A stretch of DNA of 64,000 nt from Euryodendron excelsum (Eukaryota > Streptophyta > Magnoliopsida > Ericales > Pentaphylacaceae). Positions 1 through 64,000 of this stretch are shown here, one piece after another (within the stretch, counting starts at the first letter, position 1; each line of letters begins with the position of its first letter). A program made the position numbers and the translations under genes. The stretch covers positions 19,807,001 to 19,871,000 of the forward strand of contig CM065385.1 in the NCBI GenBank assembly GCA_033060915.1, read 5' to 3'. The notes beneath the pieces were generated by a model. It ran no database searches and was not told where the DNA came from. It saw only the letters and a program-made list of their open reading frames with translations.

Positions 1-828
1 TTGTCTTGACATGGAATATGGAATGCATGAACATGGGTATGCAAAGAATATAAGGAGAGAGAATGCAATAGTAAGGTAAACGTGTATGTATGAGCAGTTA
101 GACAAGCATTATAACAGTATGAATACAGTCAATATAACAGCAGGAATAGATAGGTATAAATGAAAGTAAGAGCAGTCGCCCTTTCCTCCGTGATTTTGAA
201 AATGGTGCTTGTGTTTGAAATCCGGCAGAGGTTTGGCTATGCATGGTGTCTATATGAGTATGAGGTTGAGGGTTGACTAATGCGTCCTAAAAAGGCTCGG
301 TCCCCGGATCTTCAAACCTAGGCCCACTCCCCGAGGTGGTGCCATGATCGGTTGGTGATCCGAGCGGGGGAACCATCAAGAGGCCGTAGGCGAAGAAACT
401 GACACAACATTTTGCCCACAGCCAATATACCGTTACCCCTTTCTAACTAAAAAGGACATATCAGGGTAGTAATGCAAATATGCAGAATGCAAGTGCACAT
501 GCAGTGTGTGTGTGATTTTTAAAAGTGGAGGAACGAGCCCAACAACTCTCATTCATCCTGTTCATCACATTCATGCATAGCAGTTAATAAAACCTAAGCA
601 AAAAGCGCACCTACAAAACAAAGATGCAAGTGTTAGTATGTGGATGACAAACATAATACAAGATAATATGACTAAATGCATTTTTTTTAAAACAATTTTG
701 AAAATTTAGTTTTGAAAATTTAAAGTGAATAGGATTGAACCAAGTTAATTGAAGACTCTACATGGATAAAGGGTAAAGAGACATGACTACGGCCTAACCC
801 TGTAAGTTTTCCCAGTGGAGTCGCGAGC
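1..828 (-). mobile_element. Tat/Ogre-type leader (5' untranslated internal region)
   Basis: This is the internal region directly downstream of LTR A1, read leftwards. It is recognisable because 5539-7223 and about 62030-62843 carry the same sequence next to their own LTRs. The most conserved part is about 290-450, with GC-rich blocks such as GGTGATCCGAGCGGGGGAAC. Gag would lie further left, outside the window. No supported coding region is present; the small open frames in it are not conserved. Whether the conserved block acts in packaging or translation is inference only. Confidence 0.75.
807..826 (-). promoter_or_regulatory. Degenerate primer binding site, tRNA-Arg type
   Basis: Two bases beyond the LTR end (GCGCGACA), read leftwards, lies a site matching the one at 62822-62841 except TCGCGA on the plus strand instead of TCGCCA. 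The intact version pairs with the 3' end of plant tRNA-Arg (…AGTGGAGTCG plus CCA). The mismatch at the CCA-pairing end suggests this copy can no longer prime. Confidence 0.7.
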
Positions 829-1779
829 TGTCGCGCCCCGATTTTTTGCACTCGACGAATACTCACACAAGCGGGAAAAATGTTGTACTCTCTCGTTAGA
901 ACTCACTCTCCTAGAAGAATGAGTGCAACTAGGTTTGAATTGAAAATTGGTTTGAATAAAGAGCTTTTGAAAAAGATTTGGAGTCGCCACCTAACTTGAT
1001 TAAGGTGAGTTAGGTCACCTAAAAACTAAGCATAATCCGAAAACTACACTTCGAGTTTTTGGAAAACGATTTTTGAAAATACCATCCAAGAGAGGGTTTT
1101 TAAGAAAAACAGGTTGTTTGGCAACCTTTTGAAAACATTTAGCCCTTTTTGAAAAATAACTCCTTTTGGTCTTTGAAATCAGTGATCCTAAGTTCGGAGG
1201 TTGGTTACGTGTAGGGAAGACGCACTAAGCCATCATCCTACCCCGCCCTTTCGGTACCAACATGTCAATCTACCCTAAATTCACCTATGAGAGTCTTCAA
1301 CTAACCAATGTTCAATCATATTCTCTTTGAAAAAGAAATTTTGAAAAGAAACTAACATGATACATGGTATGCAAGTGCAAGAAAAGAGAATTGATTTGGA
1401 AAAAGATTTGAAAAGAAACTGATTTGATTTGATTTGAAAAGAAAGAGATAGAAGTTTGAATTTGGAAAAAAGATTTTGGGAATTGAAATTGAAGGTTGAA
1501 AATAGAAATAGATCATGGAATTGGAAACTTGAAGAAAATCTTAAGATTGGAGATTGAAAAGAAGTTGTAGAAATAGAAATTGAAACATGTTGTGGAATTT
1601 GAGATTTAAAAAATATTATGGAATTTGATATTTGGAAAGTATGGAGGAATTTGAAATTTGAAAGAAGTTGTGGAATTGAAAATTTGAAAAATGTGGAGAC
1701 CGCACCCATGAGGGTTGCCTACGTATCCTTTTGGAGGAATCAGGTTAGTCGTAAATCGGACAAGAGTTCGATTGAAAAT

Positions 1780-3420
1780 AGAATGTTTGATTGAAAGAAA
1801 GAGATTGAATTGAAATTTGATTTGAAATTAGAAGAGGAGATTGGAATTTGAAATTTTGGAAAAGATTGGACTTTGATTTGAAAAGATAGATTTGGACTTG
1901 TTTTGGAAAGAGAAGGTTTTAAGAAACCTAGACTTAGGAAAGAAAGGATTTGAGATTAAAAAAGATTGGACTCAAATGTTAGATTTGGAAGATTGGAAAA
2001 AGATTGGATTTAGGAAATGTTCGAATTAGGAAAGGCACAATTTAGGAAAGTTTCGAATTAGGAAAGTTTTCGACTTAGGAAAGTTTTGGAATTAGGAAGG
2101 TTTCAACTTAGGAAAGTTTTTAAATTTGAAATGTTTTGAAATAGGAAAGTTTTAAAAATTGGAAAGTTTCGTTTTAAGAAAGGTTTTGAAATAGGAAAGT
2201 GTTGAATTTAGAAATGTTTTGAATTAGGAAAGTATAGTTTAAGAAAGGTTTAGAATTTGGAAAGTTTCAAGTTAAGAAATTTTGAATTTGGAAAGCTTAA
2301 AATTTTAGAAAGATTTTAAATTAGGAAAGATTTAGAAAAGGTTTGAATTAAGAAAGTTTCAACTTAGGAAAGTTTTTAAATTAGAAAAGTTTTGAAATTA
2401 GGAAAGTTTTGAAAGTTGGAAAGTTTAGAAAACAAGGAAGTTTTGAAAATAAGAAAGTTTTGAGTTTAGAAAGTTTTGGATTTGGAAAACTTTGAATTTG
2501 AAAAGATTTGAAATTTAGAAAGTTTAGGATTTAGAAAGTTTTAGAGTTTTAGAAGATCTTGAGATTAGGAAATGTTTGAGTTTAGGAAAGATTTGGATTA
2601 GGAAAGGATTGGATTTTATTTCTAAAAGAGAAGGTTTGATTTTGTTTCCAAAAACGGAGGATTGGATTTGGTTTCCTAAACGAGAAGATTTGATTTGGTT
2701 TCCTAAAGGGAAGATTGGAATTGACAAGGATTTGGAAAAGGAGGTTTTAGAAACCCTATATTTGGAAGGCTATAGTTTTGACGTAAAAAGAGGTTTTGGA
2801 AATGTGTATAGTTTGGATGTGAAAACAAGAGGTTTTGGAAACCTAAGTCTTAAGGCAAGTTTGAAAACCATGTTTTTGGAAAGAAATTAGGAATTCCTAA
2901 TTGTGAGTTCTAGGGCTTGACTTGGGCTCTAAGGAAAGAGTTTTTGGAAAGTGAATTTGAAGAGAGAGTTTTTGGAAAGAGATTTTGAAGAGAATGAGTT
3001 TTTGGAAAGTGTGTTTTTGAAAACAAAGATTTTAGAAGGAAAATCCTAGAGGGGAGTTTCTAGAAGGGGGATTTTGGAAAGAGAGTTTTTTGGGAAGATT
3101 TTTGGAGATAGTTTTTCTAGGATAAAGACCTAGGGAACGTTTTTGGAAAGTGGACTTTGAAGAGAGCGTTTTGGAAAGGAGTTGAAAAAGGAAAGTTTTG
3201 AAAAGAGTTTTTAGAAAACAATTTTAGGAAAAAGGAGCTTTTGGAAAGCATGTTGGAAAAGAGATTTTTAGGATAAGGGATTTGAAAAGAGAGTTTTTAG
3301 AAGGTATAAAAACATCTCACTTTCTTAAAGCAATTCTAACCATAAGAGGGTTAGAACCACTTTAGGAAAGCGGTTTTGAAAACAACAAGATTTGAAAATA
3401 TGGACCTTATTGGTCACTTT
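1780..3420 (-). repeat. G-poor, C/T/A-rich degenerate array in R-U5 of LTR A1
   Basis: The plus strand is a long run of variations on TTAGGAAAGTTTTGAA, so the transcribed (minus) strand is built from TTCAAAACTTTCCTAA-like units and has very few G. The same tract recurs in every subtype A LTR (about 8230-9540, 25300-27390 on plus, 45480-46480, 49070-50260). Units are 17-22 bp and degenerate, so this is an old array or a compositionally constrained leader, not a clean satellite. Confidence 0.7.
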
Positions 3421-3709
3421 GAATGTAACACCTTCCTAAAATAACCCTAGCCATGGAAAAGCTAGAATTACCCTAGGATTGTGATTTTGAAAACAAGTTT
3501 TTGAAAAGGGAATTTTGATTCAATTTTGAAAACAAGTTTGAAAACGATTTTGAAGACAACTTTGAAAACGGTTTTTTGAAGATGCAAGATCATGATATGC
3601 ACAATGCAAATTTGGAGTCTATATATAAGGCTATGGCTTCACCACATAATCAAGGGGGCTGAACTCACGTGGTCTTTTGTTAGACTAGAAGAAAGCACCC
3701 GACAAAGAA

Positions 3710-3727
3710 GGGGGGGGGGGGGGGGGG
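3710..3727 (+). repeat. Run of 18 G
   Basis: A homopolymer of 18 guanines inside LTR A1. The other LTR copies have ordinary sequence at the matching place, so the run is specific to this copy. It may be a slippage product or an assembly weak point. Confidence 0.8.
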
Positions 3728-3989
3728 AAAGAGATAAGGGATTAAAATAGGGAAAACCCAAGTGGGTTAGGAGAGAGAAGAGAGAAGGGGGAAGCGCGAA
3801 AATTTAAAGAGAAAGCCTACCATATTTCTTCTTTATTTTGCTCGCCTAGCTTGTCTTTGGTCTTTGTCTTGATCTTCGTCTTCAATATTCAAGAGTTGTC
3901 TTCAAATTTTAGATTGCAGCTCTTCAAGTCTTCAAAGGAGGTTTGGAGGCTAATGTATGAGTGTATGGAGGTGTGTATGAGTGTATAGG

Positions 3990-4050
3990 AGGCTAAGGTT
4001 TAGTGTATGGTGGCTAGGGTTTGGGAAACCTAAGAAAGCTAGGGTTTAGA
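3990..4050 (-). promoter_or_regulatory. Telo-box-like cluster downstream of the LTR TATA
   Basis: Two close matches to AAACCCTAG (minus strand; CTAGGGTTT on plus) lie about 85-130 bp downstream of the TATA box, with related AAACCTAAG-type words. Matching clusters occur in A2 (about 10290-10350), A3 (24781-24840), A4 (about 47215-47290) and A5 (about 51025-51085). In plant genes, telo-boxes near the start of transcription are known regulatory elements; a role here is inference. Confidence 0.5.
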
Positions 4051-4130
4051 GAGTGCACGAGCTCTGTATATCGGATTATATGATTTTTAGACTGAGTTTG
4101 CGGACCCCTTTCACGCTGGAAGAGGCTCTG

Positions 4131-4140
4131 TATTTATAGA
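4131..4140 (-). promoter_or_regulatory. LTR A1 TATA box
   Basis: Minus strand reads CTCTATAAATACAGAG, a near-perfect plant TATA context. It sits 13 bp downstream of the 25-bp palindrome. The same element occurs in A2 (10434-10441), B1 (17535-17542) and A5 (51167-51174). In A4 it is mutated to CATAAATA (47369-47376), and in A3 it is missing at the expected place. Confidence 0.75.
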
Positions 4141-4152
4141 GGTTGGACAACA

Positions 4153-4177
4153 CTGGCGCCTGTTGCAGTGGCGCCAG
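4153..4177 (-). promoter_or_regulatory. 25-bp hyphenated palindrome (subtype A core) by the TATA box
   Basis: Plus strand is CTGGCGCCTGT, then TGC, then AGTGGCGCCAG: two 11-bp arms with a 3-bp centre. It is the exact reverse complement of the third palindrome in solo LTR A3 (24669-24693). Only one of the usual three copies survives here. Confidence 0.75.
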
Positions 4178-4433
4178 CCAATTAGAAAATGTTTAAGGTC
4201 AGCAAGACACGTATCTTTGACTAGATTTAGGCGCTTATTCTAGTGACTACCATGCAATTTTTAACCTGGCTTCACTAAGAGTGACTCCGGAAAGTCTGGG
4301 AAGGAGTTTGGAAGACCGGGAATGACCTGGAAGGCTGGAAAAGAGCAGGAACACTTGAAATAGTGTCCCGGAGGTATTTGACTTGAAAAGTGAGGATAGA
4401 ACGTATTAGAAGGGTTGACCGGGCCTTTAGGGG

Positions 4434-4810
4434 CAAAACGGTCAATCGGATCAAGAAGCTGCCAGGACGAACTCAGACTATCCCGGAAGAAGACTTGGGA
4501 CTTGGGAACATTATTTAGAATGTTCCCAAGGGTTGCCGGTTTGATTCCCACAGCCAACGTGGTCGAAAAAGGTGACCGGCCCACCGGGGGCAAAATGGTC
4601 ATTTTGCACCGGGTTGGCCGGAACTAACTCGGAATGATCCAGAAAGATAAAGGAAGGTTGGGAATACTATAAGAAATATTCTCGAAAGGTTACTGGTTTG
4701 ATACCCAGAGCCGGTGTGGTTCCCGGGACATTTGGATGCCTAGGGGCAGAATGGTCATTTTGATCGGAAAGTCTCAGAAAAGGATCAAGGGGCAGTTTGG
4801 TCATTTTTCA
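4434..4810 (-). repeat. About 157-bp U3 modules with a CAAAATGGTCATTTTG palindrome
   Basis: The motif, or a close variant, lies at 4434, 4591-4606 and 4747-4762, spaced 157 and 156 bp. A variant is at 4793-4810, and another at 5371-5388. Flanking words (GGTTTGATACCCAGAGCC, GGCCCACCGGGGGC) recur with the same period. Equivalent modules are at 23851, 24007, 24164 and about 24321 in A3, and 18447 and 18595 in B1. The position upstream of the TATA box suggests repeated enhancer-like units; this is inference. Confidence 0.7.
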
Positions 4811-4980
4811 CCAAAGTGGGCTAGAGACACTGGTGTTGACCTGGGTTTTGAGTGTTTCCGCCACTCTGACGGCGGTTGTCGTGACATAGGGGTTTGTTGG
4901 CAATTTCCTAAATTGACCTGTTTACGAGTATTTTTGCTACTCGGACGGTTGTGATATTTGTGGGTATTTCCGCTACTCAG

Positions 4981-5330
4981 ACCGTCTTGAGGAATAAATT
5001 GTCTCGAGAGAGGGATTGGAAACTTATTGTCTTCAAAAAGATGTACCTGAATTGGAACCGTCTCGAGGAATAAACTATCTCGAGAGAGGGGTTGGAAAGG
5101 GGTCTTATCGTCTCCGAAAATACGTGCCTGAATTGGAACCGTCTCGAGGAATAAACTATCTCGAGAGAGGGGTTAGAAAGGGGTCTTATCGTCTCCGAAA
5201 AGACGTGCCTGAATTGGAACCGTCTCGAGGAATAAACTATTTCGAGAGAGGGATTGGAAAGGGGTCTTATCGTCTTCAAAAAGACGTGCCTGATTTAGGA
5301 CCGTCTCGAGGAATAAATTGTCTTGAGAGA
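4981..5330 (+). repeat. 81-bp tandem repeat, about 4.3 copies
   Basis: The word CCGTCTCGAGGAATAAACT recurs at 5058, 5139, 5220 and 5301, exactly 81 bp apart, with a shorter first unit at 4982. Because 81 is a multiple of three, both strands stay open across the array; this is a by-product of the period and not evidence of a protein. Related units are in A3 at about 23005-23325. Confidence 0.85.
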
Positions 5331-5538
5331 AGGGTTGGAGTTGGAGTTGGAAAGAACAATGCCCCTAAGGGCATTTTGGTCATTTTGCTTCTATTTGGGC
5401 CTGGCGGGCCCGCGAAGCGATGGACAAACAGGATTTGGACTTAGAAAGTTGGTTTCTATTGGAATACATCCATATTGACTTGAGTACGAGTCTGGACGGA
5501 GTGTAGACTGCCGAGCGATAAAAAATGGGGTGCTTACA

Positions 5539-7223
5539 ATGCATGCCATGAATCTTTAGGGTTTAAGAACTCGTAGGAGTTTTTGTAGGTTCGATTAACA
5601 TGAGAATGGATTGCTCCTTTCTCTCCACAGTTGATTAGATGCATGAACATAACAAAAGTGAATATGTGAGCAGTGTGATAACAATAAATGAATGGTTTAG
5701 AAAAACCCTTTTCTTGTCTTGCTTCTGTCTTCGGTTCTCTGGGTACTTGGAGATGAGGATGGGGAGGATAGAAGACAAAAACAAAAGAGAAGTTAGTGCC
5801 TTGATTTGAAAATTTTTATGCAATGCATGTCCTAAAGGTGCCCCTACTTGAGATAAGAACTAAACATGATGTATTTGCTTACTTTTGAAGATAAGGGATT
5901 TGCCCCTATATGCAGATACCTTAACGTCAAGTGGGAACCTTCATCCATTCATTCGTTCATTCATCCATTCATTCATGGGGAATAAAGAAGTACATTTAAC
6001 TTTTGGGTTTAAGATACAAAAGAATTAAAATACATTTCGATGAGGGGAGGAGGAACATGTTTCTTTGGATTTCCACCTATCTAATTTTACATAAGGAATC
6101 CTAAACTACTCTTGAGTCTTCGGATTCGCCTTCATTGGATTCGATGTCGAGGAGGTTGCTGAGAGACCTTGTTGATCGATTGCCCCTTGTCTTCTTGGCA
6201 ACCCTATCTTCATGAACGTAGAGAGATTGGGGCTCCTTTTATGAAATGAATTGATGTACATGTCATAAGTCTTTAGGGTTACATGGGAACCCATAGGGTT
6301 TAGGTAGGTTTAATGCAAGGGAGAGTGAACTAGGTGTCACTCTCTTTGGGTTGATCATATGCATGAGAATGTAGTACTTGAGTTACTTGGAACTCTCGTC
6401 TTGACATGGAATACCAGATGCATGAAAATGGACGCATAGAGTATAAGGAAAGAGAATACAGTTGAAGTACATATGCATGTATGAGCAGTTAGACAAGCAT
6501 TATAACAGTACGAATACAGTCATTATAACAACAGGAAAAGATAGGTATAAATGAAAATAAGAGCAGTCGCCCATTCTTCTATGGTTTTGGAAAACGGTGT
6601 GTGTGTTTTAAATCTGGCAGAGGTTTGGCTATGCATGGTGTCTATATGAGCATGAGGTTGAGAGTAGACTAATGCGTCCTAAAAAGGCTCGGTCATTGGA
6701 TCTTCAAACCTAGGCCCACTCCCGGAGGTGGTGCCATGATCGGTTGATGATCCGAGCGGGGGAACCATCAAGAGGCTGTAGGCGAAGAAACTGACACAGC
6801 ATCTTGCCCACAACCAATATACCGTTCCTCCTTTCTAACTAGAAAGGTCATATCAAGGTAAAATACAAGTATGCAGAATGCAAGTGCACATGTAGTGTGT
6901 GTGTAATTTTTGAAAGTGGAGGAAAGAGCCCAACAACTCCCATTCATCCTGTTCATCACATTTATGCATAGCAGTTAATAAAATTTAAACAAAAGTGCAC
7001 CTACAAAACAAAGATGCAAGAATTAGTATGTGGATGGAAAAATTAATACAAGATAATATGAATAAATGAATGTTTTTTTTTTTTAAAACAATTTTAAAAA
7101 TTCGGTTTTGAAAATTTAAAGTGAATAGGATTGAACAAGTTAATTGAAGACTTTACATGGGTGAAGAGTAAAGAGACATGACTGCGGCCTAACCCTCTAA
7201 GTGTCCCTAGTGGAGTCGCTAGC
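5539..7223 (-). mobile_element. Leader of a second Tat element, truncated by LTR A1
   Basis: Read leftwards from LTR A2, this repeats the leader seen at 1-828 and 61340-62843, including the GC-rich block (here about 6670-6830) and the marker TTTAGGGTTACATGGGAACC. Around 5815-5930 it matches about 61450-61565, so the break at 5539 falls close to where gag should begin. Gag itself is absent because LTR A1 follows. Short open frames here are not conserved between copies. Confidence 0.75.
7202..7221 (-). promoter_or_regulatory. Primer binding site remnant (tRNA-Arg type)
   Basis: Lies two bases beyond the LTR A2 end. It matches the intact site at 62822-62841 but reads GAGTCGCTA on plus instead of GAGTCGCCA, a change consistent with C-to-T decay, plus a small change at the distal end. 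Confidence 0.7.
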
Positions 7224-10200
7224 TGTCGCACCCAGATTTTTCACACTCAAGAAATACACACACAAGCGGAAAAAACACTGTACTCTCTCATTAGAACTCA
7301 CCCTCCTAGAAGAATGAATGCGACTATATTTGAATTGAAAATCAATTTGAATAAAGGGCTTTTGGAAAACATTTGGAGTCGCCACCTAACTTGATTAAGG
7401 TGAGTTAGGTCACCTAAAAATTAAGCATAATCCGAAGACTAAACTTAGGGTTTTTGAAAACAATTTTGAAAATACTTCCTTAAGAGAGGGTTTGGAAACA
7501 TTTGGAAAATACGTAAGCCCTTTTTTCAAAATAAACTCCATTTTGGTCTTTGAAAATAGCGATCCTAGGCTCGGAGGTTGGTTACGTGTAGGGAAGACGC
7601 ACTAAGCCATCACCCTACCCCGCCCTTGCGGTACTTACATGTCTATTTACCCTAAATTCACCAATGAGAGTCTTCGACTAACTAATGTCCAATCCTATTT
7701 ACTTTAGAAAATAATTTTTAGAAAGAAACTAGCATGATGCATGATGGGCAAGTGCAAGAAAAGAGAGTGAGAAAATATATTTGGAAATAGATTTAAAAAG
7801 AAATTGATTTATTTTTAGAAAGAGACTTGAAAAGATAGAATTGAAATTGAAAAGTTTAGGAAATTGGAAATAGAGATTTGGAAATAGAAACTTGGAATTA
7901 GAAAAATAGATTATGGAATTGGAGATTTGAAAAAGGTTGTGAAATTGGAGATTGAAAAAGGTTGCGATCACACCCATGAGGGTTGCCTATGTATCATTTT
8001 GGAGGAATCAGGTCAGTCGTAGTTCGGACAAGAGTCCGATAGAAAATAAAAGGTATGATTAGAAGAAAGATATTTTGATTGGAATTTGGATTTGATTTGA
8101 ATTTAGAATAGAAGATTGGAATTTGAAATGGAAGAATAGAGACCCTAGACCTAGGAAGATAGGATTTAGAAAGGACTCGAGATTCATAAAGACTTGACTC
8201 GAATGTTTGACTTGGAAGATCGAAGAAATATTGGATTTAGGAAGGATTCGAATTAGGAAATATCTGATTTAGGATAGTTTCAAAACAAGAAAGCGTCATT
8301 TTTGGAAAGTTTCATTTTAGGAAAGTTTCAATTTAGGAAATATTTTGAATTAGAAAAGTTTCCATTTTAAGAAAGTTTTGAAATTGGAATGTTTTGAAGT
8401 AGGAAAGTTTTGATTTAAGAAAGATTTGAAAGTTAGAAAGTTTAGAACTTAGAAAGTTTCAATTTAAGAAAGTTTTGAATTTGGAAGGATTTGAAATTTA
8501 GAAAGTTTGGAAGTTTAGAAAGTTTTGAAAAGTTAGATTTGGAAAGTTAAGATTTGGAAAGGGTGGAATTAGGAAAGGATTTGAATTAGGAAATATTTAG
8601 AAGCTTAATGTTTAAGGAAAGATTTGAAAATTTTGGAAAACTTATAGTTTAGGAAGGTACTAGATTAGGAAGGAGTTGAATTAGGAAAGATTTGGGTTTG
8701 GAAGGATTAAGGTTCCTATTTCCTAAAATAAGGGATTGAATTTTGTTTCTAAAAAGTGATGTTTTGATTTTGTTTCCAAAAACGAAGGATTGGATCTAGT
8801 TTGCTAAAGGGAAGATTGGATTTGGCTTCCTAAAGGGGAGATTGGATTTAGTATGAATTTGGAAAGATGGAGTTTTAGAAACCCTAGATTCGAAAAGCTA
8901 TAGTTTTGACGTATAAAACAAAAGATTTTGGAAAACTAGGTTTTGAGGCCAAAATAAGGAATTGGAAACTATGTTTTTGGGGAGGAAAATTAGAGTTTCC
9001 TAATTGTTGGCTTTAGGGCTTAACTTAGGCTCTAAGGAAAGAGTTTTTGGAAAGTGAATTTTTAGAAAGGAAGATTTTCGGAAGGAAATCCTAGAGAGGA
9101 GTTTCTAAAAGGGGAGTTTTGAAGAGAGAATTTTTGGAAAGATTTTTGCAAGGAGATTGTTGGAAAGAGTTTTTAGGAAAGAGATTTAGGAAAGAGATTT
9201 TTGGGAATAGTTGTTTAGGAAGGAAACGTAAGGAGCGTTTTTGGAGAGTGAACTTTGAAGAAAGCATTTTTGGAAGGGAGCTTTTAGGAAAGACATTTTT
9301 GGAAAGAGATTGTTGGAAAGAGTTTTTCTAGGAAGGAGACTTAGGGAGCGCTCTTAGAAAGTGAATTTTGAGGAGAGTGTTTTCGAAAGGAGTTTTTAAG
9401 AAGTTCTGAAAAATAGATTTTTGGAGGGAGTTTTTTTTAAAACAATTTTGAAAAAAAGATTAGAGAGAGTTTATGGAAAGTATGTTGGAAAAGGGATTTT
9501 AGGAGGAGATTTTTTAGAAGAGTTTTTTTAGAAAGTATATAAAATATCTCACTTTCTTAAAGCGATTCTAACTATAAGAAGGTTAGAACCACTTTAAGAT
9601 AGTGGTTTTGAAAACAACAATGTTTTGAAAATATGGACCATATTGGTCACTTTAAATGTAACACTTTCCTAAAGCAACCCTAATCATGGAAAGGCTAGAA
9701 TCACCTTAGAATTGTGATTTTGAAAACAAGTTTTAAAAAAGAAGGTTTTGATGCAAGTTTGAAAACGATGTTAATGCAAGTTTTGAAAATGAGTTTGAAA
9801 ACGAATTTTGGAGGAATGCAAGATCATGATATGCACAATGCAAGTTGGGGTCATGAACATACAAGGTTAAAGGCTTCACCACATAATCAAGGAGGCCGAA
9901 CCCACGTGGCCTTCGGTTAGACTAAAAGAAAGCCCCCAACATGGTGATTCTCCAATAGCCTAATCCTACACATGGACCGAGAATTTCCTTATTTCAAGCA
10001 TGCAAGAACTGGGGGAAGAAGATGGGGGATTAAAGTAGAAGAAAACCCAAGTGAGTTAGGAGAGAGAAGAGAGGGGGGAAGATGTGTAAACATAAATAAG
10101 AAGCCCACCTTGTGTCTTCTTTATTTTGCTCAGCTTTGCGCGCTTTGCTTTGCTTGTCTTGCTCCGGTCTTCACTTCAGTCTTTAAGAGTTTGTCTTTAA

Positions 10201-10433
10201 TCTTCAAAGCTTCAGATTACAGCATTTTCAGTCTTCAAAGGAGGCTTTGGAGGCTAGTGTATAAGTGTATAGAAGTGTATGTGAGTGTATAGGAGGCTAG
10301 GGTTTGTGTATGAAGGCTGGAGTTTGGAAAACCTAAGGAGACTAGGGTTCAGAGAGGCTACGAGCTCTATACATTGCAAAGTAGGGTTTTCAATCTGAGT
10401 TTGCGGACCTCTTTCACACTAGAGGATGCTCTG

Positions 10434-10441
10434 TATTTATA
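10434..10441 (-). promoter_or_regulatory. LTR A2 TATA box
   Basis: Minus strand TCTCTATAAATACAGAG, in the same position relative to the palindromes as in A1. Telo-box-like AACCCTAG words follow downstream at about 10290-10350. Confidence 0.7.
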
Positions 10442-10455
10442 GAGAACAGAATCAC

Positions 10456-10545
10456 CTGGTGCCTGTTGTAGTGGCGCCAAGGCAAATTTCCTCTTGGCGC
10501 CACTCCCATGCCATTTTTTGGCTTGTAGTGGTGCCAGCAACTTAG
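10456..10545 (-). promoter_or_regulatory. Array of three subtype A palindromes, 38-bp register
   Basis: The palindromes start at 10456 (CTGGTGCCTGT-TGT-AGTGGCGCCAA) and 10494 (TTGGCGCCACT…), exactly 38 bp apart, with a degenerate third one ending GTGGTGCCAG near 10545. The spacer is AT-rich and itself resembles the GGCAAATTTTGCC spacer in other copies. The TATA box is 15 bp away. Confidence 0.7.
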
Positions 10546-11774
10546 GAAAGTACATTAAGTCGGCAAGCAACGTATCTTTGGAAGATTTGGGTGCCTGTAA
10601 TAGTGACTACCATGCAATTTTTAGCCTAGCTTCACTAGGAGTGACTCCGAAAAGCCCGAGAAGGACTTAAAGGACCGGGAATAGCCTGGAAGGCTACAAA
10701 AGAAGAGGAACACTTATAACAGTGTCCCAGAGGTAGTAGACTTGAAAAAGGATGACAAGATTTGTCAGACGGGTTGACTGAGCCATTAGGGGAAAAATGG
10801 TCAACCGGGCTAGGAAGCTGCCAAAACAGACTCAGAATGTCCCCGAAGAAGACTCGAGATTTGGAAGCATTATTTAAAATGTTCCCAAGAGGCTACCGGT
10901 TTGATACCCAGAGCCGATGTGATCCGGAAAGGCGACCGGCCCACTAGGGGCAAAACGGTTATTTTGCACCGGATTTACCGAAATGACTCGGAATTAACCG
11001 AAAAGATAAAAGAAGGTCGGGAATGCTATAAAAAGCATTCTCGGGAGGTTACTAGTTTGATACCCAGAGTTGGTGTGGTCCCAAGGTGTTCGGATGCCTA
11101 GCGGCAAATTGGTCATCTTGACCGGAAAGTCTCGGAACTGGCCCGAAACTAACTAGAAGGCACCTAATCATGCCGGATCATCTCTAAGATGATCTTAGAA
11201 GGGTGGACTTACCATTTTGAAGACTTAGGTAATATCTTGAGAAACGTGCCAAAAAATGGCCCTAGGGGCAGTTTGGTTATTTTTCAACGAAGTGGACTAG
11301 CAAGCACTAGTGCTGACCTGGGTTTTGAGTGTTTTCGCTACTCTGACAGCGGTCTCGTGATACAGGGGTTTGTTGGCAATTCCCTATATTGACCTGCTTG
11401 GGAGTATTTCCGTTACTCTAACGGTTGCGATATTTACGAGTACTTCCGCTATTCTAATGGTTCGCGATCATTCCCGAGACTGCCTGATCTCGAGAAGCTG
11501 CTAAAGGGACTTAGCACTTGAGAAGTCAACTTTCTCTGAGGGTGTGCTGAAACAGACATTTCTGCATTGGCGGGCTAGCAGGCGCGAAAGGTGGACTGTT
11601 CTGCCATCTCGGGGACTTGGGCTCTCGTCCCAGTCGACAGGTTTGAACGGACTTACCGTTCCGAAGAAACTTTCTTCAGAAAACATATCGGATTGGGTAG
11701 ACTTACTATATCGAGGAATCAGCTTTCTCAAGAAAGGGATTGGAATTGGAATTGGAAAAGGAATTGGAAAAGGG

Positions 11775-11990
11775 TCTTACCATCTTCGGAAAGATGTGCT
11801 TGTTGGAATTGAAAAAGGGACTTACCATCTTTGGAAAGACGCGCCTATTGGAAATGGAAAGGGGACTTACCGTCTTTGGAAAGGCGTGCCAGTTGGAAAT
11901 GGAAAGGGGACATACCGTCTTCGGAAAGATGTGCCTGATTTAGATTTGAAAAGGGGACTTACCGTCTTTGAAAAGACGTACCTACAAAAT
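11775..11990 (+). repeat. 45-47-bp tandem repeat, about 5 copies
   Basis: The word CTTACCGTCTTTGGAAAG (and variants) recurs at 11775, 11821, 11866, 11911 and 11958. It occupies the place of the 81-bp array in A1 and shares words with it (GACGTGCCTG), so the same U3 segment has expanded with different periods in different copies. Long open frames across it follow from the period. Confidence 0.8.
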
Positions 11991-12181
11991 CGGACTGAAC
12001 AACGCCTACATGGGCATTTTGGTCACTTTGCCTCTATTTGGGCCTGGTGGCCCCGCGAAGCGATGGATAGACAAGATTAGACTTGGAAAGTTGATTTAGA
12101 TTGGGAATATGTCCACATTGACTTGAATACAAGTCTGGATGGACTGTAAACTACCGAGCAGTAAAAAATGGGGTGCTTATA

Positions 12182-12198
12182 GCTGCCCCTCTTTTTCT
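12182..12198 (-). other. Polypurine tract of a Tat element
   Basis: Minus strand AGAAAAAGAGGGGCAGC directly before the LTR start. Identical or near-identical tracts precede LTR B1 (19309-19326) and LTR A5 (52746-52763). This is the expected plus-strand priming site for reverse transcription. Confidence 0.8.
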
Positions 12199-13531
12199 AT
12201 ATTTGCTTGTTGAAGATAGAAAACAATAAAGTAAGAGTCCTATGTTGACCATGAGGCGGTCGGAGGGACGGCATTTGGAAATGTTTTGACAACGAGGGTC
12301 CAAAAATGGATATTAGGCCCAAAAGGCTTTCGAAAAAGAGTTTTGGTGGGAAAAAAAAGGCAAAGCTGCCTGGAATTGGCAACTGGCCCCACTAGGAGTG
12401 GCGCCCTTTGGAAGAAAAGGCTTGGCGCCTCTGCTAGTGGCGTCAGGCTTAGAAACAAAATCGGAAACATTTTTGGTTCGGCATTGCTGTGGGTTTCAAA
12501 AGTTTTTCGCAAAACCGAGAGACATTGCAAGGTAGCCGACTTGAACATTCAAGGAGCACCTCTTGGAGACCATGGATGATTGTCGAAAGGAGACCACGTC
12601 GCCGGAAAAGTCATTGAAAGAGAAGATTTCGCCGGAGTACTCTAAAAAGTGAGTTTTCAAATTTCTGTTGATTTTGATGTGTAGAATTTTGTGTGAACCA
12701 TATAAATAGTAGAAATTGATGTTTTGATATGTTTTGAACATTGTGATGATGTTATTTTTGCATTTTGGTGATTGTTTGATTGAATTTGAGTGATTTTATG
12801 TGATTATGTGAAGAGAATTTTTTGCAAGAACTGGGGGTTTGTTCCTATAGGCTTGGGCATTGGGTTTTCTGGCTAGATTTTTATGTCATGTGCCTTAGAA
12901 AAATGTGTTTAACAACCGTGTGAAGTTTTGTGATTTTTTGAAAACTCGGTGAATTTTTTATTTTTTAAAAAATAGAAAAATACTTAGAAAATTAGGAAAA
13001 TGGGAAAACTTAAGAAATTAATGAAATGTTTTGAGTTTAAAATTTTAAAAAATGTAGGAATATTTTAGAAAATATTTGAAGTGATTTGGAGAAATTTTAG
13101 GATAACTTTGAAAATCATTGATTTATTGGAAAAATAAAACATGTGTTTTTAAAATTTTAAAAAGTGTGCGCAAGTGCTAATATCATGTGATTGTAACGTT
13201 ATGAAGTGCACAATTTATATTTTGTGTTGATGCTGTGGGTATTGTAGGGACCATTTTCAAACAAAACTCTGCCGAAATTTTTAGAAATTCAGGGAAAGAG
13301 TTGGAAAAGGTTTAGAAATAAAATCTCTTTGAAGAAAAAAGACAAAAAAACCCTTGAGATTTGATTTGAAGTTGGAAAATCAAAAGGCGTAGGAAATTTG
13401 TTTTGACTTATCATTTGAAATCTTTTTATTATTTTTTATTGTTTGTTGTTTATTTTATTTTACTTTATTATGTTATTATTTATCTGCATGCACGGTATAT
13501 TAACACCTCTTACCTTGGCTTACCTTTTTAG
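12199..13531 (+). other. 5' exon and leader intron of the antisense gene (3' region of element)
   Basis: On the plus strand, a donor AAA/GTGAGTTTTC at 12649 and an acceptor ACCTTTTTAG ending at 13531 frame an 883-bp AT-rich intron that ends directly before the coding start. Three other copies have the same layout: 19953-21398, 53183-54192 and 54582-55469. A block at about 12891-12930 (TTAGAAAAATGTGTTTAAC) is conserved in all four. The sequence between the PPT and the donor is the presumed promoter and 5' exon. Splicing is inferred from conserved signals, not shown. Confidence 0.6.
12383..12446 (+). promoter_or_regulatory. Two subtype A palindromes upstream of the antisense gene
   Basis: CTGGCCCCACT-AGG-AGTGGCGCCCT starts at 12383 and TTGGCGCCTCT-GCT-AGTGGCGTCAG starts at 12422, 39 bp apart. 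These have the 11-3-11 layout of the palindromes in the adjoining LTR but lie outside it, in the 3' region. They sit upstream of the spliced antisense gene at 13532. No convincing TATA box follows in this copy. Confidence 0.65.
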
Positions 13532-14675
13532 GGTGGCAGATGCGATTTTGAGTCGACTGAGAACTTGGTATGACAGTTACCCTCCAGATGAGTAGGATAT
13601 TTTTCGCCGGTCCTTTGGTTGGGTGGCTTCACTTCTATCAGTGTGGCTTATTCCCGAGTTAATAGAGGCAGTGATTCCCTTTTGGCAGCCTGGCTTATCT
13701 CTTTTCCACTTTGGGGAGTGCGAGCTTACCCCTACCCCTCACGAGTATCGATTTTTTCTTGGTTTTCGAGACGATTCTGCAGACATTGTAGGACCCATCT
13801 TGCCGGATGGTTGTATTATAGTGGTCTCGTCCTAACCTGGACTCAGACGTGCAATTCTTTCATCTTCTTCGTTGTCCCAGTTTCCTTACGTTCCAGCAGA
13901 GTTCCTCTTTTCTCGTTTTGAGTTCCCCTCGGGTATGCAAGCCCACTCAGGTGATTGGCACACTTCTTAGGATTGGTCTGTTTCCCGTATGGTTGCTCTA
14001 GCCCTGCTTCTTTTGAACTACCTGGTGTTCTCACGAGGAGATGATTTAGTTAACTGTCGACTATGTGCACTGTTGGCCCTGATTCATAAGGGGCATTCCT
14101 ATGCTCCCATGATTGTGGGGGAAACCTTTATGAGTCTTAGGAGATTCCAGCAGACTGTTGACGCTTATTTCTGGGGATGCGCTGCTTTCTTCCAGCTTTG
14201 GGCGATTGGGCATTTGTTTGTTACGCCTTTATTCCAGCACACATGGTATCCCGAACTTTACCATATACGTTCCCTGGCGAGATCTCAGAGAGCCATGGCA
14301 GATGAGGGGAGGCTTTTGCGGACCGTTGCAGCCTGGGCTAATTACCTCTGGAGCATGAGGTCAGGCACGGTCAGGTGGTATTCAGGACTGGTTGGTAGGT
14401 ATTGCTTGAGAGTTTGACCTTCCTAGAGGACCTTCATGCCCCTTTCTTTGGGATTTGGGTTCTACGACAACTTGATAGGAGTCACGATATCTCTTATTCG
14501 GCATCTGCAGCTGAGTTTACTCTTGTTTTTTAGGCATCGATCCTGAGAGCGCTGGTGGAGAGAGTTATGGATACATGGAGATCTTTGCTTCCTCATGTAG
14601 ACAATGACAGTCCATTCTCTATCACGTCCCTTGGGATTGAGACTTATCACTATTGGCTTTGGCGTTATAGGCTAG
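13532..14675 (+). pseudogene. Antisense DUF7745-like accessory gene, broken
   Basis: Runs opposite to the element. The start appears as GTG GCA GAT where the copy at 55471 has ATG GCA GAC, so the start codon is probably lost. An early in-frame stop lies at 13593-13595. Visible blocks in order: a segment around 13665-13770 with WQPGLSLFHFGECELTPTPH (hydrophobic then FGE, then TPT before a tyrosine); a segment around 13990-14280 with LVFSRGDDLVNCR and YAPMIVGETFMSL; and a C-terminal part around 14550-14670 ending in YHYWLWRYRL. These order and motif features resemble the plant DUF7745/plant mobile domain group found in retrotransposon-borne genes; the assignment is from memory of the family. 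More than one frame is needed, so frameshifts are present. LTR B1 interrupts it at 14676. Function unknown. Confidence 0.55.
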
Positions 14676-16059
14676 TGTCGCGCCCCAGTTTTTGGGTGTC
14701 CAAGGTCCTTTCGACTTGGAGACAAAAAGCACGGAACTCTGTCACTAGAACTCATCCTCCTAGAAGGACAAGTGTGACTAGGTTTGAAAATTGGTTTGAC
14801 TAAGGGCTTTTGAAAAAAATAGAAGTCACCACCTAACTTGATTAAGGTGAGTTAGGGCACCTAAAACTAAGTTTTAATTCGAAGATTAAAGTTAGAGTTT
14901 TTTGGAAAAGGTTTTGAAAACTCCCTCAAGAGAGGGTTTTTAAGAAAATAGGCTGTTTGGCAACCTTTGGAAAGATTTAAACCCTTTTGGAAAATAACTC
15001 TATTTTGGTCATTTGAAAACAGAAATCTATGATTCGGGGGTTGGTTACGTGTAGGGAAGATATCCTAAGATCATCACCCTACCCCGCCCTTTCGGTACCT
15101 ACATGTCTAATCACCCTTTGTTCACTCACTAGAATAACGAGTTACCATTGTCCACTTAATATCCACTTTAGAATTTTGAAAACGGGGTTTAGTCATCACC
15201 TTTCAGATAGATGATGTATGATGCAAATTTTTGGAAGAAGTTTGAAATAATGGGGGTTTTGAAAGAGTTTGGAATAGAAATTTTGAATTGATTGGAATTT
15301 TTTAAAAAGGGATTGGAGTTGAAATAAAAGTTATGACCACACCATTCTAGGTTGCCTACGTATCTCACTTGGCAAGAATCAGGTTAATCGTAGTTCGGGC
15401 AAGAGCTCGATGGAAAATAAGTGCATTAGGGCCTTTGGAAGGTTTGAAGATACTTTAAAGTCTTCGGAAAAGTTTAAGAGACTTTGAGGTCTTTGGAGGT
15501 CTTTGGAAAAGTTTAAGACACTTTGAGGTCTTTGGAAGTTGAAGACTTTTTGTGGTCTTGGAAGTTTTGACTTGAAATTGAATGGTGGAGCGTTTTGAAA
15601 ATGTTTTTGGATCAACTTAAAGGAGTTTTGGAAAATGATTTGGCATGACTCAAGAGAACTTGAAAGTGTTTTTGAAGTCTTATTTTGAAAACCTTGAAGG
15701 CATGACTTTAGAATGTTTTGATAAATTAGTTTTTGAAAGTGGTTTTTGGAAATGGCTAAGGGTTTGGAATACTAATATGGACAACCTTAGAGGTTGTTAT
15801 TGATTTATCACTTGTCCTTGGAATCCCTAACCATGGGAGGGCTAGGGACACCTTAGGTTTGTGACCTTTTGAAAATAATTTTTAGAAATGCCTTGAAGAT
15901 GGAGTGTAGGAACATTTGAAGAATTTATGGAGTTGGTTTTTTGAAATCAAGAGAGTGGGAGGTTTTGGAAAAATGGGTTATGAGAATGGTTTAAAATTGA
16001 GTAATCATTTAGAAAAGGGTTCAAGAGTTGGAACCTTGAAGTGTACTAACCTAGGTTGG

Positions 16060-16300
16060 GTTGGCCTAGGATAAGGGGTGACCTAAGGTTAACTAACTTG
16101 GGTTAGTTTAACATAGGGTTAAGATGACCTATGGTTAGCTAACTAAGGTTAGGTTAACCTAAGGTGAGTGAACTAGGGTCAAGTTGACCTAGGGTTGGGC
16201 AACTAGGGTCGAGTTAACCTAGGTTTGGATAACTAGGGTCAAGTTAACCTAGGGTTGGACAACTAGGGTCAAGTTAACCTAGGGTTGGATTGGAAAATGG
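16060..16300 (+). repeat. About 30-bp degenerate tandem repeat (AACTAGGGTCAAGTTAACCT)
   Basis: Units such as AACTAGGGTCAAGTTAACCT followed by AGGGTTGGAC repeat about seven times. LTR B2 has the same array in reverse complement at about 31840-32200, with different unit counts. It lies in the transcribed half of the subtype B LTR, in place of the subtype A G-poor array. Confidence 0.75.
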
Positions 16301-17534
16301 TTTTGAAAGTTGGTTTAATGCACTTTTGGAAAGAGCTTTTGAAAAACAAAACATGTTATGCAATGGACTTTGGTGGACAATCCTTTTGAAGATCATTTCC
16401 ATGAAAATTTTGACTCTAACCAAAAGTATGGTTTATATGATTGGTGTTTGAAAACCATTCCAAGGAAGATTCCCTCATGGCCATTATAACCTTTATTTTA
16501 ACAAGAGTGGGGATTTCAAAATCAACATAATGATGACAACTTTTGGAAAATCATTTTTGATGCAAAGATGGAGAGAATGCATTTTTGAAAATCATCTTTT
16601 AAGAAGGGTTTTGAAAACCATTTTTCAAGGGAACCATTACATCAAGAGAGGGTTCATATGGCCAAACAAAAGGGAGACCACTCAAGAGAGGGTTTCATAA
16701 GGCCATTCCAACCACTACACTTAAAAGAATGGAAATCTTGAAAATTGGAGAATTAGAAAGCAACCCTTATGCAAGTTAAAATGTCATGATGCCAAAGTGA
16801 GAGTTAAGGGGTTAGTAGGGAACTCTCTAAAGCATGATTTCAAAGGTCTTATCTTAGGCTTCAAGGGGACAACTCTTGGAACCATTTTCGAAAGAAATAT
16901 GGAGCTTGAAAATGGTATGAAAATAAAAGCAATGTAAGTATTGTAGAACATGACAATAAGCATAAAATGAAGCCAAGCATACAAAACATGACCAAAATAG
17001 TAATATACAAGGGGTCATGATCACAAACAAGGCTTTTAGGCTACACCACATAAACAAGGGGCTCCTAGGCCATACCATCTCAAAGTAGGCTAGTGAGAGG
17101 TCCCTCTACACGGTGGCTCTCACTTGCTTTCCTCTAGGCATGATCTAAGAGCCCTCTTGGCTCAAGCATGGAAGAATGGGGGGTTGTAGATGGGGATTAA
17201 AATAGAAAATAGCCTAAGAAGGCTAGGAGGGAGAAGGGAAGAGCGGGGGGAGACACAAATGTAAAAGGGATACCACCTTTTGCCTTCAATATACTTGTAG
17301 TCTTCAATGGATGTCTTGATTGCAGCTTGAATGACTTCAAAAGGGCTTGAGGGGCTGGAATGGAGTGTGTAAGTGTGTATAAGGCCTTGTAGCGGAAGTG
17401 TATAGGCTTGAGGGAGGTAGAATCTAGCCTAAGTGTTCGAGGGGTGGAATATATGTAAGGATTCGAGGTTCTGGAGCAGTTTCAGCAGAGCTTCACATCA
17501 ATTTTGGAAATGGAATATGCAAAGGGGTGGCCTG

Positions 17535-17542
17535 GTATTTAT
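17535..17542 (-). promoter_or_regulatory. LTR B1 TATA box
   Basis: Minus strand GCCTATAAATACCAGG. It is 17 bp downstream of the 25-bp palindrome at 17560-17584, the same arrangement as in subtype A. Confidence 0.7.
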
Positions 17543-17559
17543 AGGCAATCTGGAACAAT

Positions 17560-17584
17560 CCTGGCGCATGTAGGACATGCGCAG
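17560..17584 (-). promoter_or_regulatory. 25-bp hyphenated palindrome (subtype B core)
   Basis: CTGGCGCATGT, AGG, ACATGCGCAGG: the 11-3-11 layout of subtype A with the same outer CTGGCGC but CATGT replacing CCACT. A partial second copy is at 17679-17698 (GCGCATGTAGCATACGCTCC). The segment between is degraded. Confidence 0.7.
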
Positions 17585-17899
17585 GTACTATTCCATTGCC
17601 AAAATGACATGTGACACCCTGTGTACTGGTTAAATCTCGATTGTTGATCGAAAGTTGGTTGATCTGATCAAAATTTAAGCGCATGTAGCATACGCTCCAT
17701 CACCGGGAATGTTCGTCCAAACTTTGTCTCAATAATTGAGTCAACCGGGAAGGTTACGGGGGAATTGGTTGTACCCACGGTGCTCTCTTAGGGTTTCTCG
17801 TAAAATTTCATGTTTTTGGAAAGTTTGAATTGTGTTTAGAAGCATGGGATATCATCTCGAGAAGCGTGCATAAAAGGAAACTTTTGCGGAGCGTTTGTG

Positions 17900-18320
17900 A
17901 TACGCTCCGAGCGTGTTCGAAAGTGGCTGTTTTCGTGCTGTGAGATCGAGGCCTTCGGGAAGTGATCTTTTCGATCGGACCGTACCGATAGAAAGTACTC
18001 TGGAAATACTTTTGGAAATTCCCAGATTTACGCATTTCTCAAGTCGTTTGACGGTGCATTTTGATCGGGGAATCTGGAAAAAAGTCAACCTTGGTGCATT
18101 TTGATCCGATTGTCGAAAGTTATAGTTTTCGCATCGTACGATGGAGGGCTTCAGCAAGTGATCTGTTCGATCGAGCTGTATCGATGGAAAGATCTATGAA
18201 CGAGCTTTCGAGAATTTTCTAATTTACGCATTTCTCGAGTCAGTTGATGGTACGTTATAACTACGGAATTAGGAGAAAAGACAATTTAGGTGGAGTGTCT
18301 GCAAGATGCTCCAGGAAACT
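17900..18320 (-). repeat. About 200-bp direct duplication in subtype B U3
   Basis: Two diverged copies. GTGATCTTTTCGATCGGACC at 17962 is matched by GTGATCTGTTCGATCGAGC at 18158 (196 bp apart), and TTTACGCATTTCTC recurs 206 bp apart. LTR B2 has both copies in reverse complement at about 29640-30060, so the duplication predates the split of the two LTRs. Confidence 0.75.
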
Positions 18321-18446
18321 TTTATCGAATCATGAGCATTTAATGTCGTAAGGTCCTCCTCGGGTTAAACAACAGTCTATGGTGAAACCCTTTGCTCGGA
18401 ATCCTGGGACCGGTGCTATTTCGAGGCATGTTCGAATTGCTAGGGG

Positions 18447-18610
18447 CAAAATGGTCATTTTGGCTAGGATTGGCTGCAAATGGTTAGGAATGGTTTGATG
18501 TGTCGTGTTAAGCGTGTATGGTTTTTCAGGGATATGTTTTGGGAGAGTCATTTACCACTCGGCGGGGTTTATGCCGCGCTGAGGTGTTCAGGGGCAAAAT
18601 GGTCATTTTG
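18447..18610 (-). repeat. U3 modules with CAAAATGGTCATTTTG (subtype B)
   Basis: Perfect copies of the 7-2-7 palindrome at 18447-18462 and 18595-18610, 148 bp apart, each preceded by GGGG. The motif is shared with the subtype A modules even though the sequence around it has diverged. Confidence 0.75.
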
Positions 18611-18794
18611 GCCAGAGTGAGCCAGAATAGGACTGGATTTGGACCAAATGGCGTGCGGGGGATGCCTAATGGTTTAACAACATTTTGGAAGGATGGACTT
18701 ATTGTTTTAAGAGATTTTAAACTTTCTCAAAACGTGCTTGGATGCCCAAGAGCCGGTTGGGTCATTTTTCACCGAGTTGGGCTAACAGGCGCCG

Positions 18795-19150
18795 GTGTTG
18801 ACCTAGGTGTTGGTTCCCGAGACCGCCCGGTCTAGGAAAACTACCTGTGAGGTGTTGGTCTCTAAGAACGCCCGGTCTTAGAGAGCTACTGGTAGGGGTG
18901 TTGTTGGTTCCTGAGAACGCCTGGTTCTAGAAAGCTACCTAGAAGGGTGGTGTTGGTCTCTGAGAACGTCTGGTCTTGGAGAACTACCAAATGAAGAACA
19001 TTCTACATTGGCGGGCTAGCGAGTGCCAGAAGCGAACCATTTGAAATTTGATGAGGTGTTGGTCCCTAAGATCGCTCGATCCCAGGAAGTTACTTGGATG
19101 GCATTGGTTTCCAAGACCGCCTGGTCTGGAAAGTCGTCTGGAATGATGGT
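18795..19150 (-). repeat. About 60-bp repeats with GAGAACGCCCGGTCT-type cores
   Basis: Four to five degenerate units such as GGTGTTGGTCTCTAAGAACG followed by CCCGGTCTTAGAGAGCTACT. Each contains a short inverted repeat around the CCCGG or TCTGG centre. They lie at the upstream end of the LTR, in place of the 81-bp/45-bp arrays of subtype A. Confidence 0.65.
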
Positions 19151-19308
19151 GCTTATGGCTCCAGCAGGTCCTTGTGGGCTTGAGAAGTGACTAGTTGGTT
19201 GGATTGGAGATCGAATGGCTCGTCTTGAGCTTGCATGTGCTAAGGTGTTTGAAAACTAAACCCGGTCGAGCCAGAGAGTGCCGAGCGGGCAAAAATAGGG
19301 TGCTTACA

Positions 19309-19326
19309 GCTGCCCCTCTTTTTCTG
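19309..19326 (-). other. Polypurine tract before LTR B1
   Basis: Minus strand CAGAAAAAGAGGGGCAGC directly followed by TGTAAGCACCC. Same tract as in subtype A elements. Confidence 0.8.
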
Positions 19327-19642
19327 TCTTTGCTTGCTGAAGGTAGAAAAATAACAAAGTAAGAATCCCTTTTTGGTCGCGAGGCAATCGGAGGGACGAT
19401 GTATTGATAAATTTAGAATGCCTTGGGACCCTTCGTGGGTCTCCAGTCTGGAAGGTCTTAGAATTCGAAAAGTTTTGCATCTCGGTTGGGAACCGAGTTG
19501 CCTGGTTTTAAACGGTTTGGTCTAGGGCATTTGATTCTTGCAATTAAATGTTGAAAGCTTAATTTTCAGCTTTTGAAAAAGCCTTGGAGTAGATTCGAAC
19601 CTTTGGAAGTTTGAAACTGATTTTGGCAGGAAGCTGAAGGGT

Positions 19643-19743
19643 CAGGCGCATGTGCTACACATGCCTGTCGTGTTTTAATCTTGGTGCATGTAGTACATGT
19701 GCCACTTTGATTTTTGTGCTGGCCCATCTACTACATGCGCGAG
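19643..19743 (+). promoter_or_regulatory. Three subtype B palindromes at exactly 38-bp spacing, upstream of the antisense gene
   Basis: Palindromes start at 19643 (CAGGCGCATGT-GCT-ACACATGCCTG), 19681 (TTGGTGCATGT-AGT-ACATGTGCCAC) and 19719 (CTGGCCCATCT-ACT-ACATGCGCGAG). Each is 25 bp, and the starts are 38 and 38 bp apart. They carry the GCATGT core of the neighbouring subtype B LTR but lie in the 3' region, facing the antisense gene. A TATA-like box follows 9 bp later. Confidence 0.8.
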
Positions 19744-19751
19744 CCCGTAAG

Positions 19752-19760
19752 CATATAAAC
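19752..19760 (+). promoter_or_regulatory. TATA box of the antisense accessory gene
   Basis: Plus strand CATATAAACAGAGCAG begins 9 bp after the last 25-bp palindrome. It parallels the LTR promoter on the other strand (palindromes, then TATAAATACAGAGC). The match extends past the TATA itself (AACAGAGC versus TACAGAGC), which suggests the two promoters share an origin. Confidence 0.6.
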
Positions 19761-19952
19761 AGAGCAGTTTCGTGTTTTCAGTGTTGCGTATTCGAGTTTA
19801 AGTTTGATTCTAGCATTCTTTCTGAAGGATTCCAAGGGGTTTTGCTTGGGAGTCGTTAGAGGAGTGTTGAGGGATGTCAGGCACGTGTCGGGGATTGTCA
19901 TCGTCGCTGGATTCTCACCTGAAAACTTGGTTTTCGTCGGAGAATTTCAAAG

Positions 19953-21398
19953 GTTAGTTTCTTGAAAATTCGTCGATTTTGATGTATATGTCTTTATTTC
20001 TTACAAATGATCAGTGCATTCCTATGCTTTAAGATGTTTAGAACACAATGATCGGTTTATTTTCGTCATTTAGTGAAGATTGGGTGTGTTTTGGATGATA
20101 TTGCGTGTTTTGTGAAAGTGGGTTTTTGCGGGACACGAAAAATAGCCTCTATAGGCTTGGGCATTGACTCTTTGTGTGTGATTCTTGCACCGAGGACTTT
20201 AGAAAAATGTATAGAACAATCGTATGAAATTTCGTAATTTTCTAAAAAAATTAAATTTTTAAATTTTAGAAATTATGAAAAATAGGAAAAATTGAAGAAA
20301 ATTAGAAAATGGATCCCGTCAGTGGTTGAAAAATCATAAAACATTTTTGGAAAATTGTAGTGATGTTCTTGCGTGTTCCAAGAAATTTTGTGACATTTTT
20401 AGAGATGTGGACGAAATCAAAAAATTTGAATAAGGTTGAAAATTTGGTTTTGAAAATTGTTTTCGAGAATGGGGCATGTGTTCTGGAGGATGGGGTTGTT
20501 TTGGTTGATGGCTTGAGAGGCTTTCAGGCTTTGTGTGTGGTTTGTTGGATTTTGGGGTCGTGCCTTTTTAAGGCAAAACTTCGCTGAAATTTGTAAAAAG
20601 TTTAACACTTAGTTTTGAAAACCTTCCGGAAAAACCAAAATTCCTGAGGATGGAGTGTTTTGGAAAATCCCTAGGGGTAGGATTTTTAAAGGAGGAAATC
20701 CCAAAATTGATTGTAGAAAACTTTGGGAACGGGGCTTTTGAAGGTGAAAGCCCGAGAAACAATTTAAAATGAGACTTTTTGAGGAGAAAGCTTAGAAAAC
20801 CTTTAGAAAATTCTTGAACTAGGGCTATTGGAGGAAAAAAAAACCCAGGAAACCGGCTTGAAATTTTGAAATTAGACTTTTCGAGGAAAAAGCTCGGAAA
20901 ACTGTTAGAAAATTTTGAAATAGGGCTTTTGAAGGAGAAAGTCCGAAAAACCGGTTTGAAATTTTGAAATGAGACATTTTGAGGAAAAAGCCTGAAAAAC
21001 CATTAGAAAATTTTGAAACGGGGCTTTTGAAGGGGAAAGCCTGAGAAACCGGTTTGAAATTTTGAAATGAGACTTTTTGAGGAAAAATCCTGGAAAACCG
21101 TTAGAAATTTTAGGTACCAAACTTTTGTGGGGAAAGCTAGAAAACCATTGAAAATCCTAAATGGTGATAGATGGGGCCCTAGCCCTAGCCCTAGCCCTTC
21201 CACTTTTTCTTTTCTCTCTTTTTTTCTGTTTCTTTTTTTTTTTTTTCTTCTTCTTCTTCTTTTTTCTTTTTTTTTTTTCCTTCTTTCTTTTGTTCTTTTC
21301 TCTCTTTTCTTTTTTTGTATATACATTGACACATTTATTTTTACGCTTTTCATTTATGGTGACTGAATGATTTTCTTGCATGTTGTTATTCTTTCAAG
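19953..21398 (+). other. Leader intron of the antisense gene (subtype B)
   Basis: Donor CAAAG/GTTAGTTTC at 19953, acceptor TATTCTTTCAAG ending at 21398 directly before the ATG, 1446 bp. It holds the conserved TTTAGAAAAATGTATAG block (about 20200-20236), a roughly 99-bp tandem repeat (20760-21110), four CCCTAG units at about 21176-21199 and a long pyrimidine tract to about 21320 that would serve splicing well. Reading frames in this stretch are lysine- or phenylalanine-rich artefacts of composition. Confidence 0.6.
20760..21110 (+). repeat. About 99-bp tandem repeat inside the antisense intron
   Basis: GAGACTTTTTGAGGAAAAAGC-like words recur near 20770, 20875, 20968 and 21068, alternating with GGGCTTTTGAAGGGGAAAGC-like words. 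About 3.5 degenerate copies. Not seen in the subtype A introns, so it explains most of the extra length of this intron. Confidence 0.7.
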
Positions 21399-22443
21399 AT
21401 GTTGGAGGCCGGAGGTGACGGTCCGGACAGGAGGCGCCATGGGAAGGCACCACGGATTGAGGCCGAGGAGGGCGGCGGTAGTTAGGGCAGCTCGGCTAGG
21501 GGTGGCAGTAGGACCGGCTCCACTACTTCAGAAGTGGGACCAGAGGAGGGCGATGTAGTCACGTCTCGACTCCAGGCTTGGTACGCTAGCTATACTGAGG
21601 AGGAGCGACAGATCTTTTGTAGGGCTTTCGGGTATCTGGGATCGCTTCTTTTCGTGAGACTGGTATTGGGCTTGCTTGGTACGCTAGCTATACTGAGGAT
21701 GTCGACACCTCATGAGCATTGGCTTTTGCTGGGCTTGAGGAGCGGCCAGGAGGGTATTGTAGGCCCAGACTTCCCCCGAGGCTTTATGTCCGTCATTTCC
21801 TGTCAGTTGGGGCTTAGACGCCAGGCTTTAGATTTGGCCTCTCACCCTGCTTTTCCAGCGCTGGAGGTGGGTTTTTTGTTGGATCACTTTAAGTTTTGTA
21901 CTAGTCAGACTACTCACCCTAGTGTTTGGCATACTTCCACGGAGTGGCCCATCGCCCGGATGAACGCGTTTGCCCTTATCTTATTGAGTCTTCTGGTGTT
22001 CCCTCAAGGGGATGGTCGGGTGGATGGCAGACTCTGTTCCTTGTTGTTATCGATCCGTCGGGGGTATTCTTATGCTCCATTAGCTGTGGGCGAGACATAT
22101 GTGAGTTTTTCCCAGTTTCAGAGTGTGGAGGACACCTTTTTTAAGGGGTCTCGCCCCTTTTTCAGCTGTGGGCTCTCGAGCATTTGTTCATTCATCGCAT
22201 TACCTGTCACATATGGTATCTGGAGGTTGATCCCATCTGTGCTTTGGTGAGGTCTCAGTAGGAGATTATTGACGGTGTTGACTGCCTCGATTCCCAGATG
22301 GCATGGATGGCATTCCTTTAGATGAGAAGGTTTGATTTGGTTTAGTGGTATGTGGGTTTATGTAATGTTGATTCGTTGCGAGTACGGACTTCGGTTACTA
22401 ATGTGGTGACCTTTATGGTTACTGATGCGGTGCCCAGCTTTGA
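21399..22443 (+). pseudogene. Antisense DUF7745-like accessory gene of a subtype B element, broken
   Basis: ATG at 21399, immediately after the intron acceptor. The frame stays open to the stop at 22248-22250 apart from one TAG at 21483-21485 (codon 29). The N-terminus (MLEAGGDGPDRRRHGK) is charged and low-complexity. The middle has WYASYTEEERQIFCRAFGYL (about 21580-21640), VGPDFPRGFMSVISC, HPAFPALEVGFLLDHFKF and the block MNAFALILLSLLVFPQGD (about 21960-22015), then YSYAPLAVGETYVSF. These last blocks match the copy at about 13990-14150 (LVFSRGDD, YAPMIVGETFMS) and the DUF7745 family as I know it. Further coding-like sequence in another frame runs to about 22440, so a frameshift near 22250 is likely. 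Sequence is then lost at the junction with an LTR remnant. Function unknown. Confidence 0.6.
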
Positions 22444-22813
22444 TGTAAAGACATGACACACACTTATATTCTAGAATGAGAAATATGATTCATTCAAATA
22501 ATTCGCAACGAGTTGCATATGTTTTCACAAGTAATAAGGTCACGATATACCTCTTATTTTTACGATATTATGACATGTCCAACGATACCATGCCATGGTA
22601 TACTTATGACAAGCCACACTACGCCATACATGATCATGTTTCGATTTACACCTCACGCCTATGATACTATGTTCAAATGATATAATATTTCAATATGATG
22701 TTTATGCTATCTATGTTTTCATATCTATGCTTTATATGATTTTGAGAATAATAACATAGATGTATCTAAAGTTATGCGACGAACTAGGACATCCTTTTAT
22801 GCCATGTCATAGC
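22444..22813 (-). mobile_element. LTR remnant of another element, left part
   Basis: AT-rich sequence that differs from the Tat family. With 28198-29073 it would form an LTR of about 1.25 kb, reading on minus from TGTTACGCCCCATGACCCGG (29073) to CTTTACA (22444), interrupted by solo LTR A3. No matching flanking duplication is seen at its outer ends, so the borders are tentative. Confidence 0.45.
22809..22813 (+). repeat. Target site duplication ATAGC, left copy
   Basis: ATAGC directly before TGTAAGCACC; the partner ATAGC is at 28193-28197 directly after GCGCGACA. Five bases, as expected for a Ty3/gypsy integrase. Confidence 0.85.
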
Positions 22814-23004
22814 TGTAAGCACCCCATTTTTGACCGCTCGGCAGTCTACACTCCGTCCAGACTTGTTTTCAAGTCATTTTGGGCATATTCCTATCGAATC
22901 CAATTCTCTAGTTTCAAATTCCATCTTTCCATCGCTTCGTGGGCCTGTCAGGCCCAAATAGAGGCAAAATGACCAAAATGCCCTTAGGGGCATTGTCCTT
23001 TCTT

Positions 23005-23325
23005 ATTCCAATTCCGATCCCTCTCTCGAGACAGTTTATTCCTCGAGACGGTCCGAGTAGTGAAACACTCACAAAACCGTTAGAGTGGCGGAAACACTCA
23101 CAAAACCGTCAGAGTGGCGGAAACACTCACAACACCGTTAGAGTGGCGGAAACACTCAAAACCCAGGCACGTCTCTTCGGAGTCGGTAAGACCCCTTTCC
23201 AATCCCTCTCTCGAGACAGTTTATTCCTCGAGACGGTTCCAATCTAGGCACGTCTCTTCGGAGACGATAAGACCCCTTTCCAATCCCTCTCTCGAGACAG
23301 TTTATTCCTTGAGACGGTCCGAGTA
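23005..23325 (+). repeat. 81-bp-type units split by a 28-bp array
   Basis: CCCTCTCTCGAGACAGTTTA and TTCCTCGAGACGG recur at about 23020, 23205 and 23290. Between them (about 23050-23162) are four units of CGTTAGAGTGGCGGAAACAC with ACTCACAAAAC. Same building blocks as 4981-5330, rearranged. Confidence 0.75.
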
Positions 23326-23343
23326 GCAAAACTACTCACACCC

Positions 23344-23776
23344 CCGTTAGAGTAGCGGAAATACTCAACCGTTAGAGTAGCGGAAATACTCAACCGTTAG
23401 AGTAGCGAAAGTACTTACAGAGCCGTTAGAGTAGCGGAAATACTCACAGAGCCGTCCGAGTAGCGGAAATACTCATAGAACCGTTAGAGTAGCGGAAATA
23501 CTCATTCAACCGTTAGAGTAGCGGAAATACTCATAGAACCGTTAGAGTAGCGGAAATACTCACAGAACCGTTAGAGTAGCGGAAGTACTCACAGAACCGT
23601 TAGAGTAGCGGAAATACTCACAGAACCGTTAGAGTAGCGGAAGTACTCACAGAACCGTTAGAGTAGCGGAAATACTCACAGAACTGTTAGAGTAGCGGAA
23701 ATACTCACAGAACCGTTAGAGTAGTGGAAGTACTCTCAAATCGTCAACCCCGTCCGAGTAGCGGAAATACTCAAAA
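23344..23776 (+). repeat. 29-bp minisatellite, 15 copies
   Basis: The unit is CCGTTAGAGTAGCGGAAATA followed by CTCACAGAA, 15 copies with few differences. Subtype A LTRs elsewhere have only about three degenerate units (4850-4980, 11320-11470, 52050-52200 on the opposite strand), so this is a recent expansion in A3. Confidence 0.9.
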
Positions 23777-23850
23777 CCTAGGTCAATACCCATGTCTGTT
23801 AGTTCACTTCGGTGAAGAATAACCAAATTACCCTTTGGACCTTTTCCGGT

Positions 23851-24336
23851 CAAGATGACCATTTTGCCCCTAGGCATCCGAACGCCCCGGGAACCACACC
23901 GGCTCTGGGTATCAAACCGGTAACCTTCTGAGAATACTTTTTATAGTATTCTCAACCTTCCCTTCTCTTTCCGGATCATTCCGAGTCAGTTCCGGCAAAC
24001 CCGGTACAAAATGACCGTTTTGCCCCTAGAGGGCCGGTCTCCTTCTTCGACCACACCAGCTCTGGGTATCAAACTGGTAATGTCTCGAGAATACTTTTTA
24101 TAGTGTTCTCGACCTTCCTTTACCTTTTCGGACCATTCCGAGTCAGTTCCGGCAAACCTGATACAAAATGACCGTTTTGCCCCTGGTGGGCCGGTCTCCA
24201 TTTTCGACCACGCTGGCCTTGGGAATCAAACCGGCAACCTCTGGGAACATTCTAAATAATGTTTCCAGACCCCAAGTCTTCTTCCGGGACAATTTGAGTC
24301 TGTCCCGGCAGTTTTCCGGTCCGATTGACCGTTTTG
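23851..24336 (+). repeat. Four 157-bp U3 modules in solo LTR A3
   Basis: CAAGATGACCATTTTG at 23851, CAAAATGACCGTTTTG at 24007 and 24164, and GATTGACCGTTTTG near 24323: spacing 156, 157 and about 157 bp. Flanking words (CTGGGTATCAAACCGGTAAC, GAATACTTTTTATAGT) repeat in the same register. The array ends about 260 bp before the palindromes. Confidence 0.8.
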
Positions 24337-24592
24337 CCCCTAAAGGCTCGGTCAACCTTTCCGACACATCCAATCCTCACTTTTCAAGTCAAATACCTCC
24401 GGGACGCTATTTTAAGTGTTCCTGCTCCTTTCCGGCCTTCCGGGTCACTCTCGGCTCCTTCAAATCATTCCCGGACTTTCCGGAGTCACTCCTAGTGAAG
24501 CCAGGCTAAAATTTACATGGTAGTCACTAGTAGAGGCGCCCAAATCTAGTCAAAGATACGTTGCTTGCCGACCTTAATTGTTTCCTAAATGG

Positions 24593-24693
24593 CTGGCGCC
24601 ACTAGCAGTGGCGCCAAGCCAAAAAATGGCCTGGCGCCACTCCTAGTGGCGCCAGTATAAATTTTGCCCTGGCGCCACTGCAACAGGCGCCAG
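24593..24693 (+). promoter_or_regulatory. Three subtype A palindromes at exactly 38-bp spacing
   Basis: Starts at 24593 (CTGGCGCCACT-AGC-AGTGGCGCCAA), 24631 (CTGGCGCCACT-CCT-AGTGGCGCCAG, perfect arms) and 24669 (CTGGCGCCACT-GCA-ACAGGCGCCAG). Spacers are 13 bp (GCCAAAAAATGGC; TATAAATTTTGCC). The second spacer has mutated into TATAAAT, a possible replacement for the lost TATA box. Confidence 0.85.
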
Positions 24694-24780
24694 GCTTGTC
24701 TTCCCTCGATCAACGTGAAAGGGGTCTGCAAACTTAACCTAAGAATCCTATATTTCGATATACAGAGCTCGAGCACCTCC

Positions 24781-24840
24781 AAAACCCTAGCCTCCCTAGG
24801 TTTTTCCAAACCCTAGCCACTATACACAAACCCTAGCCTC
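24781..24840 (+). promoter_or_regulatory. Telo-box-like cluster (AAACCCTAG)
   Basis: Four AAACCCTAG words within about 65 bp (from about 24781), followed by TATACAC repeats to about 24880. Same position as in the other LTRs, about 90-150 bp downstream of the last palindrome. This is where the transcription start and 5' untranslated region are expected. Confidence 0.55.
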
Positions 24841-25299
24841 CTATACACTTATACATTCCCCTATACACTCATACCCTAACCTTCAACCATCCTAGGAGGA
24901 CTTGAAGAGCTGCCATCTAAAGCTTGAAGACAACCCTTGAAGACTGAAGAAGAAGACCAAGACGAAGGCCGAAGACCAAAGACTGCACGGCGCACAAAAT
25001 AAACAAGAAACAAGGTAGGCTCCCTATTTAAATTTCTGCATTCCCCCTCTCTCTTCTCTCTCCAACGCACTTGGGTTTTCTCTATTTTAATCCCCCATCT
25101 CTTCCCCCCCCTTTCTTTGCATGCTTGAAACAAGGGGATTCTCGGTCCATGTGTAGGATTGGACTATTGGAGAGTCACCGTGTCGGAGGCTTTCTTATAG
25201 TCTAACCAAAGACCACGTGGGTCCAGCCCCCTTGATTATGTGGTGAAGCCTTAACCTTGTATGTTCACGACCCCAAATTGCATTGTGCATATCATAGTC

Positions 25300-27390
25300 T
25301 TGCATCTTCCAAAATTCGTTTTCAAAAAGTTATTTTCAAAAATCGTTTTCAAACTTGTTTTCAAAATTGCATCAAAATCTCTTTTTCAAAAACGCGTTTT
25401 CAAAACCACAATCCTAGGGTGATTCTAGCCTTTCCATGGCTAGGGTTGCTTTAGGAAGGTGTTATATTAAAAGTGGCCTTTTGGTCTATATTTTCAAACC
25501 TTGTTTTCAAAACCACTTTCTTAAAGTGGTTCTAGCCCTCTTATGGCTAGAATCGTTTTAGGAAAGTGAGATGTTTTCATACTTTCCAAAAACTCTCTTT
25601 TCAAAAATCCCTTCCTAAAAATCTCTTTCTCAACATACTTTCCTAAAACGCTCCTCTTCAAAATGGTTCTCAAAAACTCCCTTCCAAAATCTATTTTTCA
25701 AAACTCTTTTTTTCAACTCCTTTCCAAAATCTTTTCCTCAAAATTCACTTTTTAAAAATCACTCCCTAGATTCACTTTCTAAAAATTCTCTCCTAATAAA
25801 ATATTTTCCAAAAACTCTCTTTCTAAATTCACTTTCCAAAAACTCCTCCCTAGGATTCTTTTCTAGAAAAACCTTCGTTTCTAAAAACACACTTTCCAAA
25901 AACTCTTTCATTAGAGCCCCAAGTCAAGCCTTAGAGCCCACAATTAGGAAACCCTAATTTTCTTCCTAAAAACATGATTTTCAAACTTTGCCCCAAACCT
26001 AGGTTTCCAAAATCTTTTGTTTTCTACATCAAAACTATACATGTTTTCAAAACCTCTTTTCTACGTCAAAACAACAATTTTCCAAAACTAGGGTTTCTAG
26101 AATCTCCCTTTCCAAATCCTAGCCAAATCCCACCTTCCCTTTAGGAAACCAAATCAAATCTCCCCATTTAGGAAATTAGATCCTATCCTCCGTTTTTGGA
26201 AATAAAATCCAACCTTTCTCTTTTAGAAACTAAATCCAATCCCTTCCTAATCCAAACCTTTCCTAATTCAATTCCTTCCTAAACCATAAGTTTCCTAAAC
26301 CTAAACTTTAAACCTTTCCTTAAGTTTCAAAATCCAACCCTTTCCTAATTCAAATCCTTCCCAAACTTCCGTTTTCCTAAATCTTAAGTTTTCAAAAACT
26401 TGAACATAAAAATCTTTCCTAAACTTTAAAACTTAACTTTCAAATCTTTCCTAGTTCAACCCTTTCCTAATTCTACCCCTTTCAAACATCTTTTTCAAAT
26501 CCAAGCTTTCAAATCTTTCCCAGACTCAAACCTTTCCTAATCTCAAGATTCTCTAAAACTCTAAAAACTTTTTGAATCTTAAACTTTCTAAATTTCAAAT
26601 CTTTCCAACTTCAAAACTTTCTAAATTTGAAACCTTCTTAAGTTAAATCTTTCTAAACCTAAAAAACTTTCTAAATTCTAAACTCTCTTAAACTTCAAAT
26701 CTTTCCAAATTTAAGACTTTTCTAAATTCAAAACTTTCTTAATTCAAGACTTTCTTAAGTTGAAAACTTTCTTAATTCAAACATTTCCTAAACTAAAAAC
26801 TTTCCTTTTTCAAACCTTTCCCAAAACGAAACTTTCGTATTTTCAAAACTTCCTTGTTTTCAAAACTTTCCAAAATCAAAACTTCCCTTTTTCGAACATT
26901 TCTAAATTCAAAATTTTCTTAATTCAAAACTTTCCTAATTTCAAAACTTTCTTAATTTCGAAACTCTCCTAATTTGAAAACTTTCCTAATTCAAAGCTTT
27001 CCTAACTCGAAAACTTTCCAAAAATGAAACTTTCCTAATTTGAAAACTTTTCAAAAACGAAACTTTCCTAATTCGAAACTTTCCTAAATCGAACATTTCC
27101 TAATTCGAACATTTCTTAAATCCAACCTTTCCTAATCTCCTAAACCTTCTAAGTCAAGTCAAACCTTTCCTAAGTCTCTTTCCTAAGTCTAGGTTTCTTA
27201 AAACCTTCATCTCTCTAAAAACAAGTCTAAATCTTTCTTCCAAAATCAATCTTCTCAGATCCAAGTCCAATCTTCTCAATTCCAATTTCCAATCTCCTTT
27301 TCTAATCTCAATTCAATCTCTTTCTTCCAATTCAATCTCCTTCTTCAAATCCACTCTTCTATTTTCAATCGAACTCCGGTCCGAACTACG
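25300..27390 (+). repeat. G-poor TTTCCTAA-type array in the transcribed part of LTR A3
   Basis: About 2 kb in which the sense strand is almost only A, C and T, made of variants of TTTCCTAATTCAAAAC. Stretches such as 26600-27100 have very few G. Equivalent to 1780-3420 in A1. Such RNA would be largely unstructured; the consequence is inference. Confidence 0.75.
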
Positions 27391-28192
27391 ACTAACTTGA
27401 TTCCCCCAAAGGGATACGTAGGCAACCTTCATAGGTGCGGTCACAATACTTTTCAAACTTTCAATTCCACCCTCATGGGTGTGGTTTTCAAAATCTTCTC
27501 AAATCTCAAATTTCAATTTCAAAATTTCTATTTTCAAATTCCTATTTTCAAGTTTTCAAGCTTTTCAATTTCAATTCTATTTCTTCAAATCTCTTTCAAA
27601 TCAAATCCAACTTCTTTTCAAATCTATCTTTTCATTCTCTTATCTTGCACTTGCATATCATGCATAATAGTTTTCAAACATTGTTTTTCAAAGTGAATAG
27701 GGTTGTCCATTAGTTAATTAAAGGATCTCATAGGTGAATCTAGGGTAGATTGACATGTAGGTACCGAAAGGGCGGGGTAGGGTGATAGCTTAGTGCGTCT
27801 TCCCTACACGTAACCAGCCTCCGAACTTAGAATCACTGTTTTCAAAGACCAAAAAGGAGTTATTTTTCTAAAAAGGGCTAAATGTTTTCCAAAGGTTGCC
27901 AAACAGCCTGTTTTCCTAAAAAACCCTCTCTTGAGGAGATATTTTCAAAATTGTTTTTCAAAAACCCTAAGTGTAGTCTTCGGATTATTCTTAGTTTTTA
28001 GGTGACCTAACTCACCTTAATCAAGTTAGGTGGCGACTCCGAATCTTTTTCGAAAGCCCTTTATTCAAACCTAATTTTCAATTCAAACCTAGTGACACTC
28101 ATCCTTCTAGGAGGGTGAGTTCCAACGAGAGAGTACAACATTTTTTCCGCTTGGGTGAGTATTCCTCGGGCGCGAAAAATCTGGGCGCGACA

Positions 28193-29073
28193 ATAGCCTA
28201 CAAGGTCACGCTACGACACGTCTCTCACTTTCTCAACATTACGTTTTAGAAATAACGAGATATGTTAACACGGTAGCATAAGCCATGCGTTTCCAAGCTT
28301 ACACTTATACATTTCTAGGTACATGATATATATGCATAAACGTTCAGCTACTATCATATACATTGAATAGAAATATTAATCGGGTTGTAGCACACTTATG
28401 TTTTGAACCGAGAACTATGATATGTTCACATGTTTTACGACAAGTTATGATATACTATATCAAGAATAATGTTACGTTGCATCTCTTTTTATGATACTAT
28501 GTTTTGAAATGTTGAAACGTTTCAAATGATGTTTACGTTACCTATGAGTTCCAAGCCTATGCTTTAAACGTTCAAAAGCTCATTTCCTTATGCATAAATG
28601 ATTATCTATCCTTGTAAGTTGGATATAATTGCTAGCCGATGATATTTTCTCGCTCTTGCATCATTGTTAACCATTAAGCATTAGCTTACGTATTCTCAAA
28701 TGATTTTCAAGTAGCCAATCCGAGAGGCCCTAGAGCGAGGCTATACGTGGATTTTGAGTTATGGCCCACGGGCCTATGTTTTGTATAATGTTTGAGGGCT
28801 AGATCCAATGTTTTGTAATGATATAATGTTATAACTTTGGTGGACCTTGATTTGGTCCTTATGTATATTATGTTTTGGATTAGACACAGCTGTACCATGT
28901 ATGACACAGATTATGTTTCAAGTTATCAAAAGTTCTATTTTCTACAATTATGCATCATTCTAAATGATTATGCACAGGTGATCAACCAGTTTATGTAATG
29001 CGGCCTTGGTTAGCCTTGGTATTGGCCAGTCATGTACCCCAAATTCTTATAGGCCGGGTCATGGGGCGTAACA
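28193..29073 (-). mobile_element. LTR remnant, right part (first bases are the ATAGC duplication)
   Basis: Continues the sequence broken at 22813. AT-rich, no coding capacity. Its right end GGGCCTATAAGAATTTGGGG-type context and …GGGGCGTAACA at 29073 look like the outer end of a gypsy LTR (TGTTACGCCCC on minus). Not assigned to a family. Confidence 0.45.
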
Positions 29074-30332
29074 ATTCATGCCCAAATCAACTTTTAGATG
29101 CCTATCCAATCAGTCAACTACTTCTTCGGCCCACTGGGCCCATTAGAGGCCTAATAACCAAACTTGCCCCTTAGGCCTCCAGGCATGTCTTGAGAAAGTT
29201 CAAAATCTCTCAAGACGGTAAGTCCATCCTTCCAAAGTGTTCCTAGATAGTTAGGCGTACTTAATGCGCCATCCAGTCCAATTTTGGTCCCATTCCGATC
29301 AATTCTGTTCAAAATAACCATTTTGCCCTTAAAAGTCCCAACACAACACAAATCTCACCAAATAGCGAAAACATCTGCCAAGATCATCCCCAAACAGTCC
29401 GGCACGCTTAACACACCACTCCAATCCATTTCGATCAAGCCTGATCAAAATGACCGTTTTACCATTGGCGGCTTGAAAGCACCCCGAAGCTACATTGGCT
29501 TTGAGTATCGAATGGCAGATCTCATCTTACACCCCTGTTTAACCCAAGGTGAACCTTACAACACTAAACACTTCCAACTCAACAAAAGTCCCCTGGAACA
29601 TCTCACAAACGCTCTGTTAGGCTTGTCTTTTCTCCTAATTCCTTGGTTATGACGCACCGTCAAACGACTTGAGAAATGCGTAAACCAAAGAATTCCCAAA
29701 AGCTCGTCCATAGGTATTTCCATCGATACGGCTTGATTGGACAGATCGCTTCCTGAAGCCCTTCATCGTATAGCTCGAAAATTACCACTTTTAGTAACCC
29801 TTGGAGTGTCTCATAGACACTTTGCCAAGGTTGACTTTTTCTCCAATTCCCTGATTATAACGCACAGTCAAATGACTTAAAAAATGTGTAAATTAGGAAA
29901 TTCTCGAAAGTAATTCCAGAGAACTTTCTATTGGTACGGTCCGATCTGAGAGATCGCTTCCTAAAGGTCCCGATTGTGTGGCCCACAAACAGCTACTTTT
30001 GAATACCCGTGGAGCGTATCACAGATGCTCTGCAAAAGTGTGTTTTTATGCATACTTCCTGAGATGATATCTCACTCTTTCAAACACCTTTCAAGCTCCC
30101 CAAAAATTCAAAGTTCTTGAGAAACACTAGGAGAACACCGTGAACGCAACCGATTTTGCCAAATCCTTTCTGGTTGGCATAATTATCGAAGCAAAGTTTA
30201 AACGAACATTCCTAGTGGGGGAGCATATGCTACATGCACCCAGATTTTGATCAGATCAATCAAACTTTGCTTAGCCCTTAAGATTTAGCCAGTACAATGA
30301 GTGCCATGTGGCATTTTGCCAATGGAACAGTA

Positions 30333-30395
30333 CTAGTGCTTGTAGCACATGCGCTAGGGCAAATTTTGCCTAGGCACATGTCCTACATGTGCCAG
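30333..30395 (+). promoter_or_regulatory. Two subtype B palindromes, 38-bp spacing
   Basis: CTAGTGCTTGT-AGC-ACATGCGCTAG starts at 30333 and TAGGCACATGT-CCT-ACATGTGCCAG at 30371, separated by GGCAAATTTTGCC. A degraded third copy (GTGCCATGTGGC) lies near 30301. Independent confirmation of the 25/38 architecture in subtype B. Confidence 0.8.
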
Positions 30396-31839
30396 GCCGC
30401 CCCTTTTGCATATTCTAGAATCAAAATTGATAGTAAAGCTATGCTAAAACTACTCCAAAACCTCGAATTCCTATATACATCCCACAATTCAATCACTTAG
30501 GCTAGATTCCATCTCCCCTTAAACCATACATTACACTTATATAGCCTTCAATGCCATAGAATACCTCATTCTAGCCCCTTCAAGCCTCTTCAAGGCTATT
30601 CAAGCTCAAGTCAAGGCATCCATGGAGGTTTGAAAGTGCTTGAAGGTAAAAGGTAGTATTCCTTTTACATTTTTGCAATCCCCACTCCTCTTTTCTCCCT
30701 CCTAGCCTACTTAGGCTATTCTTTATTTTAATACCCATCTTCTACCCCCCTTTCTTGCATGCTTGAAACAAGGAAGCTTTTAGTTCATGCCTAGAGGAAA
30801 GTTTATGAGAGCCCTCATGTAGGGAACTTCTCACAAACCTACTTTAAGATGGTATGGCCTTAGAGCACCTTGCTATGTGGTGGAGGCTCTAGCCTTGTAT
30901 GGTTTTGTGACCCTTTTGCATATAATCATCTTGTTCATGTTTTGCATTCTTGGCTTTATTTTTATTTTCCGAAAGCTTTCACTATCTCTATTTCTATGAC
31001 ATTCTCAAGCTTCATATTCAAATGTTTTCCTAAAAATGGTCCTAGAGTTGGTTCCTTGAAGCCTAGGTCAAACCCTCAATTTCTACACCTTAGAAAACCC
31101 ATTTAAGTCCCTTGACTTCATTTTGCAACCCTACATTTCATTACTTTTCAAACTTGTATTAAAATGGCTTTCAAACCCTCTTCTTCTATGTTGATTTTCA
31201 AGGGGTTTACTCTCTTGAATTTTGTGGTTGAAATGGTCCCTTGGAACCCTCTCTTGAGTGGTCTCCCCATTATCTTGACCATATGAACCCTAGTTCATTA
31301 GAGTTGGCTCTATTATCTTTAAAATGGTTTTCAAAACAATTCCCTTCAAAAATGATTTTCAAAATTGCACTCTCTTCACCTTGCATAAAATAATTTTACT
31401 AAATCGTCATTTGCACCTTAATTTTTAAAAGTTTTACTCTCTTGAATATTGTGGTTGGAATGGTCGCATGGAGTCTTCTTTAAAGTGATTTCTTTCAAAT
31501 CAACCATATGAAACCTTATTCTTTAGAGTGGTTTGCAACTTGTTAAAAGTGGTTTTCCGAAACCTTCCCTCTAAAGCCAATTTTTAAAAGGTCATTCTCT
31601 TTAATTTTCAAATCTTCAAAATTATCTATTCAATGTTGATTTTCATAAGTTGTACTCTCTTGGGTTAGTGGGTAAAATGGTTTCAAGGCAACCCTCTCTT
31701 GAGTGGTTTCCAAATACCAACCATAAGACCCCAAAAACTTACTTGAGTGGATTTCATAAAATGGTTTTTCAAAACACACTTTCAAGTTTCATGCATAAAA
31801 CCACCTTTCAAAACCACCTTCCAACCATAGGTTAACTTG

Positions 31840-32200
31840 ACCCTATTTGTCCAACCTTAGGTCAACCAAACCCTATGTTAACCTAACCATAGTTAGTTAA
31901 CCCTGGATCACCTCAACCCTACGTTAACCTAACCCAAGTTAGTTAATCGTAGATCACCTTAACCTTAGGTCAGCCTAAATCAAGTTAGTTAATCCTAGGT
32001 CAATCCAACCCTAGATCAACCTAACCAAAGTTAGTTAATCCTAGGTCAGTCCAACCGTAGTCCAACTTAATCCTAGCTGTCCAAACCCTAGGTTAACCTA
32101 ACCTTAGTTAGTTAACTTTAGGCTACCTTAACCCTAGGTTAACCTAACCCATGTTAGTTACCCTTAGGCCACCCTAACCCTAAGTCAATCCAACCTAGGT
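31840..32200 (+). repeat. Degenerate AACCTAACC/GTTAGTTAA repeat
   Basis: Repeats of words such as CCTAGGTTAACCTAACC and AGTTAGTTAATC, period about 30 or 60 bp. Reverse-complement counterpart of 16060-16300. Confidence 0.7.
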
Positions 32201-33867
32201 TAGTAGGCTTCAAGGTTCTAATTTGAAGACCCCTTTCAAATAATCTTTCAAAAACTATGTGCATGACACATTTTCAAAGGCATCTTACTCTCTTGAAATT
32301 TTAAAAATCAACTCCAAAGCCTTTTCAAATATCTTTACATTCAAAAAGCGTCTCTAAGAAGTTATTTTAAACTTGTCTCAACAAGAAGGGCTAGACACTT
32401 AACATTTTTTCGAAAACTACTTTTAAAATGTTCTAAAAAACTCACAACTCTAAAGTGTCCCTAACCTTTTATGGTTAGGAATGCCAAGGAAAGGTGATAC
32501 ATTAAATACAACTCTTAAGGTTACTCACATTAGGGTTCCAAATCCCTAAGTGTTTTCAAAAACTCTATTCAAAAGTGACTTTCAAACATCGCATTCTTGA
32601 AACAACCCTAACCCATCCATGGTTAAGATTGTTCAAGTATAAGTGAGATACTCAAGAAGGGTTCTATAACCCTAAAGTTTTAAAAATAAAAAAAGAAGTT
32701 TCTAGCCTATTCTCCAAACATGCTTTTCAAAACTCATAGCCCTAAAGGAGTTTAGTTCTTCAATGACTAAACCCTTAAATGTGATGAAACATCAAACATG
32801 CCTTTCATAAGGTATTCAAAAATTACTTTCAAAAGCATTTCGAAGACAAGTTCATAAGAGCATTTCCACGTCAAAGTCCACCTCCAAAGTTTTCAAAACA
32901 AGACTTCAATGCACTTTCAAAACTCTTTTGAGTTGTATCCAAAAACATTTCAAAACAGTTCAAAATCCCATTTCAAGAGCACTTTAAAAAACCTTCAAGT
33001 TCTATTCCAAAAGCACTCCAACATCCGATTTTAAATCAAAATTCTCAAGTCCTCTTTTTTCAAAGACCACAAAATGTCTTCCAACCTTTCCAAAGACCTT
33101 AAAGTGTCTTCAAACATTTCAAAGGCCCTAATGCGTCTATTTTCCATCGGGCTCTTGCCTGAACTACGAATGACCTGATTCTTGCCAAATGAGATATGTA
33201 GGTAACCTAAAATGGTATGGTTATAACTCTTATTTCTACCCAAGTTCCCTTTCCAAAACTTTCCATCCATTCAAGATTTCTCTTTCGAATTCCATTAAAC
33301 TACCATATTATTTAAACATTTTTCCCAAGACTTGTATCATGCATCATTCATCCAAAAAGTGATGACCAAACCCCATTTTCAAAACTCTAAAGTGGATATT
33401 AAGTGGATAATGGTAATCAATTATTCTAGTGAGTGAACAAATGGTGATTGGACATGTAGGTACCGAAAGGGCAGGTAGGGTGATGATCTTAGAATATCTT
33501 TCCTACGCGTAACTAATCTTCGGACCATAGATTTCTATTTTTAAGAGACCAAAATAGAGTTATTTTCAAAAAGGGCTTCAAATTTTCCAAAAGGGTGCCA
33601 AGCAACCTATCTTCTTAAAAAGCCTCTCTCGATGGTGTTTTCTAAAATCTTTTTTTAAAACCCCAAGTGTAATCTCCGGATTATACTTAGTTTTAAGTGA
33701 CCTAACTCACCTTAACCAAGTTAGGTGGTGACTCCTATTTTTCTAAAAACCCTTAATCAAACCAATTTCAAGTTCAAACCTATCCTTCTATGAGGATGAG
33801 TTCTAATGACAGAGTTTCGTGTTTTTGCTCGAATCGAAAGGACTTGATCAAAAATTGAGGCGCGACA

Positions 33868-35697
33868 TATCTAATGCAAAGTCCACGACAAAGAACTCTT
33901 TTTTAGTTGTGGTATAGTTCAATTAGGCCTCATTAAGGGATTTGCTAGCATAATATATAACATGGGATTTCTTATCCACCCTTTGCCCTAAAACAACCCC
34001 AATCGCATAATCACTTACATCACACATGAACTCGAAAGGTAAAGACCAATCGTGTGATTGAATAATAGGTGCAGTGGTCAAAAGCCCTTTGAGCTTCTCA
34101 AAAGCTCTTTGCCAAGAAGATGTCCAATAAAAAGGAACATCTTGTAACAATAGATGGCACAAAGGACGAGATATTGCACTAAACCCTTTAATGAACCACC
34201 AGTAGAAACTGTCATACCCAAGAAAAGATCTAATATCCTTAACATTCCTAGGGGTAGGGAGTTTTTGAATCAATTCTACTTTGGCCTTATCAACCTCTAT
34301 CCCGTTACTGGACACTATATGTCCAAGAATTATAACTTGTGTCACCATGAAGTGACACTTCTCCTAATTGAGCACTAAATTGCTCTCCTCACATCTCTTT
34401 AACACCTTTCCAACATGTATCAAAAGTATCTCCATAAACTAAAAAATCATCCATGAAGACCTCTAAAAATCTCTCAACTATATCACTAAAGATAGACATC
34501 ATGCACCTTTTAAAGGTGGCTGATGCATTGCATAAGCCAAAGGGCATTCTCCTATAAGCATAGGTGCCAAAAAGGCACGTGAAGGTAGTCTTATCTTAGT
34601 CTTCTAGGGCGACTTCTATCTTGTTGTAGCTGGAATACCCATCAAGGAAATAATAGAAAGCTCAGCCGGCCACTCGTTCAAGGACTTGGTCTAAAAAAGG
34701 GAGTGAAAAGTGGTCCTTCCGAGTTGATGCATTCAATTTATGGCAGTCTATACACATTCGCCACCCAGTTTGTATCCTAGTAGAAACTAGTTCATTAAGC
34801 TCATTCTGAACTACTGTGACACCGGACTTCTTAGGAACCACTTGGGTTGGACTAACCCACCTAGAATCATAGATAGGGTATATAATACCCACATTTGAGA
34901 AGCTTCAGTACTTCCCCTCTCATAACCTCTTTCCTGTAGGGTTCAAGCATTTTTACATTTAACGCACAAGCTTAGACTCATCCTCAAGATATATACGATG
35001 AGTACACATAAGAGGACTTATGCCATAGAGGTTCGCTATAGTCTAATATAAGGCCTTTCTATGATCCTTAAGTACTTTCAATAATGAAACCTCTTGGCCT
35101 TCAGACAGGCTATAGGATATGACAACTAGGTAAGACTCACTTTCACTTAAGAATGCATACTTTAAAGTAAATGTTAAAGGTTTTCTCTCTAATGTGGGTG
35201 GTTGATTCTCACTAAGAACCGACTTAATAACACTAGGGGCCAAGGTCTCAAAAGAAGGGGTCCATTGACCCTCTTGCATGCATGACTCACTCCCTTCCCC
35301 AACTCGAGATAGGTTCGTATAACTTTCAATTTCACCTTCCAATTGGTCATTAAGCTCACTACAAACAAGATCCCTCTTAATAGGGTCATCAAAGAATTCA
35401 TAATCGACGTGCTCTTAGACAGTAGACTCTATGAAGTTTATCCCCTTTACATCTTCTAAATCCCCTATGTGTTTACCCATCGTGAATATGTTCATCTTTA
35501 TGGTCATTCTCCTGAAAGACATTTTTAACAATCTATTCCTACAATAGATGATGGCATTAGCAGTGGCTAGGAATGGTCGTCCTAAGATAACAGAAATATG
35601 CCGCTTAGCATTAGTGGTTTCAACAGGTTGGTGTTTAACATAATAAAGTCCACGAGTAGTACACATTGTCTATTTGAATGAGAACAAACTAAAAAAT
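33868..35697 (-). pseudogene. Athila-type (Ty3/gypsy) pol fragment: protease to RNase H
   Basis: Read right to left. A protease-end segment at 35666-35415 has ISVILGRPFLATANAIIYCR, a hallmark of Athila aspartic protease regions. The linker at 35342-35043 has KYAFLSESESYLVVI and EGQEVSLLKVLKDHRKA. Reverse transcriptase follows: WVSPTQVVPKKSG near 34860, MPFGLCNASATF near 34540 and the catalytic FMDD box near 34460 (usual YxDD variant). GHIVSSNGIEVDKAKVE near 34330 and the RNase H start (YYASKSLNEA, then NYTTTKKEFF) run to 33870, where LTR B2 cuts it off. Several stops and frameshifts make it non-functional. On the right it is interrupted at 35698 by a chromovirus LTR. No envelope-like gene is visible because the 3' part is missing. 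Confidence 0.9.
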
Positions 35698-38600
35698 TGT
35701 CACACCCCGATATTTTTTCACCCGAGAATATACTGGAGCGTGAATGATAAATACAATTAAAGTAATGGATTATAGACTAAATAAAGTAAATTAGTTGATA
35801 TCTAGCCCAATATAACTACTACTCCAAAATAATAATAGTAAATCATGGGTCCACCCCGATAGAAGTCAAAACATTATACTGGATACTGATTACACAACTA
35901 GGTCCTCAATATCTAAGGCCCATTACGACTAGCATTGTTATCATAAGTTGTGCCGTGTATATATTCGTTTCTTGATCAGCGGTTCAGCCCGACATAATTA
36001 TTCCTAAGACATGTCAGCTCAATTCCTGTTGTTTGGAATGTTTATCCATGAACGGGGTGAGTTGTCAAACTCAGTAAGAAATATATCTAACAATTACAAT
36101 ATAAATACTTTTCAATATAAGATGTAAAGAGATAACGATCTATAATAAAATATTCCAGTTCAAAAGCAATTCTTTCATCCGATACAATATCAATTTCGCA
36201 GTATGCCATATCAAATGATATCAAACTTTGAATCTTATGAGATTATTTAATCTTTAGGTACTTTTGTAATTTAACAGATCTCTCATCGTTGCGCCGGAGG
36301 TTTCCACACTTATAACACCCTTGCCAACCACATCGGTCCCAAAAGGCGAGACCCCTTCTTCCTCTTCACACCTACATGCCGGAAGGAATCCACCCTTGTA
36401 ACTTCCATTGCAAACCACTCAAGTGCGGATGGCGAGAATGTCACCACTTTACAGCTCGGTTGACTAGGATCTTATCAATATATGTATGTAAATATAACTC
36501 CTCTCCTCTACATAGGGAGTATGACCTTATACCACCTTACCATATACCCATCTCTTTTAAATATTAAGCAGTTAATTTAAGATTTATAATAGTTAGAAAA
36601 TCATTATCGTTATCTCAGTTTATGCATTTTTACAATAATAAAGACAAGACAAAAAAATACATTTATAAAGAAACATTATTGAACTTTGTAAAATTGAAAT
36701 AATTTTTTTAACAGTTATACTATCATCGAAATAGAGGGTATGAATCCCCTACTTGAAATTAGATTCAATTTAGTTGTTCCATGTTATTGTCTCATTTTGC
36801 GTGCAAGTTGTAATTACGTCATCGCTTGTAATATTATTTAGAACTAAGTTAGCATATATGAATCCAAGACTTTCCCATTGTGTTTCCTAAGTCCCATGTG
36901 TCCAGTATTGGTTAACTTAGTCCTACAGTTGTTCTGATATAAAACGAGCAATTTCTGCGTCGTCTTAAGTTGTAAAATCTGTCCATTTCTAGTACAAATT
37001 ACTAAAATATATTTATTTATATATTTAAGGTGTTTATACTTATTTTGAAATCCTAATGTCAATTTTTGTCAAAATAAAGTCAAGTTAAATAGACATATCA
37101 AAGAGTATTTCACAAAATTTGGAATTGTTTAATGTAAGCTTACGAAGTTATGCCCAGAATATTAGGTCTGTATCAGTTTTGGCAGATTAGATGACTTAGA
37201 GAATTTTGATACTTTTAAGCTCTTACATTGCATTGGGAACGTAATTGAGGTTATCATATGGCATGTTTAATGCATGATTTTTGTTCTATGGTTTATTTTG
37301 GGTGTCTCTATTATATTCGATTATTTTGCGGAATTATATATTGAGTTTCCTAAACTAACACGGTTATGGTAATAGGAGCTAACGGAGAGCAAGATCCTTC
37401 AACATCAATTAAGAAGTGATATTCGGCGTAGTGTGTATACGGTGACAGGTGGGGTTTTTGGGATAATCTTATTCATATTGAATGAATTAATTGTTTTCTA
37501 TATGTATGGTGGTGGTGAATAATATTGTATGCCTTGGATTGCACTGGAAAGAGTTAACCACAGTGGTTTAACCAAGGCTTAGTCACGGTAGACTAGCTTA
37601 GGGGTGCCACGGTGGGCATTCCTTGATAACACACCATCGATATATTGGGCCAACATTATCTAAAATTGCGCGCACATGTGGGTGATACATTCATTGCATT
37701 GAGACATCCATGATATATATATATATATATTAATCATTTATACCTGTCTGTATTGTGGTGTTTATTATCATTCTCTATGAATTTGTTTATCTACCGTGAG
37801 TACATTGACTTTTAGCTCACGCTCACACAATCCTTTTTGATAGGTGAGCAATGGATGGAGTTCGATTCACTGCAGTTTTGGTTCCTGCCGTGGTGGCATT
37901 CATGTCGGTATCAAGATGTCAAGTCCTGGGACTTGGGAGAGCTCTATTGTCTTACTTTCAGTTTCTTGGTTGTATTTTATATGGAATGTTGGGTCTTGGT
38001 GTTATGCTTTGTATTAACGTGATATAATGGTTGAGAATTTTGAGAGGATGTTGATTATTTTCCTGTTGGTAATGTATCTATGATTTATGGTTTCCTTTGA
38101 TGTATCTTGGAGAGTTTATTATATTTTTCATATTGTACTGTTTATCTAGTATATTCCGCTGTATTCTTTTATTTTTGAGTATGTGTTGAGGTGTCATTCA
38201 CAGGTACAGTAACCTGTGCGATCACACATCTCCTAACATGACATAATTAATGTCTAATTGGGTTAAAGGCATGACAAGTTTGCCCTTTTTTAGGTAACAG
38301 TGTCAAAATGATCATTTTGCTTCTAAGAGTAAAAAAATTTTTAAATTTGATTTAGATGATAGGAATATCCCAAATCTCTAGAGTATTTTTAATAGTGTAT
38401 AAAAATAATTTTTAAATATTCTTAACTCTTTAAAAATTATTTTTATGATTTTTCTTTGATAAAACACTAGTAAATTCAAGAAAAATACTTTTGGGTGTTA
38501 TACAAATACCAAACCAATTTTAAACTGTTTATTATATTAAACTATGAATTTTAAAGAAACACTGGGGTCCATAGGGTGGCCCACGCGCCCTCACGTGCCT

Positions 38601-39426
38601 CCACCTGAGAGGGGTTGTGAATCCCACCTTTCTTCTCTAATGACTTGGGTTTGCTGCCCTGGCGACCTAGTTGCCTTCTAACGGTCATAACTTTCACATT
38701 TTAACTCTAAATGATGCAAGGTTAGTGGCATTGGAAACTAAACTTGAAGACCTTTCATTTGGCACTAGCGTCACAGCCCGCCATGGCCGGTGGCCAGAGA
38801 AAAACTCCAGCGAAGTGGATATTCTTCGCTGATGTAGTACTATGACATATAATTCTATTTATTTTGGATTTTTCGGTCATCCCTAACCACCCTCAAGTGC
38901 ACAAAACTTCTCCACACACTTTCTAGACCATGGAAAAGCCTTGGATTTCGCCAGAAAAGTGCTAAATCCGGTCACCCAATGCATTTTAGCCGATAAGCTC
39001 AAAAATGATAATCCGGCCATAACGTTTTACTCAAACGACTTGAGACCTTCAAACCTGGTTTCTACCTATATTTTTCAGTCTAGAACATTTCTAAATTGGT
39101 CTCACACCTTGCCGTTTCACAGAGAGAAATCTCTTCCAAGCCCTCTTCCATCAATGGCCATTAATGGAGCTTGGTTTTCAAATTATTTCTACCCCACTTC
39201 CAGCCCTCTAACCCCATGAAATGCAATCAAAATAACTTAGAGATGGTGTAGGATAGTTACCCTTAATGTCCCAAAGGTTGGGGAGAAAGATTAGCCTCCT
39301 TCTCCTTCTCCCTCCCTCTCTTTCTTTCTCTTTCTCTCTCTCTCTTTCTCTCTTCTTCTTCCTCTCTATCTCTCTAAAATTTTCTACAGATTTTTGATAC
39401 ATAGATGCATATAGAAGAAGTCTCTC

Positions 39427-39473
<47 letters not shown>

Positions 39474-40144
39474 ATTCCATCCTACATTTTATGCATGAAA
39501 ATGGAGATTTTAGTACCTAGTTTGTCCCCTCCATGTAGACCCCTAATAAATCAATGGTCTTGAGTGATCCAAGTGTCATTACAAGATATGTTCTTGAATT
39601 TCTAGAAGACTACACAAGAGTAGTTTGGTCTTTGCTTAATTACTTAATTCAAGAAATTAGAATTGGTCAATCATGCATTTTCTTAATAATTTCATATTTA
39701 GTTATGTAGATAGATATTTTGAAACTTTTTTCCTCTTTCCTAGTTTGCCCTTTCTTTACATTCCAACCATATAGCTAACCTAGTTAGGTTTTTAGTTAGT
39801 TTCTAACTTGGTTGGCTTACAACCAATGAGGTCTTGACACTTCATCAATTTTATTGCAAGAATTAGTTAGCTTATCTAATTATTCTTAACTCATTGATTT
39901 ATTAAATTATAACTCAATTTATGTATTGTTAAAAGATGTTTAAAATCATAAGTATTCAACTACTATTAATTTCATGACTTCTACTTATATTATTTTCATA
40001 ATTTATGTTATTTAATTAATCACAAGTTTATTTCAACAATACAAGTAATTAACATAAATATTTTAATTATCAAGAACAAAGAGATTTTATTGTGAAAAGT
40101 TTGGCTCGGTCTACATTTGGGTAGTGGATTTTGCAGTTGTTACA
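35698..40144 (-). mobile_element. Probable 3' LTR of a Tekay/Del chromovirus
   Basis: Bounded on minus by TGTAACAACTGC (40144) and CGGGGTGTGACA (35698), next to the chromovirus pol end and a degraded polypurine stretch (ATGTTATGGGGTTAGAT). At 4447 bp it is long for this lineage, so a nested insertion cannot be excluded; I could not find internal borders. No protein-coding region is supported. It contains an (AT)n run at 37712-37732 and (CT)n tracts at 39288-39370 and 39430-39470. Confidence 0.55.
39288..39471 (+). repeat. CT-rich microsatellite tracts
   Basis: An interrupted CTCTCTTTCTC tract at 39288-39370 and a purer (CT)n from about 39430 to 39470. Open frames here (arginine/glutamate-rich on minus) are composition artefacts. 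Confidence 0.85.
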
Positions 40145-42025
40145 ATCTAACCCCATAACATTAAGTTTCGTCCTCGAAACTTAGACAAATAGTTTGGGGT
40201 ATTTAGATCTTATCTCAGCTTTTGTTTCCTAGGTTGCTTCTTCCATTCCATGATGTTGCCATAACACTTTCACTAATGATATCACTTTGTTCCTTAACAC
40301 TTGTTCCCGAGTGTCCAATATTTGCACATATCGCTCTTCATAGGTAGCATCATCCTGGACTTGAATGTCATGCCAGCTAATTACGCGTGTGGGGTTTGAT
40401 ATGTATTGGTGCAACATTGACACGTGAAAAACATTATGTGCCTAGATGACATGTGGTGGTAAGTTAAGTTGATAAGCCACTTCACTTACACGTTTAACTA
40501 TCTCGAATGATCCCATATATCTTGGTGCTAACTTTCCATTCTTCCCAAATCAAATTGTTCCCTTCCTGGGCGTGACTTTGAGAAATACCCAATATCCTTT
40601 TACGAATCCAAGGGTCGCTTTCTTTGATCTACATAGCTTTTTTGCCAACTTTGCGCAGTGCACAATCGATTTGTAATGATTCAAACCTTCTCGGTTGTTT
40701 TTTGTACAAGATCTGGCCCGTAGGGTTGCCTTTCTCCCTTTTTGAGCCAACAATTTGGGGATCTATAGGGTCTTTCGTATAATGCTTCGTATAGAGCCAT
40801 CCCTATGCTCGCTTGATAACTATTGTTGTAAGAAAATTCCACTAAAGGTAAATGCTCAAACTAACTTTCGTGAAAGTCTAGAACGCATGCTCTTAACATA
40901 TCTTCCAATGTTTGAATTGTCCGTTCAGATTGTCCATTGGTTTATAGGTGGTACGCTTTGCTCATCTTCAATTGTGTCCCGAATGCTCTTTGGAGACTTT
41001 TCCAAAATTCAGATACGAAGCGAGAGTCTCTATCAGACACGATCAACATGGGTACTCTATGTAACCGAATGATTTCCTTAATGTATAGATGCTTAGTGTA
41101 TTCAATGAAGCGGTCTTTCTAATTGGTAGGAAATGAGCAGACTTAGTAAGTCGATCCACTATAACCCAAATACAGTCATAATTGTTTTGGATCTTTGGCA
41201 TTCCAAACACAAAGTCCATAGTGATGTAGTCCCACTTCCATTCGGCGATCGATAATGGCTATAAAAGTCCTCCTAGCCTCTGATGTTCCGCTTTCACTTG
41301 CTGTCATGTTAGACATCTTGCTACAAAGTTTGTGACGTCATTCTTCATTCCCTTCTAGTAGTATAGGTGCTTTAAATCATGGTACATCTTGGTGCTTCCA
41401 GGATCAATGGTGAATTTCATTTGATGTGCTTTAGCCAAAATCTCTATTCGTAGCACAGCTTGGTTTACTGCTAATAGCCTATCCTTGTATTGCAAGCTCC
41501 CGTCAGAATAAATAGCCCATCCTACCTCTCCATCCCCTCGTTCAACTTCTGCTCGAACAACTAGTGCTTCTGGGTCCTCCGTTTGTGCTTCGACTACTCG
41601 TTGTAGGCTGAATGGTGACGTTGTATAGGTAAATTTGTGAATCATACGTGCCTATTTGTAGGTCGAAATCCTCTAATGCTTTTCTCATTTTCCATGGACC
41701 AAGGACTAGATAACTCATGTTGGCTTGGTTCTTCTTACTTAACACATCCGCAACTACATTGGCTTTCCTTAGATGATACTGCAAGGTAAAATCGCAGTCT
41801 TCTAAGTATTTAACCCATCTTCATTGTTGCAAATTCAAGTCTTTCCGAGTCATGATGTACTTTAGGATTTTGTGGTCGGTGAAAATCTCAAACTTCTCAC
41901 CATATAAGTAACATTTCCATGTCTTCAAGGCAAAAGTGATTGCTGCCAACTCTAAGTCATGTGTTGGGTAATTCACCTCGTGCCTCTTCAACTGTCGTGA
42001 TCCACATGCAACTACCCGTCCATCT
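40145..42025 (-). pseudogene. Tekay/Del chromovirus pol 3' half: RNase H, integrase, chromodomain
   Basis: Read right to left. RNase H begins at the break at 42025 with [20 protein letters not shown], then [29 protein letters not shown] and YHLRKANVVADVLSKK (about 41784-41735). Integrase has the ILAKAHQMKFTIDPGSTKMY N-terminal zinc-region block (about 41455-41395), the first catalytic aspartate in DYITMDFVFGMPK (about 41230), DRLTKSAHFLPIR, and the second in SDRDSRF (about 41035). The C-terminus has HVSMLHQYI near 40430, then a chromodomain-like segment with YEERYVQILDTREQ and LVKVLWQHHGMEEATWE-like residues, ending around YPKLF (about 40195). At least five stops or shifts break it. Reverse transcriptase is lost because a Copia LTR is inserted at 42026. 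In living relatives the chromodomain guides integration to heterochromatin. Confidence 0.9.
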
Positions 42026-42620
42026 TGTTGGCCCTAAAGGCAACCCAAGAGGGAGGGGGCGTGTGAATTGGGTTTTTAAAAACTAATTGCAATTAAGATA
42101 AATTAAAACTAATTTAGTGAATGTAACAGTAACTCAAGTGTATGCAATGCAATATAATCAATCAAGAAAGGAAAGGAAAGCACAAAAAGAGACACCAATA
42201 AGAATTATCGATGTTTAACCACAACTTGTAGTCTATGTCCTCACCCCAAGATCTCCTTGAAGTTTTCTTCCACTATGCAATCTCCGATTACAACGTAGAA
42301 GCTAGTTGAAGTGCCTAGCTCACTCTCCTTGAAGCTTACACCCAAGCTTCAATGCTACGAGAGTTTTGTCTAAGCTCTCTCAAACTTACAAGCGTTTTTC
42401 TTTTACAAGAGAACACTCAAAATCTCACTCACAAGTGTATAAAAGATTTATAATTGAAGTACACACTCTCTATGAAGAGTAGATGAGAAAATGAATACCT
42501 CACTTAATGCTAAGTATTGAAGTCAAAGAGAATTTTTAGTAGGTGTAAGAATTGTCAGCTCTGGATGATTAAAAGGTGGAATAATCTTGTATCTCTTGTT
42601 CATAAATGCATTTGGAGGCT

Positions 42621-42630
42621 TGTATATATA
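42621..42630 (-). promoter_or_regulatory. TATA box of the Copia LTR
   Basis: Minus strand GGCTATATATACAAGCC. It lies about 100 bp downstream of the palindrome cluster. Confidence 0.65.
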
Positions 42631-42727
42631 GCCCTGAATTGATTTCACCCGTTAGAGGTAGTTAGAGCTTTATTAAATGCACGCCCAGTTCAATATAATG
42701 TTTAAAAATATAGCCGTTAGTCCCCAA

Positions 42728-42877
42728 GTGTCGACACATGACTTCATGTGTCAACATATCAAGCCTGTATTCTTCAGAAGTTGCTATCGGTCTCCATGTG
42801 TCGACACTTAATCATCCATTATTCAAACATTGGCCTTTGTCCTTATGTGTCGACACGTCAAACCTATGTGTTGACAC
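42728..42877 (-). promoter_or_regulatory. Four GTGTCGACAC palindromes upstream of the Copia TATA
   Basis: Perfect copies at 42728-42737, 42798-42807 and 42847-42856, and a one-mismatch copy (GTGTTGACAC) at 42868-42877. The first is followed by an inverted partner (ACACATGA, CT, TCATGTGT). Repeated palindromes upstream of the TATA box are a known feature of Sirevirus LTRs. Confidence 0.75.
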
Positions 42878-43477
42878 ATTACCCAAAAAATGTCTTATGC
42901 TATCCTTTGAACAATCTCAGCTTTAAAAACACTTCAAAACTTCAAGAAATCTTCTCTTTAGGGTATAGTGATTTTTCAAGGCTTTTAATCTAGTGCGGTC
43001 ATTCAATAAAGTATTCAATTCAATTTGGATTGAACTCATTTTGATTTCTTCAAAAACTTTTCTTGGATACTTCATAGAGTCTTTGCACACACGTTGAATT
43101 CTCTTTTAAACACCTTCAATCTCTTTGAATTCATATCAACTTCATAGAGTCTTTATAGGCTTAATGAATTCTTCTTTTGAGCCCCTTCAATCTCCTCGAA
43201 TTCACGTCAACTTCATTGAGTCTTGATATGCTTAATGAATTCTCCTTTTGAGCACATTTAATCTCTTCGAATTCACATAATTGGTTTGACATTTGAATAG
43301 GTGTCATTGTTCTGTTTTGGTGCATTACTCGATCCTTGAGTTGTTGAGCATTCATTTTGACATTCATTATACTTTAGGTGCAAAATATATTTACTCATTG
43401 AACTGCACATTAATTAAAATCATTAGCAAACTAACACAATGTTTAGTTATCATCAAAATCAAGGCGTGGAGTCAACA

Positions 43478-44278
43478 ATCTCCCCCTTTTTGATGATGAC
43501 AAAATCTTTACAAAAATAGGTGTAAGATTTAATGAAATAAGTAGAGTCATGAGATAAGTAGAGTCGCATTTCATACTATGAAAAAGCTCCCTCTCTGTTT
43601 TGCAACTGGTGCTTCTAAGAAGAATGTACTTTCTTTTTGTTCTTTTGTCAAAAACATTCCTTGAAGAGTTGTTATTAAAATATTGTTTTATTAAAGCAAT
43701 TCCAAAATTAAATGGAGGGAGAATTTTCCTTTATCATTTTACTCCCCCTAAGAATATGCTTTATAAGTCTTTATATAAACCATTTTACCATTCATCATCA
43801 TTCAATGTAATTAAGAAGTCCATTCTCATTTTGTGTCCATTCTTCTCCCCATTCTTCTCATTTTAAGTCCATTATTCTCCCCAGTTTATTTCAATTCTTT
43901 TCCCCCTTTTTGTCAATTCATCAAAAAGAGAAAGAAATATTGAAAACAAAGACAGGTACAATACCAAAAAAATCTTATAAAAAGATAATTTATAGAAACA
44001 GGGCAACAATCATCAAGCATAACATTCAATCATCAAGGCCTCAAACTACAACAACAGGGTTATATTTCATTCACAAACGTCATTACAAAAGATGAGTCAA
44101 TGATCATTCAAAAAATATTACAAAAGAAATTGTTTTTGAGGATGACATTCCATCCTTTAACAAAAATGCAAACAGATGCAAAAATGAAAATACAAATGGG
44201 AAGGAGAGAGAAGGGATATGGAGAGGAGAGGTCAGTGGGGAGAGGCTGGTGGTGAGGGGGTTAGGACAAGGGGGTCAC
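43478..44278 (-). mobile_element. Copia 3' internal region with polypurine tract
   Basis: Starts with the PPT (43478-43497) and continues as AT-rich 3' untranslated-type sequence with a purine-rich end near 44200-44275. No pol motif was recognised. It ends at 44278 where Tat LTR A4 is inserted (left flank GTCAC). Confidence 0.6.
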
Positions 44279-47200
44279 TGTCGTGCCCAAATTTTTCGCA
44301 CCCGAAAAAGACAAGTGAGAAAAATACAGTGCTCTCTTGTTGGAACTGATCCTCCTAGAAGGATAAGTGCGACTAGGTTTGAATTGATTTTAAATAAGGG
44401 CTTTTGGAAAACAATTTAGAGTCGTTACCTAACTTGATTAAGGTGAGTTAGGTCACCTAAAACTAAGCACAATCCGAAGATTACACTTAGGGTTTTTGAA
44501 AAAGATTTTGAAAACTTCCTCAAGAGAGGGTTTTTAAGAAAATAGGTTATTTGACAAACTTTGGAAAGATTTAAGCCCCTTTTTTAAAATAACTCCATTT
44601 GATCTTTGAAAACAGTGATCTAGGTTCGGAGGTTGGTTATGTGTAGGAAAGACGTACTAAGCCATCACCCTACCCTACCCTTACGGTACCTACATGTCGA
44701 TTCACCCTAGGTTCACCCATTAGAGTCTTTGATTAATAAATGTCCAAAACTATCCACTTGATTTGAAAAAGGAAGTTGACATGATGCATGATGATGCAAG
44801 TGTAACAATTTGATTCGAGTTTGAAAGTAGATTTGAAAAGAACTTGATTTGATTTAAAATGGGTTTGAAAAGATAGATTTGATTTTGAAAGAAAGTTTTA
44901 AAAATTAGAAATAGAGATTTGAAAATAGATTTTTAGAATTGGAAGTTTGAAAATAATTATGGAATTGGAAACTTAAAAAAGGTTGTGAAAATAGAAGCTT
45001 AAAAAAGTTCGTGTGACCGCACCCATGAGGGCTACCTACATATCTCTTTTGGAAATTAGGTCAATTGTAGTTCAAACAAGAGTCCGATAGAAAATTTGAT
45101 TTGAAAAAGAGATTTGATTTGATAAAGGGTTTGATTTGAACTTTGAATAAAAGATTTGAAATTGATTTTGATTTAGAAAGATAGAACTTGGAATAAGAAC
45201 TTGGACTTAATTTGGAAAGATTAAGATTTGAAAACATTTTGGCTTGAATTGAAGTTTGAACAACCATCTCGGTTTAGAAAAGAACTTTTGGAGAAGAGTT
45301 GGAAGCTTCCTAACTTTAGGGTTAGGGTCGAACTAGGGTCTAGACATCCTAGGATTTAGGGTCACCTAGGGTTGAAGAATGTAATTAAATTGAATTTGAT
45401 TTGAACTTAAGAAGTTTGACTTTGGAAAGCTTGGTTTTAGGAAACCTAGACTTAGGAAAATAGGATTTAGGAAGGACTTGAGATTAAGAAAGTTTGATTG
45501 GAAAGTTTGATTTAGAAAACATGAAGAGTTCGAGTCTAGGAAAGATTGAATTTAGAAAATTTTGAAATTTGGAAAGTTTTAAAATAGAAAAGTTCCATTT
45601 TAGGAAAGTTTCATTTTAGGAAAGTTTTGAATTAAGAAAGTTTAAAATAGGAAATGCTTTGAAATTGGAAAGTTTTGAATTTAGAAAGTTTCAACTTAAG
45701 AAAGTTTCAAATTTGGAAAGTTTCCTTGTTAGGAAAGATTTGATTAGGTTTGAGAAAGATTTGGAATTTAGAAAGTTTTAGAATTAGGAAAAGTTTGGGT
45801 TTAGAAAGATTAAGAAACTTAAAGTTTAAAGAAAGATTTGAAAGTTTAAGTTTTGAAAACTTAAGATTTAGGAAGGTATGAGATTAGGAAGGATTAGAAT
45901 TAAGAAAGATTTGGATTAGGAAGGATTGGGATTAGAAAATGTTGAAATTAGGAAAAGGTTTGGATTAGGAAAGATTGAAATTAAGAAAATGTTTGGATTA
46001 GGAAAGATTTAATTTCTATTTCCTAAAATAAAATATTGGATTTTATTTCCAAAAAGAGATGATTGGATTTTGTTTCCAAAGACGGAAGATTTGATTTTGT
46101 CTCCAAAAACGGAAGATTTGATTTGACATAGAATTAGAAAGGATGAATTTTGGAAAACTTAGGTTTGGAAAGCTATAGTTTTGGTATAGGAAAAGTGATT
46201 TTGGAAGTCTAAGATTTGACGTAGAAAATAGAGGCTTTGGAAATCTATGTTTTGAGGTAAGATTGGAAATCATGTTTTAGGAGAGAAAATTAGGGTTTCC
46301 TAACCATGGCTCTAGGGTTTAACTTGAACTCCAAGAAAAAGGGATTTTGGAAAATAGATCTTTTTGGAAAGAGAGATTTTTAGGAAAGAGTTTTTAGGAA
46401 AGTAAGTTTGAAAAGAGATTTTTGAGAGGATTTAAAAAGAGGTTTTGGAAAGTAAGTTTGAAAAGCAATTTGGAAAGGGATTTGAATGTGGACTTTTGCA
46501 AGCTTCTAAAAATAACTCACTTTCCTAAAACAATTCTAACCACAAGAAGATTAGAACCATTCTAGGACTGTGATTTTGAAAATAACAAGGATTTGAAAAT
46601 ATGAACCATGAAAGTCATTTTAAATGTAACACTTTCCTAAAGCAACTCCAACCATGGAAAGACTAGAATCACCTTAGGATTGTAATTTTGAAAATAAGTT
46701 TGGAAAAAGAAGATTTAATGCAAGTTTTGAAAATGATTTTCGATGCAAGTTTTGAAAACAAGTTTTGCAGAGACGCATGATTATGATATACACAATGCAA
46801 GTTGGGGTCATGAACATACAAGGTTAAAGGCTTCACCACATAATCACGGGGGCTGAACTCACGTCGTCTCCAGTTAGAGTAAGAGAAGGCCTTCAACACG
46901 GTAACTTTTAGTAGCCTAATCCTACACATGAACTGGAAAGTCCCTTGTTTCAAGCATGCAAGAAAGGGTGGTAGAAGATGGGGATTAAAATATAATAAAA
47001 CCCAAGTGGGTTAGGAGAGAGAAGAGAGGGGGGAATTACGTAAATGAAAATAGGAAGCCTACCTTGTGTCTTATTTATTTTGCTTGCTTTATATGCTTTG
47101 TTTTACTTCAGTCTTCGAGAGCTTACTTTGGTCTTCGGGAGCTTCCAAGTTGCAGCACTTCAAGTCTTCAATAGAGGCTTCGGAGGTTTGTATATGAGTG

Positions 47201-48016
47201 TATACGAGCTAGGGTTAAGTGTATAGGGGCTAAGGTTTTGTATATGGAGGCTAGGGTTTGGAGAACCTAAAGAAAACTAGGGTTTGGAAGGGCTTCGAGC
47301 TTTATAATTCAAAAAATAGAGTTTTTGGACTGTGTTTGAAGACCCTCTTCACGCTGAAGAATGCTCTATATTTATGGACAGAAGACTGAATTGGTGCCTG
47401 CTGCAGTGGCGCCAAGCCAAAAATCCTAGTAGCGACTCTAGGCCATTTTTGGCTTGGTGCCACTAGTAGTGGCCCCAGCCATTTAGGCAATATTTAAGGT
47501 CGGCAAACAACGTATTTTCAAAATATTTGGATGCCTGTATTAGTGACTACCATGTAATTTTTAGCCTGGCTTCAGTTGGAGTGACTTCGAAAAGTCCAGG
47601 AAAGATTTAAAGAGCCAAGAATGGCCCGGAGGCTAGAAAGGGACAGGAACCCTTAGAATAGTGTTTCGGGGATATTAGACTTGAAAAATAATGTCAAGAT
47701 GTGTTAGAAGGGCTGACAGAGCCGTTAGGGGCAAAACTGTCAATCGGGTCGGAAAGCTGCCGGGATGGACTTGGAATGTGTCGGAAGAAGGCTTGAAGCT
47801 TGGAAACATTAGCTAAAATGTTCCAGGAGGTTGCCGGTTTGATACTAAGAGCCGGTGTGGTTGGAAGAGACGACCGGTCCACCAGGGGCGAAACAATCAT
47901 TTTGCATTGGGCTCACTGGAATTGATTCGAAATGATTTGAAAATGGATTGGAAGGTCGGGGTTACGATCAGAAGCACCCCCAGGAGGTTACCAGTTTGTT
48001 ACCCAGAGTCGGTGTA
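44279..48016 (-). mobile_element. Long terminal repeat A4, 3' part only
   Basis: Subtype A LTR from its 3' end (GGGCACGACA read on minus, at 44279) up to mid U3, where LTR A5 is inserted at 48017. The missing upstream part should lie beyond the right edge of the window. It holds the conserved U5, the G-poor tract (45480-46480), a mutated TATA (CATAAATA, 47369-47376) and degraded palindromes at 47391-47478. Confidence 0.8.
47391..47478 (-). promoter_or_regulatory. Degraded subtype A palindromes
   Basis: TTGGTGCCTGC-TGC-AGTGGCGCCAA at 47391-47415 and TTGGTGCCACT-AGT-AGTGGCCCCAG at 47454-47478. The copy between them is decayed (AGTAGCGACTCTAGG). Most changes are C-to-T or G-to-A. Confidence 0.65.
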
Positions 48017-51000
48017 TGTCGCACCCAGATTTTTTGCACTCGAGGAATACAACGGAAAAAATATTGTACTCTCTTGTTAGAACTCATCCCCCTAGAAGAA
48101 TGAGTGGGACTAGGTTTGAATTAAAAATTGATTTTAAATAAGGGCTTTTGAAAAACAATTTGGAGTCATGACCTAACTTGATTAAGGTGAGTTAGGTCAC
48201 CTAAAAACTAAGCACAATCCGAAAATCACACTTAGGATTTTTTGAAAAGATTTTGAAAATACTTCCTCAAGAGAGGGTTTTTAAGAAAATAGGTTGTTTG
48301 GCAACCTTTGAAAATCTTTAAGACATTTTTTGAAAATAACTCCATTTGGTCTTTGAAAACAGTGATCTAGGTTCGGAGGTTGGTTACGTGTAGGGAACAC
48401 GCACTAAGCCATCACCCTATCCTGCCCTTGTGGTACCTACATGTCTATTCACCCTAGATTCACCCATTAGAGTCTTCGATTAATAAATGACCAATACTAT
48501 CCACTTTTGAAAAGAATATTTAAAAGGAAAAGACATGATGCATGATATGCAAGTGCAATAGAAAGATTTGATGTAGAAATAGATTTTGAGGAAAAGATTT
48601 GAAGTTTGAGAATAGACTTGAAAAGAAAATTTGATCTTGAAAATAGATTTGAAAAGACTTGATTTAATTTTGAAAATAGACTTGAAAAGATAGATTTGAT
48701 TTTGAAAGAAAAATTTTAGAAATTGGAAATAGAGATTTGAAAAAAAAAGTTATGACTACACCCATGAGGGTTGCCTATGTATCCTTTTTGAGAAATTAGA
48801 TCAGCCGTAGTTTGGACAAGAGTCTGATTGAAAATAAGAGATTTTGATTGGAAAAAGAAATTGAGTTGAAATTTGGATTGGAAGATTAAGAAATTTGCAC
48901 TTTGATTGGAAGATTTGAAAAGCTTGGTTTTAGGAAACCTAAACTTAGGAAAGATGGAACTTAGGAAAGGCTTGAAGTTTAAGAAAGATTTTGACTTGAC
49001 TCGGAAGAGATTTAGAAAAGATTTAACTTGAATGTGGGACACGAAAGATTAGGGAAAGATTGGATTTAGGAAAGGTAGTTTCAAAATAGGAAAGTTCCGT
49101 TTTAGAAAAGTTTCATTCTAGGAAAGATTTCGAATTAGGAAATTTTTATTTTAAGAAAGGTTTCGGATTAGGAAAGTTTAAAATAGGAGTTTTAAAATTG
49201 GAAAGTTTTGAATTTGGAAAATTTTAACTTAAGAAAGTTTTGAATTTAGAAAGTTTTGGATTTGGAAAGATCTAAAATTTAGAAAGGTTTAAATTTTAGA
49301 AAGATTCAAAGTTGGAGTTTTAGAAATACTTGAAATTAGAAAAGGTTTGAGTTTAAGAAAGATTGGAAAATTTAGATTTGGAAAAGTATGAAATTAGGAA
49401 AATTAAGAAGCTTAAAGTTTAAGGAAAGATTTGAAATTTTAAGTTTTGGAAACTTAAGGTTTAGGAAGGTATGAGATTAGGAAGGATTGGGATTAGAAAA
49501 GATTTGGTTTTATTTCTAAAACAAAAGATTGGATTTTGTTTCTAAAAGGAGGTAATTTGATTCTATTTCCAAAAACGGAGGATAAGATCTAGTTTCCTAA
49601 ATAGTGAGATTGGCTTTGGTTTCCCAAAATGAAAGATATTATGTGACATAGAATTGGAAAGATGGAGTTTTGAAAATCCTAGATTTTGGTGTAGAAAATA
49701 GGGTTTGGAAAACTAAAGTTTAAGGCCAAAATAGGAAATTAGAAATTATATTTTTGGAAAGAAAATTAGGGTTTCCTAACCATGGCTCTAGGGTTTAACT
49801 TGGACTCCAAGAAAAAGGAATTTTGGAAAGTGAATTTTTGGAAAAGAAGATTTTTGGAGGTAGATCTTAAAAAAGGAGTTTTTAGAAAGTACACTTGAAA
49901 AGAGAGTTTTTGGAAAGGGATTTTTGGAAAGAGTTTTTTAGGAAAGAGATTTATGGAAAGAGTTGTTAGGAAGGAAACTTATGGAGTGTTTTTGGAAAAT
50001 GAATTTTGAATAAGGTTTTTGGAAAGAAGTTTGAAAAGAGTTTTTAGGAAAATAAGTTTTTGAAGGAAATTTTTAGAAAACAATTTTTAGGAAGCAATTT
50101 TGGAAAGGAGATTGGAGAGAATTTTTAGAAAGTATGTTGGAAAAGAGATTTTAGAGAATAGACGTGAAAATAGATTTTGGAGAGGGTTTAAAAAAAAAGG
50201 GTTTTGGAAAGTAAGTTTGAAAAGTAATTTGGAAAGGGATGGAATTTCTCAAACCTTTAAAAATATCTCACTTTTCTAAAATGATTCTAACCATAAAATG
50301 GTTAGAACCATTCTAAGATTGTGGTTTTGAAAACAACAAGGACTTGAAAATATAGACCATATTGGTCACTTTAAGTGTAACACTTTTCTAAAGCAACCCT
50401 AACCATGAAAAGACTAGAATCACCTTAGGATTGTAATTTTGAAAATAAGTTTTTGAAGAAGAAAATTTTAACGCAAGTTTTGAAAATGGTTTTGATTTAC
50501 GTTTTAAAAACAAGTTTGAAAACGGATTTTGGAGAGATGCATGATCATGATATGCATAATGAAAGTTGGGGTCGTGAACATACAAGATTAAAGGCTTCAC
50601 CACATAATCAAGGGGGCCGAACCCACATGGTCTCTGGTTAGACTAAGAGAAAGCCCCCGATAGGGTGACTTTCAATAGCCTAATCCTACACGTGAACTGG
50701 GGAGTCCCTTGTTTTAAGCATGCAAGAAAGGAGGAGAAAAGATGAGGGATTAAAATAGAAGAAGACCCAAGTGGGCTAGGAGAGAGAAGAGAGAGGGGGG
50801 AATTGCGTAAACATAAATAGAAAGCCTACCTTGTGTCTTCTTTTATTTGCTTTGTTTTGCTCACTTTCTTTACTTTGATCTTTGCTTGGCTTTGCGTCGG
50901 TTTTCAAGAGCTTGCTTTGATCTTCGGGAGCTTTGGAGTTACAGCACTTCAAGTCTTTAATGGAGGCATTGGAGGCTAATATATGAGTGTATATGAGTGT

Positions 51001-52745
51001 GTGTGAGTGTATGTGAGCGTATGGGGGCTAGGGTTTGGTGTATAGAGGCTAGGGTTTGGAAACCCTAAAGAGAACTAGGGTTTGGAGAGGCTTCGAGCTC
51101 TGTGTATCGAAGAAGAGAGTTTTTAGACTGAGTTTGCAGACCCTTTTCATGCTGGAGGAGGCTTTGTATTTATAGACAGAGGATTGACCTGGCACCTATT
51201 GTAGTGGCGCCAGGCAAAATTTCCTTCAGGCCAAATTTTAGCTTGGCGCCACTACTAGTGGCACCAGCTACTTAGGAAAGTTTTAATGTCGGCAAGCAAC
51301 GTATCTTCGAAAGATTTGGGTGCCTATACTAGTGACTACCATGCAATTTTTAGCTTGGCTTCATTAGGAGTGACTCTAGAAGGTCCGAGAATGATTTATG
51401 GGGCCAAAAATGGCCCGAAGGGCCGGAAAGGGACATGAACCCTTAGAATAGTGTCTCGAGGAGTTATAGACTTGAAGAATGATGATAGGATGTGTTGAAA
51501 GGGTTGATTGGGCCATTATGGGCAAAACAGTCAATCAGGCCAGAAAGCTGCCGAGATGGACTTGGAATATCTCGGAAAAAGACTCAAGGCCTGGAAACAT
51601 TACCTAGAATGTTCTAGGAGGTTACCGGTTTGATACCTAGAGCTGGTGAGGTTGGAAGAGACGACCGGCCCACTAAGGGCAAAATGGTTATTTTGCATCA
51701 AGTTTGCCGAAACTAACTTAGAATGATCTAGAAGAGTAATTGAAGGCTAGGGATACTATCAGAAACATCCCCGGGAGGTTACTGGTTTGATACTTAGGGC
51801 CAGTGTGATTCTCGGGGTGCTCGAATGCCTAGGGGCAAAGTAGTCATTTTGACCGGAGAGTTTCAGAATTGGCCCGAAACTGACTGGAAGGTACTTAAAC
51901 ATGCCGGATCATCCTTGGGACAATCCTGGAAGGGTGGACTTACCGTTCTGAGGACTTAGGTACTTTCGCAAGAAACGCGCCAAAAATGACCTTAAGGGCA
52001 GTCTGGTCATTTTTCACTGGAGTAGGTTAGCAGGCACTGGTGTTGACCTAGGTTTTGAGTGTTTTTGTCACTCTGACGATGGTCCCATGACATAGGGATT
52101 TGTTAGCAATTCCCCATATCGACCTATTTGTGAGTGTTTCCACCACTTTGACGGTTGCACTGTTTACGAGTATTTTCGTTACTCTAATGGGTCACGATCA
52201 TTCTAGAGACTGCCTAATCTCGGGAAGTTGCTAGGTGGACTTATCGCTTGAGGAATCAACTTTTTCGAAAGATGTGCCGAAATGGACATTTCTTCATTAG
52301 CGGGCTAGCAAGCGTTAAAGGTGGACCGTTCTACCATCTCGGGGACTTGGGGTCTCGTCCCAGTTGACGGGTTTGAAGGCACTTACCATTCTGAAGAGTT
52401 CTAAAAAAACGTGCTGGACACGATGGACTTACTGCTTGAGGAATCAACTATCTCAAAAGGCGTGCCGAATTTAATTAGAACTAGAAGTGGACTTGAAATT
52501 GGATTTAAGATTAAAACGTGAACTTACTGTCTTTGAAAAGACATACCCACTGAAATTGGACTGAACAATGACCCAAGGGCACTTTGGTCATTTTGCCTCT
52601 ATTTGGGCCTAATAGGCCTACGAAGTGATCGATTGACTAGATTATGTTTGGAAAACTTATTAAAATTGGAATATGTCCATATTAACTTGAACTAAAGTCT
52701 GGACGGGTCGAGGACTGCCGAGCGAGCAAAAATGGGATGCTTACA
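48017..52745 (-). mobile_element. Long terminal repeat A5 (subtype A, 3' LTR)
   Basis: A 4729-bp LTR, TGTAAGCATCCC (52745) to GGGTGCGACA (48017) on minus, with a PPT upstream (52746-52763). It is inserted in LTR A4 (left flank GTGTA), so it is the 3' LTR of an element whose 5' half should lie beyond the window. TATA at 51167-51174, palindromes at 51189-51267, telo-box-like words at about 51025-51085, U3 modules at about 51500-52000. Confidence 0.85.
51189..51267 (-). promoter_or_regulatory. Subtype A palindromes of LTR A5
   Basis: CTGGCACCTAT-TGT-AGTGGCGCCAG at 51189-51213 and TTGGCGCCACT-ACT-AGTGGCACCAG at 51243-51267. The 54-bp spacing fits loss of part of a middle copy. TATA box at 51167-51174, 14 bp from the first one. 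Confidence 0.7.
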
Positions 52746-52763
52746 GCTGCCCCTCTTTTTCTG
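52746..52763 (-). other. Polypurine tract before LTR A5
   Basis: Minus strand CAGAAAAAGAGGGGCAGC followed by TGTAAGCATCCC. Confidence 0.8.
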
Positions 52764-54197
52764 TCTTTGCTTGTTAAAGGCAAAAAACGATAGAGTAAAA
52801 GTCCTATGTTCACTGTGAGGCGGTCGGAGGGATGGATTTTGGAATTTTTTGAAAATTGGAGTGTGGAATGAATATTGGGCCCAAAAGGCCTTTGAAATCG
52901 AGTTTTGGCAGGAAAAAGGGCAAAACTGCCTGGAATTGGAAACTTGCACCACTAGCAGTGGCGCCAGGGGCGCCACTGCTAGTGGCACCAGGCCTAAGAT
53001 CAAATCCAGCAAACTGCTGGTTCGACAATGTTGCGGGATTTGAAGAATTTTTGAAAAACTGAGAGGCTTTGTGAGGAAATCGACTTGGATGTTGAAAAAG
53101 TGCTTCCTAAGGATTGCCAAAAGTAGTCGCCGTTGCTGAAAAAGTTGCCAGAAGAGAAGATTTTGCCAGAGAACTCCAAGAGGTGAGTTTTTAACTTTAT
53201 GTTGATTTTGATTTGTAGAATTCCGTTTAAGCCACGTGCACAGTGAAAATTGATGTTTTGATATGTTTTGAACACTATGGTGAAGTTATTTTTGCATTTT
53301 GGTACCTGTTTAATTGAATTTGAGTGATTTTACATGTTTATGTAAAGGAGGTTTATGCAAGAATTGGGAGTTTCTCCCTACAGCTTTGGGCACTGAGTTT
53401 TTCGACTAAATTTTTATACCGTGTGCCTTAGAAAAATGTGTTTAACGGCCGTGTGAAGTTTCGTGATTTTTTTGAAAATTTTTGAATTTTTGATTTTTTA
53501 AAAAATAGAAAAATACTTAGGAAAATAGAAAAATTGAGAAAATTGAAAAATTATTAGAGTTTAGTGTTTAGAAAAATGTAGGGATATTTTAGAAAAAATT
53601 TGAAGTGATTTTGAGAAATTTTAGAATAACTTCAAAAACCATTGGTTTGTTGAAAAATAAAACAAGTCTTTTTGAAAAATTTAGAAATTTGAAAAATGTG
53701 CGCGAGTGTGGGTGCTATGTGATTGTGATGTTGTGAAGTGTGTAGTTTGTGTTTTGTATTGATATTGTGAGTGTGATAGGGATGATTTTTAAGCGGAACT
53801 CTGCCGAAATTGTTCGAAATTAGGGAAAGAGGTGGAAAAGTTTTGGACTAAAATCTTTTTGAAGGGAAAAGACAAAAAACCCTTGAGGTTTTAGAAAATT
53901 CATTTTGACTCGAAGTTGGAAAACCAAAATGTGTAGGAAATTCATTTTAACTCGGAAGCGGAATTTTAAAATCAAAACGTGTAGGAAATTCATTTTAACT
54001 TAGAAGTGGGATTTTAAAATCAAAATATGTAAGAAATTCATTTTGACTTATCATTTGAAATCTTTTTATTTTTTATTATTTGTTTATTTTTATCATTTAT
54101 TTTATTTTATTTTCATTGTGTCTCTTTCTTCTTTTTCTTACTTGTCATGAATTATACTTACCCTATGTCTGTATTCTTACCTTGATCTTCAGGATGG
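52764..54197 (+). other. Antisense 5' exon, leader intron and start codon; gene lost
   Basis: Donor CCAAGAG/GTGAGTTTT at 53183, acceptor TTGATCTTCAG ending at 54192, 1010-bp intron, then ATG at 54194-54196. Directly after the ATG, at 54198, an LTR end begins, so the accessory gene of this element is cut off at codon 1. The intron keeps the TTAGAAAAATGTGTTTAAC block (about 53428-53446) and a threefold repeat of AGGAAATTCATTTTAACT-type words at 53890-54050. Confidence 0.6.
52943..52991 (+). promoter_or_regulatory. Two subtype A palindromes in the 3' region
   Basis: CTTGCACCACT-AGC-AGTGGCGCCAG at 52943-52967 and a second 25-bp palindrome ending GGCACCAG at 52991, almost overlapping. Subtype A, as is the adjoining LTR A5. 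No clear TATA box follows. Confidence 0.65.
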
Positions 54198-54401
54198 TGT
54201 CGAGCTCAGATTTTTTGCACTTGAGGAATACTCACACAATCGGAAAAAATGTTGTACTCTCTCGTTAGAACTCACCCTTCTAGAAGAATGAGTGCGACTA
54301 GGTTTGAATTAAAAAATTGGTTTGAATAAAGAGCTTTTAGAAAAAGATTCGGAGTCACCACCTAACTTGATTAAGGTGAGTTAGGTCACCTAAAAACTAA
54401 G
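54198..54401 (-). mobile_element. 204-bp stub of a Tat LTR 3' end
   Basis: Only the last 204 bp of the LTR remain: end AGCTCGACA (decayed from GGGCGCGACA), the ACTCATTCTTCTAGAAGGG block and the CACCTAACTTGATTAAGGTG inverted repeat. It breaks off at CTAAG where complete copies continue. It is followed by the 3' region of the gag/PMD element, so it is probably the remainder of that element's 3' LTR after an internal deletion that also removed the PPT. Confidence 0.75.
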
Positions 54402-55470
54402 AATTGACTTGAACCTTGAATTGGCTTGTGGAGAGATTTTACAAATCCGAGAGATTCTGCGTGAGAATTGACTTGAACCTTGAAGGGGCACTTCTTGGAG
54501 ACTACAGGTGATTGCCAAAAGGAGACCACGTCACCGGAAAAGTCGCCGAAAGAGAAGATTTCGCCGGAGAACTTTCAAAAAGTGAGTTTTCAAATGTTGT
54601 TGATTTTGATGTGTAGAGCTTCGTTTGAATCATGTGAATAGTGAAAATTGATATTTTGATATGCTTTGAACATGATGGTGATATTATCTTTGCATTTTGA
54701 TGCTTGTTTGATTGAATTTGAGTGATTATATGTGAATATGTAAAGGGGGTTTTCTACAAGAATAGGGAATTTGTTCCTACAGACTTGGGCATTGGGTTTT
54801 CTGACTATATTTTTATGCGATGTGCCTTAGAAAAATGTGTTTAACAACCGTATGAAGTTTCGTGATTTTTTGAAAACTCGGTGAATTTTTTATTTTTTGA
54901 AAAATAAGAAAATACTTAGAAAATTTAGAAAAATGAGAAAACTCAAGAAATTGATGAAGTTTTTAAAGTTTGAAATTTGAAAAAATATTGGAATATTTTA
55001 GAAAACATTTGAGGTGATCTTGAAAAATTTCAAGAGACTTTTGAAAACCATTGATTTATTTGAAAAATAAAACATGTGTTTTGAAAATTTTGAAAAATTG
55101 AAAAATGTGCGCGAGTGTGGTTGTTATGTGATTGTTATGTTGGAAAGTGCATGTTTTGTGTTTTGTGTTGATGTCATGGGTGTTGTAGGGGCCATTTTTA
55201 GACGGGACTCTGCCGAAATTTTTTTTTAGAAATTATGGAAAGAGTTGGTTAAAGTTTTAGAAATAAAATCCTTTTGAAGGAAAAAGACAGAAAACCCTTG
55301 AAATATGATTTGAAAATTAGAAGATCGAGATGCGTAGAAATTTTGTTTTTGATTTGTTATTCGAAATCCTTTATTCGTTTTGTTTGTGTTAGTTGTTTAT
55401 TTTATTTTACTATTATTTAAACTGCATGGATGGTATATTAACATCACTTATCTTGGCTTACCTTTTCAGG
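54402..55470 (+). other. Antisense leader and 888-bp intron of the PMD gene
   Basis: Begins with AATTGACTTGAACCTTGAA, repeated at 54466-54484, marking the deletion scar. Donor CAAAAA/GTGAGTTTTC at 54582; acceptor TACCTTTTCAG ends at 55469. The palindromes and promoter that should precede the donor are missing. The TTAGAAAAATGTGTTTAAC block is at about 54827-54845. Confidence 0.6.
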
Positions 55471-57316
55471 ATGGCAGACGCAGGTGATGACGGTTCTGAG
55501 AGGAGACGCCGCTCGAGGAAGGCGGCCCGGACAGATTCTACTGGCGGCTTTAGTTGATCTAGAGGTAGTCGACGACCTACCGGACAATCTTCATCCAGTC
55601 AGAGTGGGCAGGGGAGTAGGCTACCTGTCGACCCTTTTCCTCCAGTTGAGCAGGCTTTTGCCGAGGAGATTGATGCTGAGGAAGAGGTACTGGGCCCTGG
55701 TGATCAGGTGACCGGTTATGGGAGAGCTTCTTCGAGGCATAGGCAGCCGGATGTTGACTTGGGAGATATACAGATACCAAACGTCCCACCACTCGGAGAT
55801 CTTGCCTATCACCCCAGCGTGTATTCTAGACAGCATTTGCCGCCTCTGCGGGTATATACAACTTTCAGAGGGGCTGTTCATCAGGTTTTTATGACCATGC
55901 AGCGGGCGGCCCCATCATATCGTGCCTTCTTGGCAGAGATCAAATTTGGCGCTTTCATGGGATTACAGGCTAACCGCCTGAACCGGCATTTAGTATTGGC
56001 GCTTGTTGAGAGGTGGTTCAAGGAGACCGAGACCTTTCATTTTGTCGGCTTTGAGTTGGGTCCTACTCCCTTGGATTGGGCGATTATTACAGAGCTCTCC
56101 TTTATCGGTCAGCGGATCACCTTGCATCCGGTCAGTAGGGACGAGGCCTGTTTGCTGTTAGACTTGCCTCCTCCTAAGCGTTCTACCTTCCCAGTCTCCT
56201 AGATTAGTCAAGAAGACCGTACTTTTGCTACTGAGCCATCGCCTGCCAGGTGGGATATCATGAGACCACGACTTGTGTTGTACATCATCTTTAGCTGTTT
56301 CTGCAACAACAACAAGTCACTCGTGCCGTGCCATTTGGTGAGTATAGTAGCCGATCTTGGAGCGTTGTCTGAGCTGGACTAGGGGTCCTTCTCCTTTGGC
56401 TGCTTCCTTTGGTTCATGCGGGTTCGGACTTCTTCTCGTTAGGGCAACATGACTAGTTTCTGGCACTTCCTCATCTGGTGGAGCTACGAGTACCTTCCTG
56501 TTTGTTGCCCTGCAGTTGTTGAGGATGATCTCTATCCTCGCGCTTTGAGGTGGGCTCGTGACCGGGTAGCCCAGTGATAAAAAATTATCGATTTTGTGAT
56601 GCTCCGGGCTAACCTGGAGTTGATTAAGGCGAGGGATGTGAGCTGGCGGCCCTGCATTGGATCAGTCCATTATGAGACAGTCCGGTACTTAGTCCCGTTA
56701 TCCTTGTCGAGAGCTTCCTTTCTCAGTGATGACACTTGGGAGTCCTATCTTGGAGAGCGACACTAGCCGCAGTTTCATGAGGAGTTCCGATCAGCAAGAG
56801 CTCCACCAGAGTATATGTTTGGAGCCCTGGTGGCAGGAATGCCTATCCCCTACCAGGAGCGTCAGTCGGGTGCCGAGTTCCTGCTTCCTCTGGATACGGA
56901 CTATGCTGCACACTTTGGGGCTCATTCGGTTAGTGCCTTCACCCGGTTTGAGGTAGTAGTCGGCGGGCACGCTGTTGGCCAGGAGGTGGTTGACTTGTGG
57001 CGCCGTGCTGGAGGATATGTGCCCCAGGCCGAGTTTACTGCTGTGAAAGACCAGAAAGACCAGTACCAGATGGAGCGGGACTAATACCAGGCCGAGGTAG
57101 CTTCCCTAACGGCTCGGTTATCTCAGATGGGCGGTGGGGGGGTATGTTATTTTTTCCTTGCTTCTTCTTGCTCTGTTGCTGCTTAGTTCCTTTTGTATGC
57201 AGCTGATTTCTGTTCTATCTTCCCTGCAGGATGGTGATGCTTCGAGTAGTTATCCACCTCCTTCGATGCTGGGTTTCGGGGATTTTGATCTAGATGATAT
57301 CGACTTCGACCTGTGA
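55471..57316 (+). pseudogene. Antisense plant-mobile-domain-like (PMD) gene in a Tat element, nonsense-decayed
   Basis: One continuous frame from ATG 55471 to 57141, then an 88-bp phase-0 intron (GTATGT at 57142, TTCCCTGCAG ending at 57229) and a last exon to TGA 57314-57316: 585 codons. No frameshift. In-frame stops: 55555, 56200, 56380, 56440, 56575 with 56578, 56764 and 57082. The N-terminus is Arg/Ser-rich (MADAGDDGSERRRRSRKAAR). The PMD-like core at about 55960-56110 has RLNRHLVLALVERWFKETET, then FHFVGFELGPTPLDWAIITE. Further on come DVSWRPC (about 56637) and a Gln/Glu-rich coiled-coil-like end (about 57040-57125). The last exon is acidic and aromatic (GFGDFDLDDIDFDL), like an activation or docking tail. 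PMD proteins are plant transposase-derived regulators; that role here is inference. Confidence 0.65.
57142..57229 (+). other. 88-bp intron within the PMD gene
   Basis: GGGGG/GTATGTTATTTTTTCC at the donor, CTATCTTCCCTGCAG/GATG at the acceptor, T-rich throughout. It lies between codons, so removing it joins the coiled-coil region to the acidic tail in frame. Confidence 0.65.
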
Positions 57317-59279
57317 TAGATGCCCCTTGTAGAGACTCTGATCCTCTTTTGCCCCTTATCCCTGAGTTATATTTATGTTAGATAGTTTTATTCTAACATT
57401 TTATGCAAACATGGATATTTACAATACTTATATGCATGGATAGACAGATACGTTTATGATCTTTACAGCTAGGCATATGATCAGATGCATGTGATGTATG
57501 ATGATGTTAGATATTTATTACATGAGTTGATGTTGGTGGCTTCTATTTCTGCAGGAAGTTATGCCCTATGTGTGCAAAGCCCATGCTAAATTTTTTTTTT
57601 ATTTTATGCACAGGTTAGAAATATGTTAATAGAATGACACAGGATGCCGTTAGACTTGTAGTCCTGGGAATGGTAACTCCCTCCTCTTTGGGGATTTAGC
57701 CTCTCCTCTGGCTCAACCCTACCTTGATTGGATGATAGCACTTCACACCTTTCTCAACCTCTTAATCGCCTCCCACCTTCTATCTTAGGGTTAGTGTATA
57801 AGGTTATTGGGTTGAGACTCTCGACTCTCGGGGTTTTAGCAACAACTTACCTGACCTTTGGCAGAGCAATAAGTGGCCAGTCATTTCAATCCGAGAAGAC
57901 TTTGTTTAGGACCGTAATGTAGGCTAGGTTATGGGGTTTTTTAAACAACAGGATATGCAGGCTCAAATTTGATGTTGTTTTCGATATGGTTTGGATCCAT
58001 ACCATCCTTGACTACTTTTCAGTAAGATTAGCATCCTTCTTTAGCTTTGGCAGCGTGTCTAGCTCATTTAGATCAAGCAATCTACTTTCAATCAGAGGGG
58101 ACTTTAATAGGGTTGTAATGTAGGCCATGGTTTCGGAGTTTTGCAAGAAAAGGGTAAAGGCTCGAACCTATTATTTCTACTGGGTTTCCTCGTAACCTAG
58201 GATCACCTTTAAACTTCCTTCTTGCTTTTGACCATATACTTCTCAGGGTGAAAATGACCTTGTTCCTTCACTCTTTCTATATACTTCTTGAGATAAACAT
58301 GGCTTTCTTTTCTTTCAATCCTCTTATTATGTCTTTGAAGATGACTCCATCATGATTTTCTTTAGGCCTTTCCTTAAAGGAAAATATATATATATATATA
58401 TATTTTTGGCCTCTTGTCCTTTGGCAACTCCTTTCCTTTGCTTGTTCTTTCTATTCCTTTATGAAATGAATAATTCTTTAACCCTTTTCCCTTAGATCTT
58501 TTCCTTGGCAGTTCAATATACCTAATGTGGGCGGTGATCCTTAGGCTGGGGTTTTGTTAAGAAAGGATAGGTGGCTCAACGGGTTTGGCAAGGGGTTGCT
58601 TTTAACTGTATGAGAAATGAAATGAGGGCCTCTCTTCACTTTGAATTAGATTGCTTGATCCATAGAGTTTTCAACACTATCCTAGCATGATAGAGGTGGA
58701 CACCACTCCTAGAGTTCTCAACTATTGTCTGCCCCAATGTGGGGAGGACAGTCTTGGATCAGGGTTGACGAAGAAAATTTTCGCTTTTCGCTAGGCACTA
58801 GGGGTTAAGCAAAGGGAATATGAGCACATTTGTTCATTTATTTAGTTATTTATTCTTTATATGTGGGGAAATAAAAGATGGCTCCTCTTCATTTTGATAA
58901 ACTGGCCACACATCGCTTAGCTTCGGAGTCCTGCAAGTGCTACATTTGGGTAGTATCTTCACTCATCTTTATCCTCTCTCTGTGGAAAGCTAACCATTTG
59001 GCGAGTGGTTAACTCATGCTACCATCCCTTCAAGTTGGATCATTCCATAAGATAAACCATGCCCCTTGCGTAGAAAGTAGTCACTATTCCCCAAGGAAGA
59101 CAAGACAACAACAATGGAATAAAAGACTGTCATTTGATTATTATTATTTTTACGGAAAGCATAAAGTTCTTAAGCAATAAGAAAATGTAAACATTAATTT
59201 AAAGATAGAAAGTGAAAGGGATAGAAAGAAAGTGGGTGGAAACACCCCTCTCTTGTACGCTTATGCAAGGAACCCCTTT
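57317..59279. other. Spacer between the antisense PMD gene and gag; no pol
   Basis: Almost 2 kb where protease, reverse transcriptase, RNase H and integrase would be expected in an autonomous Tat element. I see no catalytic motif on either strand. It holds an (AT)n run at about 58388-58406 and two similar segments (TTTCAATCCGAGAAGAC near 57883 and TTTCAATCAGAGGGGAC near 58086, each followed by GTAATGTAGG). Possible 3' end of the PMD transcript lies just after 57316. Confidence 0.6.
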
Positions 59280-61286
59280 TTAGTACGGCTTTGGGACAAT
59301 TCCCACATCTTCGATGCTCCATTCGCGACTTGGATCCTCGGCTAAGGTGAGATAGGCAAAGGCTTTTCCTATAGCTCCACAGACGTTAACACTGTTGATG
59401 CGGTTGTCAGCCTCCTTCTTGTTCTTTGCAGCGGGTTCTTCTGTAAACAGGGTGACCAGCTCGCCCCCTTCCAATTCGAATGGCTCTGCTTGTTCTCTTG
59501 ACTCCTCTAGCTCCCAACCCATGTCTTCATAGTTGTACTCAGCTGCGAGCCAAGGGTTTTCTAGTAAGTTACGTTCCGCCATGGCATACCTTGGATGCAG
59601 AAACTTAGCACCCCATCCATTAACCACTGTGTTCTCGATTATCCCGTCCTCCAAAAATATTGGCTCCTCAATGGGCCAGTCAGAAGCATCAAGCACCTCC
59701 TCGGGGTTATAAAGATAAATCGGGCACAATGGGAGATCTTCCTTCCAGTCACTTTCTTCATCGGCCTCCCAATCGCCCTTATAACCTTCGGCCTCAAGCT
59801 CGTCGATTTCTCCCTCACCTTCCATCTTTACTAGTATCATATTGACGGTGTGATCCGACAGAGGGTTAGCAGTCACATTGGGAGTGGGAGCAGGTTTTAC
59901 CGGTTGCAGATCAATGGTCTTATTGTCAATCAGGTCTTGGATCTTGTGCTTGAGAGCAAAGCAGCTTTCGGTGTCGTGCCCCTGGCCACCTAAATGATAT
60001 TCACATGTAAGAGCGGCATTAAAGGTTGGGGGCAGAGGGCTTGGCAACGGGCGAGCAGGTACAGGCTTCAAGATGTTGTTTTTCAGAAGGCTATGGTAAG
60101 CCTCAGTTTGGGTGCAGGCTAAGGCGTCGAAGGTACGGATGCATCTAGCAGGTCTATTAAAGTTGGGTCATGCCCCATCAGGGCCATAGTTAGGGGTTGG
60201 AGCAGGCATGGTCAAGGTGGGTAAGGGCAGGACTTGGGGTGATTGGAGCGGGGGTCGGTATTGGAGTGGTTTGCTAGGCAGAATAGCAGACACTTCATTT
60301 TCCTTCCGGATCGTGCCCCTTGTAGTAGCCACCTTCTTGGCTAAGTTGGCAGTATTTTCTCCAGTCTTAGCATAGGGACTTGTAATTCTTCCTGTCTTGA
60401 GGCCATTTTCTATCATCTCTCCCTGCATGATAAGCTCGGAGAAGCTTTTTCCTACGCTTGTGCAGAGCTTCTCGTAAAATATACCTTGAAAAGTATGTAC
60501 AAACAGTTGTACATACTCCTTCTCCTCCAGCGGGGGGTTTACTTATGCAGCGGCCTCCCTCCATTTCAGGGCATAGGCTTTAAAGCTCTCCTTCTCACCC
60601 TTGCTCATCGTCATCAAGGACCATCGATCAGAAGTGAGGTTGATGTTGTGACGATATTGGGCTTTGAATGCATTGACTAGCTCCATCCAGGTTATGATCT
60701 TCCTTAAGTCCAGACGAGAGAACCATTGCAAAGCCAACCCTGTGAGGCTGTGTTGGAATAATTGCATGAGGAGCTTCGGGTCGTTGCCATGTCCACTTAG
60801 CGCTCCAGCGTATAGGCGAAGATGAGCAACGGGGTTACTGGTACCATCGTACTTCTGAAAGTCAGGCATTTTAAACTTAGCAGGTCTCGGATGGTCAGGG
60901 AAGAAACAGAGTTCATCATAGAAAGTGAATCCATAAGCATCGTGGTCATGGAGACTTCGCAATGAATCCTCCAACCCTTGGATTTTCAGACTGAAAGGGT
61001 CCAGAGGGGCCTTCTTTATGACGGGTGAAAGCAATATGGTCTCTTCTTCTTCAGTGTTGACCCCTTTGGCATATTCCTTAATCCTCCCAGCATTGTCAGA
61101 CTAAAGCATGATCCTCGGATTAGCGGGCTCCGGGTCCTTGGATGAAGTCATAGATGATGATGGGACCGCAGTAGCATCTTTCATGGGCAGAGTTTGAATG
61201 AGTTTGAGCATCTCATCCATCTTAGTCCTCATTTTGTTAACTTCCTCTCGAGAGACTTGAGAGGATTCTTCAGGGTTAGCAGCCAT
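59280..61286 (-). pseudogene. Tat/Ogre-type gag with three nonsense codons
   Basis: A continuous minus-strand frame from ATG 61286 (MAANPEESSQVSREEVNK) to the stop at 59280, 668 codons, with stops only at 61101-61103 (TAG), 60543-60545 (TAA) and 60168-60170 (TGA). In order: a short coiled coil (MRTKMDEMLKLIQTL); the retrotransposon gag core from about 60885 with FKMPDFQKYDGTSNPVAHLR, LTGLALQWFSRL and YRHNINLTSDRWSLMTM; a Pro-rich linker; then a zinc-knuckle-like CEYHLGGQGHDTESCFALKH (C-X2-H-X5-H-X4-C, about 60010) followed by KIQDLID, typical of Tat/Ogre gag. An acidic C-terminal region ends in GIVPKPY. An open GTG-started extension reaches 61337, but the ATG is preferred. No pol follows. It would form the virus-like particle shell. 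Confidence 0.85.
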
Positions 61287-62843
61287 TAATGATGCTCTTT
61301 GCCGGGTGATAATGGGATCCTTAGGTGGATGTTGCACTTTCTTGGGAGCAATGTTGACTCAGTGCAAGGCGACTTCCGTGAACAGAAATAGAAGAGGAAG
61401 AAAGAAAAAGACAAAAACACACGTCCCAAGTCAGTTTCTGGTTTTTAGAAAGCTGTATGCAATGCATGTTCTAGGGTGCCCCTTTTTAGGAGGGAAACTA
61501 GTCATAATGTATGGCTCACTTTTGGAGATAGGGGATTTGCCCTTGTATGCAGACACCTTACCGTCAGGGAGGAACCTTCAGTCATTCATGCATTCATTCA
61601 TAAAAATAAAGAAGTACATTAAATTTTGGGTTTGAGATACAAAAGAATTGAAATACATTTTAATAGGGGGAGGGGGAACATCTTCCTTTGGACTTCCACC
61701 TATCTACTTTTACAAAAGGGAAAACCTAAACTACTCTTGAGTCTTCGGATCCGCCTTCGTTGGATTTGATGTCGAGGAGGACGCTGAGAGACCTTGTTGA
61801 TTGATTGCCCCTTGTCTTCTTGGCAACCCTATCTCTGTGAGCATAGAGGGATTGGGGCCCCTCTTATGAAATGGATTGGTTTGCATGCCATGAGTCCTTT
61901 AGGGTTACGTGGGAACCCTTAGGGTTTGGGTAGGTTTAATGCAAGGGAGAGTGACTTTGGTGCCACTCTCAATAGGTTGATCATATGCATGAGAATGCAT
62001 TGACTTGAGTTACTTGGAACTCTTTTCTTGACATGGGGTATTTGAATGCATGAACATGGATGCAAAGAGTGTAAGGAGAGAGAATGCAGTAGCAAGATAA
62101 ATGTGCATGCATGAGCAGTTAAACAGGCATTATAACAGTATGAATACAGTCAGTATAACAGCAAGAATAAGCAGGTATAAATGAAAGTAAGAGCAGTCGC
62201 CCTTTCCTCCGTGATTTTGAAAACGGTGCTCGTGTCTTAAATCCGGCAGAGGTTCGGCTATGCATGGTGTCTATATGAGTATGAGGTTGAGGGCTGATTA
62301 ATGCGTCCTAGAAAGGCTCAGTCCCCGGATCTTCAAATCTAGGCCCACTCCCCGAGGTGGTGCCATGATCGGTTGGTGATCCGAGTGGGGGAACCATCAA
62401 GAGGCTGTAGGCGAAGAAACTGACGCAACATCTTGCCCACAACCAATATACCGTTCCCCCTTTCTAACTAGAAAGGACATATCAGGGTATGCAAGTATGC
62501 AGAATACAAGTGCACATGCAGTGTGTGTGTGATTTTTAAAAGTGGAGGAAAGGGCCCAACAACTCCCATTCATCCTGTACATCACATTCATGCAAAGCAG
62601 TTAATAAAATTTAAACAGAATGTGTACCTACAAAACAAAGATGCAAGTGTTATTATGTGGATGACAAACATAATACAAGATAATATGAATGCATGTTTTT
62701 TGAAAACAATTTTGAAAATTTAGTTTTGAAAATTTAAAGTGCATAGGATTGAACCAAATTAATTGAAGACTCTACAGGGGTGAAGGGTAAAGAGACATGA
62801 TTACGGCCTAACCCTCTAAGTGGTCCCTAGTGGAGTCGCCAGC
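61287..62843 (-). mobile_element. Leader of the gag/PMD element
   Basis: Read leftwards from the LTR to gag. Matches 5539-7223 and 1-828, with the conserved GC-rich block at about 62310-62460. No coding region is supported. This is the only copy in the window with PBS, leader and gag in continuous order, and it fixes the orientation of the whole family. Confidence 0.8.
62822..62841 (-). promoter_or_regulatory. Intact primer binding site, tRNA-Arg
   Basis: Minus strand TGGCGACTCCACTAGGGACC, two bases after the LTR end. Pairs over most of its length with the 3' end of plant tRNA-Arg(ACG) (…CCAGTGGAGTCG plus CCA), the primer used by Ogre/Tat elements. Confidence 0.8.
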
Positions 62844-64000
62844 TGTCGCGCCCAGATTTTTCGCACTCTAGGAATACTCACATAAGCGGGAAAAATGTTG
62901 TACTCTTTCGTTAGAACTCACCCTCCTAGAAGAATGAGTGCGACTAGGTTGGAATTAAAAAATTGGTTTGAATAAAGGGCTTTTGGAAAAAGATTTGGAG
63001 TCGCCACCTAACTTGATTAAGGTGAGTTAGGTCACCTAAAAACTAAGAATAATCTGAAGACTACACTTAGGGTTTTGGAAAACAATTTCTAAAAACATCC
63101 TCAAAAAAGGGTTTTTAAGAAAAATTGGTTGTTTGGCAACCTTTGGAAAACATTTAGCCCTTTTTAGAAAAATAACTCCTTTTGGTTTTTGAAATCAATG
63201 ATCTAGGTTCGGAGGTTGGTTACGTGTAGGGAAGACGCATTAAGCCATCACCTTATCCCGCCCTTTCGGTACCTACATGTCAATTTACCCTAGATTCACC
63301 TATGAGAGTCTTTAACTAACTAATGTTCAATCCCATCCACTTTGAAAAACAATGTTTTGAAAGGAAATGATGCATGATATGCAAGTGCAATAGAAGAGAG
63401 AAGTTGGAAGATAGATTTGGAAAGAGACTGATTTGAAATTGATTTGATTTGGAAACAGATTTGAAATTGGATAGATTTGAAATTGAAAAGTTTTGGAAAT
63501 TGAAAGTAGAGATTTGAAAGTAGAAATTGGAAATTGAAAATTTGAAAATAGATCGGAGATTTGGAAAGATTTTGGAATTTGGAATGTGGAAAATATGGAG
63601 GAATTTGAAATTTGAAAGTAATTGTGACCGCACCTATGAAGGTTGCCTACGTATCCTTTTGGAGGAATCAAGTCAGTCATAGTTCGGACAAGAGTCCGAT
63701 TGAAAATAGAATGTTTGATTAGAAGAAAGAGATTGAATTGAAAATTGAATTTGATTTGAAATTAGAAGAGGAGATTGGAAATTGAAATTGAGAAGATTGG
63801 ACTTTGATTGGAAGATTTGAAAAGATTTGATTTTGAAAGACTTGGTTTTAGGAAACCTAGACTTAGGAAAGAGAGGATTTAGAAAGGACTTGAAATCAAG
63901 AAAGACTGGATTTGACTTGGAAAGATTTTGAAAAATAATTGACTTGAATATTAGACTTGGAAGATTGGAGAAAAATTGGAATTAGGAAAGGTTCGAATTT
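62844..64000 (-). mobile_element. 5' LTR of the gag/PMD element, 3' end only
   Basis: Starts at GGGCGCGACA (62844 on minus) and runs off the right edge. Contains the inverted repeat TCACCTAACTTGATTAAGG, the CCTACACGTAACC marker and the beginning of the G-poor array (from about 63720). Subtype cannot be told because U3 is outside. Confidence 0.85.

What the first reader, a model, noticed from the sequence alone, without database searches (positions are those of the whole stretch)
19643..19760. A second promoter inside the element: three 25-bp palindromes in exact 38-bp register, then a TATA box, facing an antisense gene
Seen: palindromes start at 19643, 19681 and 19719, each 11-3-11, with CATATAAACAGAGC 9 bp after the last. 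The same layout (palindromes, then TATAAATACAGAGC) forms the LTR promoter on the opposite strand. Four palindrome starts (30333, 30371, 24593 to 24631 to 24669) independently show the same 38-bp step. Known: repeated palindromes upstream of the TATA box are described for Sirevirus LTRs. I do not recall such an array for Tat/Ogre elements, nor a duplicate driving an internal antisense gene. Inference: the accessory gene is expressed from its own promoter, built from the LTR promoter's cis-module.
Basis: partly seen in the sequence, partly recalled or inferred. Interest (0 to 1): 0.9.

Follow-up and report, generated by a model that had tools for sequence, protein, structure and literature searches.

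The report
Shared palindrome switch in two promoters
A family of plant jumping genes carries the same set of evenly spaced, mirror-image DNA motifs in front of its main promoter and in front of a hidden gene on the opposite strand, which suggests that one protein switches both on together.

Summary
Three imperfect 11-3-11 palindromes (8 of 11 arm pairs each) lie at exact 38-bp steps before TATAAACAGAGC, 334 bp inside the 3' LTR edge of a minus-strand LTR retrotransposon. They face an antisense gene (leader exon, intron, DUF7745-like ORF). In the same 1.06-Gb genome, 33 of 40 fetched places with this TATA word are copies of the promoter; 28 of 33 keep both 38-bp steps. LTR promoters carry the same palindromes at 38 bp with TATAAATA 14 or 17 bp downstream. 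New here: two arm types exist (GGCGCCACT, GGCGCATGT), and wherever a sampled element had both arrays the types agreed (11 of 11 among 18 junctions; 3 of 3 in the window), though this is about one evolutionary switch. The inner half-site that switches is also the constrained part (non-CpG diversity 0.069 against 0.198). Best reading: a multi-site binding module for one trans-acting dimer serves both the genomic RNA and the antisense gene. Transcription and binding are not shown. Precedents: Sirevirus palindromes (LTR and upstream of env) and Grande gene23 (antisense gene, own promoter). A new variant of a known kind.

The parts
19643..19667 (.). palindrome 1 of the antisense-promoter array (ATGT type)
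   Evidence: 17 of 22 to the ATGT type, 8 of 11 arm pairs
19681..19705 (.). palindrome 2, +38 bp
   Evidence: 18 of 22, 8 of 11 arm pairs
19719..19743 (.). palindrome 3, +38 bp, proximal to the TATA box
   Evidence: 19 of 22, 8 of 11 arm pairs
19752..19765 (+). CATATAAACAGAGC, TATA box of the antisense promoter (start site inferred at about 19780-19800)
   Evidence: 60 exact places in the genome against 10 for the reversed word
19780..19952 (+). inferred non-coding leader exon; donor CAAAG|GTTAGT at 19952
   Evidence: exon end and donor align with B, F and G; 21 of 33 family copies match one of eight donor words 186-210 bp after the TATA word; start inferred
19953..21398 (+). inferred intron, acceptor TTTCAAG
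21399..22250 (+). antisense coding exon, DUF7745-like by homology to B, interrupted by one stop after codon 28
   Evidence: B and C share 41% over 219 aa; two pieces of the B gene hit PF24924 at 1.1e-4 and 1.7e-4, below its cut-off; C itself hit no family; other copies read through that codon
19309..19325 (-). polypurine tract AGAAAAAGAGGGGCAGC next to the 3' LTR
   Evidence: its last 13 bases plus the LTR start occur 1872 times in the genome, control 0
14676..19308 (-). 3' LTR of element C (TGTAAGC...GCGCGACA)
17561..17585 (.). palindrome in the promoter of LTR C (ATGT type), TATAAATA 17 bp downstream on the minus strand
12383..12446 (.). antisense-promoter palindromes of element B (CACT type, step 39)
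52943..52991 (.). antisense-promoter palindromes of element F (CACT type, step 24)
10456..10480 (.). palindrome in the promoter of LTR B (CACT type), TATAAATACAGAGC 14 bp on (minus)
51189..51267 (.). palindromes in the promoter of LTR F (CACT type)
24593..24693 (.). three palindromes at 38-bp steps in solo LTR D (CACT type)
30333..30395 (.). two palindromes at a 38-bp step in LTR E (ATGT type)
55558..56202 (+). antisense gene of the F/H element, plant mobile domain
   Evidence: PF10536, E 1.1e-07, 31.8 bits against a cut-off of 34.9

Best explanation
The array is the upstream activating part of a TATA promoter for the antisense accessory gene of a large Ty3/gypsy-type plant retrotransposon, and the same module stands upstream of the LTR's TATA box. 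Each 25-bp palindrome is most likely a site for a dimeric DNA-binding protein (half-site A-xxx-GCGC: ACATGCGC in one lineage, AGTGGCGC in the other). Two or three sites at fixed 38-bp steps suggest side-by-side binding. The element thus puts its genomic RNA and its antisense gene under one trans-acting factor. Shown by sequence: array, spacing, position relative to a conserved exon end and donor, constraint on the inner half-site, and agreement of arm type between the two promoters. Inferred: promoter use, dimer binding, activation rather than repression. Open: whether the factor is a host protein or made by the element.
For: Position: array end to splice donor 191-209 bp in three elements. 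Spacing: 28 of 33 copies 38/38; 9 of the 11 internal arrays found among 18 sampled junctions have a 38 step; 17 of 20 short steps in the first 53 places listed. LTR side: sites in 26 of 33 copies, a 38 step in 20, TATA 17 bp downstream in 20 of 26; TATAAATA 14 bp after the array in 8 of 8 CACT LTRs printed and 17 bp in 3 of 3 ATGT LTRs. Constraint: among 34 promoter copies (79% mean identity) the 22 non-CpG inner half-site columns have diversity 0.069 against 0.198 for 399 background columns, p 0.0012; among 20 LTR arrays 0.041 against 0.182, p 0.0002. Agreement of type: 11 of 11 sampled elements with both arrays, 26 of 26 family copies with sites at the LTR promoter, 3 of 3 in the window. The array is not a piece of inserted LTR.
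Against: No transcript, chromatin or binding data. Without the CpG correction the arms are no less diverse than upstream sequence (0.202 against 0.215), and the outer arms are not conserved (0.219 against 0.198). As 11-bp windows with their loops, the three cores are not the most conserved places: for cores 3, 1 and 2, respectively 6, 34 and 40 of 411 windows are lower. Indels in the array (6 of 33 copies) are no rarer than in some neighbouring 38-bp stretches (1 to 33 of 33), so fixed spacing inside the family may partly be shared descent. The TATA box is not universal: CACT-type internal promoters have TTAAAA there in 9 of 9, and B-int and F-int lack TATAAA. 7 of 18 sampled junctions show no internal array within 500 bp. 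Agreement of type reflects about one switch on the tree. Four family copies also hold weak CACT-labelled matches (15 of 22) further up the LTR. The ORF behind this array is interrupted.
Confidence: 0.75

Rival explanations
1. The array works as RNA or DNA hairpins (export, packaging, cruciform, or a source of small RNA) near the 3' end of the genomic RNA, not as a promoter.
For: The five arrays folded as single strands with DNA parameters all fold better than shuffles (z -3.1 for this array to -10.9 for D), and the U3 array of the 3' LTR would also be in the genomic RNA (inference).
Against: No compensatory change beyond shuffles in 29 arrays (78.8% paired against 78.8%; covariation 0.134 against 0.135). 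Broken pairs in 19 window sites do not favour G-U on either strand (12 against 9, 25 other). Constraint lies in the inner half-site. The fixed distance to a TATA-like box in two different promoters is unexplained.
Confidence: 0.08
2. The arrays are passive: 38-bp tandem repeats inherited by amplification, with no present function.
For: Copies share descent; whole arms diverge like neighbouring sequence without CpG correction; the array has no fewer indels than some neighbours; many copies are decayed.
Against: The inner half-sites are about three to four times less diverse than non-CpG background in both promoters. The same step is kept in lineages of both arm types.
Confidence: 0.13
3. The factor is made by the element itself: the antisense protein binds the palindromes in both promoters (self-regulation or anti-silencing, as VANC does in VANDAL transposons).
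For: Arm type agrees in both promoters, the array stands in front of the accessory gene, and the gene's leader is basic (RRRHGKA). VANC and its repeated target motif are reported to evolve together (PMC5735166, passages).
Against: The main domain does not follow arm type: behind ATGT promoters 16 of 33 copies have a PMD-like and 5 of 33 a C-like (DUF7745-like) protein, none both, and behind CACT promoters F has PMD and B DUF7745. No DNA-binding fold was looked for. A host factor switch with array homogenisation would look the same.
Confidence: 0.2

Closest known systems
Sirevirus palindromic repeated motifs (Bousios et al. 2010, PMC2829016; abstract and passages read)
   Same: Palindromic boxes clustered upstream of the LTR TATA box, with further copies upstream of an accessory gene (env) in the same element.
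   Different: Ty1/copia elements; core CGG-CCG; env belongs to the sense strand; no fixed 38-bp step is named in the passages read.
Grande gene23 antisense accessory gene with its own promoter (Gomez-Orte et al. 2013; seen only as cited in PMC7264820 and PMC11963269)
   Same: Antisense gene between pol and the 3' LTR, transcribed from its own upstream promoter, nuclear protein.
   Different: The review text read describes no link between that promoter and LTR promoter motifs; another protein.
Ogre-lineage elements with a plant mobile domain extra ORF (PMC6317226, passages)
   Same: Plant mobile domain in the extra ORF (57% of Ogre elements there).
   Different: No promoter array is mentioned in the passages read; lineage here not proven by RT or aRH.
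VANDAL/VANC anti-silencing (PMC5735166, passages)
   Same: A short motif repeated in the element's own non-coding regions, with motif types that differ between related families.
   Different: Other elements (VANDAL); the binder is known there and is element-encoded; the motif YAGTATTAY is arrayed in one orientation, not as palindromes at fixed spacing.

Membership tests
Ogre lineage (Ty3/gypsy, Tat clade) | Plant mobile domain in the extra ORF (57% of Ogre elements, PMC6317226) | tested here: inconclusive
   PF10536 at 1.1e-07 in element F, below the curated cut-off; 16 of 33 family copies have an F-like protein; element C carries a DUF7745-like ORF instead
Ogre lineage (Ty3/gypsy, Tat clade) | aRH domain between RH and INT, RT phylogeny | not tested
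   No pol frame of elements B, C or F was identified in the window
Ogre lineage (Ty3/gypsy, Tat clade) | tRNA-Arg primer binding site (lineage link recalled) | tested here: inconclusive
   GCTGGCGACTCCACTAGGGACCA follows the LTR end of H; the resemblance to the tRNA-Arg 3' end is from memory
Retand lineage | Antisense ORF with Transposase_28 domain; LTRs of 315-1194 bp (PMC11963269) | tested here: not met
   LTR C is 4633 bp; no PF04195 in the antisense ORFs scanned
Sirevirus repeated-motif promoter | CGG-CCG palindromes and PPT AGGGGGAG in a Ty1/copia element | tested here: not met
   Arms are GGCGCCACT or GGCGCATGT, PPT is AAAGAGGGGCAGC
Antisense accessory gene with own promoter (Grande type) | Gene next to the 3' LTR on the strand opposite to the element | tested here: met
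   ORF on + at 21399-22250, PPT and 3' LTR on - at 19325-14676; that pol lies on its far side was not seen in element C
Antisense accessory gene with own promoter (Grande type) | Transcript starting at the internal promoter; nuclear protein | not testable with these tools
   No RNA or localisation data
VANC-like self-targeting system | Motif type agrees across the element's own regulatory regions | tested here: met
   11 of 11 elements with both arrays, but about one switch on the tree
VANC-like self-targeting system | Element-encoded protein type follows motif type | tested here: not met
   At domain level: PMD-like and DUF7745-like proteins behind both arm types; finer differences not tested
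VANC-like self-targeting system | The protein binds the motif | not testable with these tools
   No binding data

The most novel reading that the evidence does not exclude
An LTR retrotransposon lineage has a self-addressed regulatory circuit: a factor of its own (possibly the antisense protein, through its basic leader) recognises the palindromes in its LTR and in the gene's own promoter. Lineages part company by switching the inner half-site in both promoters at once, so that each lineage answers only to its own factor. This would be the retrotransposon counterpart of the VANC systems of VANDAL elements.
Probability: 0.15. Interest if true: 0.9.

Novelty: new variant of a known kind. Interest (0 to 1): 0.62.

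Why it matters
What antisense genes of plant Ty3/gypsy elements do is called unknown in the two papers read in part (PMC7264820, PMC11963269). A motif shared by the LTR promoter and the antisense promoter, of the same type in both, says the two transcription units probably answer to one factor and gives an exact bait (the 25-bp site, two natural forms, 38-bp arrays) for finding it. If the factor is element-encoded, it would be an LTR-retrotransposon parallel to transposon anti-silencing. The motif is also very abundant: 19,262 palindromes with perfect outer arms in this genome against 1 for the control, enough that it might touch host gene control (speculation).

Tried and rejected
Led nowhere: protein search with the C ORF found no relative at E up to 1; with the F ORF one nameless 131-aa fragment at 71%. 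Exact scans for the CACT palindrome in the viral and prokaryote collections found none. RNA hairpin covariation was tested and not found. An inserted LTR fragment as the source of the internal array was rejected. The shared stop after codon 28 in the C and F ORFs looked like programmed readthrough; other copies read through that codon, so I take it as decay. The idea that protein domain type sets arm type was rejected at domain level. A first count of 21 of 33 copies matching the C protein was mostly its leader; without the leader it is 5 of 33. A genome survey for further arm types (a pattern that excludes CACT arms) did not complete, so a third type is not excluded.

Paper searches bearing on palindrome arrays in Tat, Ogre or Grande LTRs: in the held PMC library only. 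None of the titles and abstracts listed showed one for these lineages; the listings were capped, and most subscription papers are not held.

Limits of the samples: of the 59 places outside the window with the TATA word, 40 were fetched and 19 were not; the 40 were chosen by that word, so TATA conservation among them is not evidence. A copy counted as family if it held at least one 15-of-22 match within 130 bp upstream; seven of the 40 did not and were dropped. The 20 LTR arrays were chosen by match to the motif, which bears on core and outer arms alike. The 18 junctions come from the first 100 listed of 1872, on two contigs, taken at about every fifth. The five copies off the 38/38 register were left out of the alignment (28 of 33 plus the window used). 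The fetched stretches end 2.7 kb after the TATA word, so 12 of 33 copies show neither protein type.

Full report
What is there. The window is a nest of LTR retrotransposons of one superfamily in a 1.06-Gb genome (window = C9:19807001-19871000). The LTRs measured are 4.6-5.4 kb, begin TGTAAGC (TATAAGC in B) and end GCGCGACA or a close variant; the polypurine tract ends AAAGAGGGGCAGC. That junction occurs 1872 times in the genome, control 0. The finding lies in element C (minus strand): 3' LTR 14676-19308, polypurine tract 19309-19325, then the internal region on the high side. On the plus strand, antisense to the element, come three palindromes (19643, 19681, 19719), CATATAAACAGAGC (19752), a conserved splice donor (after 19952), an acceptor directly before an ATG at 21399, and an interrupted ORF.

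The gene. The homologous ORF of element B shares 41% over 219 aa with that of C, and two of its pieces match DUF7745 at 1.1e-4 and 1.7e-4; the C ORF itself hit no Pfam family. Element F has a plant mobile domain there (1.1e-07, just below the curated cut-off). Leaders are alike: MLEAGGDGPDRRRHGKA in C, MADAGDDGSERRRRSRKA in F; other copies have starts such as MSEAGGDGSDRRRHRKV and read on without the stop. Behind this same promoter family, 16 of 33 copies carry an F-like (PMD) protein and 5 of 33 a C-like protein, none both; 12 of 33 show neither within the stretch fetched. One copy, L009, reaches the DUF7745 cut-off (2.2e-06); L043 shows PMD only weakly in Pfam (0.0074).

Is the array more than chance? 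Yes. With no motif assumed, equal-step triplets of palindromes occur in the window only at 38 bp, at 19643 and 24593; shuffles, run for that step, gave none in 200. With two motif types, 20 matches of 17 or more of 22 were found, none in 200 shuffles; all 20 lie in LTR promoter regions or in the antisense-promoter position of elements B, C and F.

Position. From array end to the donor is 209 bp in C, 202 in B and 191 in F (arithmetic), while the distance from the LTR edge varies more (334, 201, 197). The array is thus tied to the antisense exon rather than to the end of the element. Internal and LTR promoters share only the array itself.

Copies elsewhere. Of 60 genome places with CATATAAACAGAGC (control 10), one is the window's own; 40 of the other 59 were fetched. 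33 of 40 are copies of this promoter and 7 look like chance. Both steps are 38 bp in 28 of 33; the others are 39/38 (2), 38/37, 33/44 and 33/38. In 26 of 33 LTR sites lie about 2.0-2.3 kb away, all ATGT; 20 have a 38-bp step there, and in 20 of 26 the LTR TATA is 17 bp after the array. Four copies also hold weak CACT-labelled matches (15 of 22) further up the LTR. TGGCGC-N11-GCGCCA occurs 19,262 times in the genome, control 1; among the first 53 distinct places listed, all on C1, the 20 steps under 300 bp are 38 (17), 76 (2) and 62 (1).

Two arm types that agree. Elements use either GGCGCCACT-N3-AGTGGCGCC or GGCGCATGT-N3-ACATGCGCC. Of 18 junctions taken from the first 100 listed, 11 had an internal array within 500 bp: 9 CACT and 2 ATGT. 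Each of these 11 had LTR sites of the same type; in L054 the LTR evidence is one weak site (16 of 22). Only one internal palindrome was found in L055 and in L062. The other seven: L059 (LTR CACT), L049 (LTR ATGT) and L057, L058, L060 (LTR CACT, nearer the LTR start) lack the internal array, and L061 and L065 showed neither. In the window B, C and F agree. On the LTR-start tree the CACT and ATGT rows fall in separate clades, and on the internal-flank tree too except L049, whose internal part groups with L061. CACT also occurs in a third LTR clade. So this is about one switch, but one that changed three bases in each of many half-sites in both promoters while the 38-bp step stayed.

Constraint. 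In 34 promoter copies of 79% mean identity, 22 inner half-site columns outside CpG have diversity 0.069 against 0.198 for 399 background columns (Mann-Whitney p 0.0012). Outer arms (0.219) and spacers (0.187) are like background. In 20 LTR arrays the figures are 0.041 against 0.182 (p 0.0002; outer arms 0.196). Against this: whole arms without the CpG correction are like upstream sequence (0.202 against 0.215); as 11-bp windows with loops, 34, 40 and 6 of 411 windows are lower than cores 1, 2 and 3; and indels are no rarer in the array (6 of 33 copies) than in some neighbouring stretches. Columns and related copies are not independent, so the p values are a guide. The GCGC part cannot be judged, since it sits on CpG (13 of 26 C-to-T or G-to-A mismatches in 19 window sites are at CpG). 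Pairing between arms shows no excess covariation, which fits DNA half-sites better than RNA hairpins.

Core promoter. LTRs: TATAAATA 14 bp after the array in 8 of 8 CACT copies printed, 17 bp in 3 of 3 ATGT copies. Internal: TATAAACAGAGC in this family (by selection), CTTAAAACAGAGC and ACTTAAACAGAGC in L064 and L066, TTAAAA in 9 of 9 CACT copies. The internal box is thus often a weak TATA.

How it most likely works (inference). A dimeric protein binds each palindrome. Several dimers at 38-bp steps activate the LTR promoter (genomic RNA) and the antisense promoter (accessory protein) together. Whether the factor comes from host or element is open: the concerted type is what a self-recognition system would show, but the domain type of the antisense protein does not follow arm type.

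What is known. Sireviruses have palindromic boxes upstream of the LTR TATA box and upstream of env (PMC2829016, abstract and passages). Grande gene23 is an antisense gene with its own promoter (as told in PMC7264820, two of three parts read). Plant mobile domains are found in 57% of Ogre elements (PMC6317226, passages). The Retand paper (PMC11963269, two of five parts plus passages) proposes a regulatory role for antisense proteins. PMC7156037 was read in passages on plant mobile domain proteins. VANC is the closest working model for self-recognition (PMC5735166, passages). I found no report of this array in Tat or Ogre elements in the searches named in Tried and rejected. Lineage membership is likely but unproven, since no pol of these elements was read.

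Noticed in passing
22809-28197: LTR D (22814-28192, +) is a solo LTR with 5-bp target duplication ATAGC on both sides.
   Followed up: yes
L049 and L061: LTR-start tree and internal-flank tree disagree for these two copies, which suggests mosaic elements.
   Followed up: no
L057, L058, L060, L065: A third LTR clade has tandem-looking repeats of about 60 bp next to the polypurine tract in place of the antisense promoter; L057, L058 and L060 have a CACT array nearer the LTR start (repeat length judged by eye).
   Followed up: partly
13533-14417, 21399-22250, 55471-56202; family copies L009-L048: One leader exon and basic N-terminus is followed by alternative, mutually exclusive main domains (PMD-like in 16 of 33, C-like in 5 of 33).
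   Followed up: partly
54198-55481: Inside the F/H element lies a fragment of an LTR end and a second copy of the antisense leader exon and intron start.
   Followed up: no
48017-64000: The F/H element shows gag (60543-61100, -) and the antisense gene, but among ORFs of 150 aa or more no pol domain was seen; possibly non-autonomous.
   Followed up: no
24480-24504, 4266-4290, 17676-17700, 30218-30242: A further degenerate palindrome stands 113-115 bp (about three steps of 38) from the LTR arrays of both types.
   Followed up: partly
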